The position numbers and the translations under genes were made by a program. Of a DNA stretch of 64,000 bases, positions 1-64,000 are shown one piece after another. The notes below the pieces were generated by a model. That model was not told the origin of the DNA. It saw only the letters and a list, made by a program, of their open reading frames with translations, and searched no databases. The stretch comes from Patescibacteria group bacterium (GTDB lineage Bacteria > Patescibacteriota > Minisyncoccia > Moranbacterales > GWC2-37-73), in contig JAKLIP010000002.1 of NCBI GenBank assembly GCA_022709545.1, positions 1-64,000 of the forward strand, in the 5' to 3' direction. The first letter of the stretch is position 1. Every line of letters begins with the position of its first letter.

Positions 1-71
1 CGGGCTGTGTCAACAATATATTTCTTGGTGTCTTGAATAACGTCTTCTGGTTGTTTTGCGATTGTTTTCAT
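1..71 (-). CDS. Partial TetR-like transcriptional regulator (N-terminal 23 residues)
   Basis: An open frame starts with ATG at 71 and runs off the left edge of the window. The visible residues (MKTIAKQPEDVIQDTKKYIV and on) resemble the first helix of TetR-family repressors, where a TK/TR pair precedes an I-x-D/E-A-A-x-x-L-F helix. The promoter just upstream carries a 16-bp perfect palindrome of the size expected of a TetR operator, which supports autoregulation. The helix-turn-helix itself lies outside the window, so the family call is inference. Confidence 0.45.
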   Translation of the reverse strand, partial: MKTIAKQPEDVIQDTKKYIVDTA

Positions 72-95
72 GCTTTCTTGGTTACTTCTTATTTA

Positions 96-148
96 CTTAC
101 CGATAGGTAAGCTATTTTCAGTATGCCGTAATATCAATTATTTGTCAA
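96..148 (-). promoter_or_regulatory. Promoter with palindromic operator upstream of the TetR-like gene
   Basis: Reading leftward: a -35 TTGACA at 143-148, a 17-bp spacer and a weak -10 CATACT at 120-125. A palindrome, CTTACC-GATA-GGTAAG, covers 96-111, about where transcription should start. A repressor bound there would block initiation, so negative autoregulation by the downstream regulator is likely (inference). Positions 149-291 hold no gene I can support. Confidence 0.5.
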
Positions 149-291
149 ATCGACCTGTCCACTAAATCGTCAAATATAGCTTAAAACAGGCTTATTTATC
201 CATAAAAAAACTGACTTTTTTGCTTGCTGGGGAAGTAATTCCCTTTTCTACAAAGCCGGTTCAAAATGACGCGTTTTTTATCTTATTGAGA

Positions 292-1017
292 CTATTTCAA
301 TTTCAAAAGCGGTTCTTCCCACCCGAAACAAGTCTCTGTTTTTTCCAGAACAACGAGAGCCTTCTTGCATTCCGGATCAAGCTTCGCATATTCCTGAAGC
401 ACAACCACAACTTCTTCTATAAATCCGCCAACAGTACCGTCCGAATCATCCACACCTCCAGTGCACAGTTTTTTATCCAGACGCAAAAGGAGGCTGACCA
501 ATAATTCTGCGGTTTGTTCGCCAGCTGGCAATTCGGAAACAATTTTAGCCAAACGATTGCATCCTTCTGAAAGCGAAGCCTGATAAGCAAACCATGTTCG
601 TGATGGGCCGCTATATGCCTTGATATATTTTAGAGCTGAAGTAATTTCTTGTTTAATTTTCTTTAATTCTTCCTCACTTAATTTTCCAAGTTTTCCACTG
701 CATACCGAACTACTGAATACCTTCGCGTCTTCCGGCTTTATTTTCTTGCCTCGCATAACCGCATAAATTGATACGGCCACCATATGTTTGCAAAGCGTGT
801 CATTCTGCCCAAGATAACAAGTGCAAGTAGCCAATCCAAATCGCCGAGCTTCAACAGATACTCGATAAGGTTTCGTTCCTGCGACTATGGCAGAATACGC
901 ACCAATGCCCTCCTTAAATTCCGTCACTTTACCGCTTTCATACAAAGCCACCGCCTTTTCAAAAGTAGGCGGATCTGTGGCGAATTTGATTTTGTCTAAA
1001 TTGTAGGCTGGTTGCAT
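292..1017 (-). CDS. SWIM zinc-finger protein, last gene of the CBASS operon
   Basis: A 241-residue protein with a SWIM zinc-binding signature: C65, C67, C76 and H78 in the order CxCx8CxH. SWIM fingers bind DNA or proteins in many unrelated proteins. The rest (90-241) is helical and I do not recognise it; no catalytic motif is visible. The gene starts 8 bp after the Cap15-like effector gene and shares its operon. Its role is unknown: it could be a regulator, an accessory factor of the defence module, or a passenger. The SWIM call is firm and the functional link rests only on position. Confidence 0.75.
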   Translation of the reverse strand: MQPAYNLDKIKFATDPPTFEKAVALYESGKVTEFKEGIGAYSAIVAGTKPYRVSVEARRFGLATCTCYLGQNDTLCKHMVAVSIYAVMRGKKIKPEDAKVFSSSVCSGKLGKLSEEELKKIKQEITSALKYIKAYSGPSRTWFAYQASLSEGCNRLAKIVSELPAGEQTAELLVSLLLRLDKKLCTGGVDDSDGTVGGFIEEVVVVLQEYAKLDPECKKALVVLEKTETCFGWEEPLLKLK

Positions 1018-1025
1018 AGTTTTTC

Positions 1026-1616
1026 TTATTCAATAACCTTGTGCAGTTCTATGCTTCCAATATTCTGACGACCACGCCCAGAATAATACTCGCCCTCTAA
1101 TTTATCACCAGAACAGGATAAATAAGTTGTTCCATAATGGATTTGCATGCTATCAACAGAACTTGATTTGGGATTATTCTGATACTGATAATGAAGCGAG
1201 GCATTATTTGAAACCCCTACCATTATTGAAGCAACCGTACTATTTGAACAAGAATTATCGGTCTTTAGTAAAATTTCAATTTCTGTCCAGGTTTGAGATA
1301 TTTTAACATCAGTATTTACGAAATCTTGAGAATTGAAAGATGATTGTAGCTTCCCCCTCCATTTTCCTGAAATATCCGGGGTTTTAATTATCCCCAATTT
1401 TTTCAAAAAGGGTTTTCGCCAAATAAATTTGTCAAATACGCTATATAGTAGACCGTATATTCCCATAACTGATGGCGCGCTTGCCCACCAAGGAAAAGAA
1501 ATTTGCAGTTTTGCAAGAATTGCGCTCATTCCCCAGGTTAAAACAATAGCTATACAAGCAAGATAGAAAGGGATTATTTTTCTTTCATTGGTATTCGTTG
1601 AATAGGGGTGCATCAT
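1026..1616 (-). CDS. cap15: Cap15-like CBASS effector (2 TM + beta-barrel cyclic-nucleotide receptor)
   Basis: The 196-residue protein has two predicted membrane helices (about 14-37 and 42-64), then a strand-rich domain that opens with DISGKWRG (81-88) and continues with repeated I-x-I-x-Q/W-T patterns. This is the layout of the S_2TMbeta/Cap15 family, in which a beta-barrel senses a cyclic nucleotide and the membrane helices oligomerise to disrupt the inner membrane of infected cells. Its start overlaps the stop of the CD-NTase gene by 4 bp (ATGA), so the two are translationally coupled, as expected of a signal-maker/effector pair. The call comes from sequence pattern and context, without a profile search. 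Confidence 0.8.
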   Translation of the reverse strand: MMHPYSTNTNERKIIPFYLACIAIVLTWGMSAILAKLQISFPWWASAPSVMGIYGLLYSVFDKFIWRKPFLKKLGIIKTPDISGKWRGKLQSSFNSQDFVNTDVKISQTWTEIEILLKTDNSCSNSTVASIMVGVSNNASLHYQYQNNPKSSSVDSMQIHYGTTYLSCSGDKLEGEYYSGRGRQNIGSIELHKVIE

Positions 1617-2536
1617 ATCGTTTCCCAGTTATCCCAAAGATAAACAAGATTAGCAATAAACTTTTCCGCATCATCTTTTTTCCATTGCTCCTGTGTATCT
1701 CCGAAAAGCAGCGTCTGTTCATTCTGACAAATAAATTCATCCAGAGAATTTTCATAAAGATGTTTGAGAACATTGAAGTAGGTATCGTGATTGCTGTTGC
1801 AAAAACAACTGTCCGGAACATTATAAATAAGGCTCTGCAAAAAATAGGACGGAGCAATGTCGCCAGTGATTAATCTCTTGTCAATGAGATATTCTCGTGC
1901 ATTTTTGAAAACCCTGACAGATGGCTTGAATAATCCAGCTGTTCTGTTTTTATCATTTTTCTCAACGCCATTATCATAATGATGTTTTGGATAATTCACG
2001 ATAGCATGTCCAGATTTCAGGTGATAAAATTTTATGCCTTCTTCCGCCAGATAATCATTCGACCCACTGAATGACCAATATTTTCTAAAGTGAATAACTG
2101 GAACAATATCGGCTTTAATTCTGCCGGATGTCGGCAACAATTTTATTGATTTATTACCGCTAGAATCAACAAGAAGTTTTCCGTAATAACTTTCCAGCGC
2201 TTTGATTACGTCCAAACGAAAATCTTTCCAAGTATAAGTAGCCGGGCTATGGGATAATTCATGATGGATCGCCTCTTCTTTGGAAAGACTGGATAAATCG
2301 TGTCCGAAAGTTTTTTTCAATTCAACGATAATATCCACGTCGCTGTCGCCACGGATATTAGTTCCGTTTCTGTATGAACCCTGAAGATAAACAATTACTT
2401 TTTTATTTGCAATAAGTTCCTTTATGGGAGATTTTTCGTGTTCAAGAGCTGCTTTTACCGAAGTATAAGTAGCGGCAGCACTTACTGTCGCTCCTTGATT
2501 TGCCCAGGTATTAATTTGCGATTCATAGATTGCCAT
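1613..2536 (-). CDS. CD-NTase (cGAS/DncV-like nucleotidyltransferase) of a CBASS system
   Basis: The 307-residue protein carries the polymerase-beta-type signature: GS at 53-54 followed by DSDVD with metal ligands D66 and D68, and a third acidic residue D143 in IKADIVPV. This is the catalytic triad of CD-NTases, which make cyclic di- or trinucleotides after phage infection. A C-terminal helical region (about 190-307) completes the usual two-lobe fold. It is coupled to the Cap15-like effector, and together they form a CBASS core without Cap2/Cap3 or HORMA/TRIP13 genes, i.e. type I. The nucleotide product cannot be told from sequence. Related tRNA-CCA or OAS-like NTases are less likely given the neighbour. 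Confidence 0.85.
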   Translation of the reverse strand: MAIYESQINTWANQGATVSAAATYTSVKAALEHEKSPIKELIANKKVIVYLQGSYRNGTNIRGDSDVDIIVELKKTFGHDLSSLSKEEAIHHELSHSPATYTWKDFRLDVIKALESYYGKLLVDSSGNKSIKLLPTSGRIKADIVPVIHFRKYWSFSGSNDYLAEEGIKFYHLKSGHAIVNYPKHHYDNGVEKNDKNRTAGLFKPSVRVFKNAREYLIDKRLITGDIAPSYFLQSLIYNVPDSCFCNSNHDTYFNVLKHLYENSLDEFICQNEQTLLFGDTQEQWKKDDAEKFIANLVYLWDNWETI

Positions 2537-2548
2537 TGAATTCGAAGA

Positions 2549-3496
2549 TTATTTCCTCTTTCTTTCCCTGCTGTCCAAATATCTTTTCAGTGCATCTTTG
2601 GAGGTAAGCCAATTGCGTCCTTCCTTGTGCGCCTCCAGTTTTCCACTGCGAGCCAGTTGATTCAGATATTTTTCCGTAAATTTTGTATCCTTGGCTAATT
2701 CTGCCAACGGGATAAATTCCTCTTTGCCTTTCTTGCTTGGCATTAGTATTTTCAGATAAATATCCAATGTTCTCTCCACCGCCCGAGCAATGAAGTTCAC
2801 AAACGGAACATAGTCGCCCTTATCTGCCAGAGACAGCGACCGATAATATCTTTTGCGATCATTCTTTAAGACAATTACCAGGGGAAATCCTGACTGCATC
2901 AGAACAATATTCATCGTCAAGCGTGAAGTCCGGCCGTTGCCGTCAAAAAAGGGATGGATATAGACCAACTTGTGGTGCAAAATACTGGCTAATTCCACTG
3001 GGTGCATTTTTTTCTTACTGTTATCCCCGACCCAACTGATAAGATTTTGCATCAGTCTCGGAATCTCTAAAGCTTCCGGCGGTTTGTGATCCGCTCCACC
3101 AATAATCACCCCGCTGTTTCGGTATTTTCCCGCCCATTCTTTATCAATATCTTGCATCACGATTTGATTCAGCGATCTAATAAACCTTTCCGACACGGTA
3201 TTGTTCTTTCCGCTTTCCACCAGTGAATACAAATAGTCCAAAGCCTCCTTGTGGCTTTTAGCCTCAAGATGATCCTTTAGTGGCTTGCCTTTGATGGTTA
3301 TGCCCTCATTGATGACCAGATAGGTTTCTTTGAGAGTCAAACTGTTACCCTCAATCGCATTGGAATTATAGGTCATTTCCACTTCAAATTGTTCCCTGAG
3401 TTTTTTAACTGCAGAGGATGGCAGTGGACGAAAAGAATTCAGCAACTTCAATTTGTCATCAATTCTTTTTTGGATTTTTTTGTCTAAATATTGCAT
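2549..3496 (-). CDS. Fic-domain AMP-transferase-like protein, first gene of the CBASS operon
   Basis: The 315-residue protein contains the full Fic motif HPFFDGNGRTSR at 181-192, so it should be able to move AMP (or a related nucleotide moiety) from ATP to a hydroxyl side chain. An N-terminal SNAIEGN segment (45-51) fits the class II inhibitory helix, whose glutamate blocks the active site. The C-terminal 60 residues look like a winged-helix or HTH unit. It lies 12 bp ahead of the CD-NTase gene, behind the only clear promoter of the cluster, and therefore leads the operon. It might regulate or guard the CBASS module, or act as an extra toxin; both are inference. Confidence 0.88.
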   Translation of the reverse strand: MQYLDKKIQKRIDDKLKLLNSFRPLPSSAVKKLREQFEVEMTYNSNAIEGNSLTLKETYLVINEGITIKGKPLKDHLEAKSHKEALDYLYSLVESGKNNTVSERFIRSLNQIVMQDIDKEWAGKYRNSGVIIGGADHKPPEALEIPRLMQNLISWVGDNSKKKMHPVELASILHHKLVYIHPFFDGNGRTSRLTMNIVLMQSGFPLVIVLKNDRKRYYRSLSLADKGDYVPFVNFIARAVERTLDIYLKILMPSKKGKEEFIPLAELAKDTKFTEKYLNQLARSGKLEAHKEGRNWLTSKDALKRYLDSRERKRK

Positions 3497-3528
3497 ATAT
3501 TCTTAAGTTGGTTTAGATGATTATTTAC

Positions 3529-3556
3529 AGTATACCATATTAAGGAAACTAGTCAA
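3529..3556 (-). promoter_or_regulatory. Promoter of the Fic/CD-NTase/Cap15/SWIM operon
   Basis: Minus strand: -35 TTGACT at 3551-3556, 16-bp spacer, -10 TATACT at 3529-3534, roughly 35 bp ahead of the Fic start. No other comparable promoter is visible down to the SWIM gene, so all four genes are probably one transcript. Confidence 0.65.
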
Positions 3557-3598
3557 TAATACTGTCTTAAGCCCAAATGCTTGAAAAAGCCACCGACT

Positions 3599-4918
3599 CT
3601 AAATCTTTGAAACCTTCTTCACAAACTCCTTCTGCTTCGTCCTCTTATTAAACCAGCTTAAGCTTGATACTTCCACCACACTGGCTTCAGATAACTCCTG
3701 AAGTGTTTTGTCCAGTTCGCAAATTTCAGGATTAACTTCTAGCGCGGTTTCATTGATTCCCAAAAGCTTTATACCATCCAAAGTTCGCAGGCGCGACAAC
3801 GCCACATATCCCATTCCGTATTCGAATGATTTGCTCAAATCCATTTCCACCGCGTCCAGTGTCATTCCCTGACTTTTGTGAACCGTAATTGCCCAAGCCA
3901 AACGAAGTGGAATTTGAGTGATAGATGCGATCACTATATCATCTTCTTCAATCGCCCATTTTTCTGGAGTCGCTACAATTTCCTTTCCTGAAAAAGTTTC
4001 CACTATCGGCAATTTGTTTTCGTCAAAGCCAATGATTTTTCCTAAGGTGCCGTTAACATAACCGCGATCAAAATTGTTTTTGACAAACATCACCATCGCT
4101 CCAATTTTCAGCACTAGCCGTTCCGGAGCAAGGCATCCTTTTTTGATGATGTTCACCAATTTTTCATTGCCGTCCGAGTGCATCTTGTAGGCTAAAGGTT
4201 TTTCTTTGATTCTGTCCAGCTCTAAATTATTGATAGCATCCACATTGGCGTTGTGAGTAAAAAGCCTAGTCGGATAAATATCGCTTCTGATCGGCTTATT
4301 TTCTCTCGTCAAAACTAAACCCAAAATCTTATCATCCACCTGCTGGTTTCTGATGGCATTAAGAATTTTAGTCATCTTTTCATCCTCTTGGCGGTATTGT
4401 TCTTCCAGATAACAGATTTGCGGATTCATTTCCTGCCAAGCCAAAGACTCAATTACAAACTTGGATTTTTGGTTTTCTTTGGCAACTGGCGGAAGCTGAA
4501 AAAAATCTCCGCATAAAATTACCTGCAATCCGCCAAATGGCAAGAATGGGTCTTTGAAAAGTTTGCAAACTTTGTTGACCATATCCAACTGATGAGCATG
4601 AAGCATGGATATTTCGTCTATGATAAGGACGCCAGTTTTGGCAAAGCGTTTGCGATAATAGAATTTGCCTTTGAGTTTATGCAAATCCCCTTGAGTCAGA
4701 TCATCCTTGATGCCCATTCCTGACCAGCTGTGGATGGTTTGCCCGTTCATGTGAGTCGCGGCAATTCCAGTGGAGGCTGTCACCGCCACTCCGATATTTT
4801 TGCTTTTGAGATAATCGATATATTGGTTCAATAAAAAAGTTTTCCCGCTTCCGGCGGGGCCTGTCAGGAACACATTGTGTCCCAATTTCAAAATGTCCAG
4901 AGCGGTTTTCTGCTTCAT
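3599..4918 (-). CDS. PIF1/RecD-like superfamily 1 DNA helicase
   Basis: The 439-residue protein has Walker A GPAGSGKT at 20-27, Walker B LLIDEIS-type residues around 98-104, and a late TVHKSQGMTLD motif near 350, the usual motif order of PIF1-type 5'-3' helicases. These unwind DNA, G-quadruplexes and RNA-DNA hybrids during replication and repair. Domains beyond the helicase core are lacking. A GAGGT Shine-Dalgarno sequence lies 7 bp before ATG. It is transcribed alone, between the CBASS operon and the TM2 gene. Such helicases occur both in mobile elements and in CPR chromosomes, so it may not belong to either neighbouring module. Confidence 0.85.
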   Translation of the reverse strand: MKQKTALDILKLGHNVFLTGPAGSGKTFLLNQYIDYLKSKNIGVAVTASTGIAATHMNGQTIHSWSGMGIKDDLTQGDLHKLKGKFYYRKRFAKTGVLIIDEISMLHAHQLDMVNKVCKLFKDPFLPFGGLQVILCGDFFQLPPVAKENQKSKFVIESLAWQEMNPQICYLEEQYRQEDEKMTKILNAIRNQQVDDKILGLVLTRENKPIRSDIYPTRLFTHNANVDAINNLELDRIKEKPLAYKMHSDGNEKLVNIIKKGCLAPERLVLKIGAMVMFVKNNFDRGYVNGTLGKIIGFDENKLPIVETFSGKEIVATPEKWAIEEDDIVIASITQIPLRLAWAITVHKSQGMTLDAVEMDLSKSFEYGMGYVALSRLRTLDGIKLLGINETALEVNPEICELDKTLQELSEASVVEVSSLSWFNKRTKQKEFVKKVSKI

Positions 4919-4945
4919 CGTTTTTACCTCATTTATTCTTCAATT

Positions 4946-4974
4946 TTAGCAGAAAACAGACCTCTGGTAAAGGG
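4946..4974 (-). promoter_or_regulatory. Likely promoter of the PIF1-like helicase gene
   Basis: Minus strand: TTTACC as a weak -35, 17-bp spacer and TAAAAT as -10, ending about 28 bp before the start codon. The -10 is good and the -35 matches consensus at four of six positions. Confidence 0.4.
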
Positions 4975-5054
4975 TTTTAGAGCCTAAATTTCGCCAAATT
5001 CTGCGATTTGTGCGACTTTTATCTGAAGTTGGGTAAATGATGCCACCGCATAAC

Positions 5055-5081
5055 AAAACCGAGGCATTTCGCCCCGGTTTT
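5055..5081 (-). terminator. Intrinsic terminator after the TM2 gene
   Basis: An 11-bp stem (AAAACCGGGGC against GCCTCGGTTTT, one G-U pair) with a GAAAT loop, ending in a T-run in the minus direction, 7 bp beyond the stop of the zinc-ribbon/TM2 gene. Confidence 0.7.
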
Positions 5082-5087
5082 CTTAGC

Positions 5088-6032
5088 CTATAACCCCACT
5101 ATTTCAATTCCCAGCGGACTGGACAGCTTCCACTTCATCATTCCACTGCTGATGTCGAGCATCTCGTTGATCATGGCAATCTCGTGTTTGTCACTCCATG
5201 CCTCTGGAAAGGGATAGGCATATTTTTGTTGTTGGACAAGCGATTGGCAATAATTCATATCTGAACATTGATCTATCGTTTTTACTTTTCCGTCTTTATC
5301 CCTCACCTTCCCATAATTTATATCCCAATCCATATATTCCTGAAATTTGGCATCATCGTCAAAAATGTGAAAATAGCTCTTGGCATCTTTTTTGTGCAGA
5401 TCTTTAGCCAATGCGATCAAATCTGCCTGAGAAGTTTTGGGAGGGATGACTATGCTTTTCCAGGTCTTGCCAGATTTTTCATAGCTCTTCAATTCCCGAT
5501 AGCTCACGATTTTTTCCTGGGCAGTTTCAATCGGTGCTGTTTCCTGCTTTGGAGTTTCCGCTGGCTGGACAACAGCCTCGTTCTTTTTCTTTTCAACCTC
5601 GTCCATTGAATTGCCGATCACAACCAGCAGTATTGAGAAAGCACCCACCGCGATTATCACTGCCAGCAGTATTTTCTTGAAAGAACTTTCTTTCTTGTTT
5701 TCATTATTATTTGAACCATTGATATATTTGCTCGCAAATTTTTCATCACTGCTGGCGATGTATCCGATGCCTTCAAAGAAAGCGACAAACGATGGAATCA
5801 GCGTCCAACAAAATATCAAATACAGAAAACCTTGTCCTGTTTTTCCCAGATAAAACTTGTGCGCTCCCAGTCCTCCCAAAAGCCAAGCCAATAAAAAGGC
5901 GACTACTTTACTCTTGGAATTTTTAACTGGCTCGTGTCCTGTCTCCAGCCATTCTCCGCAGTGTTTGCATTTTTTAGCTTCTGCAAGAATTTCTTCTCCG
6001 CAAAATTGGCACTTCTTGTTTTGTGTTTCCAT
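5088..6032 (-). CDS. Zinc-ribbon and TM2-domain membrane protein
   Basis: I start this at [14 protein letters not shown] (6032, 314 aa) rather than 6146, because an intrinsic terminator lies between the two starts. The N-terminus is a double-CxxC zinc ribbon (CQFCGEE, then CKHCGEW). A TM2 region follows (two helices joined by [13 protein letters not shown]), then another membrane helix near 125-145 and a polar extracytoplasmic C-terminus of about 165 residues that I do not recognise. TM2 proteins are common single-gene membrane proteins of unknown role. The gene is set apart by a folded leader upstream and a terminator downstream. Confidence 0.75.
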
Positions 6033-6058
6033 TTTTTTAGTCGGTTTTTTTAATGAAT

Positions 6059-6194
6059 TAAAAAACTGCCAGTTTTCGCTGGCAGAAAAACACAAAGCTC
6101 CCCACCAGCGATGTCCTTGCGGACACCCATATCCCTTTCGAGACATGACCGACTAAAGTGCTCTGGATGGAGAGCTTAATACACTTTAGTCGGT
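6059..6194 (-). ncRNA. Candidate structured leader or small RNA ending in an intrinsic terminator
   Basis: On the minus strand, in order: a 13-bp inverted repeat (6182-6194 with 6148-6160) enclosing a second hairpin (GCTCT/AGAGC), a short TGTCC/GGACA hairpin near 6110-6123, and a perfect stem CTGCCAG-CGAAAA-CTGGCAG followed by TTTTTT (6059-6084). The TM2 gene starts 27 bp later. This is either an attenuator-type 5' leader of that gene or a free small RNA of about 135 nt. TTTAGTCGG occurs both in the inverted repeat and again at 6037-6045. I see no strong promoter; positions 6195-6349 otherwise hold no gene. Confidence 0.45.
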
Positions 6195-6349
6195 TTTCAT
6201 ACCATACCTTGCGATTTTACTCACAAGGGTTAGGCATTTAATTGTTGATTTTATTATTACATTTATATCGGCGAAAATCAACCCGTCCATCCTGTCTCTC
6301 CATCCATTAACTTATCGGTTTTCTTTTTTTAGTTTTCAAAGAACTCCGG

Positions 6350-7201
6350 TCAATCTATCTGGGACAGCTTCACTTCCTTCGCCAGCTGATTTTTAGTGAG
6401 ATGCATATATCTTTCCGTCGTAGCAATAGATTTATGTCCGAGCAAAATCTGAGTCGCCCGGAGACTCGCCCCTTTTTCCAAAAGCCTCACACAATAGCTG
6501 TGACGAAGGCTATGGACTGATATTCCTTTTCTTGCTACTCCGGCTTTTTCCAAATACTTCTGAAGCATCAAAGAAACCCTCCTCGCAGTCATTCTTTTCC
6601 CCAGACTGCTTTTGATCAGCGGTTCATTTGGTTTTTTGCCCTTCATAAATACTTTCAATAATTTGGCTAGTCTTTTGTTAATCGGCACAACCTGTTCCAC
6701 ATTGCCTTTCCGCCTAATACGGATGGTTTTGTTTTCCAAATTGATGTCGTTGAGGCTTATATTGGTCAATTCACTGAGTCGAAAGCCTGTCTCGGCTAAA
6801 ATCCTAACTGCCACCTCGTTTCTTGGTTGAAACTTGGACTCATCCTTTTCCACCGCGCCAATCAATTTCCTGACTTCTAATTCTGAAAGATAACTTGGCT
6901 CACGGCTGATTACTTTGGGCATCGGCAGATTTTTCATCGGATTATCTCTGATGATATTTTCGTCTTCCAAGAATCTGAAGAAATTTCGCAGGGTCGTTTG
7001 TTTCAATCTTTTGGTAATCGGCTGATTGGCTAACGAAAAGAGGAAGGCTCGGATGTCTTTCCTCTTTGTCGCCCTAATTGAACCGCTCTTTCCTAAATAA
7101 TCACGAAACTCATGCAGATTGTTTTTGTAGACCCTGACCGTGTGCTCGCTTAAGCACCGCTCCAGTTTCAGGTAATCCAAATAGTCTTTGATATGATCCA
7201 T
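6350..7201 (-). CDS. XerC/D-type tyrosine recombinase (first of three)
   Basis: A 283-residue protein with the N-terminal SAM-like core-binding domain (1-85) and a catalytic domain holding the full set R141 (GFRLSEL), K165, H230-x-x-R233 (HSLRH), H256 (LGHKS) and the nucleophile Y265 (TERYMHL). It cuts and rejoins DNA at short repeats through a 3'-phosphotyrosine. It could be the host Xer protein or the integrase of the phage-like block to its right. No matching direct repeats were found next to it. The small size and XerD-like linker favour a general Xer enzyme. Confidence 0.85.
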   Translation of the reverse strand: MDHIKDYLDYLKLERCLSEHTVRVYKNNLHEFRDYLGKSGSIRATKRKDIRAFLFSLANQPITKRLKQTTLRNFFRFLEDENIIRDNPMKNLPMPKVISREPSYLSELEVRKLIGAVEKDESKFQPRNEVAVRILAETGFRLSELTNISLNDINLENKTIRIRRKGNVEQVVPINKRLAKLLKVFMKGKKPNEPLIKSSLGKRMTARRVSLMLQKYLEKAGVARKGISVHSLRHSYCVRLLEKGASLRATQILLGHKSIATTERYMHLTKNQLAKEVKLSQID

Positions 7202-7259
7202 TTTGTTTTACTCTTAACTTATGGACACACCATAGCTCTTTGGGGAATACTATCAAGGC

Positions 7260-7754
7260 CTACTTATCCACTCCTTGGCTTTTGGCTTTTTCCAAGAGAT
7301 TCTTCAGCTTTTCCTGCCAATCTTCCCTTTTCACTTCTATCGGCAGGCGGTAATGCTCAATGGGAATTAGCTTTTCATCATCATTGCCGATTAAATAATA
7401 CTTATCACCGTCAATCAGGAAATGATTGGTGGCATCGAAGTAATATCCCAGACCGTTGCTGTCGGCAATGAAAGCTCGTTCATCAATATATCTGGGAAGA
7501 GTAAAAACAATCAGTTTTTTTAGCGACTCTTGGTCGCCTTTTAGATTATAGAATCGCGCTTCGCAAAGCATTTCCAAATCAGAAATATCAAAACGACACT
7601 CTGCCACTATTTTCTCATCGTCTTTAATAAGATACTTATCCTCACCAACTTCTGAAATATACCGCTTAAAAACTGGATGAATTTTCTTCACATCTTTCAA
7701 ATTATGGAAGAATCTTCCCGCGCTCACTTCTCGTAAAAATTGAATGATTATCAT
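7260..7754 (-). CDS. Hypothetical protein of the phage-like block
   Basis: A 164-residue protein that I do not recognise. It is mixed strand and helix with no membrane segment, and a charged C-terminal helix (EDWQEKLKNLLEKAKSQ). It has alternating I/V/Y strands and acidic turns (IDGDKYYLIGNDDEK), suggesting a compact beta-rich fold. It lies downstream of the terminase genes in the same direction, so it may be part of that transcript. Function unknown. Confidence 0.55.
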   Translation of the reverse strand: MIIIQFLREVSAGRFFHNLKDVKKIHPVFKRYISEVGEDKYLIKDDEKIVAECRFDISDLEMLCEARFYNLKGDQESLKKLIVFTLPRYIDERAFIADSNGLGYYFDATNHFLIDGDKYYLIGNDDEKLIPIEHYRLPIEVKREDWQEKLKNLLEKAKSQGVDK

Positions 7755-7795
7755 TTTGGTTAAAATTACAAATTAAAAGGGACTGACAACAGCTA

Positions 7796-7900
7796 TTATC
7801 TGACTGTTTGGCAATAGCGCTCATACATTGTCCAAATGAATGTTGCGAATAATGCCGATATAAACAGGGACGATAACAGCGACTGGGTTTTGGTCTTCAT
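7796..7900 (-). CDS. 34-residue single-pass membrane microprotein coupled to the terminase gene
   Basis: Its ATG overlaps the terminase stop codon (CTATGA), the classic sign of translational coupling. The peptide starts MKTKTQSLLSSLFISALFAT and is one membrane helix (about residues 7-27) with a positive N-terminus and a short polar tail ending QTVR. In phages, small single-helix proteins near terminase genes can be holin- or antiholin-like, but that is only a guess here. Confidence 0.5.
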   Translation of the reverse strand: MKTKTQSLLSSLFISALFATFIWTMYERYCQTVR

Positions 7901-9435
7901 AGAATGTATTTCCTTGCCCGAAACTCTTCCAACTCTTTGAGTGTGGGAAAGGATTGTTTAGGTTTAATATGTTCTGGCTTCTTTACTCCTGCTTCAATGA
8001 CCTTGCCTCGTAACTGTTCCTCTTTTTTGAGCTGGGCTTCGAACTCTTCAAAAGTTGGACTTTCGGAAATGAGCACTCCAGCACTCGCCCGTTCATCTTG
8101 GATGGCGAACATACTGCTCATCCCAAGACTTATGACATGGTCAGAAAATCCTCCCGACTTATGATCCAATCTCCAACCATACGATTTTTCTTCGGCGTTC
8201 AGACTCAGTAGTTCATCTTCCAGCAATTTGCAAGGGAAAATTCTGATGAGAGAATTATGAAACAAGTAGAAGAGGTTCTGGGATAATTTCTGAATAGTGC
8301 TTGATGTGAATGTAAATTCTTCTATTCTCACTCCCATCCTTTTTAATTTCTGGGCGCTGTTTTTCATCTGCCAGATATCCAAAATGGCTTTTCTGATGTT
8401 GAAATTTTGATTCGCCCAAAGGATATCCGACTCAATGTCGCTGATGAGCACCGGGTTCTTTTTGGTGCCTTGATAAGTTTTGATGAAGTCGAGATAAATA
8501 AGGTTATCATTTTTATCTTTGTGGCAAATCGTCAAAACTGTTCTGTCGCGGATTAATCCCAAATCCACTGCCAGATAATACTTTATATTTTCCCTGCCGT
8601 TAAGCTGGGGCTTCAAAGCATAATCTTTACAGGCTTCCACTTCCGATTTTTGAATGAACGCATTTTCACCCTGCACCCACTTGTTCTCATGGAGTCGTTG
8701 ATACACTCCAGCTGGCAGACGCATCCGTTGCTGTTCCAGATATTCCTCATTCACCCAGCTCGCCAAATTATTTTCACTCCAGAAAAAATACATTTTGGAG
8801 TCTCGCTTTTGCATTCCTGTCTGATAGATGTCATAGAGCAAACTGGTCTGGTCTGTTCCGGCGTAAGTTACCACAAAAGTCAGCGGTTCTTTTCGGACTG
8901 GACTTTGCGTTAGCGCGTCATACAGGTCACGATTGGGTTGATTCCAAAGTTCATCGAAAATCACGCAGGAGGGATTCAAACCATGGGCAGTTGGGGCGTC
9001 AGCGGAGAGAACGCGATAGACACTGTTTGTGCTGGGAACCACAATTTCATCTTTGTAGATTCTCACTGAATCAAGCAAAATGGGATTTCTTTCAATGGCT
9101 CGCTTGGTCATCTGGAAAATAATTTTGGCCTGATCCTTGTCGCCTGCCGCTCCGTAAACTTCGCCGTTCATTTCAGTAAACAAGGAATACAAAGCCACTG
9201 CCGATGCCATCGTGGATTTTCCATTCTTTTTTGGCACGCCAATCAAAACCAGGTTGTATTTCCTGAAACCATTTGTATTTTTGGTCTGGAAAATATCTCT
9301 GAGGATTTTCTTTTGAAATTCCTCCAGTTTAATCGGCTTACCATCTTCTAGGATGTATTGTTCCTGAAGAAAGACAACAATGTCTTTTTTGTATTCAATC
9401 AGTTTTTCTCTGGTGATGGGTTTAATCTTCGTCAT
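7897..9435 (-). CDS. Phage terminase large subunit
   Basis: The 512-residue protein has the ATPase half (Walker A GVPKKNGKST at 66-75, Walker B CVIFDEL with D161-E162) and a C-terminal RNase-H-like nuclease half starting near YYLAVDLG (about 287), whose aspartate is the expected metal ligand. This enzyme packages phage DNA and cuts it. Length and motif order fit an intact subunit. The terminase small subunit lies immediately upstream (14-bp overlap). No portal, capsid or tail gene is present nearby, so the block may be a satellite or a degraded prophage. Confidence 0.88.
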   Translation of the reverse strand: MTKIKPITREKLIEYKKDIVVFLQEQYILEDGKPIKLEEFQKKILRDIFQTKNTNGFRKYNLVLIGVPKKNGKSTMASAVALYSLFTEMNGEVYGAAGDKDQAKIIFQMTKRAIERNPILLDSVRIYKDEIVVPSTNSVYRVLSADAPTAHGLNPSCVIFDELWNQPNRDLYDALTQSPVRKEPLTFVVTYAGTDQTSLLYDIYQTGMQKRDSKMYFFWSENNLASWVNEEYLEQQRMRLPAGVYQRLHENKWVQGENAFIQKSEVEACKDYALKPQLNGRENIKYYLAVDLGLIRDRTVLTICHKDKNDNLIYLDFIKTYQGTKKNPVLISDIESDILWANQNFNIRKAILDIWQMKNSAQKLKRMGVRIEEFTFTSSTIQKLSQNLFYLFHNSLIRIFPCKLLEDELLSLNAEEKSYGWRLDHKSGGFSDHVISLGMSSMFAIQDERASAGVLISESPTFEEFEAQLKKEEQLRGKVIEAGVKKPEHIKPKQSFPTLKELEEFRARKYIL

Positions 9436-9961
9436 ATTCCAGTTCGCTTAATTCTTTAGCCAAACTATATGTCTGTGCCACATTCAGTCCGATTCTGCTT
9501 CTAGCTTCCGGAGTTAATCCTAAAGCACTGCAGAAGTGGATTATGAGGCGCTCATAAACTGTCCTGGTTTTCAGGATTGGCTGAAAATCAAACTGCTTGT
9601 TTTCCAATAGGAACGGAGAGGCTTTGGCTAACCACTTATCCGTGATATATAGGAAGCCATAGTTTCTCACGAGCCTTTTGACCAAAATGCGGTCTATTTC
9701 CTGAATCTGGGGCAAAGCCATAATTTGGTCCTCCAATTGGCTCTCAAATTCCAGCACTGCTCGGCAAAATTTGGCTTCAGGCGCGTAATGCTCGCACTCG
9801 TGGCTAAAGATACAGCTTTGGCAGTTTGGGGCTAAACCGGACTTCAAAAAGGCGAATCCGCCCGACTTTAAGACCGATTCTCTTTTGAGATTCTGGGTAA
9901 CCTTTTTTATCCCCTCTTCTGTTTTCGGTCCCATCAATACTGGTTTTTTACTTTCAGCCAT
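9422..9961 (-). CDS. Terminase small subunit, P27-like
   Basis: A 179-residue protein. Its C-terminal third (LIIHFCSALGLTPEARSRIG) matches the LTPxxRxRIG ending typical of P27-family small terminase subunits, which recognise the packaging site and feed DNA to the large subunit. The N-terminal half has a Cys/His cluster (CQSCIFSHECEHYAPEAKFC), a possible metal site not usual in this family. The gene overlaps the start of the large subunit by 14 bp. The call rests on the C-terminal motif plus position. Confidence 0.65.
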   Translation of the reverse strand: MAESKKPVLMGPKTEEGIKKVTQNLKRESVLKSGGFAFLKSGLAPNCQSCIFSHECEHYAPEAKFCRAVLEFESQLEDQIMALPQIQEIDRILVKRLVRNYGFLYITDKWLAKASPFLLENKQFDFQPILKTRTVYERLIIHFCSALGLTPEARSRIGLNVAQTYSLAKELSELEYDED

Positions 9962-9997
9962 AAATTTTTACTGTTTTTCCCTTTATATTTCTCCTGC

Positions 9998-10636
9998 CTA
10001 TTCCTTGGCGAAGCCAAGATACATCGCACACGCCTTCGCTAACGCTTCTCCTCTGGTCTTTTGTTTAGCCCATTCCAATGCTTCTTCCACCAGTTCAGCG
10101 TCCTTTTTACTCAGTGAAAATGTCATTAAGACTGGCAATGCTTCCTCTTGTTCTTTGGCATCACTTTCCAGTTTTTTAATCAAATTCTCGTCAATTTTTA
10201 TCGCTTCCAATTTTTCTTGAATTTCTGAATAGTTGAAGCCCAATCTCACAGCCAATTCTTCCAGACCATATACTCCTGAATCGTGGATGCTTTTGATAGT
10301 GTTGTGTAGTATCTGTTCGTTGAATGTGCCGCGTTTCCTGTTCCAAGCGATGGAAAGAATTTTGTGTTCAATCCCATCCTTGGGTTCGTAAAATACCACT
10401 GGCACTTCCGTGTATCCAAGCTCCTGCATCACCTTGAGCCGGTGGTGTCCGTCAATCAGCGTATTGTCCTTGGAATTTACCACCAAGGCTTGTCCGACTA
10501 ATCCATATTCGTCAATATCTGTTTTCAGTGCCTCGTAAAGTTCTTCGGAAAACTCATTGGCATTTTCAAAAGGGCTGGGCTTAATTTCCCCAATGGGAAC
10601 TAGTTTTACTTCTGAATAGATTTTTTGGTTTGTCAT
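9998..10636 (-). CDS. ParB/Srx-fold domain protein
   Basis: A 212-residue protein. Residues 10-85 form a ParB-like nuclease/CTPase fold: a KPSPFENANEF-type box, QALVVNS, then IDGHHRLKVMQELGYTEVPV, whose DGHHR is the hallmark motif. A helical region follows. True ParB proteins have a second HTH and a ParA partner; here there is no ParA gene, so this is more likely one of the phage-type ParB-fold proteins found near terminase and methylase genes. It lies 20 bp after the D12-type methylase gene. Confidence 0.75.
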   Translation of the reverse strand: MTNQKIYSEVKLVPIGEIKPSPFENANEFSEELYEALKTDIDEYGLVGQALVVNSKDNTLIDGHHRLKVMQELGYTEVPVVFYEPKDGIEHKILSIAWNRKRGTFNEQILHNTIKSIHDSGVYGLEELAVRLGFNYSEIQEKLEAIKIDENLIKKLESDAKEQEEALPVLMTFSLSKKDAELVEEALEWAKQKTRGEALAKACAMYLGFAKE

Positions 10637-10656
10637 TTTGGCATTTGGTTAATTGA

Positions 10657-11721
10657 TTACTTTTTTGCGATTACGATAAATTCTTCGCATTCCCTGGGAC
10701 TCTTGCCTGATAAATTGTTAATGCTCCAGCTGAAATTTTCCAGCATCAGCAGTTTCGCATTTGGTCGGTGTTTTTTGACCATCTCCAGAAACTTATCCGA
10801 ATGAAGCGCGCCCGGCTCGTCCACCTTGGCTCCATAGGTCAAGAGCCATAGATCAATGTGCTGGCAGGCTTCAAAGAATTTATCAAACCACTCTTCTACC
10901 TCTTTGCTGTTGAACGCACTATTGCTTTTAGGGATTTTCTTGCCCAGCAGAATTTCTGAAAAAGCATCATACATTGAATAACTCGTCGATTCGAAATATG
11001 GCGCGTCCGCCATCATTACAGCCTCATTTTCAAATTCCCTTGTCTTGGGCAGGAATTCAAGCACATCTTCGTTGTATGCCACATTGACCTTGTTATTATT
11101 TTTCACCCCGGCATTTATTCCCCTCACCAATTTCTTGAGAATGATCAGCGGATGTTGGACACTTTTCAGCAGTTTATTGGCTCTCGAATCTGATGTCTTC
11201 ACCGCTTCTGCCACCGCCAATTCCATCCCCACAGCCTTAACATTCCTGATATCCGCGGTGCATCCGAATTTGCCGTAAGGCAGGGTATGGAGAATATAAT
11301 AGATTATTAAGTGGGAAAGTAGATATTTTCGGTAGCTGTCCGGAAGCTGTCGAATATTCTCCGTAGCTCTGTCTAGAAATTCACAAATTTCATCAGTAAA
11401 AAACTTGTTGTAATTTTTTCTGACGAAACCATCGTTTGTATTTTCTCTGAAGAGATAATAAATATCATTCAGCGATATTTTCGCGGTGTTATTTTCCAAT
11501 AATGCTTTCTGGGCAACATATGAAACCAGAGACCAATCATTAGAGATTATTTTCAATCCCAGCCTATGTTTAGCGAATAGCTCAAAAGAACAACCGCCGG
11601 CAAACGGACTGATTAGCACTTTGTGCTTTTCTGGCTTTACAAAACTCGCCAAGGTGGAACTTTGCCTAATTTTGCTTCCCAGATAGGGAAAGTTTGCCGA
11701 CTGAAACTTATACTTTTTCAT
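10657..11721 (-). CDS. D12-class DNA adenine methylase-like protein with altered catalytic motif
   Basis: The 354-residue protein has the family's FPYLGSK start (12-18), a cofactor-binding SPFAGGCSFEL segment and an SND acidic loop, all as in Dam/D12 N6-adenine methyltransferases. The catalytic DPPY is replaced by DAPY (in MMADAPYFEST). Alanine at the second place is unusual, so activity is uncertain. No restriction gene is present. In phage-like blocks such enzymes protect element DNA or regulate packaging. It overlaps the small upstream RHH-like gene by 14 bp. Confidence 0.75.
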   Translation of the reverse strand: MKKYKFQSANFPYLGSKIRQSSTLASFVKPEKHKVLISPFAGGCSFELFAKHRLGLKIISNDWSLVSYVAQKALLENNTAKISLNDIYYLFRENTNDGFVRKNYNKFFTDEICEFLDRATENIRQLPDSYRKYLLSHLIIYYILHTLPYGKFGCTADIRNVKAVGMELAVAEAVKTSDSRANKLLKSVQHPLIILKKLVRGINAGVKNNNKVNVAYNEDVLEFLPKTREFENEAVMMADAPYFESTSYSMYDAFSEILLGKKIPKSNSAFNSKEVEEWFDKFFEACQHIDLWLLTYGAKVDEPGALHSDKFLEMVKKHRPNAKLLMLENFSWSINNLSGKSPRECEEFIVIAKK

Positions 11722-11938
11722 CTTTTTCTATTTCCTTGATTAGATAGCTTACTGCCAGAGCTATAATTTTGGACTTTCCCGCGATGCCATATTTTTCAGA
11801 AAGCAGGACTTCCAGCTTATATAACTTTTCCTGATAGAATTGCGGAAACAGATAGAACACTTGCCGACTTCCCCTCATATCGGAGTGATCGGAAAGAACC
11901 TGATTCAGCTCTTCAATTTTCTTTTTAGTGTTGGTCAT
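11708..11938 (-). CDS. Small probable DNA-binding protein (RHH-like)
   Basis: A 76-residue protein that I do not recognise with certainty. The C-terminal half (LYKLEVLLSEKYGIAGKSKI and a helix of 12) has the strand-helix-helix rhythm of ribbon-helix-helix regulators. It is directly upstream of the methylase gene and overlaps it, so it could be a regulator of this block. Its stop-side overlap suggests translational coupling. Confidence 0.5.
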   Translation of the reverse strand: MTNTKKKIEELNQVLSDHSDMRGSRQVFYLFPQFYQEKLYKLEVLLSEKYGIAGKSKIIALAVSYLIKEIEKDEKV

Positions 11939-11985
11939 ATTTTTGATGATTATTGATTACTTTTCCCCTTATTAAAGCCTTTTTT

Positions 11986-12000
11986 GTCCAGCTGCTGGAC
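11986..12000. repeat. Perfect palindrome between the primase and the RHH-like gene
   Basis: GTCCAGC-T-GCTGGAC, 7-bp arms with a 1-bp centre. It lies in the 88-bp gap in front of the RHH-like gene and could be an operator. It is not followed by a T-run in the minus direction, so it is not a terminator of the primase gene. Confidence 0.4.
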
Positions 12001-12026
12001 ATTGCAAGACATTGTTTAACTCCTAC

Positions 12027-14570
12027 CTAAAAATCTATTTCCTCAGCAATGTCATATTCATCGCTGTATTTTTCCGCTTCAACTACACCTCCTTCCTTTT
12101 CAAGCAAGCTTTTTTGCTCCGACAAGCTTGCGTTTTCATCGTTTTTACCGTTGCTATCGTTATTTAAAACGCCATCTTGCAACGATGCATCGATAGAAAC
12201 GACTGATTTGCCAACTCGTTGGAAGCGTATTATCCTTTGCCTGTTTTCTTCCTTGCGGTAAACTTTTATCCCAGCTTCTTCCAAGTTAGTTTTCAGACGG
12301 TTGATTCTTTTACTAAGATTATTGGCACTTTTAGGAAATCCTTTTTCTTTGATGTCAATTTGCAGCTTTCCAGCTATAATTTTCAATTCTTCCAGTAGTT
12401 CCGACGCGGTTCCTTCCCATTCATCCCTGTATTCCATAAAAGTGAGGATGGTTATAGCTTCGAAATTCTCCAAAAGCACTTCGTTATTCTGGTTGGCTAT
12501 ATTATTGCGGTAAGCTTCCAGAAATTCTGTCTCCTTGTGCCCTAAAGCTCTGGCAATAGCCGAACCCCAATGGGCAAAATCAGCCATCCTGGTCAAATTT
12601 TGAGCACTCATCCCTGGTTTAACTTTCATTGTTTCAGAGACTATGTCAAAAATGCTTCCTAATAGTTCCGGCAACATTTGCTCAAAATTATCAATAATAT
12701 CCTGCTCCAATTTTCGGTCTTCTGGCGGAATTCTGTCCAGTTCAAACAACAAACTCCTTTCCAATAAATCCGGCTTGGATGTAACCAAATTTATTCCATT
12801 TATTCCCAAGCACCTCCGGAAAGTATGTATGACATCGTTGTCATCGCTGTAAAGTTCTCTTTTGGAAAAGGCCGCGCCTGTCACTGCCTTGCAAAGCAAA
12901 TCTGAAGTCTGATCGGACAAAAAGGAAACATTATCGAAGAGAATACACCAATGATGAGACAGCTTTAAAACAAAACTGTCTTCGCCTTGGGGAAAACTAG
13001 ATACCTCGATAAGCGATGGATCGACTAACTTTTTAATCAATTTGAATAGGGTGCTCTTAGCTGAACCTTGGGCACCATAAATATTGATAACCGGATGTGG
13101 AAAGCCGGGAATGAAACAGCTGATTATATAAACCAGAAGCAAAAGCTGTTGTCCATTATCCCTAATGTTTATGAATGGCAATAATAATTCAATGGCCACT
13201 CCCCTTACTGGCAAGGGATGCGCTTTCTGGTGGGAATATCGGCGAAACATTATCGGAGAATTATCCACAATTTCCCATCCGTCTTTGGTAATCTTTACTG
13301 CCTGCCATTTTTTATTGGAAAGATCATACCAAATAGCATCGTCTCTAATCGCCACCCGACATTCCAGCTTATATTCCGATCCGTTAAATATTGCCTCACC
13401 TTTAATAATATTAAGGGCATTGTTAATGGAATCGGAATTGGGAGCCTTTTTGTATTTATCCCAAAACTTCTTTCCCAGCCAATATTTGAAATTCTGATCC
13501 TTCAGATTTAATATCTCGTTATGTCCGGAAACCGGCAGACTGATATACGGACTTCTAGCGTCATCATGGAAAAGAACAATCCTCTTGTTTTCCTTCACTA
13601 ATTCAACAATAAGGTCGCTTTGGTTTTTTCTTTCATCCGTGTCGTCATCCTCAGCTTCTTCGGTTTCCATTTCAAACGGTTCAGCCAATCTGGTTAACTC
13701 TTTTTTCGTGCCGTTCAGCTTTACAAAATAATCGGTAATATCTCCTTTTTCACCCACTGCTTCAGGAAGACGAATTATTTTAACCTCCAGTCCGTCAATG
13801 GCCGATAGTTTTTTAGCCACCATTTCCGATCCGGCTCTCCCCTCGTCATCGTTGTCAAAAACTATATATGCTTCCTTAAGATGCTCAAATTCCTTTATCC
13901 ATTCCTTTTTGAAAGTTCCCGCACCGGCCGTGGAAGTTACTGCTATCAATCCTTTCGACTGAAGCAGGATGCAATCCAACTCACCTTCGCAAATAAATAC
14001 CCTACCTTTTTCTTTTCGCAGTAGTTCTATGCCAAATAAGCTGGAACTGGCATTGGGATAGAAAATATACTTATTTCCCTTACTCGAATCACTCGGGTCT
14101 TTCCTCAGTTTCAAATATATGTATTCGCCTGATTCGTTTTTAACCGGAATACTTATTCTGTTTCCATTTCGAGAAACCCACCAACCCAGTTTATATTCGT
14201 TAATCAGTTCGTTATTCAAACCGCGGTTATTCAAATATTTTCTAATCTCATCCGGCAGTCTGTCATGGCAAAAATCCACTAGGCTTGGATCAAACACCTT
14301 TTTAAGTTTTTGAATTTTCGGCTGCTTAACAACATCAACTATCCTATCGCCAAGATGTTTAGCAAGCGTTAGGAGGTTTCCCTCTGCCTGGCATTTCTTG
14401 CATTGGTATTGCCCAGTCTCGGCATTCATCCAAAGATGCGCTTCGTTTTCCGTACTGTCGCTATCGCAATCTCCAAAAATGCACTTCATTACCAGTTCAC
14501 CGTTTACTTCCCTGAATTCAATGTTTTTTTCTCGCAGATACTCTCGCGGCGAGATATTACCGTAGTTCAT
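12027..14570 (-). CDS. Phage/satellite-type primase-helicase
   Basis: I use the internal start MNYGNISPRE (14570, 847 aa), because the 26 residues before it show no family likeness. Domains in order: a zinc finger (CIFGDC, then CKKC, within residues 25-75), a TOPRIM domain (VFICEGELDC, then IVFDNDDEGRAG, about 185-265), and a helicase-like ATPase (Walker A GAQGSAKST and Walker B ILFDNV near 515-570). Such fused primase-helicases start replication of phages, satellites and plasmids. The C-terminal 120 residues hold a possible winged helix. It is the probable replication protein of the element. Confidence 0.82.
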   Translation of the reverse strand: MNYGNISPREYLREKNIEFREVNGELVMKCIFGDCDSDSTENEAHLWMNAETGQYQCKKCQAEGNLLTLAKHLGDRIVDVVKQPKIQKLKKVFDPSLVDFCHDRLPDEIRKYLNNRGLNNELINEYKLGWWVSRNGNRISIPVKNESGEYIYLKLRKDPSDSSKGNKYIFYPNASSSLFGIELLRKEKGRVFICEGELDCILLQSKGLIAVTSTAGAGTFKKEWIKEFEHLKEAYIVFDNDDEGRAGSEMVAKKLSAIDGLEVKIIRLPEAVGEKGDITDYFVKLNGTKKELTRLAEPFEMETEEAEDDDTDERKNQSDLIVELVKENKRIVLFHDDARSPYISLPVSGHNEILNLKDQNFKYWLGKKFWDKYKKAPNSDSINNALNIIKGEAIFNGSEYKLECRVAIRDDAIWYDLSNKKWQAVKITKDGWEIVDNSPIMFRRYSHQKAHPLPVRGVAIELLLPFINIRDNGQQLLLLVYIISCFIPGFPHPVINIYGAQGSAKSTLFKLIKKLVDPSLIEVSSFPQGEDSFVLKLSHHWCILFDNVSFLSDQTSDLLCKAVTGAAFSKRELYSDDNDVIHTFRRCLGINGINLVTSKPDLLERSLLFELDRIPPEDRKLEQDIIDNFEQMLPELLGSIFDIVSETMKVKPGMSAQNLTRMADFAHWGSAIARALGHKETEFLEAYRNNIANQNNEVLLENFEAITILTFMEYRDEWEGTASELLEELKIIAGKLQIDIKEKGFPKSANNLSKRINRLKTNLEEAGIKVYRKEENRQRIIRFQRVGKSVVSIDASLQDGVLNNDSNGKNDENASLSEQKSLLEKEGGVVEAEKYSDEYDIAEEIDF

Positions 14571-14669
14571 ATAATTCCGTCGTGACTCCAGTTGACCTCG
14601 GATGGACGGAATAGTTCGCATCCAAGGCCAGCAGGAGCCACCGAACAAGTTAGTTAAAATTTAATAAAC

Positions 14670-14812
14670 AAAAAGCCCGCAAACGCCTACCACTAAAAGT
14701 GATAATTGTTTGCGGACTTTTTCTCAGACCTAATATTGAGAAAGACTTCCTACTTCGACCATCTGAATACAGCGAAACTCCAGACGAAGTAAGTCCAAAT
14801 ATTTTATTTTCT
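14670..14812 (-). ncRNA. Candidate small RNA of about 140 nt with own promoter and terminator
   Basis: A strong minus-strand promoter (see 14819-14846) is followed by an imperfect hairpin (GGACTTACTTC against GAAGTAGGAAGTC, with an inner TCTG/CAGA pairing) and a long terminator stem (AAAAAGTCCGCAAAC against GTTTGCGGGCTTTTT, 14670-14722). The open frame over this stretch has no ribosome binding site and no likeness to proteins, so a non-coding role is preferred. The primase gene begins 100 bp downstream; the RNA may regulate it or act in trans. Confidence 0.5.
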
Positions 14813-14818
14813 AATTGT

Positions 14819-14846
14819 ATTTTATCAGTTCTCATAGCCTTGTCAA
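14819..14846 (-). promoter_or_regulatory. Promoter of the candidate small RNA
   Basis: -35 TTGACA at 14841-14846, 16-bp spacer, -10 TAAAAT at 14819-14824. Among the best promoter matches in the accessory region. Confidence 0.6.
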
Positions 14847-14925
14847 TCCCTTTCTTAAAATTTTTTATCTGTTAAAATTAACTTATGGCTAAGCAGAAAA
14901 ATTCTGCCCAGCACACAAACTAACC

Positions 14926-15345
14926 TTAGAAAGCGTTGTCTTCCACAACCGCGCATTCTTCACTCATATGAGCGTTAACCACTCCTACTGATCCGGATTT
15001 CTCAAATCCGTTTTCACCCATTTCATAGCCTTCTGGTGCGACATAGTAAACCTGTATAAATTTACCAGCCACATTTTGCTTAAATGAATGAACTTTTACC
15101 TTCTTGCCTACCCAGTTCGCAGTTTCTTCTCCGAAAGCATCCACCAAGGCATTGATGCTGGTCTGGTTGATACCCAAAACCAATTCCACGCCATTAGCAG
15201 TTTTGATTTCAAAAATGTTCTGTGAGCCGAATTGAGTTTCCACAATCTTCCCTTCACTACCTATGGTGATTATGTCTCCTTCTTTGACATCTGTTCCTTT
15301 CTTGGCGAAAGGCATCCCCATAGTTTCCTTTTTCTGCAACTTCAT
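14926..15345 (-). CDS. Hypothetical OB-fold-like phage protein
   Basis: A 139-residue protein rich in short strands (EGDIITIGSEGKIVETQFGS, then IFEIKTANGVELVLGI and KVKVHSFKQNVAGKFIQVYYV). This resembles OB-fold or SSB-like proteins of phage replication blocks, but I cannot name a family. The outer start overlaps the stop of the recombinase gene (ATGA) with GGGTGAG ahead. An inner start, MGMPFAKK (15318), has AAGGAA 5 bp before it and is equally possible. Position beside the primase suggests a role in element DNA metabolism. Confidence 0.6.
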   Translation of the reverse strand: MKLQKKETMGMPFAKKGTDVKEGDIITIGSEGKIVETQFGSQNIFEIKTANGVELVLGINQTSINALVDAFGEETANWVGKKVKVHSFKQNVAGKFIQVYYVAPEGYEMGENGFEKSGSVGVVNAHMSEECAVVEDNAF

Positions 15346-16307
15346 GTAGTTCTCACCCCCTCTCCAGATGAATCTGTCTTATCTCTAAAATCCAGATTAT
15401 TCATAACTCTGTCGTGATTCCTTCTTAGCTCTTCAAAATTCGAATTGCCTAAATAGTAAGTCAGCGTGGTTCTGGCGGAGGAATGGTTTAAAAAATTTTG
15501 CACGACTCCGAGCGAAACGTTGTTTTTATACATGTGCGTCGCGGCTGATTTGCGTAAAATATGTGGTCTGAGATTCTTACTAAGCTTCAGTTTTCGTCCG
15601 ATCATTCGAAGACTCCTTTCAACATCGTTGGTTTGCCATGGTTTGGGATTGGGAGTTGCAGTCACGAATAAATTTGGATGATTATCTTTCCTCATAGCCA
15701 AATATTTGTTAATCGCTTCAATTGAGGAATCGGAAAACAAAATGGTGTGAGGTTTGTTATTTTTCGTCCGAATGTGAGCAATCCTGTCTTTGAAATTAAT
15801 ATCCGATATCTTCAAGCCCAAAACTTCTTTCACGCGACAGCCGGTTGAAAATGAAACTTCAAAATATGCCTTCAGTCGACACCCAGTAATTGTTTTCTCA
15901 TTTGGGTAGTCAAGCACCGTGGACAACTCCGACTCATTCAATGTCTCAACCTCCTTAATTGGAACTCGGAACTTGGAAATCTGAGCATAATCCATCACCT
16001 TTGCGCCTTCTTTTTCCTTCACAAATTTCAGAAGCAAACGGAGTAATGTCAGGTGCTGATTTTTATAACTGGGACTGAGGTTGTCTTTCTTCTGACTTGA
16101 TTGATTCAAATACTGCTTATATTTAGTAATCATCCGAGCATCAATCTTCTTTATGCTTATATTGCCAAAGAATTTAATTATCCGGGGACGGATTTCCTTG
16201 TATTTTTCGATTGAACTTTTGGACAGCGAACAATTCGCCTCAATATCCTCAAAGAAGCGGTCAAAACTGTCAGAAAGGTTTAAGTTGTCGGAAAATATGG
16301 AAATCAT
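15342..16307 (-). CDS. Tyrosine recombinase/integrase (second of three)
   Basis: The 321-residue protein has a core-binding domain (10-120) and a catalytic domain with STGCRVKEV (catalytic Arg), RPHILRKSAATH (H-x-x-R), LNHSSARTT (His, in place of the common LGH) and a YYLGN tyrosine. It should integrate or excise DNA. It lies with the primase/OB-fold genes and is the likely integrase of the phage-like block. Perfect direct repeats next to it were not found in the window. Confidence 0.85.
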   Translation of the reverse strand: MISIFSDNLNLSDSFDRFFEDIEANCSLSKSSIEKYKEIRPRIIKFFGNISIKKIDARMITKYKQYLNQSSQKKDNLSPSYKNQHLTLLRLLLKFVKEKEGAKVMDYAQISKFRVPIKEVETLNESELSTVLDYPNEKTITGCRLKAYFEVSFSTGCRVKEVLGLKISDINFKDRIAHIRTKNNKPHTILFSDSSIEAINKYLAMRKDNHPNLFVTATPNPKPWQTNDVERSLRMIGRKLKLSKNLRPHILRKSAATHMYKNNVSLGVVQNFLNHSSARTTLTYYLGNSNFEELRRNHDRVMNNLDFRDKTDSSGEGVRTT

Positions 16308-16386
16308 TTATTGGTTTTATATCTTATGCTCTTATTATCTCAACTTCATGCACCAAATAAATAACCTTTGCTCGTAAATCAAACGC

Positions 16387-16416
16387 AAAAAAACCGCTCT
16401 GATAAGCGATTCTTTT
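16387..16416 (-). terminator. Intrinsic terminator after the 16455-17405 gene
   Basis: Stem AATCGCT/AGCGGTT with a TATCAG loop followed by TTTTTTG on the minus strand, 40 bp beyond the stop of the hypothetical gene. The flanking gap 16308-16454 holds nothing else I recognise. Confidence 0.6.
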
Positions 16417-16454
16417 CTCGTAAATATTATTTTCAGACAGAAACTACTCGGAAA

Positions 16455-17405
16455 TCATCCCTTTGGAAAAAACTTAGCCTGCTCTTCCTTAAGCATTCCT
16501 TTTGGCACAATATTAATATCAATTTCCTGATTTATCCCAAAATTATCTCCATCTTTTTCCACAATTGTCTTTTGCCTATACACCCCCGCGACTCCCACTC
16601 TTTTAAATATCTTTGAGTTTATTGTGGTTGCTATCTGATGATCATGTAGAACCTTCGCGCCATATTTACTTTTATCGACAATCTCATGTAGCTTCTTGAT
16701 ATAATTATCGCCTGCTTGTTTTTTCTTGGCTAAAAATTTAACTTTATTGCGAAAGTCGTTATTAAAAACCAACCACAATGACTCGTCCCTAAGTCCCGGG
16801 TTTCTTGTGACGATTATGATGGAACTGATGTCTTTCAGTCCATCCTTTTCCAAAATTGAATCATTATTGCTTTTCTTAAAATCCATAACCGAATAACTGC
16901 CAGTTGATTCTGCTTTATCATCCAGTTTTCCCAAGAGATAATTATGAATTCTATTCGCGTAAGGCACGTAGCGCGCTATATCCAGATTGTCGCTCAATGT
17001 TGAATTTGAATATCCGGAATAAACCGAACTTATTTTATCCCAAGCTCCCCAAATTGAAGTTTCCGTTTCCTCTTTTATTTTTTTATCCAGCTCGGCCAAC
17101 TTCGGATGAGACTGAGAATAGAGCACTTTATCCGCGAGAGAAATATCATCAACCGTCTCTGATGATCCCGTCATGTCAAGGTATTCTTTTTTGGCAATCC
17201 TTGTTTCACTGTCAACTGTTTTCTCCAGACTATCTTTTTCGGCCAAAAGTGCCTCCTTGGATTTTTGTATTTCTGAAATAATTTCCTTAGATTTTTCATC
17301 AGCTAAAATGAATCTGATATAATCGGCCAACCCAATTAAAAAGGATTGGTTATCTTTTTGGGCTATGAAGCTATCGTAGTATTTTTGGAGTATATTTACT
17401 TTCAT
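16455..17405 (-). CDS. Hypothetical protein adjoining the direct repeat
   Basis: I start at MKVNILQKYY (17405, 316 aa). An outer ATG at 17423 would begin inside the 16-bp direct repeat. The first 80 residues are helical, and 40-100 are charged and probably coiled. The C-terminal half is strand-rich (DISSIIIVTRNPGLRDESLW and later IDINIVPKGML). No membrane segment and no known motif are visible. It has its own terminator. It is the first gene outside the 4.3-kb repeat-flanked unit, so it belongs either to the neighbouring phage-like element or to the old host flank. Confidence 0.55.
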   Translation of the reverse strand: MKVNILQKYYDSFIAQKDNQSFLIGLADYIRFILADEKSKEIISEIQKSKEALLAEKDSLEKTVDSETRIAKKEYLDMTGSSETVDDISLADKVLYSQSHPKLAELDKKIKEETETSIWGAWDKISSVYSGYSNSTLSDNLDIARYVPYANRIHNYLLGKLDDKAESTGSYSVMDFKKSNNDSILEKDGLKDISSIIIVTRNPGLRDESLWLVFNNDFRNKVKFLAKKKQAGDNYIKKLHEIVDKSKYGAKVLHDHQIATTINSKIFKRVGVAGVYRQKTIVEKDGDNFGINQEIDINIVPKGMLKEEQAKFFPKG

Positions 17406-17422
17406 ATAATCCAATTCTACCA

Positions 17423-17438
17423 CAAAATCTCCCTAGAA
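17423..17438. repeat. Probable attachment-site repeat, distal copy
   Basis: The 16-bp sequence CAAAATCTCCCTAGAA occurs here and again at 21705-21720, where it runs into the 3' end of the 16S rRNA gene. The integrase gene ends 9 bp to the right, the usual position of an integrase relative to its att site. Outside the 16 bp the two copies share TACCA one or two bases further left, with an indel. Confidence 0.72.
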
Positions 17439-17446
17439 TCACAGGC

Positions 17447-18331
17447 TTAATACACCAGAAATGTCTGGTGCGCTTGTTTCACCTTTTGCTTGTCAGCCAG
17501 TGAAATATAGTAATCAATCGAAGTTTGAAGCCGACTATGGCCGAGGATTTCCTTGATAAAGATAGCTGAGCAGTTATTCATCGCCATTGTTGTTGCGGCC
17601 GTGTGCCGGCAAATGTGTGGGGTGACCTTTTTAGAAATACCAGCCAGAAGCCGTTGCCTTTTGAAATATCGACTTAAATCTTGATTCGCCAGTCTTCGCG
17701 GTTTTTCGCCGGTGGTTATAAAAAGAGCCGGAAACTTATCGTTCCGGCTCTTCAGATATTTGTCTATCCAGTAAAGCGATTCGTCATTAAAATACAGAAC
17801 TCGTTGCTTTCCACCTTTGCCAATTATTCGCGCTTCTTTTTCAATCAGTGAAATAGAGTCTCTGTTGAGATTTAAACACTCTGAGATGCGACAGGCCGTC
17901 CCCAGAAGCACCTCAAGCAGCGTCCTGAAGCGAAGACCACAGATCGTGTTAATATTGATACTGTTTCTAAATCGGTTGATTTCATCGACTGTCAGATAAA
18001 CCACTTCTTTCTTTTTGCGTTTTGGGATGGTTATCGTGCTGGGATCAATCTGAAGAGGAATTTTCAGCAGGTCTCTGGAGTAGAGCAATAATCCCTTGAT
18101 GGATGCCATTACCACGCCAGTGAACACCTCAGAATTTTCTCGTTCATAAAGGATGGATTTTAATCTGAAAATGTGTTCAGCGGTAATATTTCCTATTTCA
18201 ATATCCCCAATATCTCGCACAATGCATTTCAGTCGTGACCTGTATGAAATTATTGAACTCTGTGCGAATCGTCTTTCAACCTGCAACCAGCTCAGAAATT
18301 CTTCAGTGGTATTTTTTATTGTTTTTTCCAT
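17447..18331 (-). CDS. Tyrosine integrase of the 4.3-kb element (third recombinase)
   Basis: The 294-residue protein has GTACRISECLNL (catalytic Arg), IGKGGKQR (Lys), PHICRHTAATT (H-x-x-R), LGHSRLQTS (His) and IDYY (Tyr): a complete active site. Its stop lies 9 bp from the 16-bp repeat that matches the end of the 16S gene, so it is the natural candidate for inserting this unit there. Its start overlaps the end of the small gene upstream by 16 bp. It differs clearly in sequence from the other two recombinases, as expected for independent elements. Confidence 0.88.
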   Translation of the reverse strand: MEKTIKNTTEEFLSWLQVERRFAQSSIISYRSRLKCIVRDIGDIEIGNITAEHIFRLKSILYERENSEVFTGVVMASIKGLLLYSRDLLKIPLQIDPSTITIPKRKKKEVVYLTVDEINRFRNSININTICGLRFRTLLEVLLGTACRISECLNLNRDSISLIEKEARIIGKGGKQRVLYFNDESLYWIDKYLKSRNDKFPALFITTGEKPRRLANQDLSRYFKRQRLLAGISKKVTPHICRHTAATTMAMNNCSAIFIKEILGHSRLQTSIDYYISLADKQKVKQAHQTFLVY

Positions 18332-18516
18332 ATTGATTTATCTTCTAAATATTTTCGGCGGTATTTGTCGTAGTTGAGCATGCAGTCGAAGCAATCTTTA
18401 TTGGTAAGCATCTGACCGTATTTGATAGCGATCAGCCGGACAGCATTGATGTCATACATATTTGTTAGCCTACTGCGTCTGACTTTTTCGAATGCGATAA
18501 ATTTAGCTTTTGTCAT
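18316..18516 (-). CDS. Small hypothetical protein coupled to the integrase
   Basis: A 66-residue basic protein (MTKAKFIAFEKVRRSRLTNM at the start) with a CFDCMLNYDKYRRKY segment. I do not recognise it. It overlaps the integrase start by 16 bp, so the two are co-translated. The position suggests an excisionase or small regulator, which is a guess from context only. Confidence 0.5.
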   Translation of the reverse strand: MTKAKFIAFEKVRRSRLTNMYDINAVRLIAIKYGQMLTNKDCFDCMLNYDKYRRKYLEDKSIWKKQ

Positions 18517-18595
18517 ATATTTTTATTAAGGCAATGACACATTAGCTTCGTGGCACACGAAGTCAAGGAAAAGTTATCCACTGTTCTGAAAACAA

Positions 18596-18622
18596 AAATA
18601 AGGCCATTTATAGCCTTACTTT
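18596..18622 (-). terminator. Terminator of the ubiquitin-like operon
   Basis: On the minus strand, AAGGC-TATAAAT-GGCCTT followed by ATTTTTGTTTT, 20-45 bp after the stop of the DUF6527 gene. Confidence 0.6.
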
Positions 18623-18641
18623 GTGAATGACAAGGATAATT

Positions 18642-18995
18642 TTACCACCAAATCCACCTCTTCTTTTTGTGATATTTTTTCTTACTTTGATTATCCATTT
18701 CTCTGCAACTCTCAATCTGTTTTTTTGTCCATTTATCAGCTTGCCTTATCTCATTATTAATTATCCAATAATGAGATTGGCACGGAAAACTCCAGTTACC
18801 TATCGACGGGTGCAACGAAACAGTTTTACCATCAAAAGTTAATTTCCAGTCTGTCGGAGAAAACGGCGTCACTACCTCACTTCCACAACCACAATAACAC
18901 CTATGAATTGCCGTAGCATATTCCATGGATATATAAATAACGCCATCCTCGATGTTTTCTGGGATGTTTTTTACAAACTTAGGAGTTAGTCTCAT
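18642..18995 (-). CDS. DUF6527 family protein of the ubiquitin-like system
   Basis: The 117-residue protein has the family signature in order: CYCGCG (C33, C35, C37), PSIGNW at 63-68 and PCQSHYW at 71-77, with C72 and H75 completing a likely metal site. DUF6527 genes are known mainly from operons with bacterial ubiquitin-like proteins and E1-like ThiF enzymes; their role is not settled. The start overlaps the end of the ThiF gene by 17 bp. The C-terminus is a lysine-rich tail ending RWIWW. Recognition is from memory of the family pattern. Confidence 0.8.
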   Translation of the reverse strand: MRLTPKFVKNIPENIEDGVIYISMEYATAIHRCYCGCGSEVVTPFSPTDWKLTFDGKTVSLHPSIGNWSFPCQSHYWIINNEIRQADKWTKKQIESCREMDNQSKKKYHKKKRWIWW

Positions 18996-20160
18996 CGTTG
19001 ATTATTTTATTAATGCTAATTTCATAACTTGAATTATATTCCTTTTCTTGGTCATAGTAAAATCCGAAATGCTTTTTCATCTTAATTACAGCCAACGAAG
19101 CGTTAAGCGCGTTAAGTTCGGCGATTTGGATATTTTGTGTGTAAGCATCATGTCCTCCGTCAGAGAAATCAATCCTTCGTCCAAGGTGATCATTTTTTTC
19201 AGGAGTAGCCATGGTAGTGCGGATACAGCCAATTAAAGCGCCGTCGATTGATTGAATTCCAATCCCTGTATCCACAAATGGTATTTTTTTCTCTATCAAT
19301 CTCTCAGCTATTTGCTTTTTAATTTTTCCTTCGTCAATGCAAATGAATACGAAATCCATTCCCGATATTTCTTCTAAATTAGAATCTGTCAGGTGGTATT
19401 CTCTAGAAAAAATTTTCTTGTGCATTTTGGAATACACCCCATGAAAATAATCAACCTTTTTGAGTCTTTCATCCAGCTTTTCCTTGGAAGCAGCACCCGG
19501 AGACCTAAATGCGTTATGCTGAAGAAAATCGTCGGCATCAAATAAATGGATTTCTCTTACTTCAGTCTTCGAAATAAAATCCAAGACGTAAGAACCAGTT
19601 CCGCCCAAACCGACAATCGCCACCCTTACGTCTTTGAGTTTCGCTGATATTAAACCAATGTCGGCACGTGTAGAATTTGTATCGATGTAGTGATGTACGG
19701 ATTCTTCATCGTCTGGCTCAATAGTTTTGAAAGTTATTGCGGTTACCGAAGTGTCAATATGCTTCGCCTGTGATGACAAAATTCTTTCGTAGGTGATTAT
19801 TTTTTGATAATAATCAGGATACTGTCCGGATGGAGGTTTACTGGAAAAGCTATGATTTGTAGTCAACCCATCAACAATAGGTTCGTTGTTACTTGCGTGT
19901 TGTATAGCGGTAATAACAGTTCCGTCATGGTTACATGGATGCTCGCCAATAAACCTCATAACATGGTCGCCCACAGGGTTGACCGTTTTATCTGAAGCCA
20001 GCTCTAACTTGGACACCAGCGTGCCGTAAGCAATCTCCTTTTGGGAATTCACATACGGCACATGATGTACCAGCAAATAACCACTCTTGACTTCAATTTC
20101 GTAGCCCTCGTCCTGAAGTTTTTTTAAGTCTGGGCTAAGACTTATTTGTTTGCGTAGCAT
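18979..20160 (-). CDS. E1-like ThiF adenylyltransferase with N-terminal DUF6791-like domain
   Basis: The 393-residue protein has an N-terminal domain (1-160; SGYLLVHHVPYVN and HSFSSKPP are typical of the DUF6791 region fused to ThiF enzymes), then a Rossmann E1 domain: GLGGTGS at 184-190, D208/D210, and N216/R219 for ATP binding. C312 in IGCIRTT is a possible catalytic cysteine. The structural CxxC zinc pairs of MoeB/ThiF are not visible. It should adenylate the C-terminus of a ubiquitin-like protein. Its start overlaps the ubiquitin-like gene by 26 bp. Whether the N-terminal domain acts as the E2 is unknown. Confidence 0.85.
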   Translation of the reverse strand: MLRKQISLSPDLKKLQDEGYEIEVKSGYLLVHHVPYVNSQKEIAYGTLVSKLELASDKTVNPVGDHVMRFIGEHPCNHDGTVITAIQHASNNEPIVDGLTTNHSFSSKPPSGQYPDYYQKIITYERILSSQAKHIDTSVTAITFKTIEPDDEESVHHYIDTNSTRADIGLISAKLKDVRVAIVGLGGTGSYVLDFISKTEVREIHLFDADDFLQHNAFRSPGAASKEKLDERLKKVDYFHGVYSKMHKKIFSREYHLTDSNLEEISGMDFVFICIDEGKIKKQIAERLIEKKIPFVDTGIGIQSIDGALIGCIRTTMATPEKNDHLGRRIDFSDGGHDAYTQNIQIAELNALNASLAVIKMKKHFGFYYDQEKEYNSSYEISINKIINDETNS

Positions 20161-20395
20161 TGAATATCATCTCATCCTTAACCTTTACGCTCTCTCCCTT
20201 TACCAAGGAGCCTTCCTTATTCTCATCTTTACCTCGAGAGTAAATAACCGTATACGCGATTGCAGCGTCTTCCGAGAAACTTCCGAAAGCAAGCGTAACC
20301 ACCTCCTCGAACGAAATTTCTTCTTTTTTATCCCATTCGTGTGGACGTGTGTTCACGATTATAGTCACCTTTTTATCCTTCTTTTCGTTTTCCAT
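20135..20395 (-). CDS. Ubiquitin-like protein (multiubiquitin family, single domain)
   Basis: The 86-residue protein starts KKVTIIVNTRPHEW and continues with EISFEEVVTLAFGSF, YTVIYSRG, GSLVKGESVKVKD and MIFNATQTNKS, the strand-helix-strand pattern and consensus of the prokaryotic multiubiquitin domain. Only one copy is present, whereas many relatives have several in tandem. It ends in TNKS without a terminal di-glycine, so conjugation may use another residue or the protein may work without it. It overlaps the E1-like gene by 26 bp, and the three genes form one tightly overlapping operon. Confidence 0.85.
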   Translation of the reverse strand: MENEKKDKKVTIIVNTRPHEWDKKEEISFEEVVTLAFGSFSEDAAIAYTVIYSRGKDENKEGSLVKGESVKVKDEMIFNATQTNKS

Positions 20396-20429
20396 AATTT
20401 TGTGCTAAAATTAAGTTAATTAGGAAGGG

Positions 20430-20472
20430 CGACCGAGACCACTTCACAGGCAATCTCAGTCGCTCCTTTTTT
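20430..20472 (+). terminator. Plus-oriented terminator-like hairpin between two minus-strand genes
   Basis: GGGCGACCGAGA, loop, then TCTCAGTCGCTCC and TTTTTTA on the plus strand. No plus-strand gene precedes it. It may end antisense transcription, or fold as a processing stem in the minus transcript between the small SANT-like gene and the ubiquitin-like gene. Confidence 0.45.
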
Positions 20473-20677
20473 ATTTCTTGCTCCGATTATACGGAGACTG
20501 ATTTGTTGGTCTCAAACTGACATTCTCCTGACTGGCTCTAGATGCCACAGCGTCAGGCGTTCTGCCAAGCTTTAGTCCGATTACCCTTGTAGGGGTGTTT
20601 TGCTTTGCCAGCGATCTTAACTGAGAAACATCTTTCGATGTCCAAGCCTTCCCGCTGTTTTGATTGTACTTCGCCAT
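20471..20677 (-). CDS. SANT/Myb-like small DNA-binding protein
   Basis: A 68-residue basic protein. Residues AWTSKDVSQLRSLAKQNTPT followed by RVIGLKLGRTPDAVASRA form one Myb/SANT-type helix-turn-helix: the tryptophan begins helix 1 and the GRT..AV..RA segment is the recognition helix. Such small proteins are common in bacteria as stand-alone regulators. It lies between the LexA-like repressor and the ubiquitin-like operon and may regulate either (inference). Confidence 0.7.
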   Translation of the reverse strand: MAKYNQNSGKAWTSKDVSQLRSLAKQNTPTRVIGLKLGRTPDAVASRASQENVSLRPTNQSPYNRSKK

Positions 20678-20704
20678 TTGTTTGCGTATTAATATTGATT
20701 ATTA

Positions 20705-20731
20705 AAAAAACGGAAAGCCCGACTAAGCCTC
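20705..20731 (-). terminator. Terminator after the LexA-like gene
   Basis: On the minus strand ACGGA-(GGCTTAGTCGGGCTT)-TCCGT followed by TTTTTT, just past the stop at 20734. It separates the repressor from the SANT-like gene. Confidence 0.6.
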
Positions 20732-20733
20732 CG

Positions 20734-21384
20734 TTAATTTCCACTTTTGAATACATCGATAACTTTTCCATTTATGATGAAGGTATCATCAGGCGTTAAA
20801 TAAATCGGCCGATGCTCGTTGTTGGTCGATTCCGGAAGCAATGCCATCATTTCATCATTAATTTTTTTGAATTTCTTAACCGTAGCCAGCCCATCAATCA
20901 CAACCAATAACTTGTCCCCATTCTTATAATCTTTATACTCTGAGTCTACAATGATAAAATCACCATCATCTATTTTTTTACTGTCTATCTGTGATAAATT
21001 CATACTCGTACCATGAACCTGAATAGCAAAGACATTTTTATTGCCAACTATCTTTTTCGAGACTTTTAGATGCCCCTGCACATATTCCTCGGCAAAAATA
21101 GTAGGCGCGCCAGCTGATGCTGAGCCAAGCACGGGAACATCCACGAAAAATTCATTCATTCGATCAATGAAATCTAACCCTCTCTTTTCGGAAGATTTTG
21201 TCAGATATCCTTTTTCCTCAAGCGATTTCAAATATGTGAAAATCGAGCCCTTGCTTTTTATCGCAAGACCAATCTTGTTGCATTCATCCAGCATTTCCTG
21301 AAATGTAGGCATGTAGCCATTTCTGGCTTTGAATTTTTTGATTACAGAAAGCACAACGCTTTCTTTTGATGAAAGTAGTTCCAT
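20734..21384 (-). CDS. LexA/S24-type repressor-protease of the element
   Basis: I start at MELLSSKESV (21384, 216 aa). An earlier in-frame start would overlap the promoter. The N-terminal winged helix (KFKARNGYMPTFQEMLDECN) is like that of LexA. The protease half has the scissile A-G (GSASAGAPT), the catalytic serine in HGTSMN and the catalytic lysine in ATVKKF, so self-cleavage on activation by RecA is expected. In an integrative element, such a repressor ties excision or gene expression to DNA damage. It could instead be a moved host LexA, but its place inside the repeat-flanked unit favours the element. Confidence 0.82.
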   Translation of the reverse strand: MELLSSKESVVLSVIKKFKARNGYMPTFQEMLDECNKIGLAIKSKGSIFTYLKSLEEKGYLTKSSEKRGLDFIDRMNEFFVDVPVLGSASAGAPTIFAEEYVQGHLKVSKKIVGNKNVFAIQVHGTSMNLSQIDSKKIDDGDFIIVDSEYKDYKNGDKLLVVIDGLATVKKFKKINDEMMALLPESTNNEHRPIYLTPDDTFIINGKVIDVFKSGN

Positions 21385-21418
21385 AATAATTTGTTCAGTT
21401 TTTCCAACTCCTACTGAA

Positions 21419-21446
21419 AGTATAGAATAACCAGCAGAAATGTCAA
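21419..21446 (-). promoter_or_regulatory. Promoter of the LexA-like gene
   Basis: -35 TTGACA at 21441-21446, 16-bp spacer, -10 TATACT at 21419-21424. A close AGGAGG is absent: AGGAG lies 27 bp before the chosen ATG, so the start is weakly supported by the ribosome binding site. Confidence 0.6.
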
Positions 21447-21468
21447 GAGCGGAGTAGACTGACCAACG

Positions 21469-21491
21469 CAAAAAACACCATTTAAGGTGTT
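21469..21491 (-). terminator. Terminator of the 16S rRNA transcript
   Basis: AACACC-TTAAAT-GGTGTT followed by TTTT on the minus strand, about 230 bp after the 3' end of 16S. The stretch 21492-21704 is a folded trailer (GGTAATCGAGAATACT can pair with AGTATGGTTATC) and contains no 23S, 5S or tRNA gene. Confidence 0.65.
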
Positions 21492-21704
21492 CTTGCTTGC
21501 AAAAAGTATATGTATCACAACCTATTGCGATTAGTCCTATAAGAGTTTACCGATGTGTGTACAAACACATCTACAGATTCTGTTAGCTCTGCTAGGCATT
21601 GCTGTTCTCTAATAAATTAGAGTCGACCAGCGGATGATAACCATACTCCACAACCGTTGATGATGACACCAACAGTCTTCACGTGTAGTATTCTCGATTA
21701 CCAT

Positions 21705-21717
21705 CAAAATCTCCCTA

Positions 21718-21720
<3 letters not shown>
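21705..21720. repeat. Probable attachment-site repeat at the 16S 3' end
   Basis: Second copy of CAAAATCTCCCTAGAA (see 17423-17438). On the minus strand it reads directly on from CACCTCCTT of the anti-Shine-Dalgarno region, so the rRNA gene stays intact. The 4.27 kb between the copies hold the integrase, the ubiquitin-like operon and the repressor. Confidence 0.72.
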
Positions 21721-23208
<1,488 letters not shown>

Positions 23209-23862
23209 AGAATAAAACCTTCCACCGAAGTGGAAAAAATTTTAAACGGTTTGCATCTTTATCTAAAGAAAAGATGCGAAAACTTATAGCTCAGATAAAC
23301 AACCAGACCTGCCGCGCGTAAGCGACAGGTTTTAAAGGACTAACCGCAATAAATTGCGATTAATCTCTCATTAAGTTTTCAAAATACTATCCATAACTGC
23401 AAATTTTTATAGAGAAATAAAATTATTTCTCTATAATGATTTGGGGTTATAAAATTTGGAGGCCGGGAGGGAGCGGTTTCGAGATTAAAACCGATTACCC
23501 TTATTTTTTTTGAAAGGAAGCTTCAAATAAACAGAAATCTCGAATATGCCCGACCACCAAATTATCTTAATCAAAGCTGAGCGGGGCAAGTTTTTAAAAA
23601 ACAAAAACTTGTCAGACTCCCCTAACTTAAAAACGTAATCAATTGAAACGAAAGGGGGTTTTCCTTCGATTCACTGGGACGCGCCTGATTTATCAGCCTT
23701 GAAAAAAATTTAAAATGAACAAAAAACACATCCTCACGCACATCTTGTTGATATGCATCGGGATGTATTTTTTCCACCCGAATTTTTAAAATATTTTTAC
23801 TGTTTTGCGGCGATGTTTTTTTAATAAATTAATTAAACACCTGCTTTTTTTATTGCTTGTCC
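23209..23862 (-). other. Long folded leader of the 16S rRNA transcript
   Basis: About 650 bp between promoter and 16S with no gene. Seen in it, in transcript order: an imperfect 15-bp stem (23549-23563 with 23453-23467) enclosing AATCTCGAA/TTCGAGATT (23478-23486 with 23536-23544), a perfect 28-nt palindrome (23408-23435) and an ACCTGTCGC/GCGGCAGGT hairpin near 23306-23335. These are probably RNase III-type processing or antitermination structures (inference). Confidence 0.6.
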
Positions 23863-23891
23863 ATTGTAACAACTCACTTAAATATTGTCAA
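23863..23891 (-). promoter_or_regulatory. Strong promoter of the 16S rRNA gene
   Basis: -35 TTGACA at 23886-23891, exactly 17-bp spacer, -10 TACAAT at 23863-23868. It is one of the closest matches to a sigma-70 consensus in the window and points toward the 16S gene. Confidence 0.75.
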
Positions 23892-23945
23892 GGGTTATTA
23901 TTTATGCTTTTTCATAACAATTTTTTGCCTAAAATAAGCCAGTTT

Positions 23946-25136
23946 TTACTCTATTTCCACCTCATTGCTTTTGCATATTTTCGCATATTCATAGAAACTT
24001 TTTCGCGGTTTTCTTTCTTGTGTTTCAAAGTTAACCTCAATCAAACCGAACTTCATATTATACGCCTCATTCCATTCAAAATTGTCAATTAGCGACCAGT
24101 GAAAATAGCCTCGCACATCCGCGCCTTCTGAAATGGCTTCGTGAAGTTTTTGAAGATGACTTTTAATATAGGCGCTGCGATGATCATCCCCTGCATTTGC
24201 AATTCCGTTTTCAAAAATATATATAGGCTTTTTATATCGTCTCCAGGCATCCATGACAATTTCATATAATCCTTCAGGAAAAACTCCCCATCCCATTTCA
24301 GTTATTTGCTTGTCTGTGGTTTGCATACGTATAGAGGGCGGAAATAATTTTATTTCAATTGCAAAATAATAATTGATTCCTACAAAATCATAATACCCCC
24401 TGATCTGCTCATAAAAATACCAATTATAAAAATCTTCCACTTTTTCCGTAATAAAACTCGCTGGTTTTAAACCATAATAATTAAAATCATTACAAAATTG
24501 CGTTATGCCAACTTTAAGATTTGGCTTTTCTTTTTTTACGACTTCGTAACAAAGTTTATGGGCAGCGACCATATTTTTTCTAGCTAATAAAAATAGGATA
24601 GGATTTCTCTTTCCTGGGGGAAAATCTCCTACAAAATATCCCCTGTTTAAAGGAAGTCTCGGTTCATTTATAGTCAAAAATATGTCTATTTCTTCACCAA
24701 GCTCTTTTATAACTTTTTCGCAATATTTTACAAAATAATCAATTGTTTCTTTTTTATGCCATCCTCCTTTTTTTGAAAGCCAAAGAGGCAAAGCCCAGTG
24801 CCAAAGAGTAACGGATCGCATCATGCCTTTGGATTTAATATCTTGCAAAACTTGCCTATAGTGTTCAATGGCTTCCTGAGAAAATTTTCCCTCTTCCGGT
24901 TCAATCTTTGACCATTCTAAAGACAATCTGAAAGCATTGCATCCAAGTTCTTGCGCTAAACTATGATCCTCTGCAAATCTATTCCAGCTATCGCAGGCTT
25001 TCCCTGCCATGCCTTTTGTTTTTCCTTTTTTCTCCCATTCATACCAATCATTATTCGTACAACCACCTTCAACCTGATAGGCTGAAGTCGCCACTCCCCA
25101 TAAAAAACCATTTGGAAATTTTAGTTTTTTAATCAT
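23946..25136 (-). CDS. Glycoside hydrolase family 1 beta-glycosidase
   Basis: The 396-residue enzyme begins FPNGFLWGVATSAYQVEGG, the GH1 signature. It has the acid/base glutamate in TINEP (about 160) and the nucleophile in IFENGIAN (about 325). It should hydrolyse beta-glucosides or related sugars with retention. GH1 enzymes are usually 440-480 residues, so this is a short version, lacking part of the loops between the two catalytic strands. No signal peptide, so it acts in the cytoplasm. It follows a small gene by a 4-bp overlap. Confidence 0.92.
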   Translation of the reverse strand: MIKKLKFPNGFLWGVATSAYQVEGGCTNNDWYEWEKKGKTKGMAGKACDSWNRFAEDHSLAQELGCNAFRLSLEWSKIEPEEGKFSQEAIEHYRQVLQDIKSKGMMRSVTLWHWALPLWLSKKGGWHKKETIDYFVKYCEKVIKELGEEIDIFLTINEPRLPLNRGYFVGDFPPGKRNPILFLLARKNMVAAHKLCYEVVKKEKPNLKVGITQFCNDFNYYGLKPASFITEKVEDFYNWYFYEQIRGYYDFVGINYYFAIEIKLFPPSIRMQTTDKQITEMGWGVFPEGLYEIVMDAWRRYKKPIYIFENGIANAGDDHRSAYIKSHLQKLHEAISEGADVRGYFHWSLIDNFEWNEAYNMKFGLIEVNFETQERKPRKSFYEYAKICKSNEVEIE

Positions 25137-25528
25137 AACAAAATCAAGTCTTTATATTTTTCATTATCAACTTTGGTATATTCCACAACTTCCAACATGA
25201 CTTTTTTCCTGATATCGTCCGGAATGATAAAAACTTTGAAATCTTTCGGCCCAATTCGCACTGCAAATTTCAAATCAGTTTCCAGCTCTTGCGGCAGATA
25301 TTTTATTTTTTTCCTGGTTGCAAAGGCAATATGAAATTTAGTCTTTTTTGGCGCCATCACATGCAACACAACAACATTTTCCCAAGACGAAAATACTGCC
25401 TGGTTATATTCTTCATCTTTTTCTGAATTAAGCGATAATGCTTTCTTATCGCCTTTTAGGAGAACAGAGGCAATTTTTTCCCAACTTTCCTCATGGGCCA
25501 AATTGTTTTCTGGTTCCAAATTTTTCAT
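25133..25528 (-). CDS. Hypothetical protein overlapping the glycosidase gene
   Basis: A 131-residue soluble protein that I do not recognise. It has an acidic N-terminus, then alternating strands (VVVLHVMAPKKTKFHIAFAT, LKFAVRIGPKDFKVFIIP) and a final helix, suggesting a small alpha/beta fold. It shares an ATGA overlap with the GH1 gene and follows serS by 32 bp, so all three may be one transcript. Confidence 0.6.
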   Translation of the reverse strand: MKNLEPENNLAHEESWEKIASVLLKGDKKALSLNSEKDEEYNQAVFSSWENVVVLHVMAPKKTKFHIAFATRKKIKYLPQELETDLKFAVRIGPKDFKVFIIPDDIRKKVMLEVVEYTKVDNEKYKDLILL

Positions 25529-25560
25529 ATTTTGTATTTATAACAAAATATATCGACAAA

Positions 25561-26853
25561 TTATTTTTTCTTTATACTTTCCATGTTCGCCGGCATGTAT
25601 TTGCGCAGAACTTCTGGAACAACCACAGAGCCATCTGCCTGTTGGTAATTTTCCAAAACAGCGATTAGCGCCCGCGTCGTAGCCACAGCCGTACCATTGA
25701 GCATATGCAGATATTCTTTTTTACCGTCATCTTTTTTGTATTTTATGTTCAGCCCTCTGGATTGATAGTCGGTACAATTGGAAGTTGATGTTACTTCCGC
25801 CCAGTCTCCCATTGTTCCCTCTTTATTGGGTTTGCCAGGCATCCAGGCTTCCAAATCAAAGGTTCTTATAGATGGACCGCCCAAATCAGCCGTGCAATGA
25901 TCAATGACCCTGAAAGGAACACCCAAGCCCTTGAAAATTTCTTTTTCAATTTCTAAGATTTCCCTATGAGCTTCTTCGCTTTTTTCCGGCATCACATATT
26001 GGAACATTTCCACTTTTGTGAACTGATGGACTCTGAAGATGCCTTTGGAAAATTTAGAATAAGCTCCAGCTTCTGTGCGATAGCAATGAGAAAGCGCGAT
26101 ATATTTTTTAGGCAGATTTTTTTCATCGATTATTTCGTTCATGTGGTAGCCTCCCATAGTTATTTCGGCTGTGCCGATAAGGCTTATGTCAGAATTTTCA
26201 ATATTGTATATTTGTGTTTCCTGACCACGCGGATTAAAGCCCAGCCCTTCCAAAACATCTTTCTTGGCCAGATCAGGAGTAGAAAAAGGAGTAAACCCAT
26301 GTTTAGTTGCAACTTCCAAAGCATAATTTATAAGCGCCTGTTCCAAAAAAACCAATTCATTTTTCAGATAATAAAATTTCGCACCGCTTACTTTAGTCGC
26401 CCTTTCGAAATCAATGAGATCCAGATTTTCTGCAATTTGTACATGATCCAATGGTTTAAAATCTAATTTTGCAGGTTCTTCCACAACTTCCAAAACAGGA
26501 TTGTCGTCTTCATTATCACTGACTTTAACTTCCGGATGAGTCATGTTAGGAATAGTCATCAGAATTTCCTGAAATTCATTTTTCATTTTTTCAAGCTTCG
26601 GCTCTTCCGTTGCCAGTTTTTCTTTCACGGCTTTCCCCTGTTCAAGCAAAGCTGCTTTTTCTTCTCCTGAGGTTTTAGGCAACAATTCATTTAATTTATT
26701 TTTTTCAGCCTGAAGTTCTTCAACATATTGCAATTGGCTGAGACGAATTTTATCTAATTCCAAAAGCTCATCTATATCGCATTTTACACTGCGGTTTTTG
26801 CAATTTTTCTTAACTTCTTCAGCATGTTCCCTGATAAATTTTATGTCTAGCAT
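25561..26853 (-). CDS. serS: Seryl-tRNA synthetase
   Basis: The 430-residue class II synthetase has an N-terminal antiparallel coiled-coil arm (about 30-100) that grips the tRNA-Ser variable arm, motif 2 around FRVHQFTKVEMF and motif 3 GTAVATTRALIAVLENYQ. It charges tRNA-Ser (and the first step of selenocysteine) with serine and ATP. Length is typical. A tRNA-like gene with its own terminator lies upstream, in the same direction. Confidence 0.97.
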   Translation of the reverse strand: MLDIKFIREHAEEVKKNCKNRSVKCDIDELLELDKIRLSQLQYVEELQAEKNKLNELLPKTSGEEKAALLEQGKAVKEKLATEEPKLEKMKNEFQEILMTIPNMTHPEVKVSDNEDDNPVLEVVEEPAKLDFKPLDHVQIAENLDLIDFERATKVSGAKFYYLKNELVFLEQALINYALEVATKHGFTPFSTPDLAKKDVLEGLGFNPRGQETQIYNIENSDISLIGTAEITMGGYHMNEIIDEKNLPKKYIALSHCYRTEAGAYSKFSKGIFRVHQFTKVEMFQYVMPEKSEEAHREILEIEKEIFKGLGVPFRVIDHCTADLGGPSIRTFDLEAWMPGKPNKEGTMGDWAEVTSTSNCTDYQSRGLNIKYKKDDGKKEYLHMLNGTAVATTRALIAVLENYQQADGSVVVPEVLRKYMPANMESIKKK

Positions 26854-26947
26854 ATTGATAAAAAATAAGTAAATATATGTTTAATTTTACTATTAAACAG
26901 CTTTATTTGCAAGAAAAAATCTTTTATTTTAGCTTATTTAAAACTAA

Positions 26948-26975
26948 AAAAAACACACCCCAGTGCGTTCTTTTT
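26948..26975 (-). terminator. Terminator after the tRNA-like gene
   Basis: AACGCAC-TGGG-GTGTGTT (one G-U) followed by a run of T on the minus strand, beginning directly after the acceptor stem of the tRNA-like gene. It shows that the gene ends there as a short transcript. Confidence 0.6.
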
Positions 26976-26976
26976 G

Positions 26977-27117
26977 ACCGTCCGGTTGGATTCGAACCAA
27001 CATGCCATTCTATCTATATGAGAAATACTGGCTGATCACAAAACTATATCAATATAACCAGTCAAATACTCCCCATATATACCCTGATAGATGCTTTCCC
27101 AATTAAGCTACGGACTG
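26977..27117 (-). tRNA. tRNA-like gene with a long insertion in place of a normal anticodon arm
   Basis: The 141-nt element has an acceptor stem (CAGTCCG against CGGACGG, one mismatch), a good D arm (TAGCTTAATTGGGAAAGC) and a consensus T arm (GTTGG-TTCGAAT-CCAAC). Between D and T arms lie about 90 nt instead of about 22. They fold into one long stem (CTATC/GATAG, TATAT/ATATA, GAG/CTC, ACTGG/CCAGT). An alternative 5-bp arm (TATTT-CTCATAT-AGATA) would show a CAU anticodon with U33. It could be an intron-containing or interrupted tRNA, or a tRNA-derived RNA. CCA is not encoded. Confidence 0.55.
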
Positions 27118-27213
27118 CATATATAGTACAACCTGAAATAATCATATCTTTCACCCTATCTTGGCATGATTTTGTTGGATTTATTTCCAAAACCTATTTA
27201 TTCTTATTTGCTG

Positions 27214-27918
27214 TTATTTTAAAAATTGAAATGATTGCAATATTTCTTGAAAAGAAAATTCTCCATTGGAAAATGTACTTGGATTATCAACCAGCTGAAA
27301 ATTATATATATTTCCATTGTGCATGACATGCGCATTAATTATTTCTCCTTTTTTTACATTATTATCTTTAATAATATTATATTTCGATTTATAACTCCCT
27401 ACATTTATATTTCCTGTCTTGACAACCATCTGATCATTGGGACTGTCAGATAAATTTGTGTTTTTGTTTTCACCCCTAACAACTTGAATGACTAATTGCG
27501 CTCCATCATCATAATAAATTTGGTTATCTTCGTTGTGCTGTAAAAAACGCGAATTTTCAATAACTATCTTGGAAATTTGTTTTTTATCCGGACCTTCTTC
27601 ATTGATAACATTCCAGCTCTTCGGTATTTTTAGAGAAAAAAGTCCTGACTTTTCTTTGATTAATTTTACTTCTTCAAATAATTCCATGGCTCTTTGCGAC
27701 CTTCCTTCGCTTATTCTTTGAATTTTTTTCATATTCTTCCATAATCCTTCCAGATAAAATAATGCTCCATTTTCCCTGCTATTTTTAATAATGGACAGAT
27801 TATTTATTTCCTCATATTTATTCTGAAAAACATACAAAGTCGCAATTAAAATCAGAACAATAATTATCGTTTTCACGCTTATATATCCACGAATAGATAA
27901 AATCCGCTTCTTTAACAT
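27214..27918 (-). CDS. Membrane-anchored hypothetical protein
   Basis: The 234-residue protein has a basic N-terminus and one membrane helix at about 14-31 (TIIIVLILIATLYVFQ), then a helix (40-90) and a strand-rich domain from FSLKIPKSWNVI to the end. This SLxxPxxW pattern is like that of PsbP-type or related small extracytoplasmic domains, but I cannot assign a family. It follows lysS by 2 bp on the same strand. A protein of the same layout lies at 35200-35937. Confidence 0.6.
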   Translation of the reverse strand: MLKKRILSIRGYISVKTIIIVLILIATLYVFQNKYEEINNLSIIKNSRENGALFYLEGLWKNMKKIQRISEGRSQRAMELFEEVKLIKEKSGLFSLKIPKSWNVINEEGPDKKQISKIVIENSRFLQHNEDNQIYYDDGAQLVIQVVRGENKNTNLSDSPNDQMVVKTGNINVGSYKSKYNIIKDNNVKKGEIINAHVMHNGNIYNFQLVDNPSTFSNGEFSFQEILQSFQFLK

Positions 27919-27920
27919 AT

Positions 27921-29369
27921 TTATTTTTCCTTAACTGGGGGAAAAGTTACACATTCACGAACCGACTTATTCATAATAAATGCAAAAAGTCTTTCACTTA
28001 TACCAAAACCGAAAGCCGGAGGCATTCCATATTCCAAAGCTTCTACAAAATCCTCATCTATCATCTGCGCCTCAGCATCACCCGCTTCCCTTAGTTTCAT
28101 TTGTTCTTCAAAACGCCTTCTTTGCTCTATTGGATCATTAAGCTCCGCAAAAGCATTACAAAGCTCGGCCTTGCCAGCAATAATTTGAAAACGTAAAACT
28201 TTTTTCGGTTTTTTGGGGTCAGTCTTGGCTAATGGGGAAACTTCCAGCGGATGACCGACTAAAAAACATGGTTGGATTAATTTTTGCCTGACTGTCTTTT
28301 TATAAATTGTATCAATCATTCTCCCCTTGCCGTATTCTTTTTCATATTTTATTCCAAGTTCATCAGCTTTCTTTTTGAGTTCATCAACTGTAATATTTTT
28401 ATTCAGATCAATTCCAGTCTCTTTCTTGAAGGTATCAAAATAATCAACAACTGTAAATTTCTTGCTCCAATCAATTTTTTCATTTTCATACTCTGTAATT
28501 GCTCCACCCGTGACTTTTTCAATAATTTTTTTGAACATTTTTTCTGAAAATTTCATACCCTTTTTTAGATCCCAATAAGCCGCATAAAATTCCATACTGT
28601 CATATTCCTGCAAGTGCTCCCTGTCAATTCCTTCATTGCGGAATACCCGCCCAATTTCAAAAACTTTTTCATAACCACCGACTAAAAGACGCTTAAGCGT
28701 AAGCTCAAGCGAAATGCGCATATAGAAATCGTAATCAAGAGCATTATGATGGGTAATGAAAGGCTGCGCTTCAGCCCCTCCTGGAATACGCTCAAAAACT
28801 GGATTATGCACTTCCAAAAAACCATCCTTGACTAAAAAATTTCTGATTGCTTGCCAAAAAATATCCTTCTTTCTGAAAAGCTTCCTGGTATTTTCATTTG
28901 TCATAAAATCAAGATAACGTCTGCGCAAAAGTTCTTCTTCATCCTTAATCCCAAAATGTTCAGTTGGAATCGGACGGATATTTTTTGACAATATTTTCCA
29001 ATCAGCGACTTTCAAAGATTTTTCTTCGGTTTTTGTTTTAAAAAGTTTTCCTGAAACCTCAATAAAATCTCCAAGATCAACACTTTTTATAAAAAGGTGG
29101 AAAAGCTCTTCTGGCATATTTGCCTTATTAAGAAAAACTTGCATTTTACCGCTTTCGTCTTCAATATGTGCAAATGCACTGCCACCCATAGGTCGAAATG
29201 ACCTAACTCTTCCCACTAAAGTAATTTCTTTATCAGCCAATTCATCAAATTGTTCTGTTGCTTCTTTATTTGTAAAATCACGTTTGGATTTCTCTGGATA
29301 TGGGTCCATTCCAAAACTTTTAACTTGTTGTAATTTATCAATTTTTGTTTGTAAAATATCGTCTCTCAT
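27921..29369 (-). CDS. lysS: Lysyl-tRNA synthetase, class II
   Basis: The 482-residue enzyme has an N-terminal OB-fold anticodon-binding domain (LVGRVRSFRPMGGSAFAHIE, 50-135), motif 2 VFRNEGIDREHLQEYDSMEF and a late motif 3 in GFGISERLFAF. It charges tRNA-Lys. Motif 3 deviates from the usual GxGIGIDRL: the Asp is replaced, while the key Arg is kept. This is a divergent form, perhaps group-specific. Lysine is assigned rather than Asp or Asn from the order of domains and overall likeness. Confidence 0.9.
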   Translation of the reverse strand: MRDDILQTKIDKLQQVKSFGMDPYPEKSKRDFTNKEATEQFDELADKEITLVGRVRSFRPMGGSAFAHIEDESGKMQVFLNKANMPEELFHLFIKSVDLGDFIEVSGKLFKTKTEEKSLKVADWKILSKNIRPIPTEHFGIKDEEELLRRRYLDFMTNENTRKLFRKKDIFWQAIRNFLVKDGFLEVHNPVFERIPGGAEAQPFITHHNALDYDFYMRISLELTLKRLLVGGYEKVFEIGRVFRNEGIDREHLQEYDSMEFYAAYWDLKKGMKFSEKMFKKIIEKVTGGAITEYENEKIDWSKKFTVVDYFDTFKKETGIDLNKNITVDELKKKADELGIKYEKEYGKGRMIDTIYKKTVRQKLIQPCFLVGHPLEVSPLAKTDPKKPKKVLRFQIIAGKAELCNAFAELNDPIEQRRRFEEQMKLREAGDAEAQMIDEDFVEALEYGMPPAFGFGISERLFAFIMNKSVRECVTFPPVKEK

Positions 29370-29446
29370 AAATAGTTTTGAATAATTAAAATATGCTTAA
29401 ATAATAGCCCAAAAAAGATTTCGTGGCAATTTTTATATTATCAATA

Positions 29447-29473
29447 AAAGAGCCCCATTCAATGGGGCTCTTT
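29447..29473 (-). terminator. Terminator after greA
   Basis: AAAGAGCCCCATT-GAATGGGGCTCTTTTATT on the minus strand, a near-perfect 11-12 bp stem right after the stop at 29489. Confidence 0.75.
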
Positions 29474-29488
29474 CTTGTATAGAAAAAA

Positions 29489-29944
29489 TTATTTCACACT
29501 AACAATCTTGTATTCAATAACTCCTTTGGGAGTTGATACTTTTACGGTATCACCAGCATCATGACCCATAAAGGCTTTCCCCAGGGGCGATTCATTGGAA
29601 ATCTTGAAATTTGCAGGGTCAGCTTCGTTAGAACCAACAATATAAAAATCCATTTCATTTTTATTGAAATTAACTTTTACAACAGAACCTATCTGTGCCC
29701 CTTTTTGGGTATCATCTTTTTCTACAACCTGTGAATTCTTTATAATCATTTCCAATTCTGCAATTCTTGACTCATTTTCATTTTGCTGGGATTTTGCTTC
29801 TGCGTATTCAGCATTCTCACTTAAATCACCCTGCTCCTTGGCTTCTTTAATTGCTTGTGCAATTTCCTGCCTAAGCTTATTCCTTCTCTCATCAAATTCG
29901 TCTTTAAGTTTTTTTAACCCCTCCTTAGTAATAAATCTAACCAT
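29489..29944 (-). CDS. greA: Transcription elongation factor GreA
   Basis: I use the start MVRFITKEGL (29944, 151 aa); 23 residues further upstream are not family-like. The N-terminal coiled coil holds the acidic tip (EQGDLSENAEYAEAKS), and the C-terminal FKBP-like domain ends KVSTPKGVIEYKIVSV. GreA enters the secondary channel of RNA polymerase and triggers cleavage of backtracked RNA. Length matches the family (about 155). It has its own terminator and is probably transcribed separately from lysS. Confidence 0.95.
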   Translation of the reverse strand: MVRFITKEGLKKLKDEFDERRNKLRQEIAQAIKEAKEQGDLSENAEYAEAKSQQNENESRIAELEMIIKNSQVVEKDDTQKGAQIGSVVKVNFNKNEMDFYIVGSNEADPANFKISNESPLGKAFMGHDAGDTVKVSTPKGVIEYKIVSVK

Positions 29945-30053
29945 AATTAATATTTTAGTGTTTAAAAAATACCGCTCAAAAACGGCAGCCCAATTTAAAA
30001 ATGAATAATGCAATGCAGACAGTATAAATCAAAGCAAGAACACTGTCAAGTCT

Positions 30054-31373
30054 CTACTGCACAACAACACCTTTTATTTTATCAATAAACTCAGGAGTAA
30101 AAATTTCCCGTAAGGTTATAAAAACCATAAGTACAATAAGAAGCATCATGCCTATATTATGGAAAACTTGTTCTATTTTTTGGCTAATCGGTTTTCCCTT
30201 TATTTTTTCAATTAAAATGAAAAGGATACGCCCACCATCAAGTGCAGGGAATGGAAGCGCATTTATAATACCAAGATTAACGCTGAATATTGCAATAAAT
30301 CTAAGAATAAAAACCAAACCAAGCGGAATAATTTGACCAGTAAATATTGCCAGACCCACAGGACCCATTACTTCAATGCCTGTATTTTCACCACGAAAAA
30401 GATTAACGAATATACCACCGACTATCAAAAACATATTTCCTATTTCTTTGAGACCCATCCAGATTGATTCAAAAAAAGAATATTTTACTTTTACAACTTC
30501 ACCGAAACCAGAGATGCCTAATGCTCCCTGACCAATTTCTGTTTCAAGCCTAGGTATGCCAGCAAGAGTTAATTGTTTTTTTCCTCTTTGAATAACTAGC
30601 TCTATTTCTTTTCCCTTATTGGAATTTATATATTGCTGGACTTGTTCAACTTTAGAAAAAAACAAACCTTCACCATTTTGAATAATAAAATCTCCGGCAA
30701 CCATACCCATTTTTTCTGCAGGAGAGTTTTTTTCAATGCTTTCAACTAATATTTTTGAGCCACTGATATTTTTCCCAGTAACGTCCTGATATGATCCGAG
30801 CATGAATGTAACAGAAAGCAAAATCCACGCCAGAATAAAATTCATAATAACTCCGGCCGAAAGGACTTTAATTCTCACCCACGCAGATTTTGAAGCAAAA
30901 CTGTCTTCATCATTTTTGCCTTCGCCATCTTCTCCTTTAATTCGTACAAAACCGCCTATAGGAAGCCAGTTTAAGGAATATATTGTTCCACCTGCAAATC
31001 TTTTTTTGTGGGCTTCCTGCAAATCACGTTGTTCATTCTCATTATCACCATCTTTACCGCCCCAGATGATTCTCCACTTTTTTATAGGCATCATTTTCTC
31101 ATAGTTATGTATCTTTTCAGTTATAACTTCCTGTATTATTTCATCTTTCCCAGACTTAATATCCGTAGTTTTTATTTCAACGCTTTCGATTTTCGAAAAT
31201 TTATGTTTATCCTTGCCCTCTAAAAATTGAATGCCAAATATTCTGGGCGGAAAACCAAAGCCAAATTCTTCAGCCTTAATCCCGTTTCTGCGAGCCACTA
31301 CAAAGTGCCCGAGTTCATGTACAAATACAAGGATACCGAGGATAATTATGAATACAACAATTGTCATTAACAT
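30054..31373 (-). CDS. rseP: RIP metalloprotease RseP (site-2 protease)
   Basis: The 439-residue membrane protease has the zinc motif HELGH in the first membrane helix (FVHELGHFVVARR, about 18-30), a PDZ domain around 215-275 and a second zinc-site motif NALPFPALDGGR in a late helix. It cuts anti-sigma factors and remnant signal peptides in the membrane. An extra 80-residue hydrophilic stretch sits between FGIQF (about 50) and YSLNWLPIGGFV (about 133), where most relatives have 10-20 residues. Three or four membrane helices are visible in total. Confidence 0.93.
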   Translation of the reverse strand: MLMTIVVFIIILGILVFVHELGHFVVARRNGIKAEEFGFGFPPRIFGIQFLEGKDKHKFSKIESVEIKTTDIKSGKDEIIQEVITEKIHNYEKMMPIKKWRIIWGGKDGDNENEQRDLQEAHKKRFAGGTIYSLNWLPIGGFVRIKGEDGEGKNDEDSFASKSAWVRIKVLSAGVIMNFILAWILLSVTFMLGSYQDVTGKNISGSKILVESIEKNSPAEKMGMVAGDFIIQNGEGLFFSKVEQVQQYINSNKGKEIELVIQRGKKQLTLAGIPRLETEIGQGALGISGFGEVVKVKYSFFESIWMGLKEIGNMFLIVGGIFVNLFRGENTGIEVMGPVGLAIFTGQIIPLGLVFILRFIAIFSVNLGIINALPFPALDGGRILFILIEKIKGKPISQKIEQVFHNIGMMLLIVLMVFITLREIFTPEFIDKIKGVVVQ

Positions 31374-31449
31374 AAGTTAGCAAAATAAAAATAGTACACA
31401 ATATGCACGATTTTTAATTTAAATTTTAAATTTTAAATTTTTTATATTT

Positions 31450-32007
31450 TTAAACTGTCAATATTTCTGTTTCTTTTTTTGCACGTATTTCTTCAATTTT
31501 CTTATTGTATTCATCTACTATTTCCTGCATTTTGTCTTTACTCTTAAATTTATCATCTTCTGATATTTCTCCTTTGCGCTCCATTTCTTGAACTTTTTTC
31601 CACATTTCCTCACGAATTGAACGTATAGCAATACGCCCTTCTTCAGATTTTTGATTTAATATTTTAACCATATCTTTTCGCCTTTCTTCTGTCAGCATTG
31701 GTATATTAATGCGAATAAGTGTTCCATCATTATTGGGATTCAAATTTAAATCTGATTCTCTGATTGCTGCTTCTATAGAAACCAAAGCGCCACGATCCCA
31801 AGGCTGGATCACAATTTGGCGTGGCTCAGGAGTACTAATACTAGCAATTTGTTTCAGAGGAGATTTTGTTCCATAATAGTCAACTTGTATATCTTCAACT
31901 AAAGCTGAGCTTGCTCTTCCAGTTCTTATTTTTCCTAATTCTTTTTTAAAATATTCTATAGCTTTCTCTAGATCATTTTTATGCTCATCAATAATTTTAT
32001 TGTACAT
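31450..32007 (-). CDS. frr: Ribosome recycling factor
   Basis: A 185-residue protein of the usual length. It has the coiled three-helix domain with GKIRTGRASSALVED near the N-terminus and the hinge domain KSPLKQIASISTPEPRQIVI, then RIAIRSIREEMWKK. With EF-G it splits the post-termination ribosome. It stands between rseP and a BNR-repeat lipoprotein gene, with short gaps. Start ATG is clear. Confidence 0.97.
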   Translation of the reverse strand: MYNKIIDEHKNDLEKAIEYFKKELGKIRTGRASSALVEDIQVDYYGTKSPLKQIASISTPEPRQIVIQPWDRGALVSIEAAIRESDLNLNPNNDGTLIRINIPMLTEERRKDMVKILNQKSEEGRIAIRSIREEMWKKVQEMERKGEISEDDKFKSKDKMQEIVDEYNKKIEEIRAKKETEILTV

Positions 32008-32041
32008 AAATTAATAAATTAATTTTTATATATAATATAAT

Positions 32042-33139
32042 TTAAAAACTCCTTAAACCTGCATAAATTTTTGAGGTATTTGTATGATCATAACGCAATA
32101 CGCTAATTTCTTTGGATGTTTCTAATTTAAATATAGACCACTTCAATCCTCCATCAACAGATTTATAAATTGCTTTTGCTGAAGAATAAATTATTTCTTT
32201 TGAATTTTTTGGATTTATTGCAATTGCTCTTATAGGAAAATTTTTAGAACTTTCAATTATGTTTAAAGCATTCCACGTTCCATCTATTTCCCTACGAAAA
32301 ATTCCTTTATCTGTTCCCGCATAAACAACTCCTGGTAAATTAGGATCAGATACTAGTGTATTTATTTTTGAATTATTGCTTACAGCATTAATGCTTTTTG
32401 TTATATTATCAATATTTACCCCTCCATTTTTAGTCTCAAGTATTCCTTTTTGAAAAACGCCAAAAAATATATGCGAACTGTCCCCTGCATCAAACACAAT
32501 ATTAACTACCGGCCCATCCGCTTTTTCCAAATTTATCCATGTCTGGCCACTATCTGTTGATTTTATAATAACCCCGGAGCTTGTTCCGGCATACATGATT
32601 TGTGGATTATTTTTATCTACAGCAAATGAATAGATTATTGTTTCGCCTGCAGGTTCAGAATATATCTCTTTCCAGTCCTGCCCTTCCTGTAATCGCTTGT
32701 ATATCTGCGCTCTTCCATTTGCAATTCCACTGCCATAGAGGATATTGGGATTATGCGGATCAAAATTTAAGTTATAAACTTTGTCAGCAAAATTAACTTG
32801 AGTCCAAGTCTCTCCTCCATCTTCTGTAACAAATAAACCATTGGATTCAGTTCCAATATAAACAACCTCTGGATCAATTTGGTTGACTGTCATTGATAAA
32901 ACATTTATCCCAGAAATGGTTTTTTTATCGTCGATTCTTGTTTTAGGATTCCAAGTATTACCTCCGTCTTCCGATTTAATCACAGTAGCGTTATTCATTG
33001 TAAGTTTAACCGGTTCAGCAGTGTTTTTTGTGCTGCAACCAGACAAAAATATTGCTGCCAGTAAAATAAATAATGGGATAAAAGTTTTTTTCCCGCTAAA
33101 TAATTCCTTGCATAGATTCAACATTTTACTAATATTCAT
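32042..33139 (-). CDS. BNR/sortilin-type beta-propeller lipoprotein
   Basis: I use the start MNISKMLNLC (33139, 365 aa) with AAAAGGAAAAA about 12 bp before it. A lipobox, FLSGCS (about 33-38), follows a hydrophobic stretch, so it is a membrane-anchored lipoprotein. The rest consists of repeated SxDGGxTW or TxDSGQTW blades (for example EDGGNTWNPK, EDGGETWTQV, TDSGQTWINL, VDGGLKWSIF), typical of BNR/Ycf48-like propellers of 6-7 blades. These bind sugars or proteins; catalytic sialidase residues are not obvious. Confidence 0.82.
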   Translation of the reverse strand: MNISKMLNLCKELFSGKKTFIPLFILLAAIFLSGCSTKNTAEPVKLTMNNATVIKSEDGGNTWNPKTRIDDKKTISGINVLSMTVNQIDPEVVYIGTESNGLFVTEDGGETWTQVNFADKVYNLNFDPHNPNILYGSGIANGRAQIYKRLQEGQDWKEIYSEPAGETIIYSFAVDKNNPQIMYAGTSSGVIIKSTDSGQTWINLEKADGPVVNIVFDAGDSSHIFFGVFQKGILETKNGGVNIDNITKSINAVSNNSKINTLVSDPNLPGVVYAGTDKGIFRREIDGTWNALNIIESSKNFPIRAIAINPKNSKEIIYSSAKAIYKSVDGGLKWSIFKLETSKEISVLRYDHTNTSKIYAGLRSF

Positions 33140-33211
33140 AAAAATATTTTTCCTTTTTATGCTTAAAGTATAACAAATAATCATGAAATGAGCCAACTTT
33201 TATATTTTTAA

Positions 33212-33236
33212 AAAACTCCCAAAAAAGGAGTTTTAA
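33212..33236. terminator. Bidirectional hairpin (AAACTCC/GGAGTTT)
   Basis: AAAACTCC-CAAAAAA-GGAGTTTT, with T-runs on the minus strand. It stands between the lipoprotein gene and the first microgene. The GGAG of its right arm can also serve as the ribosome binding site of the GTG at 33244, so folding could hide it. Confidence 0.5.
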
Positions 33237-33243
33237 AATTCTA

Positions 33244-33333
33244 GTGGACTACTCACTCAGCAATTGGAACCAAATTGTTACGGAATTAAAGCGCTGGCAA
33301 GATTTAAAAGAGTCTTTTTGCCTTATTTCATAG
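33244..33333 (+). CDS. 29-residue microprotein, copy 1
   Basis: GTG start, 29 codons, TAG. It begins MDYSLSNWNQ and is a single amphipathic helix with two tryptophans. A second frame at 34918-35007 has the same length and begins MDYSFIHWNQ. About 45 per cent of residues are identical, and the DNA differences sit largely in third positions (TCA/TCG, CAA/CAG), which argues for translation. The two copies flank the HExxH protein gene. No known family. Confidence 0.5.
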   Translation: MDYSLSNWNQIVTELKRWQDLKESFCLIS

Positions 33334-33444
33334 GGAAATTTTATATATCTCTTTTCATAAAAATTTATAACATAATATGTTTGTTATTATCCCTTAATTT
33401 TACCCATACCCAATAATCAATTAAGTGAAGAAAACTAGGCAATA

Positions 33445-33473
33445 TTGACAATAATATCAATAGGTTATATTAT
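33445..33473 (+). promoter_or_regulatory. Promoter of the HExxH-protein gene
   Basis: -35 TTGACA at 33445-33450, 17-bp spacer, -10 TATTAT at 33468-33473. The start codon lies about 60 bp downstream, behind AAAAGGAGGGGGT. Confidence 0.7.
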
Positions 33474-33535
33474 TTATTGTCAGATTTTAGACAGTAAACT
33501 TAACAATAAAAAACATAAAATAAAAAGGAGGGGGT

Positions 33536-34618
33536 ATGAAAAAATTAGATTCTTCGATATACGAACTACTCGGAAATGAGTCAGTAAGTCTTTTAGAAAA
33601 CAACCTAGCAAAGTCTATAGAATTAGGAAACAAGGGAAACCTTTTTTTTCAACTTTTATCTCGTGAATCTCCTTGCGAACGCAAATTTTCATATTTACCA
33701 AGATATGAAGATGAAAACGCTTTTTTATCTTATATCGTTAATATGTGCGATTTTCTTATTGCAATTAAAGATTCATCAGTTGAAAAAATAGGAATAGATC
33801 GTTTTAACTCTGAAGCAAACAATCTTCTAAATGGCACGGCATCTAATTATAGTTTCCCCACCAGAGATAGCATTGAAAATGGCATATTAAGACAAAGCAG
33901 GGTATTTAATTTTAGTCGCGGGAAAGACAATCATGCATTAATGGAAATAGTTTGTATTGATTCATTTGAAAACATTAATGTCCCTTATTCTTATTTATTT
34001 ATTAAAAACCTTAAAAATGGAATAACAATTGATTTGTCCCAACTTTTGCCAAAAAAAGAAATGTGTTTCTTTCCATCAGTTATTAGTCCGTTCGAAAAAG
34101 CAGAAACGTCGAATGAGAAAAGGTTCATAAAAATCAGAGAAAAGCAATTTAATCTAAATGATTACAATGGGGCATGGAGCATGGGAAATGATGATGGCTT
34201 TACCTTTCATTGTTTTAATGCGAATGCTTTAAGAGCTGAAGCCATTTCATATGGCAACATTGTTGAAAAAGGAGGATTGTTAAGTCTCTTGCACGAAATT
34301 GCTCACAGTTGGAATCCGGGGAAAGATTATAATAAATTGATTGATAGATTAGTTTTCTGTTTAGACAAAAGAATCAAACAAAATAAATCAATCGAAAGAA
34401 TTCTTAAAATGCTTGACCCATTCCAAATGGCTGACTATTTAATGGAGATTGAAAAGAAAGCCTGGATAGATGCCTTTCACATGCTGCTATTCTTTAGACA
34501 CCGTGATATGGATCTGGAACCAGAAATGAATAATGATGATGTAGATAAGCATGCTAACAGCCGACTCGCCACATACAAAAACTTTATTGATTCATTTCTT
34601 CGATGTTTCATGCACTAA
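33536..34618 (+). CDS. Putative HExxH zinc metalloprotein
   Basis: The 360-residue cytoplasmic protein has LLSLLHEIAHSW near 248-259, an HExxH zinc-binding helix, and a later helix (LMEIEKKAWIDAFHM) whose glutamate is a good candidate for the third ligand, as in ImmA/IrrE-type gluzincins. The N-terminal 230 residues do not resemble a family I know. It is preceded by a very strong ribosome binding site (AAGGAGGGGG), a near-consensus promoter and followed by a terminator, so it is expressed alone. Protease activity is inferred from the motif. The two 29-residue microgenes flank it. Confidence 0.65.
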   Translation: MKKLDSSIYELLGNESVSLLENNLAKSIELGNKGNLFFQLLSRESPCERKFSYLPRYEDENAFLSYIVNMCDFLIAIKDSSVEKIGIDRFNSEANNLLNGTASNYSFPTRDSIENGILRQSRVFNFSRGKDNHALMEIVCIDSFENINVPYSYLFIKNLKNGITIDLSQLLPKKEMCFFPSVISPFEKAETSNEKRFIKIREKQFNLNDYNGAWSMGNDDGFTFHCFNANALRAEAISYGNIVEKGGLLSLLHEIAHSWNPGKDYNKLIDRLVFCLDKRIKQNKSIERILKMLDPFQMADYLMEIEKKAWIDAFHMLLFFRHRDMDLEPEMNNDDVDKHANSRLATYKNFIDSFLRCFMH

Positions 34619-34662
34619 AATTGTTCAACACAAATTAAACGTAAATAGTCAAGGACTATGAC

Positions 34663-34690
34663 AGCCAGGTACGATAACCCTGGCTTTTTT
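34663..34690 (+). terminator. Terminator after the HExxH-protein gene
   Basis: AGCCAGG-TACGATAA-CCCTGGCT followed by TTTTTT, 45 bp after the stop. Positions 34691-34917 hold no gene or RNA I can recognise. Confidence 0.75.
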
Positions 34691-34917
34691 ATTGATTTAA
34701 AACATTATGTAGCAATATTAACATTATAGTATCTTAATATATATACTGATTGATTTTTGGAACCTCTCGTTTTGTGGCTTATTTAAAATATAAAATTAAA
34801 ATTCAGCATTAAAAGTCCCCCCAGAAATATTCTCTTTGAGATGCAATAATTGGAACCATTCATTTGAAGCTTATATAAAAAACAAAAAGGACTTGCGATA
34901 ACGCAAAATCCCTTAGG

Positions 34918-35007
34918 GTGGACTACTCGTTCATCCATTGGAACCAGCTTTTGGCTGAATTACGTGAATGGGAGAAAATAAAACAAGAGTTTAGTCTTGT
35001 TTTATAG
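34918..35007 (+). CDS. 29-residue microprotein, copy 2
   Basis: GTG start, 29 codons, TAG. It begins MDYSFIHWNQ and is homologous over its full length to the frame at 33244-33333, with the same two tryptophan positions. The ribosome binding site is less clear than for copy 1 (CCTTAGG directly before GTG). The short amphipathic helix could bind a membrane or a partner protein. No function can be assigned. Confidence 0.5.
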   Translation: MDYSFIHWNQLLAELREWEKIKQEFSLVL

Positions 35008-35111
35008 GAAAAATCCACAAATCAAGAACTGTTTTATTATATACTGACAAAATCAAATCGGCAAGAGCAAGAGTCTTTAGTATTTAATATAACAGATAAC
35101 AGATAAGAAAT

Positions 35112-35135
35112 AAGGCAAGGTTTGTGCCTTGCCTT
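35112..35135. terminator. Hairpin with 9-bp perfect stem
   Basis: AAGGCAAGG-TTTGTG-CCTTGCCTT. It lies between copy 2 of the microgene (plus) and a minus-strand gene and could end either transcript, but it lacks a strong T-run on both sides. Confidence 0.4.
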
Positions 35136-35199
35136 ATAATGAATTAAATTATGTGTCCAGAAACTTCTTCTTCCTTAATGTATTTTTTTGGTGAATTTA

Positions 35200-35937
35200 T
35201 TATTTTATTTTTATCGTACTTAACAAATAATTGATTGGAAAATCATATTCTGCAATTCCAAACTTTGGAGCAATAATTTCGATATGATAACCATTCTTTT
35301 GAAAAAAGAATTCTTGGTAGCCTTCTATACCACTTATATTGTCAACTGATGCAACATCCAACTTAATACCATCGGAACCTAATGTAATATTACTTTGCAA
35401 TACCGTTTTATTTTTTTTCTCATCATTTATTCTGTCCTCCATTGTGACTGAATTTTTTTCTATTTTTGAAATATTTATAGAATTTTCAGAGTCAATAAAG
35501 ATGCTAATATCATCTAAGTTATTCTTATATATTTTCCAGTTTTGTGGGTAATTAAAAGAAATTATTTTATCAGAACTTTCATATTTTCTCCACTCTTTTA
35601 GATATTTTTCATATTCTTTGGCATCAACCAAAGCACTTGCGATATTTGGCTTTATCCAAACACCTTTTCTTGGATTAACTTCCTTTCCACTAGCATCCTT
35701 ACTGTCATAGAAATAGCATTGTAACCCGTCAGGATTAGGATTATTCTTATTGCTATTATCACAAGAATTACCAACTGCTAATTCTACTGAAGATTTTGCA
35801 ACTGGTTGAGTTGCTACTGGTTGAGCAACTGGCGCTTGAGTTTTTTTCGCAAACAAATAACCAACAATTCCTGCTGTAATTACCACAATCACGATGATAA
35901 TCGCAATCACAGCAACATTACCTTTTTTGTTTTTCAT
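35200..35937 (-). CDS. Single-pass anchored hypothetical protein
   Basis: The 245-residue protein has one membrane helix at about 8-29 (VIAIIIVIVVITAGIVGYLF), a Gln/Pro/Val linker (30-50), then an extracytoplasmic domain with FNYPQNWKIYK and INYLLSTIKI. Two cysteines around DNSNK and DGLQCYF could form a disulfide. It resembles the protein at 27214-27918 in layout. Such anchored proteins are frequent in CPR genomes; function unknown. Confidence 0.65.
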   Translation of the reverse strand: MKNKKGNVAVIAIIIVIVVITAGIVGYLFAKKTQAPVAQPVATQPVAKSSVELAVGNSCDNSNKNNPNPDGLQCYFYDSKDASGKEVNPRKGVWIKPNIASALVDAKEYEKYLKEWRKYESSDKIISFNYPQNWKIYKNNLDDISIFIDSENSINISKIEKNSVTMEDRINDEKKNKTVLQSNITLGSDGIKLDVASVDNISGIEGYQEFFFQKNGYHIEIIAPKFGIAEYDFPINYLLSTIKIK

Positions 35938-36062
35938 TTTTTTGTATTAAAGAAGTTAAATAAAATACATCAATATTTTACCATATATTCCAGATGTCAC
36001 AAAACTCCTCCAAACTCACTAAAATGAAAATAGGGGTTGAATAATAATTAATCAAAGAATCC

Positions 36063-36263
36063 ATGCTAACCCTGGAACAAATGAAAAAATTACTGGAAGA
36101 TCCGTCCATTCCTGACAATCAGGTTTTGGAAATCCGAGACCAGCTTTACTCGCTGGCCGAGATCATATTTGAGCAATGGCAAATAGACATGGCAAAAGAA
36201 AAGAAGCGTAGGCTTGAAGAAAAGGCTCAAAAAGAGAACATGCCTGCTAATAACCCAGAATAA
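36063..36263 (+). CDS. Small hypothetical helical protein
   Basis: A 66-residue, fully helical protein starting MLTLEQMKKLLEDPSIPDNQ, with a charged coiled C-terminus (AKEKKRRLEEKAQKEN). The segment PDNQVLEIRDQLYSLAEIIFEQW is like that of small proteins common in CPR genomes. No motif for function. The nearest plus-strand neighbour is 900 bp downstream, so it is a single gene. Confidence 0.55.
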   Translation: MLTLEQMKKLLEDPSIPDNQVLEIRDQLYSLAEIIFEQWQIDMAKEKKRRLEEKAQKENMPANNPE

Positions 36264-36343
36264 TCCCTTTTTTGAGAGATTAAATTAGAATAGTGTTATA
36301 AATCAAAAAAGAAGTCTTGTGACAAGACTCCTCTGTTTTGCTG

Positions 36344-36417
36344 TGGGCGCAGAGGGATTCGAACCCCCGACCATTGGCTTAAAAGGCCACTGCTCTACCA
36401 ACTGAGCTATGCGCCCA
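36344..36417 (-). tRNA. tRNA-Lys (anticodon TTT)
   Basis: A 74-nt cloverleaf: acceptor TGGGCGC/GCGCCCA, D arm TAGCTCAGTTGGTAGAGC, anticodon loop CTTTTAA (TTT), T arm GGGGG-TTCGAAT-CCCTC. The top pair of the anticodon stem is a G-A mismatch. CCA is not encoded, so it must be added by CCA-adding enzyme. Confidence 0.95.
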
Positions 36418-36534
36418 AATATTTTTTGTGTCTTTCAAAAAATAAACAGCATTTCCAGTATAGTAAAAAAAATACCTTGCGTCAATACTAAAATATTAGG
36501 TATTTTTCAAATTTAACAATAAATTATTCCTTGA

Positions 36535-37029
36535 TTATTTCTGTCTTCTTGCAAAAATTAAAAATAACAATGGCATAATCATCCAAAAAAGCTTCCACCA
36601 GGGATCGATTAAATAAACAAGATACTTTTCTGAAATATACTGCAAAGCTTCAGTGTTCGCCAGGAAAGAAAAAGTAATACTGAGTAAAAGCATAATTTCT
36701 AAAAAACTCATTACAAAAACCTTCCAGGTAACTAATTTGTTATTATATTGATGAATGCAAAAAATATATTTATTAAGTAATGTTAATAAAATCACAAAAA
36801 TAAAAAATATAAACAAATAAGAATACTTAGAAAAAATAATCATGTCTTTAGGAATGACCTGCAAAAAGGCAAGTGAAACATAGATGTTTACAAGAAAGTC
36901 ATAAATATGAAATCTTCCAATAAAAAACCAAAATACTCCGCTAACCAAAAGAACTATCAGAATTAATATTATTGATTCCGCCAAATTTTTGTCTACTCCA
37001 AAATTTTGAAAAATTAAATTTAAGTACAT
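36535..37029 (-). CDS. Multi-pass membrane protein
   Basis: The 164-residue protein has four or five predicted membrane helices (about 18-40, 45-62, 66-85, 103-123, 138-160) and hardly any loops. It resembles small CPR membrane proteins of unknown role (some near CvpA-type or DUF-class proteins), with no motif I can name. It is transcribed away from the PEGA gene, from the 105-bp gap between them. Confidence 0.6.
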   Translation of the reverse strand: MYLNLIFQNFGVDKNLAESIILILIVLLVSGVFWFFIGRFHIYDFLVNIYVSLAFLQVIPKDMIIFSKYSYLFIFFIFVILLTLLNKYIFCIHQYNNKLVTWKVFVMSFLEIMLLLSITFSFLANTEALQYISEKYLVYLIDPWWKLFWMIMPLLFLIFARRQK

Positions 37030-37134
37030 TTATTTTTAAAAAAGTTAAATCTTTTTAAAGTATACACGATTTTAAAAAATATAAAAGCATCGTTATAGAC
37101 AAAAAATCATTGTAGACATATAATAAGCCTTATT

Positions 37135-38631
37135 ATGAACGAATTTCAGATATCTAAAAGAATCTTTTTTTGGACGCTGTTTGTCCTTTTTTGGCTTATT
37201 TCAGCCATAGTTATCGGATATACTTTCGGTTATAGGTTTAGTTTTCAAAAAGGTATCTTCATTTATGGAGGGTCATTGACATTGAAAACAATTCCAAAAA
37301 CAGTTGATGTATATTTAGATGGAAAATTAATGCCTCCAAACATGCTCAGTATTATAAATAAATCCTATCATATTAATGGAATCACGCCTGGAGAACATTT
37401 TCTTGAACTCAGGGCTTCCGGATATCAATCATGGTCAAAAAAAATATCCGTCCACAGTGGAATTTCTACTGAATTCTGGAATATTATTTTAGCCCAAGAT
37501 TCTTATGTGCGTGAAAATTACAAAAATGAAAAAGCTGAAAAATTATTCATATCGCCGTATAAGAATATAGCAGCATTTACTCAACAAACGGAAAATGATT
37601 TTTTTGTAAAGGTTCTCGATACAGAAACAAAAGAAATACTAGAGGTTTTTCATTCAAATGATTGTATTTTTACTCAGGATGATAAGGAAAATATTGAATG
37701 GTCTCCTCAGGCTCATAAGATTATTATACCCGTTATAAAAAATGGGGAAAAAAATTATTTCATAGTTACAATAGACACTAAAGAAGCTCTTAATCTTAAA
37801 GATATATCTGGAATAAACAATCTTTCCAGCGTTCGCTGGGACTCAAGAAATAAGGATGTTCTGTTTTTTATGTCTGACGATAAACTATATAATTTAGATA
37901 CAAATAATATCCAAGACAAAAAAATCATATCAGAGCATATTGCCAGTTATGATATGAACTCTGATTATTTGTTTTATTTTCAACTTCCCGAGGGTATTGT
38001 ATATAAAAAAAGCTTGGATAACACAGATAACCCTAAACAAATTACTACATCAAGTCCTGAAAATATGAGTGATAATTCATATCAAATAATCATATATGAC
38101 GAATACAGAATTGTTTTTTTGAATAAAAGCCGTAATTTATATATTTATAATAAAGGTGAAACAGCCACCTATTTTAAGAAACTTTCAGATAATGTCTATG
38201 GATCTCAATTTTCTGACGATGGGAAAAAACTCCTTTTTTGGACAGACAAAGAAATTTCAGTCTATTTTATGCGCAAATGGGAAGAACAACCAACAAGAAA
38301 TGAAGATGAACTTACATCTTTAACTTATTCATCTGATCATATCCAAAAAGCACAATGGACTGCTGATTACGAACATGTTTTATTCACAAATAACAATAGA
38401 ATAAAATTAATCGAAATTGATAATCGCGACAATCGAAATATAATGGATGTGCTAAATCTTAACGGAAATAGTTCTATTATGGTAAACGATTTTACAGACG
38501 AAAAACTTTATTTTACTGAAAAGAATGACCAGGGACACAATATTCTTTACTCAATTTATTTTCCAGAACTTCAGGCAATCTTACAAAAAATGTTGCCTAA
38601 TAATTCACAAGAAAGCATTAAAAATGAATAG
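37135..38631 (+). CDS. PEGA-domain, WD40-like membrane-anchored protein
   Basis: The 498-residue protein has an N-terminal membrane helix (about 10-31), a PEGA domain (about 45-115: SLTLKTIPKTVDVYLDGKLM, then ITPGEHFLELRASGYQSW), then a strand-rich propeller-like region (SxxxxKILFW, WTADYEHVLFT) to about 480. PEGA domains are wall- or surface-associated. The last 20 residues are polar. The gene faces the ribosomal operon tail to tail and shares its terminator. Confidence 0.8.
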   Translation: MNEFQISKRIFFWTLFVLFWLISAIVIGYTFGYRFSFQKGIFIYGGSLTLKTIPKTVDVYLDGKLMPPNMLSIINKSYHINGITPGEHFLELRASGYQSWSKKISVHSGISTEFWNIILAQDSYVRENYKNEKAEKLFISPYKNIAAFTQQTENDFFVKVLDTETKEILEVFHSNDCIFTQDDKENIEWSPQAHKIIIPVIKNGEKNYFIVTIDTKEALNLKDISGINNLSSVRWDSRNKDVLFFMSDDKLYNLDTNNIQDKKIISEHIASYDMNSDYLFYFQLPEGIVYKKSLDNTDNPKQITTSSPENMSDNSYQIIIYDEYRIVFLNKSRNLYIYNKGETATYFKKLSDNVYGSQFSDDGKKLLFWTDKEISVYFMRKWEEQPTRNEDELTSLTYSSDHIQKAQWTADYEHVLFTNNNRIKLIEIDNRDNRNIMDVLNLNGNSSIMVNDFTDEKLYFTEKNDQGHNILYSIYFPELQAILQKMLPNNSQESIKNE

Positions 38632-38649
38632 ATCTTTTGCTTGGAAATT

Positions 38650-38675
38650 AAAAAACACCCTGTTGGGTGTTTTTT
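38650..38675. terminator. Bidirectional terminator between PEGA gene and rpsI
   Basis: AAAAACACCC-TGTT-GGGTGTTTTT, perfect stem with A- and T-runs on both sides. It ends the plus-strand PEGA transcript and the minus-strand ribosomal operon. Confidence 0.8.
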
Positions 38676-38682
38676 AAAATTT

Positions 38683-39306
38683 TTAACGTTTCGCCCATTG
38701 CGGACTCTTTCTGGCTTTCTTGAGCCCAGCTTTTTTTCTTTCTACTCTTCTTGAGTCACGTGTCAAAAGCTTAAGATCTTTTAATGTCTTCTTGAGTTTA
38801 TCATCATATTTAACTAAAGCTCTAGCAATTCCTAGCCTGACAGCCTCAACTTGTCCATTAAAACCTCCTCCTCTTACAATAGCCATAATGCGAACCTTAT
38901 CTTCCATTCCAACTGCTTTAAGCGGGGTTAATAAATTGACTTGAAGAGAAGAGGCAGGAAAATATTCACTAAAAATTTTACCATTTATAATTATATCATT
39001 TTCGGTTGACTTATTATTTTCAAAAAGACGAATTTGTGCAACAGCTGCTTTTCGGCGTCCTAAAGCGTAAAAATATTTTTCATTATTTTTTTTAGTAGTC
39101 TTTTCAACACTTTCTTTTCTTACTTCTCTTACTGCTTTCTCCTTAATTACTTCTCCCCCATTTACATCGCTATATGAATTATTGCTGGAAGTTTTTTTTA
39201 TTTCTTTTGGAATCCCAACAATTTTACCAGCTTTTGGCCTGGTTTTTTTGTTCTTTTTAACAGTTTCAGCTGTTTTCTTGGTTTTATCTACTTTTTTTAC
39301 TGCCAT
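38683..39306 (-). CDS. rpsI: 30S ribosomal protein S9
   Basis: The 207-residue protein has a normal S9 body (YFYALGRRKAAVAQIRLFE to DSRRVERKKAGLKKARKSPQ, ending QWAKR in place of the usual YSKR). It carries an unusual 75-residue lysine-rich N-terminal extension that is probably unstructured. S9 binds 16S rRNA near the P-site tRNA with its C-terminal tail. It is last in the operon, 4 bp after rplM. Confidence 0.95.
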   Translation of the reverse strand: MAVKKVDKTKKTAETVKKNKKTRPKAGKIVGIPKEIKKTSSNNSYSDVNGGEVIKEKAVREVRKESVEKTTKKNNEKYFYALGRRKAAVAQIRLFENNKSTENDIIINGKIFSEYFPASSLQVNLLTPLKAVGMEDKVRIMAIVRGGGFNGQVEAVRLGIARALVKYDDKLKKTLKDLKLLTRDSRRVERKKAGLKKARKSPQWAKR

Positions 39307-39310
39307 ATTT

Positions 39311-39700
39311 TTAATGTGTTACTTCAATATTTTTATGATTATGTTCAATACCAGAATATACATAAAGCCTGGCCATCATCTTTTCTCTTAATTTATTTTT
39401 GGGAAGCATTCCGTATACTGCATTTTGTATAACTTTTTTTGGGTCTTTTTTGAGCAAATTTTTCAAAGAAATAGATGATATTCCACCAGGATAACCACTA
39501 AAATGATGGTACATTTTTTTTTCTAATTTTTTACCAGTAGTAAGCACCTTGTCTGCATTGATAACAACAACAAAATCTCCACCATCGATATTCGGAATAT
39601 AATCAGTTTTATTCCTACCGTCAAGAATCTTAGCAATTTCAGTCGCTAAGCGTCCCAGTACTTTTCCTTGTGCATCAAAAAGATGTTTTTGTCTTTTCAT
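39311..39700 (-). CDS. rplM: 50S ribosomal protein L13
   Basis: A 129-residue protein, slightly short (E. coli 142). It has DAQGKVLGRLATEIAKIL, VVINADKVLTTGKK, KMYHHFSGYPGG and AVYGMLPKNKLR, all family hallmarks. It belongs to the assembly core of the large subunit. rplM-rpsI is the standard pair; here it follows rplQ, as in many bacteria. Confidence 0.97.
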   Translation of the reverse strand: MKRQKHLFDAQGKVLGRLATEIAKILDGRNKTDYIPNIDGGDFVVVINADKVLTTGKKLEKKMYHHFSGYPGGISSISLKNLLKKDPKKVIQNAVYGMLPKNKLREKMMARLYVYSGIEHNHKNIEVTH

Positions 39701-39726
39701 AGTATTCCTGCTAATTTTTAATTATT

Positions 39727-40092
39727 CTACACAAATTCAATAACAGCCATCTTGGCTCCATCACTTTTTCGCTGCATTATTTTAACAATTCGAGTATATC
39801 CACTGTTACGTCCTGAAAATTTATTAGAGAAATCTCCAGACAACTTCTTTATAGCTACAACAGGCAATTCTTTTCTTAAATCTCTTATAATCGCTACTTT
39901 CTTTATTTTACTGACAGACATTTTCTTGACTTTAGTTATAATCTTATCCATTATTGGTTTTATTTCCTTAGCCTTTGCCTCTGTTGTAGTTATTTTTTCT
40001 TTCATAATTAAGCTACCCAACAATGTTCTGATAAGTGCTGTTCTCTGTTTTTTTATCCTGCTGAATTTTCTACCCCTGACTAAATGTTTCAT
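39727..40092 (-). CDS. rplQ: 50S ribosomal protein L17
   Basis: A 121-residue protein that starts MKHLVRGRKFSRIKKQRTAL, with LIMKEKITTTEAKAKEIKPI and a GYTRIVKIMQRKSDGAKMAV end. It sits at the polypeptide exit region. The start follows the rpoA stop by 1 bp, which is the conserved rpoA-rplQ junction. Confidence 0.97.
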   Translation of the reverse strand: MKHLVRGRKFSRIKKQRTALIRTLLGSLIMKEKITTTEAKAKEIKPIMDKIITKVKKMSVSKIKKVAIIRDLRKELPVVAIKKLSGDFSNKFSGRNSGYTRIVKIMQRKSDGAKMAVIEFV

Positions 40093-40093
40093 A

Positions 40094-41059
40094 TTATTGC
40101 TTTAAAGTTAGCCCAAATTCTCCAATAGCTTTTTTTATTTCTTTAATTCCTTTATCTCCCATACCTTCCAGCATACGAAGCTCTTCCTCGCTATTTTTTA
40201 TAATATCTTTTACTTTTATAATTTTTCCAGCCTCAAGAACATTTAATGTTCTGGTTGAAAGATTTTTCAGATCAATAACTTTTATTTTTAAAGGGTCAAT
40301 GTTTTCTTCAATTTCTTGTTTTTCCTCCGATAATTCAGTTTCGCTAACTTCATCTTTTTTTGTTTCTTCAGCAACTTCAATTCCTCCAAGAACTGAGAAT
40401 TGCTCAACTAATATAGAAACAGCTTTTTTAAAGGCTTCTTCGGGAGTTATACTTCCGTCAGTTACAATTTCAAGAGTAATTTTATTATAATCTGTTCTTT
40501 TTCCAACACGCATATTCTCCACTTCATAATTCACTCTTTGTATGGGGGTATATACTGCATCAATAGCAATAACTCCAATCTCTTTTTCTGGTCTATGCTG
40601 TTGATCAATTGGCACATATCCCAAGCCAGTTGAAACTTCGAATTCCATTTCGAGTTCTGTTTTTTTATCGGTTACTGTAGCAATAACCTGATCTTTATTA
40701 ACGACTTCCACGCTTGATGGACATTTAATTTCTTTTGCTGTTACCCTTCCCTCTCCTTTAAATTTAAGACTAACTTTTACTGGTTCGTCATCATACATTT
40801 TAAATCTTATTTTTTTAAGATTTAAAATTATCTGCACTGCATCTTCCATTACCCCATCAATTGTGGAAAACTCATGCGAAATCCCTTTTATTTTTACCGA
40901 CGTGATTGCCGCACCTTTTAAAGATGCCAAAAGAACTCGCCTTATAGCATTTCCAATAGTCATACCATAACCCGGATAACATCCTAGAATTTCAAATTTA
41001 CCGCTTTTATCATTAATAGGAGTAAATTTTGGATTTTGAGGAAGTGACACTGTATTCAT
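40094..41059 (-). CDS. rpoA: RNA polymerase alpha subunit
   Basis: The 321-residue protein has the N-terminal dimerisation and assembly domain (1-225; GNAIRRVLLASLKGAAITSV) and, after an acidic linker (about 235-255), the C-terminal helix-hairpin-helix domain (LSTRTLNVLEAGKI to LEGMGDKGIKEIKKAI). Both domains are present, so UP-element and activator contacts are possible. Length is typical. Confidence 0.97.
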   Translation of the reverse strand: MNTVSLPQNPKFTPINDKSGKFEILGCYPGYGMTIGNAIRRVLLASLKGAAITSVKIKGISHEFSTIDGVMEDAVQIILNLKKIRFKMYDDEPVKVSLKFKGEGRVTAKEIKCPSSVEVVNKDQVIATVTDKKTELEMEFEVSTGLGYVPIDQQHRPEKEIGVIAIDAVYTPIQRVNYEVENMRVGKRTDYNKITLEIVTDGSITPEEAFKKAVSILVEQFSVLGGIEVAEETKKDEVSETELSEEKQEIEENIDPLKIKVIDLKNLSTRTLNVLEAGKIIKVKDIIKNSEEELRMLEGMGDKGIKEIKKAIGEFGLTLKQ

Positions 41060-41147
41060 ATCCTCTTTTTAACGGATAATCCATGGGATATTCCACGAAA
41101 AATTCGTTATTAATTAAAAAAGTTAATAAAAACAAAAAATATAATCA

Positions 41148-41783
41148 TTAGCGCGAATATGACTCCACAACCATCTGAGGATCTACATGTATTCCTATGT
41201 CCTCACGAGTTATTGATGCAATAATTTTACCTTCCATTTTCGATATATCAAACTGTATCCAGCGAGGAAAATTTTTCTTAGCTTGTATTAATTGAATTTG
41301 GTTCTTAAAATAAGGTTTTTCTTTTTTTGATTCTTTTATGCCAATAACATCACCTACCTTAACTCGATAAGAAGGAATAGTATTTTTTTTGCCATTAATA
41401 GTAAACAATCCATGAGTAACAAGCTGCCTAGCTTGGATAGGAGAATTTGCAAATCCTATTTTGCGAACTATATTATCCAGCCGCATTTCTAAACGTTCCA
41501 TGAGAAGATCTCCAGTAACTCCCGGCTTATTTTCAATTTCTTTGTAATGTTTCCTGAATTGTTTTTCAAGTACACCATACATGCGCTTTATTCTTTGCTT
41601 CATAGCAAGTTGTTTTCCATATTCACTTAAACCCCTAGACATGTTTTTTCCATGAACTCCTGGAGCGTATGGACGACGAGCAATAGCACACTTTGCACTG
41701 TCACATCTGTCACCTTTAAGAAAGAGCTTTTCTGATGCTCTGCGACATTTTTTGCATTTTGATCCTAATAAACCTCTAGCCAT
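41148..41783 (-). CDS. rpsD: 30S ribosomal protein S4, zinc-binding type
   Basis: The 211-residue protein carries four cysteines C10, C13, C27 and C32 (SKCKKC, then RCDSAKC), the zinc-containing form. Its S4 RNA-binding domain is around MRLDNIVRKIGFANSPIQAR. It starts 16S assembly and may autoregulate the operon in some bacteria. The gene lies 43 bp after rpsK and 89 bp before rpoA. Confidence 0.97.
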   Translation of the reverse strand: MARGLLGSKCKKCRRASEKLFLKGDRCDSAKCAIARRPYAPGVHGKNMSRGLSEYGKQLAMKQRIKRMYGVLEKQFRKHYKEIENKPGVTGDLLMERLEMRLDNIVRKIGFANSPIQARQLVTHGLFTINGKKNTIPSYRVKVGDVIGIKESKKEKPYFKNQIQLIQAKKNFPRWIQFDISKMEGKIIASITREDIGIHVDPQMVVESYSR

Positions 41784-41826
41784 ATCTTATATATTGAAAT
41801 TTTTTAAAATTTTAAGACCTATAAAC

Positions 41827-42312
41827 TTACACTCTTCTCGGTTTTTTTGGACGACATCCGTTATGAGGAATCGGTGTTTCATCTTTGATGGAAACAAGAT
41901 CGAATCCTCGATTCACCAAAGATCTTATAGCTGATTCTCGGCCACTACCCACCCCTTTAACAAAGACTTCTAATTCTTGTACTCCATATTTTTTCACTTT
42001 TTCGGTAACATCCTGTACTACCTGTGTCGCTGCATAAGGAGTAGCTTTTTTGGCACCCTTAAATCCTAATAATCCAGAACTCGACCACCCTATCATCGCT
42101 CCGTTCATGTCTGAAATCATCACCATTGTATTATTATAGGTGCATTTTATATGCGCTTGTCCCTTGCTAATTTGTCGCTTAATCTTCTTTTTTTTCTTTT
42201 TTATTTCAGTTTCTGAATTTTCCTCAATTTTATCATTTTCATTTTCAACAACTCCCCTGATTTCAGGAACCGCTTCTTTGGTTTCTTCGTTTTTTTTAAT
42301 TTCGTCTGCCAT
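41827..42312 (-). CDS. rpsK: 30S ribosomal protein S11
   Basis: I start at MADEIKKNEE (42312, 161 aa), 28 bp after rpsM; a longer frame would overlap rpsM by 50 bp. It has an N-terminal acidic then lysine-rich extension of about 45 residues, then the S11 body GQAHIKCTYNNTMVMISD to TPIPHNGCRPKKPRRV. It forms the platform near the anti-Shine-Dalgarno sequence. The last residues match the family exactly. Confidence 0.97.
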   Translation of the reverse strand: MADEIKKNEETKEAVPEIRGVVENENDKIEENSETEIKKKKKKIKRQISKGQAHIKCTYNNTMVMISDMNGAMIGWSSSGLLGFKGAKKATPYAATQVVQDVTEKVKKYGVQELEVFVKGVGSGRESAIRSLVNRGFDLVSIKDETPIPHNGCRPKKPRRV

Positions 42313-42340
42313 ATATTCTATAAAGATTGAAAATTTATTT

Positions 42341-42727
42341 TTAAGTCTTAGATTCTGTCCTTCGTCCGCTTCCCATTGTTCTTCGAACATTTCCCCTGAC
42401 TGTTCTGCTATTAGTTTTCGTTCTTTGCCCTCTCACTGGCAAACCACGCACATGTCTAATACCGCGATAACTTCCAACTTCTTTTAGTCTTTTAATATTA
42501 GTTTTTACTTCATGTTTCAATTCTCCTTCAACTTTATATTTTTTTTCTATTTCATCACGTAATTTATTTGCGTCTGCACCTGATAACAAATTTGTCCTAG
42601 TTTTAGGATCTATATCCAGAAGTTTTAAAATTTTTTTACTCGTTGAAGGTCCTATGCCATAAACATAAGTTAGAGCCACCTCTATTATCTTTTCATCGGG
42701 AAGATTTATTCCAGCAATACGTACCAT
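42341..42727 (-). CDS. rpsM: 30S ribosomal protein S13
   Basis: A 128-residue protein with RIAGINLPDEKIIEVALTYV, YGIGPSTSKKIL and the basic tail GLPVRGQRTKTNSRTVRG. It contacts the P-site tRNA and the large subunit (bridge B1). Length is typical. It follows rpmJ by 35 bp. Confidence 0.97.
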   Translation of the reverse strand: MVRIAGINLPDEKIIEVALTYVYGIGPSTSKKILKLLDIDPKTRTNLLSGADANKLRDEIEKKYKVEGELKHEVKTNIKRLKEVGSYRGIRHVRGLPVRGQRTKTNSRTVRGNVRRTMGSGRRTESKT

Positions 42728-42762
42728 AAACTAAAAAAATTAATAAATAAAAAAAATACTTG

Positions 42763-42876
42763 TTATCCTTGTCTTTGTTTGTGCTTTGGAGTGCTACAAA
42801 TAACATAAACCTTTCCTTTACGCTTTACAATTTTGCACTTAGCACATATTTTTTTAACCGATGCTCTTACTTTCAT
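42763..42876 (-). CDS. rpmJ: 50S ribosomal protein L36
   Basis: A 37-codon frame beginning [20 protein letters not shown] with C11, C14, C27 and H32, the zinc-binding form. It lies 7 bp after infA and in its usual infA-rpmJ-rpsM order. It is too short for routine open-frame lists but the match is complete. Confidence 0.97.
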
Positions 42877-42883
42877 AAATTTA

Positions 42884-43108
42884 TTATATTCTCTGTGTTA
42901 TTCTACCTTTAGTTAAATCATAAGGACTCATTTCCATTAATACCCTGTCTCCCGGCAGCAATCTTATATAATTAACCCTCATTCTTCCAGAAATATGCGC
43001 AAGGACTTCATGCCCATTATCTAAACGCACCTTAAACGTAGTACTTGGCAGTGTTTCTATAACAACACCTTCTATTTTTATTATTTCCTTCTCTTGTTTT
43101 AACGGCAT
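42884..43108 (-). CDS. infA: Translation initiation factor IF-1
   Basis: A 74-residue OB-fold protein with [40 protein letters not shown] and [19 protein letters not shown]. It blocks the A site during initiation. It is first in the operon and lies behind the strong promoter at 43238-43266. Confidence 0.97.
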
Positions 43109-43237
43109 ATTTTGGTTTACTTTACAACATAAAAATAGAGGGGGTTACTTCCAGAAAACTATCCTCATTCGTGAAAAATCAAATAGTAAAAACCTCTATC
43201 TGGATAGACTATTAAACTATTTTAAAAACGTACAGCA

Positions 43238-43266
43238 ATCTTAACAAAATACCATTTTTTTGTCAA
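43238..43266 (-). promoter_or_regulatory. Promoter of the infA-rpsI operon
   Basis: -35 TTGACA at 43261-43266, 17-bp spacer, -10 TAAGAT at 43238-43243, leaving a leader of about 120 nt ahead of infA. It is the only strong promoter upstream of nine translation and transcription genes. Confidence 0.7.
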
Positions 43267-43348
43267 CTGTAAATATAAGTGTTGTATTTTTAATACAATT
43301 TTTACTTTTATAAAGCCACTTTTTAAAAATAAAAACTATTAATCTAGT

Positions 43349-45253
43349 TTACTGGCTGCTTGCATCAATCTGCACCTCAATCCTACTTTTATACTGTGAA
43401 ATGTGAGAAATAAATGATGGCCAAAATTCAATATTTATATTTTTTATATATGGGTATTTTTTAAAGACATCTTTAAGTTGATCTGATTTTTTACCAAGCA
43501 TTTCTTTTTTAATTTTTTCAATATCTATATTCGGAATATTTTTTATTTCTCCAAGGACCTTTAAATTAAGCAAGGAATTATCAAAATCTGCCTCAACATT
43601 AGCGTATTCTATTTTTGATATTTCCTGAGCAAAATCTTGGGATTGGCCACTTAGTGATTGTTTTATTATTTTTTTAACATCATTTTCTGAAAAAACAAGA
43701 ACATGAACAGACGCCTGGACATTATAATTAAATGAATTGACTATATCACCAATTTTTGTTCCTGATATGGATTTAGTTATGGTTATTTTTTCTGCCTGAG
43801 GTAATGCAATTTCGCCCTCTTGAAGTTCGCTTGAAATAATTTCGCTGATTTTTTCTTTTATAGCAGCTTCAGTTTTCGTCTTCGCATTATCAATATCCTG
43901 CTGACTTAGGGCAAAGGGCTCATCGCCACCACTTGAAGCACCATTTGTCATTGGCACAGATGATTTTGCATAAAATTTGTCAAATTTCGGTCCGCCAGAA
44001 AATCCAGGTATTGTAAATCTAGTTTCTTCTATGTTATATTCAGCTCCTGATTGATCAGCTATAACTTCAGCTTCTATGGCACCTGGCTGTAATGATCCTC
44101 CTATTGTAGTAGTACCAGGAACAACTACATTTTTTGTAAGACGAAATATCTTTCCGTCTGGTGATTCTAACCTAGTGGTAGCAATTAAAGTTTGAGGAGA
44201 TGAACTATATTCATTGTATATAACAACGCTTCCTTTCGCTTTTTTACCGGAAGTAGAACTTTTTCCCATAACATCATATGGCAAACTGATTTCATGCGTT
44301 TTATCTATTATGCGAATAGGGATATTTTTATCATCTGCCTGTACTGAATTTGAAGCATGAATATTTGTTTCAATTTTATTTTTTCTGATATCTGGTATTA
44401 TGTTTATTTTAGCACTGGGCAAAAAAAGATAAGCTGCAACACTTAATGGTATTATCAAGCAAAGCAACATAAAAATAACAAATATTTTTTTAGATTTTTT
44501 ACCAATTTTTTTAGTTTTATGAACAACGGGTTCAACTTTTTCATGCGACAAAGAAGAAAATATCTTTTCCAAAGTTTTTTCTTTATAAGAATCCAGCTTT
44601 TCAGTATTATGATGTTTTTTTTGAAAAATATCATAATTAATGCCCTTGGAAGACTTGTCCAAAAAAAATATTGGTTGATTTTTTTTATAAGACTTATCTT
44701 GGGGGACTTTCTGATGCACTAAATTATCAACAGTTACTTTTTTTGCATTTTTTTCAGGCCTATGAATGTGATTAGCTGGATTTATAATCACTTTTCTTGA
44801 TTGAGATTTTGCAGTTATATTTTTATTTTCTTTATTTTCAAAATCAGAAGATAAATCATAAAAATCGCTAGAGCCTATACTACTAAGACGTACTTGTTTG
44901 CTTTTATTTTCTTTAGTGATCATATTATTTTCATCCAGATTTGATTCATTATATTCAAAATAGTCTTCTTCTGTATTTTCTAAATAAACAGGCTCAAGAC
45001 CTTCTAATGTTGGCCTAACCTCTATACTTGCTCTTTGTGCCATTGAAGAACCAAGCTCATCTTGCGTGACAATAATAACTTTTTTACCGCATTTATCAGC
45101 TTCGCGCTTTAATAATTTTAAATTAACAATACTCTGCATAAAGAGAGCCCTTGGGGGTACAACAAAATAATTATTCTTCGCCATTGATTTTTTCAATCTA
45201 TCTATCACAGATGAAATTTCGTCATCAATATCTATATAAAATGTATGATGCAT
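43349..45253 (-). CDS. CPR-type membrane protein with baseplate J-like region
   Basis: The 634-residue protein has an N-terminal domain (1-100: YIDIDDEISSVIDRLKK and PPRALFMQSIVNLKLLKREA, then VIIVTQDELGSSMAQRAS), a disordered polar linker (100-250), a membrane helix near 258-280 (IFVIFMLLCLIIPLSVAAYL) and a long extracytoplasmic part with SGKKAKGSVVIYNEYSSSPQ and IEAEVIADQSGAEYNI. The last part is like the beta-rich repeats of baseplate J/gp47-type proteins. It may be a surface or assembly protein. It follows the FtsA-like gene by 46 bp. Confidence 0.65.
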   Translation of the reverse strand: MHHTFYIDIDDEISSVIDRLKKSMAKNNYFVVPPRALFMQSIVNLKLLKREADKCGKKVIIVTQDELGSSMAQRASIEVRPTLEGLEPVYLENTEEDYFEYNESNLDENNMITKENKSKQVRLSSIGSSDFYDLSSDFENKENKNITAKSQSRKVIINPANHIHRPEKNAKKVTVDNLVHQKVPQDKSYKKNQPIFFLDKSSKGINYDIFQKKHHNTEKLDSYKEKTLEKIFSSLSHEKVEPVVHKTKKIGKKSKKIFVIFMLLCLIIPLSVAAYLFLPSAKINIIPDIRKNKIETNIHASNSVQADDKNIPIRIIDKTHEISLPYDVMGKSSTSGKKAKGSVVIYNEYSSSPQTLIATTRLESPDGKIFRLTKNVVVPGTTTIGGSLQPGAIEAEVIADQSGAEYNIEETRFTIPGFSGGPKFDKFYAKSSVPMTNGASSGGDEPFALSQQDIDNAKTKTEAAIKEKISEIISSELQEGEIALPQAEKITITKSISGTKIGDIVNSFNYNVQASVHVLVFSENDVKKIIKQSLSGQSQDFAQEISKIEYANVEADFDNSLLNLKVLGEIKNIPNIDIEKIKKEMLGKKSDQLKDVFKKYPYIKNINIEFWPSFISHISQYKSRIEVQIDASSQ

Positions 45254-45299
45254 AAAATAATATTAATTTTAAACTTAATAAAATTGACAATTCACTTAG

Positions 45300-46562
45300 C
45301 TATCTATCTTGCATTGAATACAGAATTCTTCTTAATATTCCTGCCATTATTTTTTCTTCACCTTTTATGTCTAAGACTAAATTTGACAACGCCATAGGCG
45401 TAACATCTTGAGGATTTTTTAGCTCATTTGTATTATCCCTAACATTAGTTATATCCCTTGGTTGCAAATAATTAACCACTGGAATTTTAGCAAATGGCAA
45501 ATTTTTTAACCAATCAGGAGAAGCTAATGCTTTTTTAATGCCAGGAAGACCCGACCCTCCTCCACATAGTAGTATTTTTGAGGGTAAAACATCACTATCT
45601 GAAAATTCAGAAAGTGAAAGCTCTACACCACTAAGCCAAACCGAACAGTCATTTTGCAGGATTTGCTCTATTTTAAAACTTACATCACTGCCAAGTTTCC
45701 CTTCGGCATATTTTATCTTAAGCTCCTCAGCTTCATCAAAATCTATTCTTAGTTCTTGGGCTAATTTTTTTGTAAATGCTCTTCCCCCAAATGCAAACAT
45801 TTTCGTACCCTCCAAACCTCCATTTCGAACAACTGCAATATCAGTTGTGCCTCCTCCGACATCTATAAATATAGCATTAAAATCCAAAACATCTTCATAA
45901 TCAATGCTATGCGCAACTGCATAAGGCTCAGCGGAAATACTTAAAAGATCTATCCTTAATTCATCAGCTATAGTTTGTAACGCCCCTAGATGAATCATCG
46001 GGGCATAAGCATTGAAAATACTAACAGAAACATCCCTACCTTGAAATCCAATTGGATTATTTACTTGATATCCATCTATGCGTACATCTACAATTGCTGC
46101 ATTAATAAGTTTCACATCTATATCTTGTCCCGTTTCCCAAGAAATTTGCTCTTGAATCCGTTCGTAAGCTTTCATTTGAACTTTTTGGATTATATTTTTT
46201 AATTCTGAAAAATCAATACGGGAATCGGGTTTTCTTCGTTCATAATGAACAGTAGTGGTTGTGCCCTTCACTAATTCTCCGGCAATACCTACAACTGCTT
46301 TTTTTATTTTTTTAATTTTTGCATCCTTAAGCGCTTTATTTATTGTGCTTTGGCATGTTTCTATAACACCTGAAATATCAGAAACAGCTCCGCTTTGCAT
46401 ATTGCCTCTTTTTTGTCTTTCTTTTCCAACACCAATAATTGTAACTTTTTTCTCTTGAACATCAATCTCAAAAACAAGCGCTTTGGCAACTTCAGTGCCT
46501 ATATCAAGCGCTAAATAATAACCTGCACTATTTTTAGAAAATAATTTAGAAAAAAGACCCAT
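45300..46562 (-). CDS. FtsA/PilM-type actin-like ATPase
   Basis: The 420-residue protein has the actin-ATPase signature YLALDIGTEVAKALVFE (phosphate 1), FIDVGGGTTDIAVVRNG (phosphate 2) and LLCGGGSGLPGIKKAL (adenosine), and an inserted segment (about 80-175) in the place of FtsA's 1C subdomain. FtsA tethers FtsZ to the membrane; PilM serves type IV pili. The C-terminal amphipathic helix ILRRILYSMQ is typical of FtsA-like anchoring. No ftsZ gene is adjacent, so the choice between the two is open. Confidence 0.8.
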   Translation of the reverse strand: MGLFSKLFSKNSAGYYLALDIGTEVAKALVFEIDVQEKKVTIIGVGKERQKRGNMQSGAVSDISGVIETCQSTINKALKDAKIKKIKKAVVGIAGELVKGTTTTVHYERRKPDSRIDFSELKNIIQKVQMKAYERIQEQISWETGQDIDVKLINAAIVDVRIDGYQVNNPIGFQGRDVSVSIFNAYAPMIHLGALQTIADELRIDLLSISAEPYAVAHSIDYEDVLDFNAIFIDVGGGTTDIAVVRNGGLEGTKMFAFGGRAFTKKLAQELRIDFDEAEELKIKYAEGKLGSDVSFKIEQILQNDCSVWLSGVELSLSEFSDSDVLPSKILLCGGGSGLPGIKKALASPDWLKNLPFAKIPVVNYLQPRDITNVRDNTNELKNPQDVTPMALSNLVLDIKGEEKIMAGILRRILYSMQDR

Positions 46563-46577
46563 AAGACAAACAATATA

Positions 46578-47600
46578 TTATAACAATTTTTCTATATTAA
46601 CTTGTGAAATTAATTCTTCAATTTTTTCTTGCGATAGCAATCCTTTTTGTCCGCCATATTCAGTCACAGAATTGCTACTATTTATAATCCCCCATTTTAA
46701 AGCTTCTTCAAGGCTTTTATCTTTCAAATGAGCCGCTAGAAATGCTCCTGTAAATGCATCTCCTGCTCCAGTTGTATCAACAGCCTTTCTTACAAGTGCG
46801 TCTACATGTAAAATCTGATCTCCATCAAATCCCCATGCTCCTCTAATACCATCAGTAATAACAACTACTTTCATCCCTAATTCTTTTATTTTTTTAACCA
46901 AAAAAATTTCGTCATTAAGCTCATTATCCAATGATTTTGTTATTGATGATATAATTTCAATTGCTTCATCTTTATTGACAATAAGGATCTGGGATTGTCC
47001 AGCTGCTGCAACAACTTTTTGCGGATCTTTTTTAATATTTTTCTGTCCCGGATTAAAAGCTAGCTTCAGATCATTTTCTTTAGCTATTTTCAATATCTTA
47101 TCAATTTTATTTTCCCAACTTTCTTCTTGATTTCCATTAAGTGAACTAATAAAAATCCATTTAGTATCTACTCTTTCTATTTCTTCCGTGAGTATTTCAA
47201 GTTTTTCATTAGAATCACGATCAGAAAATATAATTTTATCTCCACTAGGAAGATGATCTAAGATAAATGAAAGATCGCTTTGACACTTTTCATCTGTCTG
47301 GATTAAGTCTGTTTCAACACCTTCCTTTTTTAACTCATCCTTAATCCATTTTCCTGATTGATCATTACCCACACGAGTACAGCAAAAAGATTTAATGCTT
47401 AGGCGTGCTAAACCACAAGCTACATTTGCAGCACAACCGCCAACGGCTTCATGGCGAACATTAGCCAATTGATATTTGGCTCCTAATTCAAAAGCGATTT
47501 TTCTTTGGGCCTCTAAATCTTCCGGCGTTTCCATTATCAATCCCCCATCTATTGGAAAAAATACGTCTTTAGTAGACGAACCGATACAAATAATTTTCAT
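46578..47600 (-). CDS. PfkB-family carbohydrate kinase
   Basis: The 340-residue kinase has the N-terminal GGCAANVACGLARL motif (about 55-68) and the C-terminal catalytic DTTGAGDAFTGAFLA (about 278-292), where the Asp is the base. It phosphorylates a sugar or nucleoside with ATP; ribokinase, fructokinase and adenosine kinase belong here and the substrate cannot be read from the sequence. It lies between eno and the FtsA-like gene, 20 bp after eno, so it may serve glycolysis-linked sugar entry. Confidence 0.88.
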   Translation of the reverse strand: MKIICIGSSTKDVFFPIDGGLIMETPEDLEAQRKIAFELGAKYQLANVRHEAVGGCAANVACGLARLSIKSFCCTRVGNDQSGKWIKDELKKEGVETDLIQTDEKCQSDLSFILDHLPSGDKIIFSDRDSNEKLEILTEEIERVDTKWIFISSLNGNQEESWENKIDKILKIAKENDLKLAFNPGQKNIKKDPQKVVAAAGQSQILIVNKDEAIEIISSITKSLDNELNDEIFLVKKIKELGMKVVVITDGIRGAWGFDGDQILHVDALVRKAVDTTGAGDAFTGAFLAAHLKDKSLEEALKWGIINSSNSVTEYGGQKGLLSQEKIEELISQVNIEKLL

Positions 47601-47621
47601 AACCCAATAAATTTAAAAAAA

Positions 47622-48917
47622 TTACTTTATTTCTTCTTCTATTTTCATCAATCTATTATATTTACAAAGTCTTTCACCACGCGAAAGTGATCCTGACTTT
47701 ATAAATTCAGCTGCAGTTCCGACTGCCAAATCAGCAATAAAATCATCCGTTGTTTCTCCGCTACGATGAGAAATCATAACCTTCATTTTGTTTTTCTTGG
47801 CTAATTTTATACAGTCTAGAGTTTCACTAAGTGTTCCAATTTGATTAACTTTAATAAGAACAGCATTGCAGGCTTTTTCTTTGATAGCGCGTTCGACTCT
47901 TTTCACATTCGTCACTAATAAATCGTCTCCGATAAGCAAATTTTGTTTTAAAATATTTTTTGCAATACCTTCTAGGATTGGTTTTTTTGCAATCTTATCG
48001 GTCATCATCGCCCACCCCTGCCAATCATCTTCTGCTAGGCCGTCCTCTATGGAAACCACATGATATTTGTCTATCCACTCGCGGTACATTGCAACCAGAC
48101 GTTCTTTTTCCAAATGAGCGCCTTCTGGTTTCAGTGTATAATTCCCCTCCTCTTCATCATAAAAATTACTCGCTGCAGCATCTATTCCAAGATTGATTTG
48201 GGCGCCTAGTTTATAATCGCTCTTAATTATGGCCTGGTTTATCATTTCAAGCGCCTGGGTATTGCTTTCCAGCTTGGGAGAAAAACCTCCTTCGTCCCCG
48301 ACACCGCTGCTTTGATGCGTAGCTTCAATAATTTTTTTTAGTGTATGGAAAATTTCACTTCCAGCACGAAGCTGCTCTGAAAACTTTTTGATGCCTGTCG
48401 GAATAATTTTAAATTCCTGTATGCTTAACCCGCTATCACTGTGCTTTCCCCCATTGAGAACATTGAACATAGGAACCGGGATTTTCATTTTCTCACTGCT
48501 TTTTGAAATTTTATTAATATATTTATAAAGAGGTAAACCCTCGCTTTTAGCCGCAGCTTTACATACTGCAAGTGAAACTCCCAAAATAGCGTTAGCCCCC
48601 AGATTTGATTTATTTTCTGTTCCATCAAAATCCAGCATTATCTTATCAATTTTAAATTGATCAAAAACATCTTTACCAATAAGCTTGTTCTGAATTTTTT
48701 TATTAACATTTTCTACAGCCTTAAGAACTCCTAGACCTCCATACCTCTTTTCATCTCCATCCCGCAGTTCAAGAGCTTCGAATTTGCCGGTTGAGGCACC
48801 AGAAGGAACTGCTGCAACAGCGCTGATTCCATTATCCAATGAAACTTCTACTTCAACAGTTGGATTTCCTCTAGAATCCAATATTTCTCTTGCATAAACT
48901 TTAGAAATTTTTGGCAT
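47622..48917 (-). CDS. eno: Enolase
   Basis: A 431-residue enzyme with AREILDSRGNPTVEVEV at the start, GVGDEGGFSPKL, VSIEDGLAEDDW, LLIGDDLLVTN and ISHRSGETTDDFIADLAVG, i.e. all catalytic and magnesium ligands. It turns 2-phosphoglycerate into phosphoenolpyruvate. It lies with pgk and the PfkB-type kinase, forming a glycolytic group. Confidence 0.98.
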   Translation of the reverse strand: MPKISKVYAREILDSRGNPTVEVEVSLDNGISAVAAVPSGASTGKFEALELRDGDEKRYGGLGVLKAVENVNKKIQNKLIGKDVFDQFKIDKIMLDFDGTENKSNLGANAILGVSLAVCKAAAKSEGLPLYKYINKISKSSEKMKIPVPMFNVLNGGKHSDSGLSIQEFKIIPTGIKKFSEQLRAGSEIFHTLKKIIEATHQSSGVGDEGGFSPKLESNTQALEMINQAIIKSDYKLGAQINLGIDAAASNFYDEEEGNYTLKPEGAHLEKERLVAMYREWIDKYHVVSIEDGLAEDDWQGWAMMTDKIAKKPILEGIAKNILKQNLLIGDDLLVTNVKRVERAIKEKACNAVLIKVNQIGTLSETLDCIKLAKKNKMKVMISHRSGETTDDFIADLAVGTAAEFIKSGSLSRGERLCKYNRLMKIEEEIK

Positions 48918-48969
48918 TTTTTTATTTTTCTAAAAATTAAATCTGATTTTTATTATTATAGCATAAATA

Positions 48970-50001
48970 TTATTTTAGAGCCTCAATTCCAGGCATTTTA
49001 TTCCCTCCAAGATAATCAAGCATAGCTCCTCCGCCAGTTGAAACAAAATTTACTTTATTTAAAGCATTTTTTTTCTCAAGAATTTCAAGGGTTTCCCCAC
49101 CTCCAATAACAACATAAGCCTTACTTTCTAAAATAGTTTGGAGTATTTTATCGGAACTTACGGAATATTTTTTTTCTTCAAATTTTCCAGTTGGCCCATT
49201 CCAAACAATTGTTTTGGATGATTTTATAAATTCTTCGAATATTTCTAATGTTTTTGGACCTATGTCCAATCTGTCATCTACAAAATCGATTGGCAAAATA
49301 ACTTTGTCGCTAAATTCAATTTTCTTATCTAAAGCTTCATTGGCGATTTTTCCACCTACCAGAATATGGTCATATTTATTTTCAAAAAAATTTATAACGG
49401 GCAATTTTGTTTCTATTTTAGCGCCGCCTATTATGGCTATGGCAGGTTTTTCAAAATTATTCTTTATCTTTTCCATTTCTTCAATTTCTTTTTGCAACCT
49501 CAAGCCCGAAAAGCTGGGCAAAAAATTAGTGATTCCAGTAACCGAGGCTTGATCCCTATGACTAACACTGAAAGCGTCATTAATAAAAACATCAAAATTG
49601 TTAGCCAATTTTCGTGCGAAATCTTTTTCATTACTTTCTTCCCCTTCATAAAAACGCACGTTTTCTAAAAGCAAAATTTCATTTGCACTCAAATCATTAA
49701 GTTTGTTTTTTATTTCTTCCGAAAGACAGTCTCCAATGAAAAAAATTTTAGTTTCTAATATATTTTCTATATCATTTTTTATTTGCCGCAAGGATAATTC
49801 TGGATTAATTTTACCTTCTGGTCGTCCGAAATGTGAAACCATAGCTACTTTACATTTTTTTTCGAGAAGATAATTAAGTGTTTCCTTGGCGGCTTCTATT
49901 TTGAATCCCTCCTTAACCTTTCCGTCTTTAACAGCCACGTTAAAATCAACCCTGAGTATAACTTTTTTGTTAAATAGATTAGCTTCTTGTATTTTTTTCA
50001 T
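48970..50001 (-). CDS. pgk: Phosphoglycerate kinase (short form)
   Basis: I start at MKKIQEANLF (50001, 343 aa), since mraY ends at 50027 and the longer frame would overlap it. It has VILRVDFNVAVKDGKV, AMVSHFGRPEG, LLLENVRFYEGEE, IIGGAKIETK, IVWNGPTGKFE and VSTGGGAMLDYL, all family signatures. Most enzymes have 385-400 residues, so surface loops are cut here, but the catalytic set is complete. It makes ATP from 1,3-bisphosphoglycerate. Confidence 0.95.
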   Translation of the reverse strand: MKKIQEANLFNKKVILRVDFNVAVKDGKVKEGFKIEAAKETLNYLLEKKCKVAMVSHFGRPEGKINPELSLRQIKNDIENILETKIFFIGDCLSEEIKNKLNDLSANEILLLENVRFYEGEESNEKDFARKLANNFDVFINDAFSVSHRDQASVTGITNFLPSFSGLRLQKEIEEMEKIKNNFEKPAIAIIGGAKIETKLPVINFFENKYDHILVGGKIANEALDKKIEFSDKVILPIDFVDDRLDIGPKTLEIFEEFIKSSKTIVWNGPTGKFEEKKYSVSSDKILQTILESKAYVVIGGGETLEILEKKNALNKVNFVSTGGGAMLDYLGGNKMPGIEALK

Positions 50002-50026
50002 TTCAGTTAAGTTTATTAATTTAAGG

Positions 50027-51133
50027 TTAGTGAATTTTACCCATTCCAAAAATTGCAATCAAGACTCCCAAAAGCGCCGTAATCATAGTAAAAATCCAAG
50101 CGCGCATTGTAATTTTAGCTTCCGGCCAGCCTTTGGCTTCAAAATGATGATGGATTGGGGCGGCTAAAAAAACTTTCTTATGAAAAAATTTCTTACTCAA
50201 TAATTGTATAGTTACGCTTCCTGACTCCAAAATGTAAAAAAATGCAATAACAAAAAGAACCAGGACTGAATTGGTCAGCATCGCCACAACACCCAATGTT
50301 GCTCCAAGCGAAACCGCTCCTGTGTCTCCCATGAAGAAACGGGCAGGATAAATATTAAACCAAAGAAACGCAAGTATAGAACCCGCTAAAGCTGCACAAA
50401 ATGAGGCTAAGTTAACTTTATTCTGCATAAAAGCTATTATGGCAAAGGAAAAGAATGCCATAAGCAGAACTCCCCCATTAAGGCCATCTAATCCATCGGT
50501 TTCATTTGAAGAAATAGCAGAAAATAGAATCACAAAAATGAAAAGAGGAATATACCAAAAACCTATAGAAAAATCTCCCACTGCTGGAATATGAATAGTG
50601 TCCCATCCTAACTTATAGAAAAACCACCATGATCCGTATGCCGCAATAACTAATAGCCATCCAAAACGCATTATAAAACGCATGCCTCCGCCCTTATTTT
50701 TCCCCCACCCACGTACGCTCATAATGTCGTCAAAAAATCCCAATACGCCGGCGGCAGTAAGGGCAAAAAGAGGAAGCCAGACCTGCGAGCGGCTTAGAAA
50801 ATCAAGCCGGGCTATAAAATTTATATTCAAATATTTTGCAATCCAAGGAAAGATATAATGCGAAGAAAAGACTAAAATTAAAATTGCAATCCAAATCACA
50901 GCTCCACCCATTGTTGGAGTTCCTGCCTTTTCAGCGTGTAATTTATTTATAAAATTCAATTTTTCCCCATTTACATCGGTACTTTTTATTTTGATGCCTA
51001 TTTTATATTTATAAAGTATATGGGTCCAAAGTGGAGTAATTAAAAATGTTAAAATGCAGGCAATTAAGCCCGTAGCAAAAATTTTCAATACATTTATTGC
51101 TTCAGGAATTGTTTGAATTTGAGCAAATTCCAT
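50027..51133 (-). CDS. mraY: Phospho-MurNAc-pentapeptide transferase
   Basis: A 368-residue integral membrane enzyme with about ten helices, GTPTMGGAVIWIA, FFDDIMSVRG (catalytic DD), ETDGLDGLNGG and IHHHFEAKGW: all MraY signatures. It attaches the peptidoglycan precursor to undecaprenyl phosphate, giving lipid I. Its presence means that the organism makes peptidoglycan. The gene is separated from other mur genes here and lies between a D,D-carboxypeptidase gene and pgk. Confidence 0.96.
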   Translation of the reverse strand: MEFAQIQTIPEAINVLKIFATGLIACILTFLITPLWTHILYKYKIGIKIKSTDVNGEKLNFINKLHAEKAGTPTMGGAVIWIAILILVFSSHYIFPWIAKYLNINFIARLDFLSRSQVWLPLFALTAAGVLGFFDDIMSVRGWGKNKGGGMRFIMRFGWLLVIAAYGSWWFFYKLGWDTIHIPAVGDFSIGFWYIPLFIFVILFSAISSNETDGLDGLNGGVLLMAFFSFAIIAFMQNKVNLASFCAALAGSILAFLWFNIYPARFFMGDTGAVSLGATLGVVAMLTNSVLVLFVIAFFYILESGSVTIQLLSKKFFHKKVFLAAPIHHHFEAKGWPEAKITMRAWIFTMITALLGVLIAIFGMGKIH

Positions 51134-51158
51134 ATATTTTATGCAGGATTGTGAAAAA

Positions 51159-52223
51159 TTAAAGTTTGCTTACTTCAGATTTATTAATATGGTTCCATAC
51201 ATATGAATCGAATGCCCAACTCGTCATATTTTTTACATCTTGCCAGCGCGTGTTATCGTCTAAGACAACTGCTACAACACGATGCTTTTTAGTTGAATCT
51301 GAAACGACTGCAAGAAGCGAGCGGCCAGCCAACGGAGTAAACCCAGTTTTACAACCCAAAGCATTCGGTATTTGTACAATATTTAAAACAGTATTTAGAA
51401 TATCATGTTCGGTTTTTCCGTCTGTTGAACAGATTGATATTGGATTGTCCTGCGAAAAATTAAATATTTTCCATATTTCATTATACCTGAGAGAATAAGC
51501 AGTTATTTTAGCAATATCATAGGCGGAAGAATAACACTCTGACTCACGTCCATCAGGTTCCAACCCAGAAGGAGTGCAAAAATGACTATCAACAAGGCCG
51601 AGTTCTTTAGCTCTTTTATTCATGAGTTCAGCAAATGCATCCTGTGAACCAGAAATATGTTTTCCGAGTGCTATGGCTGCATCATTTGCACTATTTAATA
51701 ATGCTGCCTCTAAAAGATTTTTAACAGATATTTTTTCTCCAACCATTAATCTTTGTCCATTACAAAATCCGCTACGAGGACAACCTATTTTTGTTCCATC
51801 AGCATAAATTGCTTCTTCATCAATTACGACTTCTTCATCTAGGTTTTTTACTTTCTCCACTACCAATAATGCTGTCATAATTTTTGTTAGCGATGCTATT
51901 TGTCTCTGCTGTTTGCCATTATTATCATGCAAAACTATTCCAGTATCAGCATCAATAACCACTGAAGCATGTGCTCCAGGAACCACGAGATCTTTTATTC
52001 CATCTTTCCTTGTAGGTTGATATTCCGGATAATCAACAGCTTGAGCTTTGGTTTTTTTAGGCTCTTTAGATTTAGAAGATTCCACACCCCTTACTTCAGA
52101 CTGAATACTGTGGCTACCCGATTTAAAATTAGTCTGTTCTCCAACAGAAAAAATTTCCTGCATGACCAAGAAAGAATTCAATGGAAAAATTACAATCATC
52201 AAAATTGTAGCCCACATTGCCAT
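51159..52223 (-). CDS. D-alanyl-D-alanine carboxypeptidase (PBP5/6 type)
   Basis: A 354-residue protein with an N-terminal membrane or signal helix (about 3-22), a serine-rich linker, and the three penicillin-binding motifs: SxxK (IASLTKIMTALL), SxN (LNSANDAAI) and KTG (LGCKTGFTPLAGR). It trims the terminal D-Ala from peptidoglycan stem peptides outside the membrane. No C-terminal amphipathic anchor is obvious. It lies directly between mraY and scpB. Confidence 0.92.
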   Translation of the reverse strand: MAMWATILMIVIFPLNSFLVMQEIFSVGEQTNFKSGSHSIQSEVRGVESSKSKEPKKTKAQAVDYPEYQPTRKDGIKDLVVPGAHASVVIDADTGIVLHDNNGKQQRQIASLTKIMTALLVVEKVKNLDEEVVIDEEAIYADGTKIGCPRSGFCNGQRLMVGEKISVKNLLEAALLNSANDAAIALGKHISGSQDAFAELMNKRAKELGLVDSHFCTPSGLEPDGRESECYSSAYDIAKITAYSLRYNEIWKIFNFSQDNPISICSTDGKTEHDILNTVLNIVQIPNALGCKTGFTPLAGRSLLAVVSDSTKKHRVVAVVLDDNTRWQDVKNMTSWAFDSYVWNHINKSEVSKL

Positions 52224-52233
52224 AGTCTTTTTA

Positions 52234-52788
52234 TTACTCGTTATTAATGATAGAATTAATCCTTTCGTCTACTGAAAGTGTATCATATTCCGGGAGTTTT
52301 TTCACGCCATCAACGCCTAATTTTTTAAGGAAATCAAAGGAAACCGAATATACATAGCTTCTGCCATCCCTAGGATCACTATTTCTTTCAATCAAGCCAC
52401 GTAAAAGCAAATTTCGCAAGGTATAAGAACAATTAACACCACGAATAGCCTCAATTTCTGCCTTTGAAATAGGAGAACGGTATGCAATTATCGAAACAAC
52501 CTCCAGCGCCGCACTGGAAAGAGAATCCTGCAGTTCGCTTTTAACCAAGCTTTCGATGTATTGGGCGTTTTCTGGATTTGAAACTAGCTGAATTTCATTA
52601 TCTTTTTTTATTAAAGTCAAACCACTTTCTGCTTTTGAATATTTTTCCGAAATATTTTCTATGCATTTCTCTATATCTTCAATCTGAACTTTCTCTGATA
52701 AAATTTTGAATAATTTTGCTTTTTTAATCGGTTCACCATTAACAAATAAAATGCTTTCTATTATCGACTGTAATTTTTCTTGTTCCAT
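52234..52788 (-). CDS. scpB: Segregation and condensation protein B
   Basis: The 184-residue protein has two winged-helix domains, with ESILFVNGEPIKKAKLFKIL at the start and the family signature AALEVVSIIAYRSPISKAEI plus IRGVNCSYTLRNLLLRGLIE. It is the kite subunit of the SMC-ScpAB condensin. It follows scpA by 19 bp and precedes the carboxypeptidase gene by 10 bp. Confidence 0.95.
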   Translation of the reverse strand: MEQEKLQSIIESILFVNGEPIKKAKLFKILSEKVQIEDIEKCIENISEKYSKAESGLTLIKKDNEIQLVSNPENAQYIESLVKSELQDSLSSAALEVVSIIAYRSPISKAEIEAIRGVNCSYTLRNLLLRGLIERNSDPRDGRSYVYSVSFDFLKKLGVDGVKKLPEYDTLSVDERINSIINNE

Positions 52789-52807
52789 ATTTTTTTATTT
52801 ATAATTT

Positions 52808-53515
52808 TTATTCTATGTTTTTCATGTGTATCTCGGAAAACAATTCGTTCTGTTCGACATGGATTAGTTTTTGTTTAATCAATTCCAGCATCGCCAAAAA
52901 TGAAACTATAATTTCTACCTTGTCCTTAGCATTAGACACGAGTTCCGAAAAAGAAGTTTCAACCTTTTCCTGCAGAGTGTTCTGCAAATGAATAATTTTA
53001 TCTTCCAATGTCAGAATTTCCTTTACCATTTCCTCTTCAAGTTTATCTGCTATTGGTATTTCTCCTAGTATTCTAGAAAATGTTTTTGCTAAATCATCTA
53101 CGTTAATGTTTTCTGGAGGGAAAAAAAACACGCCTCTTCCGGAAAATCCTTCCCTAGAAAAACTTTCCTTTGGACAACTATATAGCAAGCCCATTTTTTT
53201 TGAAGCTTCTTTGAATTTTTTGTATTCTGCCAATTGATATTCCAGATCCTTGATTTCTGCTTCTTCCTCTTCTGTAAATTCAAGCAAAGGAAGCAAAGCT
53301 TTTGATTTTATCAGAATAAGCTTAGAAGCTATAGACAAAAAATCAGCCAGATGTCCAAGTGTTATATTTTGGGCATTGGCAACATATTCCAAATACTGGT
53401 CAGCGATTTTTGCTAAGCTAACTCTGGTTATATCAAGCTTTTGGTCTTCTGTCATCTGTAGCAAAAGATCTAGTGGGCCTTCAAAGTTTTCAGTTTTAAT
53501 TTGGTAATTATGCAT
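52808..53515 (-). CDS. scpA: Segregation and condensation protein A
   Basis: I start at MHNYQIKTEN (53515, 235 aa), directly after the MFS stop. It has YQIKTENFEGPLDLLLQM, the near-universal ScpA N-terminus, then ADFLSIASKLILIKSKALLP and the C-terminal VSFLAMLELIKQKLIHVEQN. It is the kleisin that bridges SMC heads. The order scpA-scpB is standard. Confidence 0.95.
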   Translation of the reverse strand: MHNYQIKTENFEGPLDLLLQMTEDQKLDITRVSLAKIADQYLEYVANAQNITLGHLADFLSIASKLILIKSKALLPLLEFTEEEEAEIKDLEYQLAEYKKFKEASKKMGLLYSCPKESFSREGFSGRGVFFFPPENINVDDLAKTFSRILGEIPIADKLEEEMVKEILTLEDKIIHLQNTLQEKVETSFSELVSNAKDKVEIIVSFLAMLELIKQKLIHVEQNELFSEIHMKNIE

Positions 53516-53516
53516 A

Positions 53517-54713
53517 CTAAATTTCTTTTTCGGCCTTATTGTCAACCAATTTGACCGCGACAAAAAGCGCCAAAAAGGCAGAAAATGAGACTATTAAAAA
53601 AACTGATTTCAATGGGAAAAATATTAATATTATAGCTGAAATAGCCGTGGCTAAAATGTAAGCCACTGAAGGGGTAGTCCTGAAAAAACTTATAATATCA
53701 ACATCTCTGCCGTCTATTTTTTTATAAAAATAAGAATCACGCAAAGTTTCTATGATTGTCGCCCCTATACGGGTTATAAACAAAATGATACCCCATACCC
53801 AAACAGAAGTTGATGAAATAAAAAAAATGCTGCCTGAAGAAAACATAATTATGACCAGCCCTAAAATTATCATTTCTTTTTCTCCAAAATTTTTATCAGC
53901 CAAAAAACCGACTAAATATCCAAAGAAAACAAAAGGTAAAAGCATTATTGTAAAAATAACACCAATTTTAGACCAAGACATGCCTAGCTCAAGCAGATGC
54001 AAAGAAGTATAAACCACCATAAGCGCAAAGAAAAACTCTAAAGCCAGGGAAATTGAATATATTTTCATGACATCTGAATTCACGAATATTTTTTTGAATA
54101 AGTCACGAATCGTCAGATCTTGAGAAAATCTTTGATTGATATTACGCAAACCAAGCAGCGCAACCATGAACATAAACATGCTTATTATCATGGAAAGAAA
54201 AAATAAACCATTAAATCCAAATTTTTCCAGAATTTGAGTAGAAATAAGCGGACCCACTAAAAACCCTGCATTAAGAATGGTTAGATGTATTCCGCGGATA
54301 CGCCCAGATTTTTTATCTTCAGAATAGCTTTCTATCATAATATCAAGAACCACCCAGGCTAAATAGCTGGAAACTATGAAAGACATTAAAAGAAAAACTC
54401 CTAAAAGTGAAGGCTGGGTGAAGATAAGAAAAGTCACACTGCAAACCTGAAAAAATAAAAAAATAAACATGGTCGTTGCTTTTCCGAACTGTTTGATTAT
54501 TTTATGCATATTTAAAACGCCAACTAGAGCCACCGCATAACTTATGAAATAAAAAATGCTGACATTGCTTGAACCGAAAGATTCTCTGAAGTAATCAGCA
54601 ATTACATAAACCAAAACAGCCTGGGAAAACCCAAATAAAAAAGAAATAAAACCCAAAAGTTTTAATTTCTTTTTGTCCACATGTTCAATGTGTTTTTCAA
54701 AAACTTTTACCAT
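53517..54713 (-). CDS. Major facilitator superfamily transporter
   Basis: The 398-residue protein has twelve predicted membrane helices in two halves with a basic central loop (FSQDLTIRDLFKKIF, about 190-210) and a short loop after helix 2 (LNMHKIIKQFGK) in the place of the MFS A-motif. It might export drugs or metabolites; substrate unknown. It is next to the condensin genes, without a functional link that I can see, in the same direction. Confidence 0.85.
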   Translation of the reverse strand: MVKVFEKHIEHVDKKKLKLLGFISFLFGFSQAVLVYVIADYFRESFGSSNVSIFYFISYAVALVGVLNMHKIIKQFGKATTMFIFLFFQVCSVTFLIFTQPSLLGVFLLMSFIVSSYLAWVVLDIMIESYSEDKKSGRIRGIHLTILNAGFLVGPLISTQILEKFGFNGLFFLSMIISMFMFMVALLGLRNINQRFSQDLTIRDLFKKIFVNSDVMKIYSISLALEFFFALMVVYTSLHLLELGMSWSKIGVIFTIMLLPFVFFGYLVGFLADKNFGEKEMIILGLVIIMFSSGSIFFISSTSVWVWGIILFITRIGATIIETLRDSYFYKKIDGRDVDIISFFRTTPSVAYILATAISAIILIFFPLKSVFLIVSFSAFLALFVAVKLVDNKAEKEI

Positions 54714-54750
54714 TATTTATGTTTTGTTTTTAACTTATTTTAAAAAGCAA

Positions 54751-56151
54751 TTAAATAGTCTTCTTTTGCTTTGCAATTTTAATTCCAGCCTCGGAAAGTT
54801 GTTTTTCATCTAATTCACTTGGGGATCCCATCATTAAGTCCTTAGCTTCACCATCCTTAGGAAAAGCAATGACTTCCCTGATATTCGGTTCGTTTTGCAA
54901 TATCATAACCAAGCGATCAAGCCCGGCTGCCATTCCACCATGTGGCGGAGCACCAAAAGTAAAGGCCTCTAGCATATGCCCGAAACGTAATTGTATATCT
55001 TCTTCTTTTAATCCTAAAATTTCAAAAATCTTGTGCTGTAATTCTTTGGAATGAATTCTGACACTGCCACCACCAATTTCATATCCATTTAGGACAATAT
55101 CGTAAGCTTTAGCACGAGCTTCGAGTGGTTTCTTTTCAAGCAATTCAATATCTTCATCAAGTGGCGCCGTGAAAGGGTGATGTGAAGATCCGATTTCTCC
55201 TTCATCATTTTTTTCAAACATAGGGAAATCAACCACCCAACAAAAGGCTAGCTCATTAGGATCATTTTTATCATTTCGCATATCTGGCTTATCATTCCCA
55301 TATCTTTCTATAGATTCTTTATAGGTAATAACAGGAAAAGGAATCCGCTTGATTTTTTTCTCTGGATAAATTTCTTTTACCAGCGCAATCATGCATTCTT
55401 CATAAATATGCATGATTTCCTGCTGGGTAGAAAAACTTATTTCAACATCAAGCTGTGTAAATTCCGGCTGACGATCGCCACGCTGATCTTCATCACGGAA
55501 ACATTTTGCTATTTGAAAATACTTTTCAATTCCAGAAATCATCAATAGCTGCTTGAACTGCTGTGGTGATTGCGGAAGCACATAAAAATTGCCCTTATGA
55601 ATACGCGATGGAACAATATATTCACGCGAACCTTCAGGCGTTCCCTTGGTCAAAATAGGAGTTTCAACTTCTATAAATCCTGTTTGGGAATAAAAGTTCC
55701 TGATAAAATTAATGATCTTGCTCCGCATTAAAATATTGTTCCTCATTCTTTCTGTGCGCAAATCAAGATAGCGATATTTTAACCTTATATCTTCATGTAC
55801 TTCAGCAGTGCTTTTTGTCAGTTCAAAAGATGGAGTTTTCGATTCATTAAGAATATTTATAGCAGTTACTTCTAATTCAACTCCTCCTGTTGGAGATTTT
55901 TCATTCCTGGCACTCATTGGCCTTTCTTTTACAACGCCCTTCATCTCAATCACAAATTCACTGCGAAGTTTTTTGGCTGTATCACAAACTTTAACATAAT
56001 CCGGAATCACAACTGTCTGGAGAATTCCGCTGGAATCGCGCAGATCTATGAAAATAATTTTTCCATGATCGCGACGCACATGAACCCAGCCGGCAAGTTT
56101 AACTTCTTGTCCGATAAATTTTGGCGTTTCAATTATATTAATTCTTTGCAT
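54751..56151 (-). CDS. aspS: Aspartyl-tRNA synthetase lacking the bacterial insertion domain
   Basis: The 466-residue class II enzyme has an N-terminal OB anticodon domain (LAGWVHVRRDHGKIIFIDLR, 18-95), motif 2 (FQIAKCFRDEDQRGDRQPEF, then TQLDVE) and motif 3 GGMAAGLDRLVM. Bacterial-type enzymes are about 590 residues because of a GAD domain inserted between motifs 2 and 3. Here, the segment from ERYGNDKPDMRN to NELAFCWVVDFPMFE joins directly, so this domain is absent. It charges tRNA-Asp, perhaps also tRNA-Asn. Confidence 0.93.
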   Translation of the reverse strand: MQRINIIETPKFIGQEVKLAGWVHVRRDHGKIIFIDLRDSSGILQTVVIPDYVKVCDTAKKLRSEFVIEMKGVVKERPMSARNEKSPTGGVELEVTAINILNESKTPSFELTKSTAEVHEDIRLKYRYLDLRTERMRNNILMRSKIINFIRNFYSQTGFIEVETPILTKGTPEGSREYIVPSRIHKGNFYVLPQSPQQFKQLLMISGIEKYFQIAKCFRDEDQRGDRQPEFTQLDVEISFSTQQEIMHIYEECMIALVKEIYPEKKIKRIPFPVITYKESIERYGNDKPDMRNDKNDPNELAFCWVVDFPMFEKNDEGEIGSSHHPFTAPLDEDIELLEKKPLEARAKAYDIVLNGYEIGGGSVRIHSKELQHKIFEILGLKEEDIQLRFGHMLEAFTFGAPPHGGMAAGLDRLVMILQNEPNIREVIAFPKDGEAKDLMMGSPSELDEKQLSEAGIKIAKQKKTI

Positions 56152-56162
56152 AAAATTATTTT

Positions 56163-56960
56163 TTATTTCAATAATTCAGCCACTCTTCTTGAAATATCAC
56201 TGGGAACAATTTTCGTTTTCTCATAAAAATCTGTAATACCCATGTCTTCTACCATTTTTTTGTTTTCATCAGATACAGATGCAGAAAGCACGATAAGCGG
56301 AATATCTTTTGTTTTGTCATCCATTTTTATGCGATGAATTATTTCGTCTCCGCCCATGGCCGGCATTACCATATCAGTTATGATCAAATCATATTCATTT
56401 TCGGCTGCCATCCGGCTTCCCCATGCTCCATTTTGAGCATATTCAACTGTATACCCATCATCTTCCAGTTTTTTCCCGAACATCTCGAGAAAAATTTTTT
56501 CATCCTCTATGAATAATATCCTTTTGTTTTTACTGGCACTGTTTTTTCCTTTCCCGTTGATGCGTTCTTTATTTTTTTTTTGCTCTCCGTATTTATTTAA
56601 AATCTTGAGAATTTCTTGGGCTAATTGTGACGGGGTAAATTCAGTTTTGCCAATAAAGCCTTCTGCGCCATTATTTTTTGTTTCTTCTTCATATTCAGAC
56701 TTGTCGAGATTGCTAAAAATGAAAACTTTCAGGTCAGGATTGTAGTTACCGCTCATCTTAAGCTCTTTTAAAACGTCCATGCCGCTCATTTCAGGAAGCA
56801 CCATATCCAAAAGTACAAGGTCATAATCGCTTTCTGCCGCAAATTTCAAGACCTCTTTACCAGTGGTTGCATTGACAACTTCCAGTCCGACCGATTCGAA
56901 CTTTTTTTTGTATATTTCAACAATCATCGGATCATCTTCAACAAGGAGTATTTTTGACAT
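56163..56960 (-). CDS. Tandem receiver-domain response regulator
   Basis: I start at MSKILLVEDD (56960, 265 aa). It has two CheY-like receiver domains: residues 1-120 (LLVEDDPMIV, LVLLDMVLPEMSG with the phospho-acceptor Asp, IFSN) and 145-262 (ILFIEDEKIF, LIITDMVMPAMGG, IVLSAS). A charged linker (EQKKNKERINGKGKNSASKN) joins them. No DNA-binding output domain, so it may act by protein contact or as a phosphorelay. It lies 110 bp downstream of the histidine kinase gene, which is its likely partner. Confidence 0.9.
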   Translation of the reverse strand: MSKILLVEDDPMIVEIYKKKFESVGLEVVNATTGKEVLKFAAESDYDLVLLDMVLPEMSGMDVLKELKMSGNYNPDLKVFIFSNLDKSEYEEETKNNGAEGFIGKTEFTPSQLAQEILKILNKYGEQKKNKERINGKGKNSASKNKRILFIEDEKIFLEMFGKKLEDDGYTVEYAQNGAWGSRMAAENEYDLIITDMVMPAMGGDEIIHRIKMDDKTKDIPLIVLSASVSDENKKMVEDMGITDFYEKTKIVPSDISRRVAELLK

Positions 56961-57067
56961 ATTTTTGTTTGAAAATAAAAAATTTAAGACATTCTTATTG
57001 TACCTAAAATAAGACAAAATAGCAACCTTATGGTTGCTATTTTGAAGTCTTGATATTTTATATATAT

Positions 57068-58783
57068 TTAACTGTTTATCGGTATTTCAATCATAAATCT
57101 GCTTCCCATTCCTGGCCCATCCGATTCTACCCAAACTGCCCCATGGTGGGCTTCGGCAATAGCCTTGCCGACATAAAGACCCAGTCCAGTACCACTGACA
57201 TGTAAACGCGACACATCTTTGCCTCGTGAGAATTTCCTGAAAAGAAAATGTATTTCTTCCTTAGGTATTCCTATCCCCGTGTCAGAAACTGTGATCCTGA
57301 CAACTTTTCCATACGACGATTTTTCTTCGGTTTTGACAAACCCCCTGTCATCTATGATCACGCCTTCATCTCTAATTTCTGCGCTTATGGTTACTCCCCC
57401 TTTTTCTGTATATTTCAAGGCATTGTCAATAAAATTAGAAACTAATTCACGCACCTTATTAAAATCCATTTTAAATTCAGGTATCGGATCCTTTGGCAGT
57501 TTTAAATCAAGATAAAACTTCTTTGATTTGGCAAGAATCAGGAAGTTTTCATAAAGGTCACTCAACATTTTACCTATATTGGCATTTTCAAATGAAAATG
57601 TCATTCTGCCTGATTCAATACGTGAAACATTCAACAGGTCTTCAATGAGATTGGCAAGGTTTTCACTGGAAACATATATTTTTTCAATGGCCCCGCGTAT
57701 CGTATTGCTCATTTCACCATATGATCCCTCCATAAGAAGCGATGAAAATCCCTTGATGGCTGTAACAGGAGTCCTAAGCTGATGAGAAGCAATAGAAATA
57801 AATTCAGTCTTGGCATTGTCCAAAACTCTTAATTGATCGTTTGCTTCAGCTAAACTATCGGCCATTTTTTGCAACATTTCTTTACGCTCCACTTCAAGTT
57901 TTACTGAACGAATAAGTGCTATGCCAATTCCGCCTACCAATACAAGTGTTATTCCTGTTAAAACTATGCTTGCTGTGTTTTTTATAAATAAAAATTGCGA
58001 ACCAATAAGAATAATCAATCCTATAACTAGAGCTTGTGCACCAATAAGTTTAATATTAAATGCTTTATATTTAACGATAATATAAGCAAGAAAACCCATA
58101 AATATTGGCATACCGAAATATCCATATTGAGAAGATACCCAATCAGAAGTAAAACTACCAATGATATTACCAGAAGAAAAAGTTAAAAGAAAAATGGAAA
58201 TACCAATTGCAAAATATATAATTTTATTTTTTTCTTTATAATCATTTGATGTTCTGTATCTTATTATTGATAATATTATTATCCAGAAAGAAGAAATTAT
58301 TTCCAAAAAATAAGTATAATAGAGTGCAAGTGGACCTTCAATAGCATCACAAGTAGCTACATTGACTCCCAATAAATTAAATTTTGTTGGAACAAGCACT
58401 ATAAGCGGCAATAGCAATAAAAATAATATACCCTTTTTTAAAAAAGAAATATCTTTTTTGTATATAAAAACATAAGTTAAATATAAACTAAGGATATAAA
58501 TGAGTGGCTCTATTAATATTGTCAGAGACCAAAAAAATATAACACTTCTACTTTCTACTGTCGCGAATAACACTAAAGCAAAAAATCCCCAAATAAAAAA
58601 CGCTATTGAAACTAAAAAGAGTAGTTTAGAATCCAATTCATTTTTTCTTTTATATAAAACAAAAAAACCTAAAAGCAAAGAAATCAGCATCCCAGGTATT
58701 AATGCATAATACAAAATAAACGGCACATCACTAGATAATATTAAAAAATTTGGATATTCGCCTGGACACAAAATGTTGCTCAT
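57068..58783 (-). CDS. Membrane sensor histidine kinase
   Basis: The 571-residue protein has eight or nine membrane helices in the first 300 residues (a sensor resembling 7TM or MASE-like modules), a short coiled coil, HisKA with the phospho-acceptor H334 (IASHQLRTPVTAIKGF), and a HATPase domain with VSNFIDNALKYTEKGG (N box), SDTGIGIP (G1) and GTGLGLYVGKAI (G2). It is complete. Its ATG overlaps the TGA of the SET-domain gene (ATGA), so it is coupled with it; the receiver protein follows. Confidence 0.93.
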   Translation of the reverse strand: MSNILCPGEYPNFLILSSDVPFILYYALIPGMLISLLLGFFVLYKRKNELDSKLLFLVSIAFFIWGFFALVLFATVESRSVIFFWSLTILIEPLIYILSLYLTYVFIYKKDISFLKKGILFLLLLPLIVLVPTKFNLLGVNVATCDAIEGPLALYYTYFLEIISSFWIIILSIIRYRTSNDYKEKNKIIYFAIGISIFLLTFSSGNIIGSFTSDWVSSQYGYFGMPIFMGFLAYIIVKYKAFNIKLIGAQALVIGLIILIGSQFLFIKNTASIVLTGITLVLVGGIGIALIRSVKLEVERKEMLQKMADSLAEANDQLRVLDNAKTEFISIASHQLRTPVTAIKGFSSLLMEGSYGEMSNTIRGAIEKIYVSSENLANLIEDLLNVSRIESGRMTFSFENANIGKMLSDLYENFLILAKSKKFYLDLKLPKDPIPEFKMDFNKVRELVSNFIDNALKYTEKGGVTISAEIRDEGVIIDDRGFVKTEEKSSYGKVVRITVSDTGIGIPKEEIHFLFRKFSRGKDVSRLHVSGTGLGLYVGKAIAEAHHGAVWVESDGPGMGSRFMIEIPINS

Positions 58784-59322
58784 TTTTGTTTTTTATTTAT
58801 TTTTTTAATTTCTTCCTCAATGAAAGGAACAAAATATCCTTTATACTTATTCTGCAACCTAGGTATTTTCCAATCATCCTCTGTCACGATTTTCCTACAA
58901 GTACTTTTTCCACATTCACATTTTATTTTCCACGGCTTTGTTCCTTTCACGTGATAATGCGCTTGTGCATAATCGAACGTAATTTCTTCATCTTTTTTTA
59001 TTTTTCTCATCGAAACCAATGTTAACTGACCTTTATTACCAGCATTCGGTTCACAACTATGATTAAATTTATAATTATCTTCTAATAGATCAAAGTTTTT
59101 TGGTCCAATATAAAAAAATTTTTCAACTTGATAAAAATAGTCCTGTAATTTTATAGGTAACCTTTCACATTCTTCTGAAGTAAGAATAAAACCACCCGAA
59201 ATAGCAATTATTTCTCCTTTTTTTATGTCTTCTCTCGCAAAAATTCCATCTCCTTTATTTGCAGTTTTTCTTGTCTCTACTTTTGGACTAATCCAAGAAA
59301 AAGTTCTTCTATTTTTTTTCAT
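58780..59322 (-). CDS. SET-domain protein lysine methyltransferase with post-SET cluster
   Basis: The 180-residue protein is almost only a SET domain: GDGIFAREDIKKGEIIA (25-41), the SAM/Lys site NHSCEPNAG (87-95), EEITFDYAQ (112-120) and a post-SET zinc cluster with C135, C137 and C142 (CECGKSTC). The cysteine in NHSC probably completes the zinc site. Such enzymes methylate lysine, in eukaryotes mostly on histones and in bacteria on little-known targets. It is coupled with the deoxyhypusine-synthase-like gene (14-bp overlap) and with the histidine kinase gene. Confidence 0.88.
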   Translation of the reverse strand: MKKNRRTFSWISPKVETRKTANKGDGIFAREDIKKGEIIAISGGFILTSEECERLPIKLQDYFYQVEKFFYIGPKNFDLLEDNYKFNHSCEPNAGNKGQLTLVSMRKIKKDEEITFDYAQAHYHVKGTKPWKIKCECGKSTCRKIVTEDDWKIPRLQNKYKGYFVPFIEEEIKKINKKQK

Positions 59323-60358
59323 TTTCTGACTTTAAAAATAAATTTGATAATTTTTTATCTTCTCTTCCTTTCCAATTGCCTTTATGATAAGCATAACTAG
59401 CAATCAATGGAAAAGCTAATGTTGCTTCGGCGTAAACCATTTGTTCATTGTCCAATTCGACTTTTCCCCATGTTCGAGCTTCTTTGAATGTAGAACTTGA
59501 ACATCCTCCATCTCTAACATCAGCTACGGTAATTTGAATAGCATACTTGTGCCTTGGCATAAACTTTCCTGAATATTCAGTACAAACAACAACATCTTGT
59601 AAGAAATTTTTAGGAGTACCTCCACCTATAATAACTACTCCCGTTTCTTTAGTATTCATTTTAAGTTTAGCTAATTCCCTAAAATCTCTCACTGAATCTA
59701 TAGTAAGATGATTTTTTAAATTTTCTGTCTGATGTTTCACTAATCCAAATCCGGCAGCACAATCAGAGAAGGCTGGGCAAAATATAGGAATATTTTTCTT
59801 GAAGGCCCACTGAATTAATGAGTCTTTTTTCTTAGCTATATTTGGGTTATTTTCTAAGAATCTACCCATTTCCCAAATAAATTCCCTTGAAGAATAAGGT
59901 CTTTTTTCTAAATTATCTGCTATCTCTGCTATAACAAAACCGCATTTTTCGAGTTCTTTATCATCTGTATATGTATCATATATTCTATCAATACCTAGTT
60001 CTCCCAGTTCAGCATTGTCAACATCTACATCTCCTTTGTAATGTTTGTATCCTAGTGCCTCAAAAAAATCCATATCAACAACACTTGCTCCGGTAGCTAC
60101 TATTGCATCAACCATATTATTTTTAACCATATCAACGTAAACTTGCATACAACCTGCTGCGCTAGTGCTCCCAGATAAAGCTAAAATAACCGTACAATCT
60201 TTATCATAAAGCATTTTGTCATATAATTCAGCTGATCTAGCAAGGTCTCTAGCAGAAAAAGACATGCTTTTCATTGCTTCAACAATTTTTGTTGTATCTA
60301 TTTCCTTTATATCGATATGTTTTATTGTCTCTTTCAAAAAATCTTTTCTATTCTTCAT
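59309..60358 (-). CDS. Deoxyhypusine synthase-like enzyme
   Basis: The 349-residue protein is homologous to deoxyhypusine synthase along its length: LALSGSTSAAGCMQVYVDMV (NAD/spermidine region), VATGASVVDMDFFEALGYKH, FCPAFSDCAAGFG and, near the end, the active-site motif ARTWGKVE with the catalytic lysine at about 299. DHS transfers an aminobutyl group from spermidine to a lysine of eIF5A. eIF5A does not exist in bacteria, so the substrate is unknown; some bacterial relatives use other amines (homospermidine synthase-like). It is the first gene of an operon with the SET enzyme and the kinase. Confidence 0.88.
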   Translation of the reverse strand: MKNRKDFLKETIKHIDIKEIDTTKIVEAMKSMSFSARDLARSAELYDKMLYDKDCTVILALSGSTSAAGCMQVYVDMVKNNMVDAIVATGASVVDMDFFEALGYKHYKGDVDVDNAELGELGIDRIYDTYTDDKELEKCGFVIAEIADNLEKRPYSSREFIWEMGRFLENNPNIAKKKDSLIQWAFKKNIPIFCPAFSDCAAGFGLVKHQTENLKNHLTIDSVRDFRELAKLKMNTKETGVVIIGGGTPKNFLQDVVVCTEYSGKFMPRHKYAIQITVADVRDGGCSSSTFKEARTWGKVELDNEQMVYAEATLAFPLIASYAYHKGNWKGREDKKLSNLFLKSENEKK

Positions 60359-60423
60359 TTGCTTATTTGATTTAAAAAAATTTTACTTTTTGATTTAATG
60401 TTTCAATTAATTCAATATTTATA

Positions 60424-60452
60424 ATTATATAAAAATAATATTAATTTAGCAA
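60424..60452 (-). promoter_or_regulatory. Promoter of the DHS-SET-kinase operon
   Basis: -35 TTGCTA at 60447-60452, 17-bp spacer, perfect -10 TATAAT at 60424-60429, about 65 bp ahead of the start codon. Confidence 0.6.
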
Positions 60453-60458
60453 CCAAAT

Positions 60459-60493
60459 AAAAAAGGGTTCGAGATAAGATTATCAAGAACCCT
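60459..60493 (-). terminator. Terminator after the membrane protein gene
   Basis: AGGGTTC-(TTGATAATCTTATCTC)-GAACCCT followed by TTTTTTATT on the minus strand. It overlaps the last base of the stop codon and lies just before the DHS promoter. Confidence 0.7.
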
Positions 60494-61212
60494 CATTTTA
60501 AAACATCATAGCCAAGATTAAAAATCTTGACTAATAATAATATTCTAATTGCAGAAAAGAACATTACAGCTAATACTTTTTTCATAGTAGTGTTCAATTC
60601 GCGATTGAAGAACATAGTTGCAACCTCCGAGCCATCCCAGAGGCTGAATTTTATTAAGCTGTAGCCTAAAAAAATTCCTCCAGCTTGTTTATTAATTTCA
60701 TATAAAGCATCAAAAGATCTTCTATATGCTGCCATCAGAATGAAATCATCAACAATATTTTGGCTAATAAAAATAAAAGTTAAAGCCACTAAAACATCAA
60801 GTGCCCACGCAACTAAAAACATTGTATTCCATGAGCAATTATAATACTTTAGTGCCCCTATTGTTGAAACTATAATAATTTCAACACCCCAATCTGACAA
60901 AAAATAAGCTACCCATTTAGTTGCAGTCTTTGTTGTTTTAGCCGCAATTTGTCTTTTACTTTCTTTTTCTTTTATTTCCAGGTAGGCAAATACGACAACT
61001 TTCAGTACTGACCATGCGCCATAAATTGTTGCCTGCCCATATTCCAGCCAAAAACCCCAACCATTTGAAAATATCGCTGTTATTAAACAACCAGCAAAAA
61101 GTTTCAAATAATGACCCGCTTCGGTTTCTGGATGAAAAATCCAGATAACAAGTAAAATCTGAAAAACAACAAATGCCGCGAGAGTCGCGGCCAATCTTGC
61201 TAACCGCTTCAT
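60493..61212 (-). CDS. Multi-pass membrane protein of unknown function
   Basis: I start at the ATG (61212, 239 aa), 7 bp after a strong AGGAGG; a GTG one codon earlier is also in frame. Five or six membrane helices are predicted (about 8-28, 34-55, 60-80, 95-120, 125-150, 195-220). The loop KEKESKRQIAAKTTKTATKW is charged. No family recognised. It has a near-consensus promoter and a terminator of its own, so it is a separate unit from the methyltransferase and radical SAM genes upstream. Confidence 0.7.
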   Translation of the reverse strand: MKRLARLAATLAAFVVFQILLVIWIFHPETEAGHYLKLFAGCLITAIFSNGWGFWLEYGQATIYGAWSVLKVVVFAYLEIKEKESKRQIAAKTTKTATKWVAYFLSDWGVEIIIVSTIGALKYYNCSWNTMFLVAWALDVLVALTFIFISQNIVDDFILMAAYRRSFDALYEINKQAGGIFLGYSLIKFSLWDGSEVATMFFNRELNTTMKKVLAVMFFSAIRILLLVKIFNLGYDVLK

Positions 61213-61248
61213 CACGACACCTCCTATGATTTTTTAAATTACTGTTCT

Positions 61249-61302
61249 ATTGGCCATTATTGACCAATGTTTAAGTATACACCTAAAAACATGTTTTGTC
61301 AA
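61249..61302 (-). promoter_or_regulatory. Promoter with inverted repeat before the membrane protein gene
   Basis: -35 TTGACA at 61297-61302, 17-bp spacer, -10 TATACT at 61274-61279. Just downstream lies ATTGG-TCAATAATGG-CCAAT (about 61249-61268), an inverted repeat in the place of an operator. The gap 61303-61414 holds nothing recognisable. Confidence 0.6.
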
Positions 61303-61414
61303 CTATGTATATAATACATTGGCTTAAATAAGCCATTTTATAAAAATTTCTACATCTCCCAGAAGGTGACCGTTAAAATTAAATAAAATAAAGCAAGCAT
61401 CGCCACATTACCTA

Positions 61415-62023
61415 CTAGCATTTACGTGCAATTATCTCCACTATACCATGAATATGTTTTTCTTCTTTGCCTGGATGACCTTTGTCTACAACTATACCTT
61501 CCGAATAATGCAGACACTCAAAGTCTCTAAACATATTCGCAAGCTCTCCTTGTTTAAAGTGGTATTTGATTGATCTTTTTTTTGTTTTATTTGAAGGATC
61601 TTTATTGGTAAAAGAAGAAATTATTATTATTCCATTTTTTTTTATTTTATTCTTAACCCTGTTTATTAATTTTATAATATTTCTTTTATCCAAAAATTGT
61701 AAGACATTGAGGCAGACTACAAAATCGTAATAGTTAGAAGCTATATCATAATTGGAAATATCTGCCTGTATAACTTCTATATTCTTACTATCTTGTTCAG
61801 AAATTCTCTCTTTTATTTGTTTAACAGCAATATTTGATAAGTCAACCGCTGTCATTTTAAAATTCTTACTCGCAAAATAAAAAATGTTCTGTCCTTGACC
61901 GCAACCCAAATCGAGACCCCTGCTATCTGGTTTTATATATCTCAAGGCCTTTTTAACAAACGAATTGGTATTTTCACTTTGAGAAGTTTTATTCTTTTTA
62001 TATACTTTATCAAAAATAAACAT
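61415..62023 (-). CDS. Class I SAM-dependent methyltransferase
   Basis: I start at MFIFDKVYKK (62023, 202 aa). The longer frame would begin inside the large hairpin upstream. It has motif I LDLGCGQGQNIFYFAS (about 38-53), an acidic residue in AVDLSN, and FVVCLNVLQFLDKRN (motif for strand 4). It resembles TehB/UbiE-like small-molecule or peptide methylases. The C-terminus has HYSEGIVVDKGHPGKEEKHI. It lies after the Cys-rich peptide gene and could tailor its product, but may be independent. Confidence 0.8.
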   Translation of the reverse strand: MFIFDKVYKKNKTSQSENTNSFVKKALRYIKPDSRGLDLGCGQGQNIFYFASKNFKMTAVDLSNIAVKQIKERISEQDSKNIEVIQADISNYDIASNYYDFVVCLNVLQFLDKRNIIKLINRVKNKIKKNGIIIISSFTNKDPSNKTKKRSIKYHFKQGELANMFRDFECLHYSEGIVVDKGHPGKEEKHIHGIVEIIARKC

Positions 62024-62047
62024 ACTTAATATTTTAATAAATTTTTT

Positions 62048-62077
62048 GGAGGGTGGCAATATTTACTGCCACCCTCC
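62048..62077 (-). repeat. Large perfect stem-loop between peptide gene and methyltransferase
   Basis: GGAGGGTGGCA-GTAAATAT-TGCCACCCTCC, an 11-bp GC-rich stem. It is followed by A's, not T's, on the minus strand, so it is more likely a processing or stabilising hairpin after the peptide gene than a standard terminator. Confidence 0.55.
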
Positions 62078-62096
62078 TACCTAGTTCGAATAGTTT

Positions 62097-62237
62097 TTAA
62101 TCACCGCAAGAAAAATCGCAGTGACCACAGACACGAGCTTTGCCATTAAAAACAAAGCCTTTTGCAACAAGATCCCTGATCTTAGTCTTCTGATCATTGG
62201 TAACCTTGATGTATTTTACCTTCTTTTTTTTCTGCAT
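62097..62237 (-). CDS. Candidate RiPP precursor, 46 residues with C-terminal CxxCxxxC
   Basis: ATG with AGGAG 7 bp ahead, 46 codons, TAA. The N-terminal leader is lysine-rich (MQKKKKVKYIKVTNDQKTKI), with GFVFNGKA in the middle and a short core: C37, C40 and C44 with H39, followed by D46 (RVCGHCDFSCGD). This leader/core layout next to a radical SAM/SPASM enzyme is typical of ribosomally made, modified peptides with thioether or related crosslinks. It is not a ribosomal or ferredoxin-like small protein that I know. A simple zinc-binding peptide is the alternative. Confidence 0.6.
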   Translation of the reverse strand: MQKKKKVKYIKVTNDQKTKIRDLVAKGFVFNGKARVCGHCDFSCGD

Positions 62238-62319
62238 AATAAGCTCCTTTTGGTGAGCGGTTATTTTTACTTGTTTGCTATACCTACTTTCCGTATTGAC
62301 CTGTTTTTATCACCTCCTT

Positions 62320-63366
62320 TCATTTATGACAATGCAACAAGCATTGGGGATCATGTTTAAAATCACTGCCAGTTGCAACATACGCAACCGCTCTGCATCC
62401 CCGACAGTATTTCAAAAGTTTACACTCTCGACATCCTTCAATTTCCTCAACTCTTCGATACTTTTCCATTTTTGGATTATCAACAAAATGATAAAGGAAA
62501 TTGCTTTGTGGACTCCATTTTCCTATGGTACTGCCTGGATGTCGCCTGCATGCCATCAATGTTTTGTCTGGCAACATCGTCATAGTAGACGATCCCATTC
62601 CACATCCCCCACTAACAACGCCCTGTTCAATACCAAGGGAATCCTGCCGACAAATAGAAATAAGCGGTTCTTTTCTGAGCTGTTTATATCCTTTCTTCTC
62701 ATATTGCAGATGCTCTTCCAAAATTTTCTTTATAAATCGCATGTACTCGTTAGCTGGAATACCACAATCCCCCTGATTCGGAACCCAGCGAGCAAACATC
62801 CAGTGCTGAGCGCCATTTTCATAAACGGCTTTCATGACATCAAACATTTCTCGAAAGTTGTGTGCAGAAAGAGTGGACATGATATATGCTGGTATTCCTG
62901 CTTTAGAAAGATCCCTAATAGCTTGCATGGTTCTTTGAAAACTGCCTTTGTATCTGATTTCATCATGCTTTTTTTCCATACCATCTATAGATAGTTGGAA
63001 ATGCTTTAGGTTAAGCTTCGCCAACATTGAAATATTTCTTTCATCGAGAAGTTCTGGGTTTCCTAGAATGCTAACACAACTAAATTTGGTCAAAGATTGA
63101 GAGGCTGCCTTAACTTTAGCCAAAATGTCCCAAAAATGATTATGAAGCATCGGATCACCGCCTGTCAGTGCAATAACTGGTAGAGCATCGAATGCGTCGC
63201 AACACTCTATAAAATCACCTATAATTGCATCAGCATCGTCCAATCTCACGTCCTCTCCTTGGTGCGCATGCTGGTAGCAATGTTTGCATCCATTATTGCA
63301 TTTGTTGGTCAAATGCCATTGAAGATAAATTCGATTTTTTTTTTCAGGGCATTCTTCTTTCATCAT
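62320..63366 (-). CDS. Radical SAM/SPASM peptide-modifying enzyme
   Basis: The 348-residue protein has the cluster motif CNNGCKHC (C23, C27, C30), GGDPML for SAM binding (about 69-74) and, in the C-terminal third, a SPASM-type set of cysteines (VSGGCGMG; later CRECKLLKYCRGC and PQCLLHC). SPASM domains bind extra 4Fe-4S clusters and are typical of enzymes that crosslink peptides (thioether sactipeptide/ranthipeptide maturases) or modify proteins. The Cys-rich 46-residue peptide gene lies 80 bp downstream. RBS GGAGG is 7 bp ahead of the start. Confidence 0.88.
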   Translation of the reverse strand: MMKEECPEKKNRIYLQWHLTNKCNNGCKHCYQHAHQGEDVRLDDADAIIGDFIECCDAFDALPVIALTGGDPMLHNHFWDILAKVKAASQSLTKFSCVSILGNPELLDERNISMLAKLNLKHFQLSIDGMEKKHDEIRYKGSFQRTMQAIRDLSKAGIPAYIMSTLSAHNFREMFDVMKAVYENGAQHWMFARWVPNQGDCGIPANEYMRFIKKILEEHLQYEKKGYKQLRKEPLISICRQDSLGIEQGVVSGGCGMGSSTMTMLPDKTLMACRRHPGSTIGKWSPQSNFLYHFVDNPKMEKYRRVEEIEGCRECKLLKYCRGCRAVAYVATGSDFKHDPQCLLHCHK

Positions 63367-63370
63367 CAGT

Positions 63371-64000
63371 TTACCTCCTTATTTCTAATGAAAGTATTTT
63401 GTCAATTGCTTCTTCAGCAGAAAATACATCCTGTGAACCACTCGCCATATCTTTCAAAGAAACCAGCCCCTGTTCAACTTCAGTATTACCGATAATTAAA
63501 GCAAAGGGAATTTTCAATCGGTCAGCAATTTTAAAAATTTTGCCAACCGTTTTTTGCTCCAAATATACAAAAGTTGAAATTTCATTAGCACGGAACTTTG
63601 CAGATATTTCTACTGCCCTTGCCACTTGGTTATCCATGGGAATAATCATTACACGAGCAGGCGTCGAATTGCCAGCTTTTATTACACCCACATCTTTGAG
63701 TTGGGAGAACAGTCTTGTAAATCCTATTGATATCCCAACACCAGGCAATTTTCTGTCAGTAAATGCTTCGGCCAGATTATCGTATCTGCCGCCAGAGCAG
63801 ATACTGCCAATTTCTGGACAATCATTAAGAGTGGTTTCATAGACAGTGCCCGTGTAATAATCTAAACCACGTGCAATAGCTAAATCTATTTTAAGGCACT
63901 CTCTTGGTACCCCAAAAAGACCTACCATTTGACAAACTTGCTTTAATTCATCGACACCCTCAATGAAGATGGCATTGGTAACTCCAAATTCACATAGCTG
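63371..64000 (-). CDS. hisS: Histidyl-tRNA synthetase, C-terminal part (cut by window edge)
   Basis: The frame runs through the right edge of the window (the 24 codons before the first internal ATG are open: QLCEFGVTNAIFIEGVDE and on). It holds the histidine-specific motif RGLDYYTGTVYETT, motif 3-like GVGISIGFTRLF and the C-terminal anticodon-binding domain VMIIPMDNQVARAVEI to the end. It charges tRNA-His. 209 residues are visible. The radical SAM gene begins 5 bp after the stop. Confidence 0.95.
   Translation of the reverse strand, partial: QLCEFGVTNAIFIEGVDELKQVCQMVGLFGVPRECLKIDLAIARGLDYYTGTVYETTLNDCPEIGSICSGGRYDNLAEAFTDRKLPGVGISIGFTRLFSQLKDVGVIKAGNSTPARVMIIPMDNQVARAVEISAKFRANEISTFVYLEQKTVGKIFKIADRLKIPFALIIGNTEVEQGLVSLKDMASGSQDVFSAEEAIDKILSLEIRR

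Follow-up and report, generated by a model that had tools for sequence, protein, structure and literature searches.

Three consecutive open reading frames (ORFs) on the minus strand of a contig assigned to Patescibacteria encode a ubiquitin-like protein (Ubl), a fused DUF6791-ThiF enzyme and a DUF6527 protein, and occupy positions 18642-20395 of the window, the stretch of 64,000 nucleotides that was analyzed (contig JAKLIP010000002.1, assembly GCA_022709545.1, positions 1 to 64,000). With moderate confidence, we read these genes as an autonomous unit for ubiquitin-like conjugation, related as a sister to the Bub pathway, that does without a JAB peptidase, is carried as mobile cargo and probably acts against phages. 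Among the features newly seen in this study are an overlap of fixed length, 26 nt, between the Ubl and E1 genes and a Ubl that invariably ends in serine. A more specific proposal is put forward tentatively, at less than even confidence: tagging may proceed via this C-terminal serine without a trimming peptidase, and one branch of the family may work without the conserved E2 cysteine, using another nucleophile such as S106.

Operon organization and protein families

The Ubl (20135-20395, minus strand, as are all genes of the operon and its upstream region) is an 86-aa protein with a single beta-grasp domain of the Multi_ubiq family (PF14452, 6e-14; 52.4 bits against a Pfam cut-off of 24.5). Its C-terminus and stop codon share 26 nt of dual-coding sequence (20135-20160) with the start and N-terminus of the enzyme (18979-20160, 393 aa), in which a DUF6791 domain (19678-20133, residues 10-161; 1.1e-56, 191.5 bits against 25) is followed by a ThiF/E1 adenylation domain (18982-19644, residues 173-393; 54.8 bits against 28.1). 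The third gene, which overlaps the second by 17 nt, encodes a 117-aa DUF6527 protein with a CxCGC...CxSHY metal-binding pattern (18642-18995; 3.5e-25, 88.1 bits against 23.6). Searches with the Multiubiquitin, ThiF, DUF6527 and DUF6791 profiles thus all scored above cut-off, and the ORFs, overlaps and families named in a first-pass annotation of this DNA hold. That annotation had also described the operon as lacking a separate E2 or JAB gene; in agreement, neither was seen among the ORFs adjoining the operon, and a profile search of the whole genome gave zero matches to Prok-E2_E (PF14462). Its term "minimal version" is apt as regards compactness but not as regards one-off status, the family being widespread and already noted in 2006 (see below).

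Directly 3' of the DUF6527 gene lies a terminator-like hairpin (18595-18622, minus strand, 12 pairs with a T run); terminator-like sites in the operon region exceed chance (6 found versus 2.5 expected). A weak promoter-like site, TTGAGA-18-TATAAT (20486-20515, minus strand, 11/12), is located approximately 90 nt upstream of the Ubl start, in a region where such sites occur at chance level. Further upstream on the same strand, a gene for a LexA-like S24 repressor of the SOS type (20734-21471; Pfam S24 2.5e-22), with a terminator-like site downstream of it, is the probable controller of the operon. Between this gene and the Ubl, a 68-aa ORF (20471-20677, minus strand) gave no family matches, and a pattern search found no counterpart of it beside other operons.

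The DUF6791-ThiF enzyme

Over its full length, the enzyme is a member of the NCBIfam family PRK06153.1-4 (NF004805; 544 bits, cut-off 352), which is named only "hypothetical protein". An AlphaFold model built from 79 sequences (pLDDT 89.6) found its best fold match in the PDB in the E1 half of Citrobacter BubCD, followed by UBA5, ThiF, MoeB and MccB. The match to BubCD concerns the E1 half only, because the N-terminal part of BubCD is a JAB domain; a reading of BubCD as an E2-E1 fusion was considered and rejected on the basis of the JAB-E1 protein alignment. Across 102 sequences, the glycines of the GxGGTG motif (G184, G186, G187 and G189), R219, K235 and D276 are invariant, D208, D210 and N216 are nearly so, and the E1 adenylation site is intact. 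A catalytic role for C312 in the ThiF domain, as put forward in the first-pass annotation, was rejected because the position is not conserved; homologues mostly have I, T, A, Q, L or V there.

The earlier suggestion that the N-terminal domain of the ThiF protein carries the missing transfer step fared better, since DUF6791 resembles the BubB-type E2. The modeled domain consists of a helix (residues 3-17), a four-strand meander (20-71), a loop bearing P75-C76 and a long helix (117-135), an order of elements that we take to be that of the E2/UBC fold, with C76 presumably at the position of the Asn of the E2 HPN motif. When the DUF6791 profile was compared with seven Bub-type E2 sequences, the two ran in register over 124 columns with a score of 25.5, compared to a maximum of 20.4 in 150 column shuffles, 9.9 for the reversed profile and 13.8 for a JAB profile. 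In this alignment, S106 falls on the invariant Ser of BubB W-S-R-H. As a single pair, however, the two profiles reach a probability of only 14%, and no similarity to a eukaryotic E2 profile was found, a comparison built on few sequences in which the Bub-type E2 fails likewise; for these reasons the identification of DUF6791 as a BubB-like E2 domain is graded as probable. No JAB match was found in the enzyme with Pfam, and comparison with the Bub JAB profile stayed at background. With DUF6791 in the role of the E2, the E2 would be fused rather than missing. H66, P75 and S106 are invariant in the 102 sequences, while C76 is kept in 94 (His in 7, Arg in 1), which means that not every member can use a Cys-thioester step.

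Relationship to Bub and other systems

One of the closest known systems is Bub (Citrobacter BubA, BubB and BubCD; PDB 9ea4-9eav), which shares with the window operon a Multi_ubiq Ubl, a ThiF E1 and DUF6527. In Bub, the E1 is fused to a JAB domain and the E2 belongs to the Prok-E2_E family, whereas the window operon matches neither family and has DUF6791 in their place. Judging from gene content, the window operon is a sister of the Bub pathway that differs in two enzymes, the E2 and the JAB. Bub itself also occurs in the same phylum: a small genome (G201, locus L102) contains an operon in which Ubl and DUF6527 genes accompany those for a Prok-E2_E protein and a JAB-ThiF fusion. Alignment of the fusion protein with BubCD, almost from end to end (4.9e-40), and of the E2 with BubB identifies it as a Bub operon. 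DUF6527 is likewise present in Bub-like operons on plasmids of Pseudanabaena, Methylocystis, Enterobacter and Synechocystis.

Bil (BilABCD) has a Ubl and an E1, and the BilA structure matches the profile of the window Ubl. The E2 and JAB of Bil are separate proteins, and such genes are absent from the window operon. CBASS Cap2 and 6A-MBL also combine an E2-like part and an E1 in one protein and give weak E1-domain matches, but the window enzyme scores 20 bits against NF058523 (cut-off 320) and its operon has no cyclase or MBL partner. The multi-ubiquitin protein ZDHYS365 (PDB 9cd2) belongs to the same Ubl family and has a tail, TQTDKS, similar to that of the window Ubl, though with three beta-grasp domains rather than one.

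Operon type 6e, as described by Iyer, Burroughs and Aravind (2006; PMC1779556), includes a subset in which the E1 has a "domain X" replacing JAB. The window cassette appears to match this subset, sharing one to three ubiquitin-like domains, a non-JAB N-terminus on the E1 and a metal-binding protein. Two points differ: domain X was thought to be possibly JAB-like in action, whereas the present evidence points to an E2-like domain, and the metal pattern is given as C-x3-C-x(35-38)-H-x2-C, whereas DUF6527 in the window ends in C-x2-H. No mention of the serine tail or the fixed overlap was found in the parts of PMC1779556 consulted.

The C-terminus of the Ubl and the 26-nt junction

The Ubl of the window ends in FNATQTNKS-COOH, which bears out the earlier remark that its tail has no di-glycine. 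In all 90 loci with a complete Ubl gene, the terminal residue is Ser and the Ubl and E1 genes overlap by the same length, 26 nt; the E1 start codon is ATG in 89 of them. Most members follow the tail consensus F-[ND]-[VA]-T-x-T-[DN]-[KQR]-S. The "ends in S" filter hid no other tails, as the unfiltered list contained the same ORF at every locus except for two cut off by contig ends. The serine end is also kept in ten divergent plasmid relatives (31-43% identity), in three of which the annotated E1 start lies 15 nt further upstream while the Ubl stop is unmoved. Most Ubl homologues have one of three sizes, 86-97, about 150-175 or 218-278 aa. Unlike the Ubl-E1 junction, the one between E1 and DUF6527 is not fixed, and the two genes may be separated by a gap or overlap extensively (lengths approximate, as first-ATG starts were used). 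In an alphaproteobacterial branch (L121-L125 and L127), Pro-His replaces Pro-Cys in DUF6791 and the Ubl tails end in [GS]-[EQ]-S; at L123-L125 the E1 start is annotated 15 nt further upstream.

Because the two genes share these nucleotides, base variation can be read in both frames. Entropy per base averages 0.55 within the overlap, compared to 1.10 and 1.01 in the flanks. The overlap position that varies most, with an entropy of 1.64 that equals the value for third codon positions of the flanking sequence, is the wobble base of the terminal Ser codon and at the same time base 2 of E1 codon 8; residue 8 of the E1 is accordingly variable (His, Arg, Leu or Pro). That the wobble base of the Ser codon is the freest shows that selection acts on the serine as a residue of the Ubl and not on the E1. 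Most simply read, the encoded C-terminus is the working end and trimming is unnecessary. Since it is the serine that is under selection, the tag probably emerges in its final form, and an untrimmed end agrees with the lack of a JAB peptidase.

The DUF6527 protein

Four cysteines of the DUF6527 protein singled out in the first-pass annotation (C33, C35, C37 and C72) are invariant in 72 sequences, as are H31 and H75, with the spacing C33-x3-C37-x34-C72-x2-H75. The structure model has a pLDDT of 91.7, and a fold search with it against the PDB gave zero matches. In approximately 380 genomes, DUF6527 was found at five places, four of them within ubiquitin-like operons of the window or Bub type.

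Distribution of the cassette

Relatives of the enzyme were found on 115 plasmid records, usually beside genes annotated as "multiubiquitin" and "DUF6527", and at least 534 stretches of the genome collection encode one. The best 80 of these come from Bacteroidota, Pseudomonadota, Cyanobacteriota, Acidobacteriota, Planctomycetota, Bacillota, Nitrospirota, Chloroflexota, an archaeal MAG and others. A homologous operon is present on a plasmid of Runella slithyformis (L005). Viral contigs yielded five relatives by alignment scan and zero by single-protein scan, and phage records yielded zero. One 92,608-bp contig seemingly appears under two organisms that are not related, Pontibacter mangrovi and Amaricoccus solimangrovi (L029 and L033), a duplicate deposit that is probably due to cross-contamination.

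Within its own phylum, the cassette is rare. Among approximately 380 sampled genomes of about 0.5-1.3 Mb, taken here to be Patescibacteria, it was present only in the window genome and in one other (G026), which has it twice, in both cases downstream of a LexA-like gene. A quick tree separates the copy of the window from those of G026, which would be expected if they had been acquired independently. The two LexA-Ubl-E1-DUF6527 units of G026 (L116 and L117) are 78% identical in DNA and have different defense surroundings.

Regulation and a probable link to defense

Among 70 upstream neighbors, PADLOC matched CapH 10 times, CapP 7 times, IetS 6 times and WYL 5 times; these are raw counts, and they amount to strong hints and not to enrichment. 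CapH/CapP and CapW, the latter of the WYL type, respond to DNA damage and control immune operons, Bub included (PMC13373217). At three loci from one Bacteroidota clade (L028, L037 and L038), a dCTP-deaminase-type defense gene (651-686 aa) lies between the E1 and DUF6527 genes, and the two of these genes that were tested both match PADLOC dCTPase at 1e-122 or better. The G026 copies adjoin a Ppl-like locus and a type II restriction-modification locus. Taken as a group, the CapH/CapP, WYL, LexA-like, IetS and dCTP deaminase neighbors give strong hints of a DNA-damage-gated defense. The association with defense genes proposed earlier is thus upheld, and it is these neighbors on which the argument for an anti-phage function is built.

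The same neighborhood admits another reading, in which the operon conjugates proteins as a general stress or plasmid-maintenance system. Bub operons are controlled by DNA damage and have not been shown to protect against phages (PMC13373217), and CapH/CapP-like pairs near multiubiquitin genes have been read as toxin-antitoxin loci (PMC4963859). Against this, a dCTP deaminase within the operon and adjacent IetS, CBASS, restriction-modification and Ppl-like genes are the company of a defense system, and we consider stress or maintenance a somewhat unlikely but serious competitor to anti-phage defense.

The mobile element and its contig

Judging from gene content, the leftmost 21.5 kb form a prophage-like or satellite-like element, with three tyrosine recombinases, a terminase, a ParB-like protein, a primase, a CBASS pair and a LOOT RNA. 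The prophage-like genes (7897-17423) encode a terminase large subunit, a ParB-like protein, a methyltransferase and a primase, and no capsid or tail gene was recognized among the genes tested in this interval; the element is perhaps a satellite. The CBASS operon reported earlier in the same element is confirmed by its cyclase (CD-NTase, 1613-2536, minus strand, PADLOC 6e-107) and 2TM effector (1026-1616, minus strand, 1.7e-73), a pair that lies approximately 16 kb from the Ubl operon. Beside it is a Fic-family gene (2549-3496, minus strand) with a PADLOC SoFic match, and a LOOT RNA (Rfam RF03000, 6110-6236, minus strand, 87.8 bits) adjoins a tyrosine recombinase.

At 21500-23210, the element borders the single 16S gene of the genome on its 3' side, where G+C drops from about 0.40 to 0.33, and a repeat search found no convincing direct repeats flanking it. 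The junction possibly reflects insertion beside the 16S gene or an assembly misjoin. Given the G+C step, the 23S gene on a separate contig (C1) and a contamination of 9.6% in the assembly, the contig may be misjoined and the host is uncertain. The same three facts could mean that the operon is decayed or misplaced cargo of a chimeric contig or dead prophage, which we regard as unlikely: all three ORFs are intact and every invariant motif is present, so the operon is not decayed, whatever its host.

Proposed mechanism and other roles for the enzyme

In the conjugation unit that we favor, the Ubl would be translated with its final tail, fixed by the 26-nt overlap with the E1 start, so that JAB processing would be unneeded, and the overlap may also couple translation of tag and enzyme. 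The ThiF domain would adenylate the C-terminal serine of the Ubl, and DUF6791, as a fused BubB-type E2-like domain, would transfer the Ubl to its target, via C76 in most members or via the invariant S106/H66 region. DUF6527 would be a zinc-type accessory common to Bub operons and is probably a factor for target or product recognition. The cassette would ride as mobile cargo under DNA-damage-type repressors, with expression released upon DNA damage, and would most likely serve anti-phage defense.

It is also conceivable that the E1 modifies the Ubl itself in the manner of MccB, yielding a nucleotide- or small-molecule-capped product with DUF6791 and DUF6527 as tailoring parts. The sequence and fold matches include MccB and PaaA, which are E1-like but do not conjugate proteins, the Ubl resembles MccA in not ending in glycine, and C76 is not universal. 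However, the E2 and JAB of the sister Bub operons point to protein conjugation and its reversal, and the Ubl, with one to three complete beta-grasp domains, is not a short peptide, which leaves self-modification with a small share of our confidence. A sulfur-carrier or other metabolic system of the ThiF/ThiS type is very improbable despite the matches to ThiF, MoeB and MoaD-type folds, as the Gly-Gly tail for a thiocarboxylate is absent, no thiamine or molybdopterin genes were seen among the neighbors examined, and the loci lie on mobile elements beside defense regulators.

Implications

Read as a conjugation unit, the operon would represent a compact bacterial form of ubiquitin-like tagging that could be rebuilt from three genes, and a tag born in finished form would be a possible explanation for the lacking JAB peptidase. 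The analysis also proposes a role for DUF6791, a domain of unknown function. A tail ending in K-S predicts that trypsin would leave a single-serine remnant on target lysines, a signature for mass spectrometry. If the proposal is true, the glycine end, long held to be a hallmark of ubiquitin-like modifiers, would be dispensable in a widespread family.

Follow-up and report, generated by a model that had tools for sequence, protein, structure and literature searches.

The genome of a tiny, uncultured member of the Patescibacteria carries, in one row of overlapping genes, a homologue of deoxyhypusine synthase (DHS), a stand-alone SET-domain methyltransferase and a membrane sensor histidine kinase, which raises the question of what ties two such enzymes to a phospho-signalling pair. 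The first-pass annotation had suggested that both enzymes could modify lysine, by aminobutylation and methylation, on one protein such as a translation factor. The question has some weight, as Patescibacteria are numerous and poorly understood, and few of their signalling systems are known.

Layout of the locus and the DHS-like enzyme

We analyzed a window of 64,000 nucleotides, meaning the whole stretch of DNA under study, from a genome of 1.02 Mb (G000; 98% completeness, 9.6% contamination). Its ORF map places the DHS-like, SET, sensor kinase and tandem receiver genes, four in all, on the minus strand, with aspS next:

59309..60358, minus strand: DHS-like gene (349 aa; PF01916, 1e-93; NF002699, 529.7 bits, cut-off 500; Phe204, Glu293, Lys299)
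58780..59322, minus strand: stand-alone SET-domain methyltransferase gene (180 aa; PF00856, 8e-16; NHSCxPN, EITFDY and post-SET cysteines; from alignment and PDB matches)
57068..58783, minus strand: membrane sensor histidine kinase, a 7TM-type sensor followed by HisKA and HATPase_c (571 aa; HisKA 4e-16, HATPase 4e-22)
56163..56960, minus strand: tandem receiver protein without output domain (two receivers, 3e-40; adjoins aspS here and in relatives)
60424..60452, minus strand: sigma-70-like promoter candidate, TTGCTA-17-TATAAT (10/12 matches)
about 60459..60494, minus strand: terminator-like inverted repeat and T run at the end of the upstream gene (GGGTTC...GAACCC-TTTTTT; read by eye)
60493..61215, minus strand: upstream gene for a small membrane protein without Pfam match (some relatives have weak homologues of it upstream of their kinase)

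The coordinates confirm the overlaps described earlier, of 14 bp between the DHS-like and SET genes and 4 bp between SET and kinase, with the tandem receiver following; the receiver ORF runs over 56163-57017 from a TTG, its start being more likely the ATG at about 56960. Pfam confirmed all domains of the four proteins, with scores far above chance. The perfect TATAAT that had been offered as a promoter does lie in a site at 60452-60424, but 2.6 sites of the TTGCTA-17-TATAAT type are expected by chance in so AT-rich a region, so that we rejected it as proof of a promoter and consider a promoter ahead of the DHS-like gene plausible only. The terminator-like repeat just upstream, missed by the terminator scan because its loop is too long, suggests that the DHS-like gene opens a new transcript, the small membrane protein gene being likely on a separate one. 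Gene order and overlaps thus support the proposal that the DHS-like gene, SET and the two-component pair form one transcript-like unit.

The DHS-like protein exceeds the curated cut-off of the caldomycin synthase model NF002699, as do those of relatives (L161, L275, L017 and L215), and falls below the cut-offs of all DHS and homospermidine models, including those for deoxyhypusine synthase (TIGR00321, 226 against 304; NF002006, 277 against 434; NF002630, 217 against 364). In CdmS numbering, the protein has Phe204 and Cys286 where human DHS has Asp243 and Asp316, and the catalytic Lys299 and the substrate-binding Glu293 are retained under the same numbers as in CdmS; an alignment of 97 homologues shows no variation in Lys, Trp and Glu, with Phe prevailing at position 204 and Cys at position 286. 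In experiments, CdmS of Thermus thermophilus (TTHA1570) turns two agmatines into caldomycin, leaving putrescine and spermidine unused, and its modelled site has Phe204 and Leu286 in place of human Asp243 and Asp316, with Glu293 and Lys299 kept (PMC10981699).

The genome offers a putative source of agmatine at another locus, a pyruvoyl arginine decarboxylase (PvlArgDC, PF01862; C1:145997, E 6.5e-61), which by its sequence can supply agmatine from there. Contamination is unlikely to be the source of this gene, since the HIT protein adjoining it resembles HIT proteins of the relatives' clusters. In the window's genome, 98% complete, eIF5A (PF01287) gave no match, three control archaea being positive; neither did arginase-fold enzymes, that is, agmatinase or ureohydrolase (PF00491), and SpeD and agmatine deiminase were likewise not found there. 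Judged by scores and residues, the protein is a member of the caldomycin synthase group, predicted to join agmatine with agmatine into a free polyamine. From these family traits, the PvlArgDC and the lack of matches to eIF5A, SpeD, arginase-fold enzymes and agmatine deiminase, the predicted product is caldomycin, a free guanidino-polyamine. A ureohydrolase is the pathway partner that finishes homospermidine and does not define caldomycin synthase, which works without it; with agmatinase not found in this genome, the pathway may stop at caldomycin, a product lacking free amine ends.

The label "deoxyhypusine-synthase-like" is therefore correct for the fold family and misleading for function. 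We rejected protein aminobutylation on the model scores, the lost Asp243 and Asp316 and the absence of an eIF5A match, and with it the first half of the proposal of one lysine-bearing protein as the target of both DHS and SET. This corrects an easy misreading, as a DHS-family gene in a genome of this kind does not by itself imply hypusine-like protein modification.

Gene neighbourhoods of the sensor kinase

Homologues of the DHS-like gene are present in just 12 of 76 near genomes, and the close homologues sit in polyamine clusters. Beyond the order, a phylum sample of 380 genomes, searched from SET and independently from DHS, yielded SET in polyamine clusters of other classes (the last three lines below):

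L168: SpeD-CdmS-agmatinase-kinase
L161: SpeD-CdmS-SET-kinase
L169: SpeD-CdmS-class I methyltransferase-kinase
L275: SpeD-CdmS-EamA-SET-kinase
L017: SpeD-EamA-CdmS-agmatinase-SET-kinase-receiver, with overlapping genes
L215: SpeD-like-CdmS-EamA-SET-agmatinase, SET and agmatinase overlapping, with a kinase of another sensor type encoded on the other strand
L218: PLP arginine decarboxylase-DHS-like-agmatinase-SET-EamA-7TM kinase
L240: SET (6048-6544) between the DHS-like gene and agmatinase, split into pieces by a frameshift (either real decay or an assembly error)

The CdmS-SET-kinase arrangement thus recurs in other genera, and SET is kept beside the DHS-like gene in relatives (L161, L275, L017), which is what the first-pass annotation had required of neighbourhoods to escape refutation. 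Within this taxonomic order of Patescibacteria, the 7TM sensor kinase is the constant part of these neighbourhoods. In 15 of the 18 genomes having both, a SpeD-type decarboxylase is at most 7 kb away from it, with 0.39 expected at random placement (p = 3e-23, a value that ignores common descent and so shows linkage, not independent events), and an EamA-type transporter occurs in the same cluster in relatives. The gene directly before the kinase varies, being SET, a PrmA-like class I methyltransferase, a GARS-like ATP-grasp protein, an acetyltransferase, agmatinase, SpeD or a family that we call X251. A quick kinase tree tracks host families, along which the label of the preceding gene switches at least 19 times, and the surrounding proS, receiver and aspS are conserved regardless of that gene.

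Some of these partners deserve a description of their own. X251 is a family of about 250-300 aa with an invariant F-H-H, often directly upstream of the 7TM kinase (L157:10763-11518, L167:5956-6699, L174:6992-7864, L185:7339-8259, L278:6584-7420 and others, by alignment), for which Pfam and PDB gave no match. At about 430 aa, the GARS-like ATP-grasp protein is also often found upstream of the kinase (L186:5828-7120, L184:7407-8699, L181:9256-10554), and the PrmA-like methyltransferase alternates with SET (L169:1708-2565, L164:7224-8060, L175:5918-6754, L181:8405-9250). The L169 methyltransferase has the motif MEMLTTGMIDE, whose two Glu have the spacing of the double-E loop known from arginine methyltransferases; such a motif would suit a guanidino substrate. 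The tandem receiver lies directly beside aspS in many relatives, whatever the kinase's neighbours (window 54751-56960; L160, L164, L179, L186, L189, L201).

The wider sample sets the scope of these associations. CdmS, SpeD, EamA and a kinase stand together at four loci of one family (G222, G241, G375, G450). Besides the window, SET is found at 3 of 40 DHS loci in the phylum, most DHS loci having none, and in a survey of CdmS neighbourhoods outside Patescibacteria, covering 80 loci from many phyla, SET or the 7TM kinase is confined to the Patescibacteria. We found no report of SET with a sensor kinase in Patescibacteria in the literature searched.

The kinase has seven or more predicted membrane helices ahead of HisKA and HATPase, and scores 20.1 bits against HisKA_7TM (PF16927) over the full domain, under the cut-off of 28.6, relatives scoring 20-28. 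HisKA, HATPase_c and the receiver are all present, as in a two-component system, with a receiver that lacks an output domain. Its sensor part, of 302 residues, has homologues in 41 of the 76 near genomes; the AlphaFold model is a helical bundle (pLDDT 60), with which a fold search returned generic 7TM proteins only and no E under 0.001.

How tightly SET is linked to this kinase was seen in an order-wide profile search, in which 17 of 18 SETs above 140 bits are followed by the 7TM kinase, directly or after one intervening gene, and none of 14 lower-scoring SETs lies beside this kinase; as the cut was set after the scores were seen and the profile consists mostly of kinase-linked SETs, this contrast is somewhat flattering. 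The six linked SETs that were new in a later scan, and served as a test, are cleaner evidence (G486, G497, G500, G499, G502, G489). On the SET tree, where a script labelled the kinase of row L226 as 7TM although it has another sensor type, kinase-linked SETs fall into about four groups split by well supported branches, which suggests that SET was recruited repeatedly beside the kinase, losses being the alternative. Pairs also occur in G006, G009 and G063, in which searches for CdmS, SpeD and arginase-fold genes found none, so that SET would there be independent of this pathway.

The window's own genome holds a second SET-kinase pair on contig C12 (L156:6326-8674 and 17028-17636), its SET 51% identical, near an EamA-like protein and a near-copy of the window's TehB-like methyltransferase (61415-62059); this region looks like a diverged duplicate. 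Elsewhere in the window, 62320-63366 encodes a radical SAM/SPASM protein nearest to TIGR04340 of the ACGX system (225 bits, under the cut-off of 400).

The role of SET and competing explanations

By PF00856 and alignment, the SET protein has all catalytic residues, SAM motifs and post-SET cysteines, and its best PDB matches are MLL-type protein-lysine methyltransferases; an AlphaFold model built from two sequences (pLDDT 38) was unusable. BurB, a stand-alone bacterial SET protein, methylates free methionine and belongs to a biosynthetic operon (PMC12542666). A single-sequence search with SET aligned only residues 87-147, in its C-terminal part, with BurB (E 0.04), and the SET family profile matched BurB over positions 84-150 (8.8e-15). 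On its sequence a lysine methyltransferase is possible, and by analogy either a polyamine, with BurB as precedent, or a signalling protein is a possible substrate. A polyamine would be chemically reasonable because agmatine, putrescine and homospermidine share the aminobutyl end of the lysine side chain.

Tentatively, we favor reading the operon as a polyamine-linked sensory cassette, in which polyamine synthesis by CdmS is joined to a selected SET-7TM kinase pair and receiver signalling, a reading for which the protein families, gene order, overlaps and the recurrence of SET-kinase and SpeD-kinase linkage can be read from the DNA. Agmatine from the distant PvlArgDC would, by what is known of the family, be turned into polyamine by the DHS-like enzyme. 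SET, or the enzymes that take its slot, would then tailor an amine metabolite made by the cell, and the 7TM kinase would monitor that metabolite or the membrane state and pass phosphate to the receiver protein; we infer these last steps. In relatives, enzymes that modify amines fill the slot before the kinase: SET, another methyltransferase, an ATP-grasp ligase, an acetyltransferase or agmatinase. Because SET shares this slot with the others, we slightly favor tailoring over methylation of the kinase or another protein. Against the cassette stand the SET-kinase pairs of G006, G009 and G063, the limitation of the BurB match to the SET tail in the single-sequence search, a kinase ligand that is still only putative, the agmatinase not found in this genome, and the fact that genes can keep their order by descent even where no function requires it. 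A more specific version, in which SET N-methylates agmatine, caldomycin or homospermidine and the cluster makes, exports and senses the tailored guanidino-polyamine through the kinase, appears doubtful; if true, Patescibacteria would have a signalling system built on polyamines, in which the tailoring enzymes can be exchanged.

It is quite possible, instead, that SET is a protein-lysine methyltransferase of the kinase's signalling route, acting on kinase, receiver or a downstream target as a lysine version of CheR adaptation, with the polyamine genes co-operonic since both serve envelope or growth control. The PDB matches point this way, the gene overlaps suggest coupled translation, and SET-kinase is the most constant pair, occurring also in genomes where CdmS, SpeD and arginase genes were not found. 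However, no lysine is specific to kinases with SET compared with those without (the largest difference, 0.32, lies within the range of other residues), on which ground we rejected the kinase itself as the methylated protein, and a kinase-modifying role leaves the ATP-grasp, acetyltransferase and agmatinase genes of the same slot unexplained. That the neighbors are functionally unrelated, with an ancestral order of SpeD, kinase, receiver and aspS and a permissive site before the kinase where accessory enzymes land, would fit a kinase tree that follows host families while the preceding gene keeps changing and proS, receiver and aspS stay constant. We think it unlikely, as distant SETs turn up time and again in this very position, on this strand and with overlaps, and recur in polyamine clusters of other classes; CdmS, EamA and a kinase of different sensor type are joined in other clusters, and random insertion would not favor one family so strongly. 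The original model of aminobutylation and methylation of one translation factor can still point to the DHS fold, the conserved catalytic Lys and Trp and the intact SET residues, but scores on the wrong side of every relevant cut-off, the lost aspartates, the missing eIF5A match and the agmatine-pathway genes in the relatives' equivalent clusters make it very improbable.

Comparison with known systems

In this reinterpretation the operon combines polyamine synthesis with a recurrent pair of SET and sensor kinase, all parts belonging to known families. For the combination of CdmS, SET and sensor kinase we found no match in the literature searched, and the SET-kinase pairing, recurrent in many relatives, seems to be a new polyamine-linked signalling unit. 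If true, a kinase that repeatedly gains SET next to polyamine synthesis would connect methylation, polyamines and phospho-signalling in a new way, and stand-alone SET proteins of bacteria would gain a role that can be tested.

The window's enzyme resembles T. thermophilus CdmS in its family score, in Lys299, Glu293 and Phe204 and in having an agmatine source in the genome; it differs in Cys at position 286 (Leu in CdmS), in an operon shared with SET and a kinase, and in a genome where no ureohydrolase was found and homospermidine may not form. Clusters of speDA-speY-speB for homospermidine are known from candidate phyla and DPANN archaea (PMC10407285), and the window's relatives likewise combine SpeD, a DHS homologue and agmatinase. 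Unlike those clusters, the window's genome has neither SpeD nor SpeB and carries PvlArgDC at another locus instead; a text search of PMC10407285 gave no mention of an EamA transporter, SET or sensor kinase. The kinase shares with 7TM sensor histidine kinases (PF16927) the predicted helices before HisKA/HATPase, and departs from them in a score under the Pfam cut-off, a receiver partner without output domain and a gene paired with SET. The SET protein is like MLL/KMT2A-type enzymes in its top PDB sequence matches, NHSCxPN, catalytic Tyr and post-SET zinc cysteines, and unlike them in being bacterial and without recognition domains beyond SET and post-SET. From the methionine S-methyltransferase BurB it differs in the C-terminal extent of the match, the pairing with a sensor kinase and a substrate that may be another; the two are alike as stand-alone bacterial SET proteins of similar size in small-molecule biosynthetic operons (PMC12542666).
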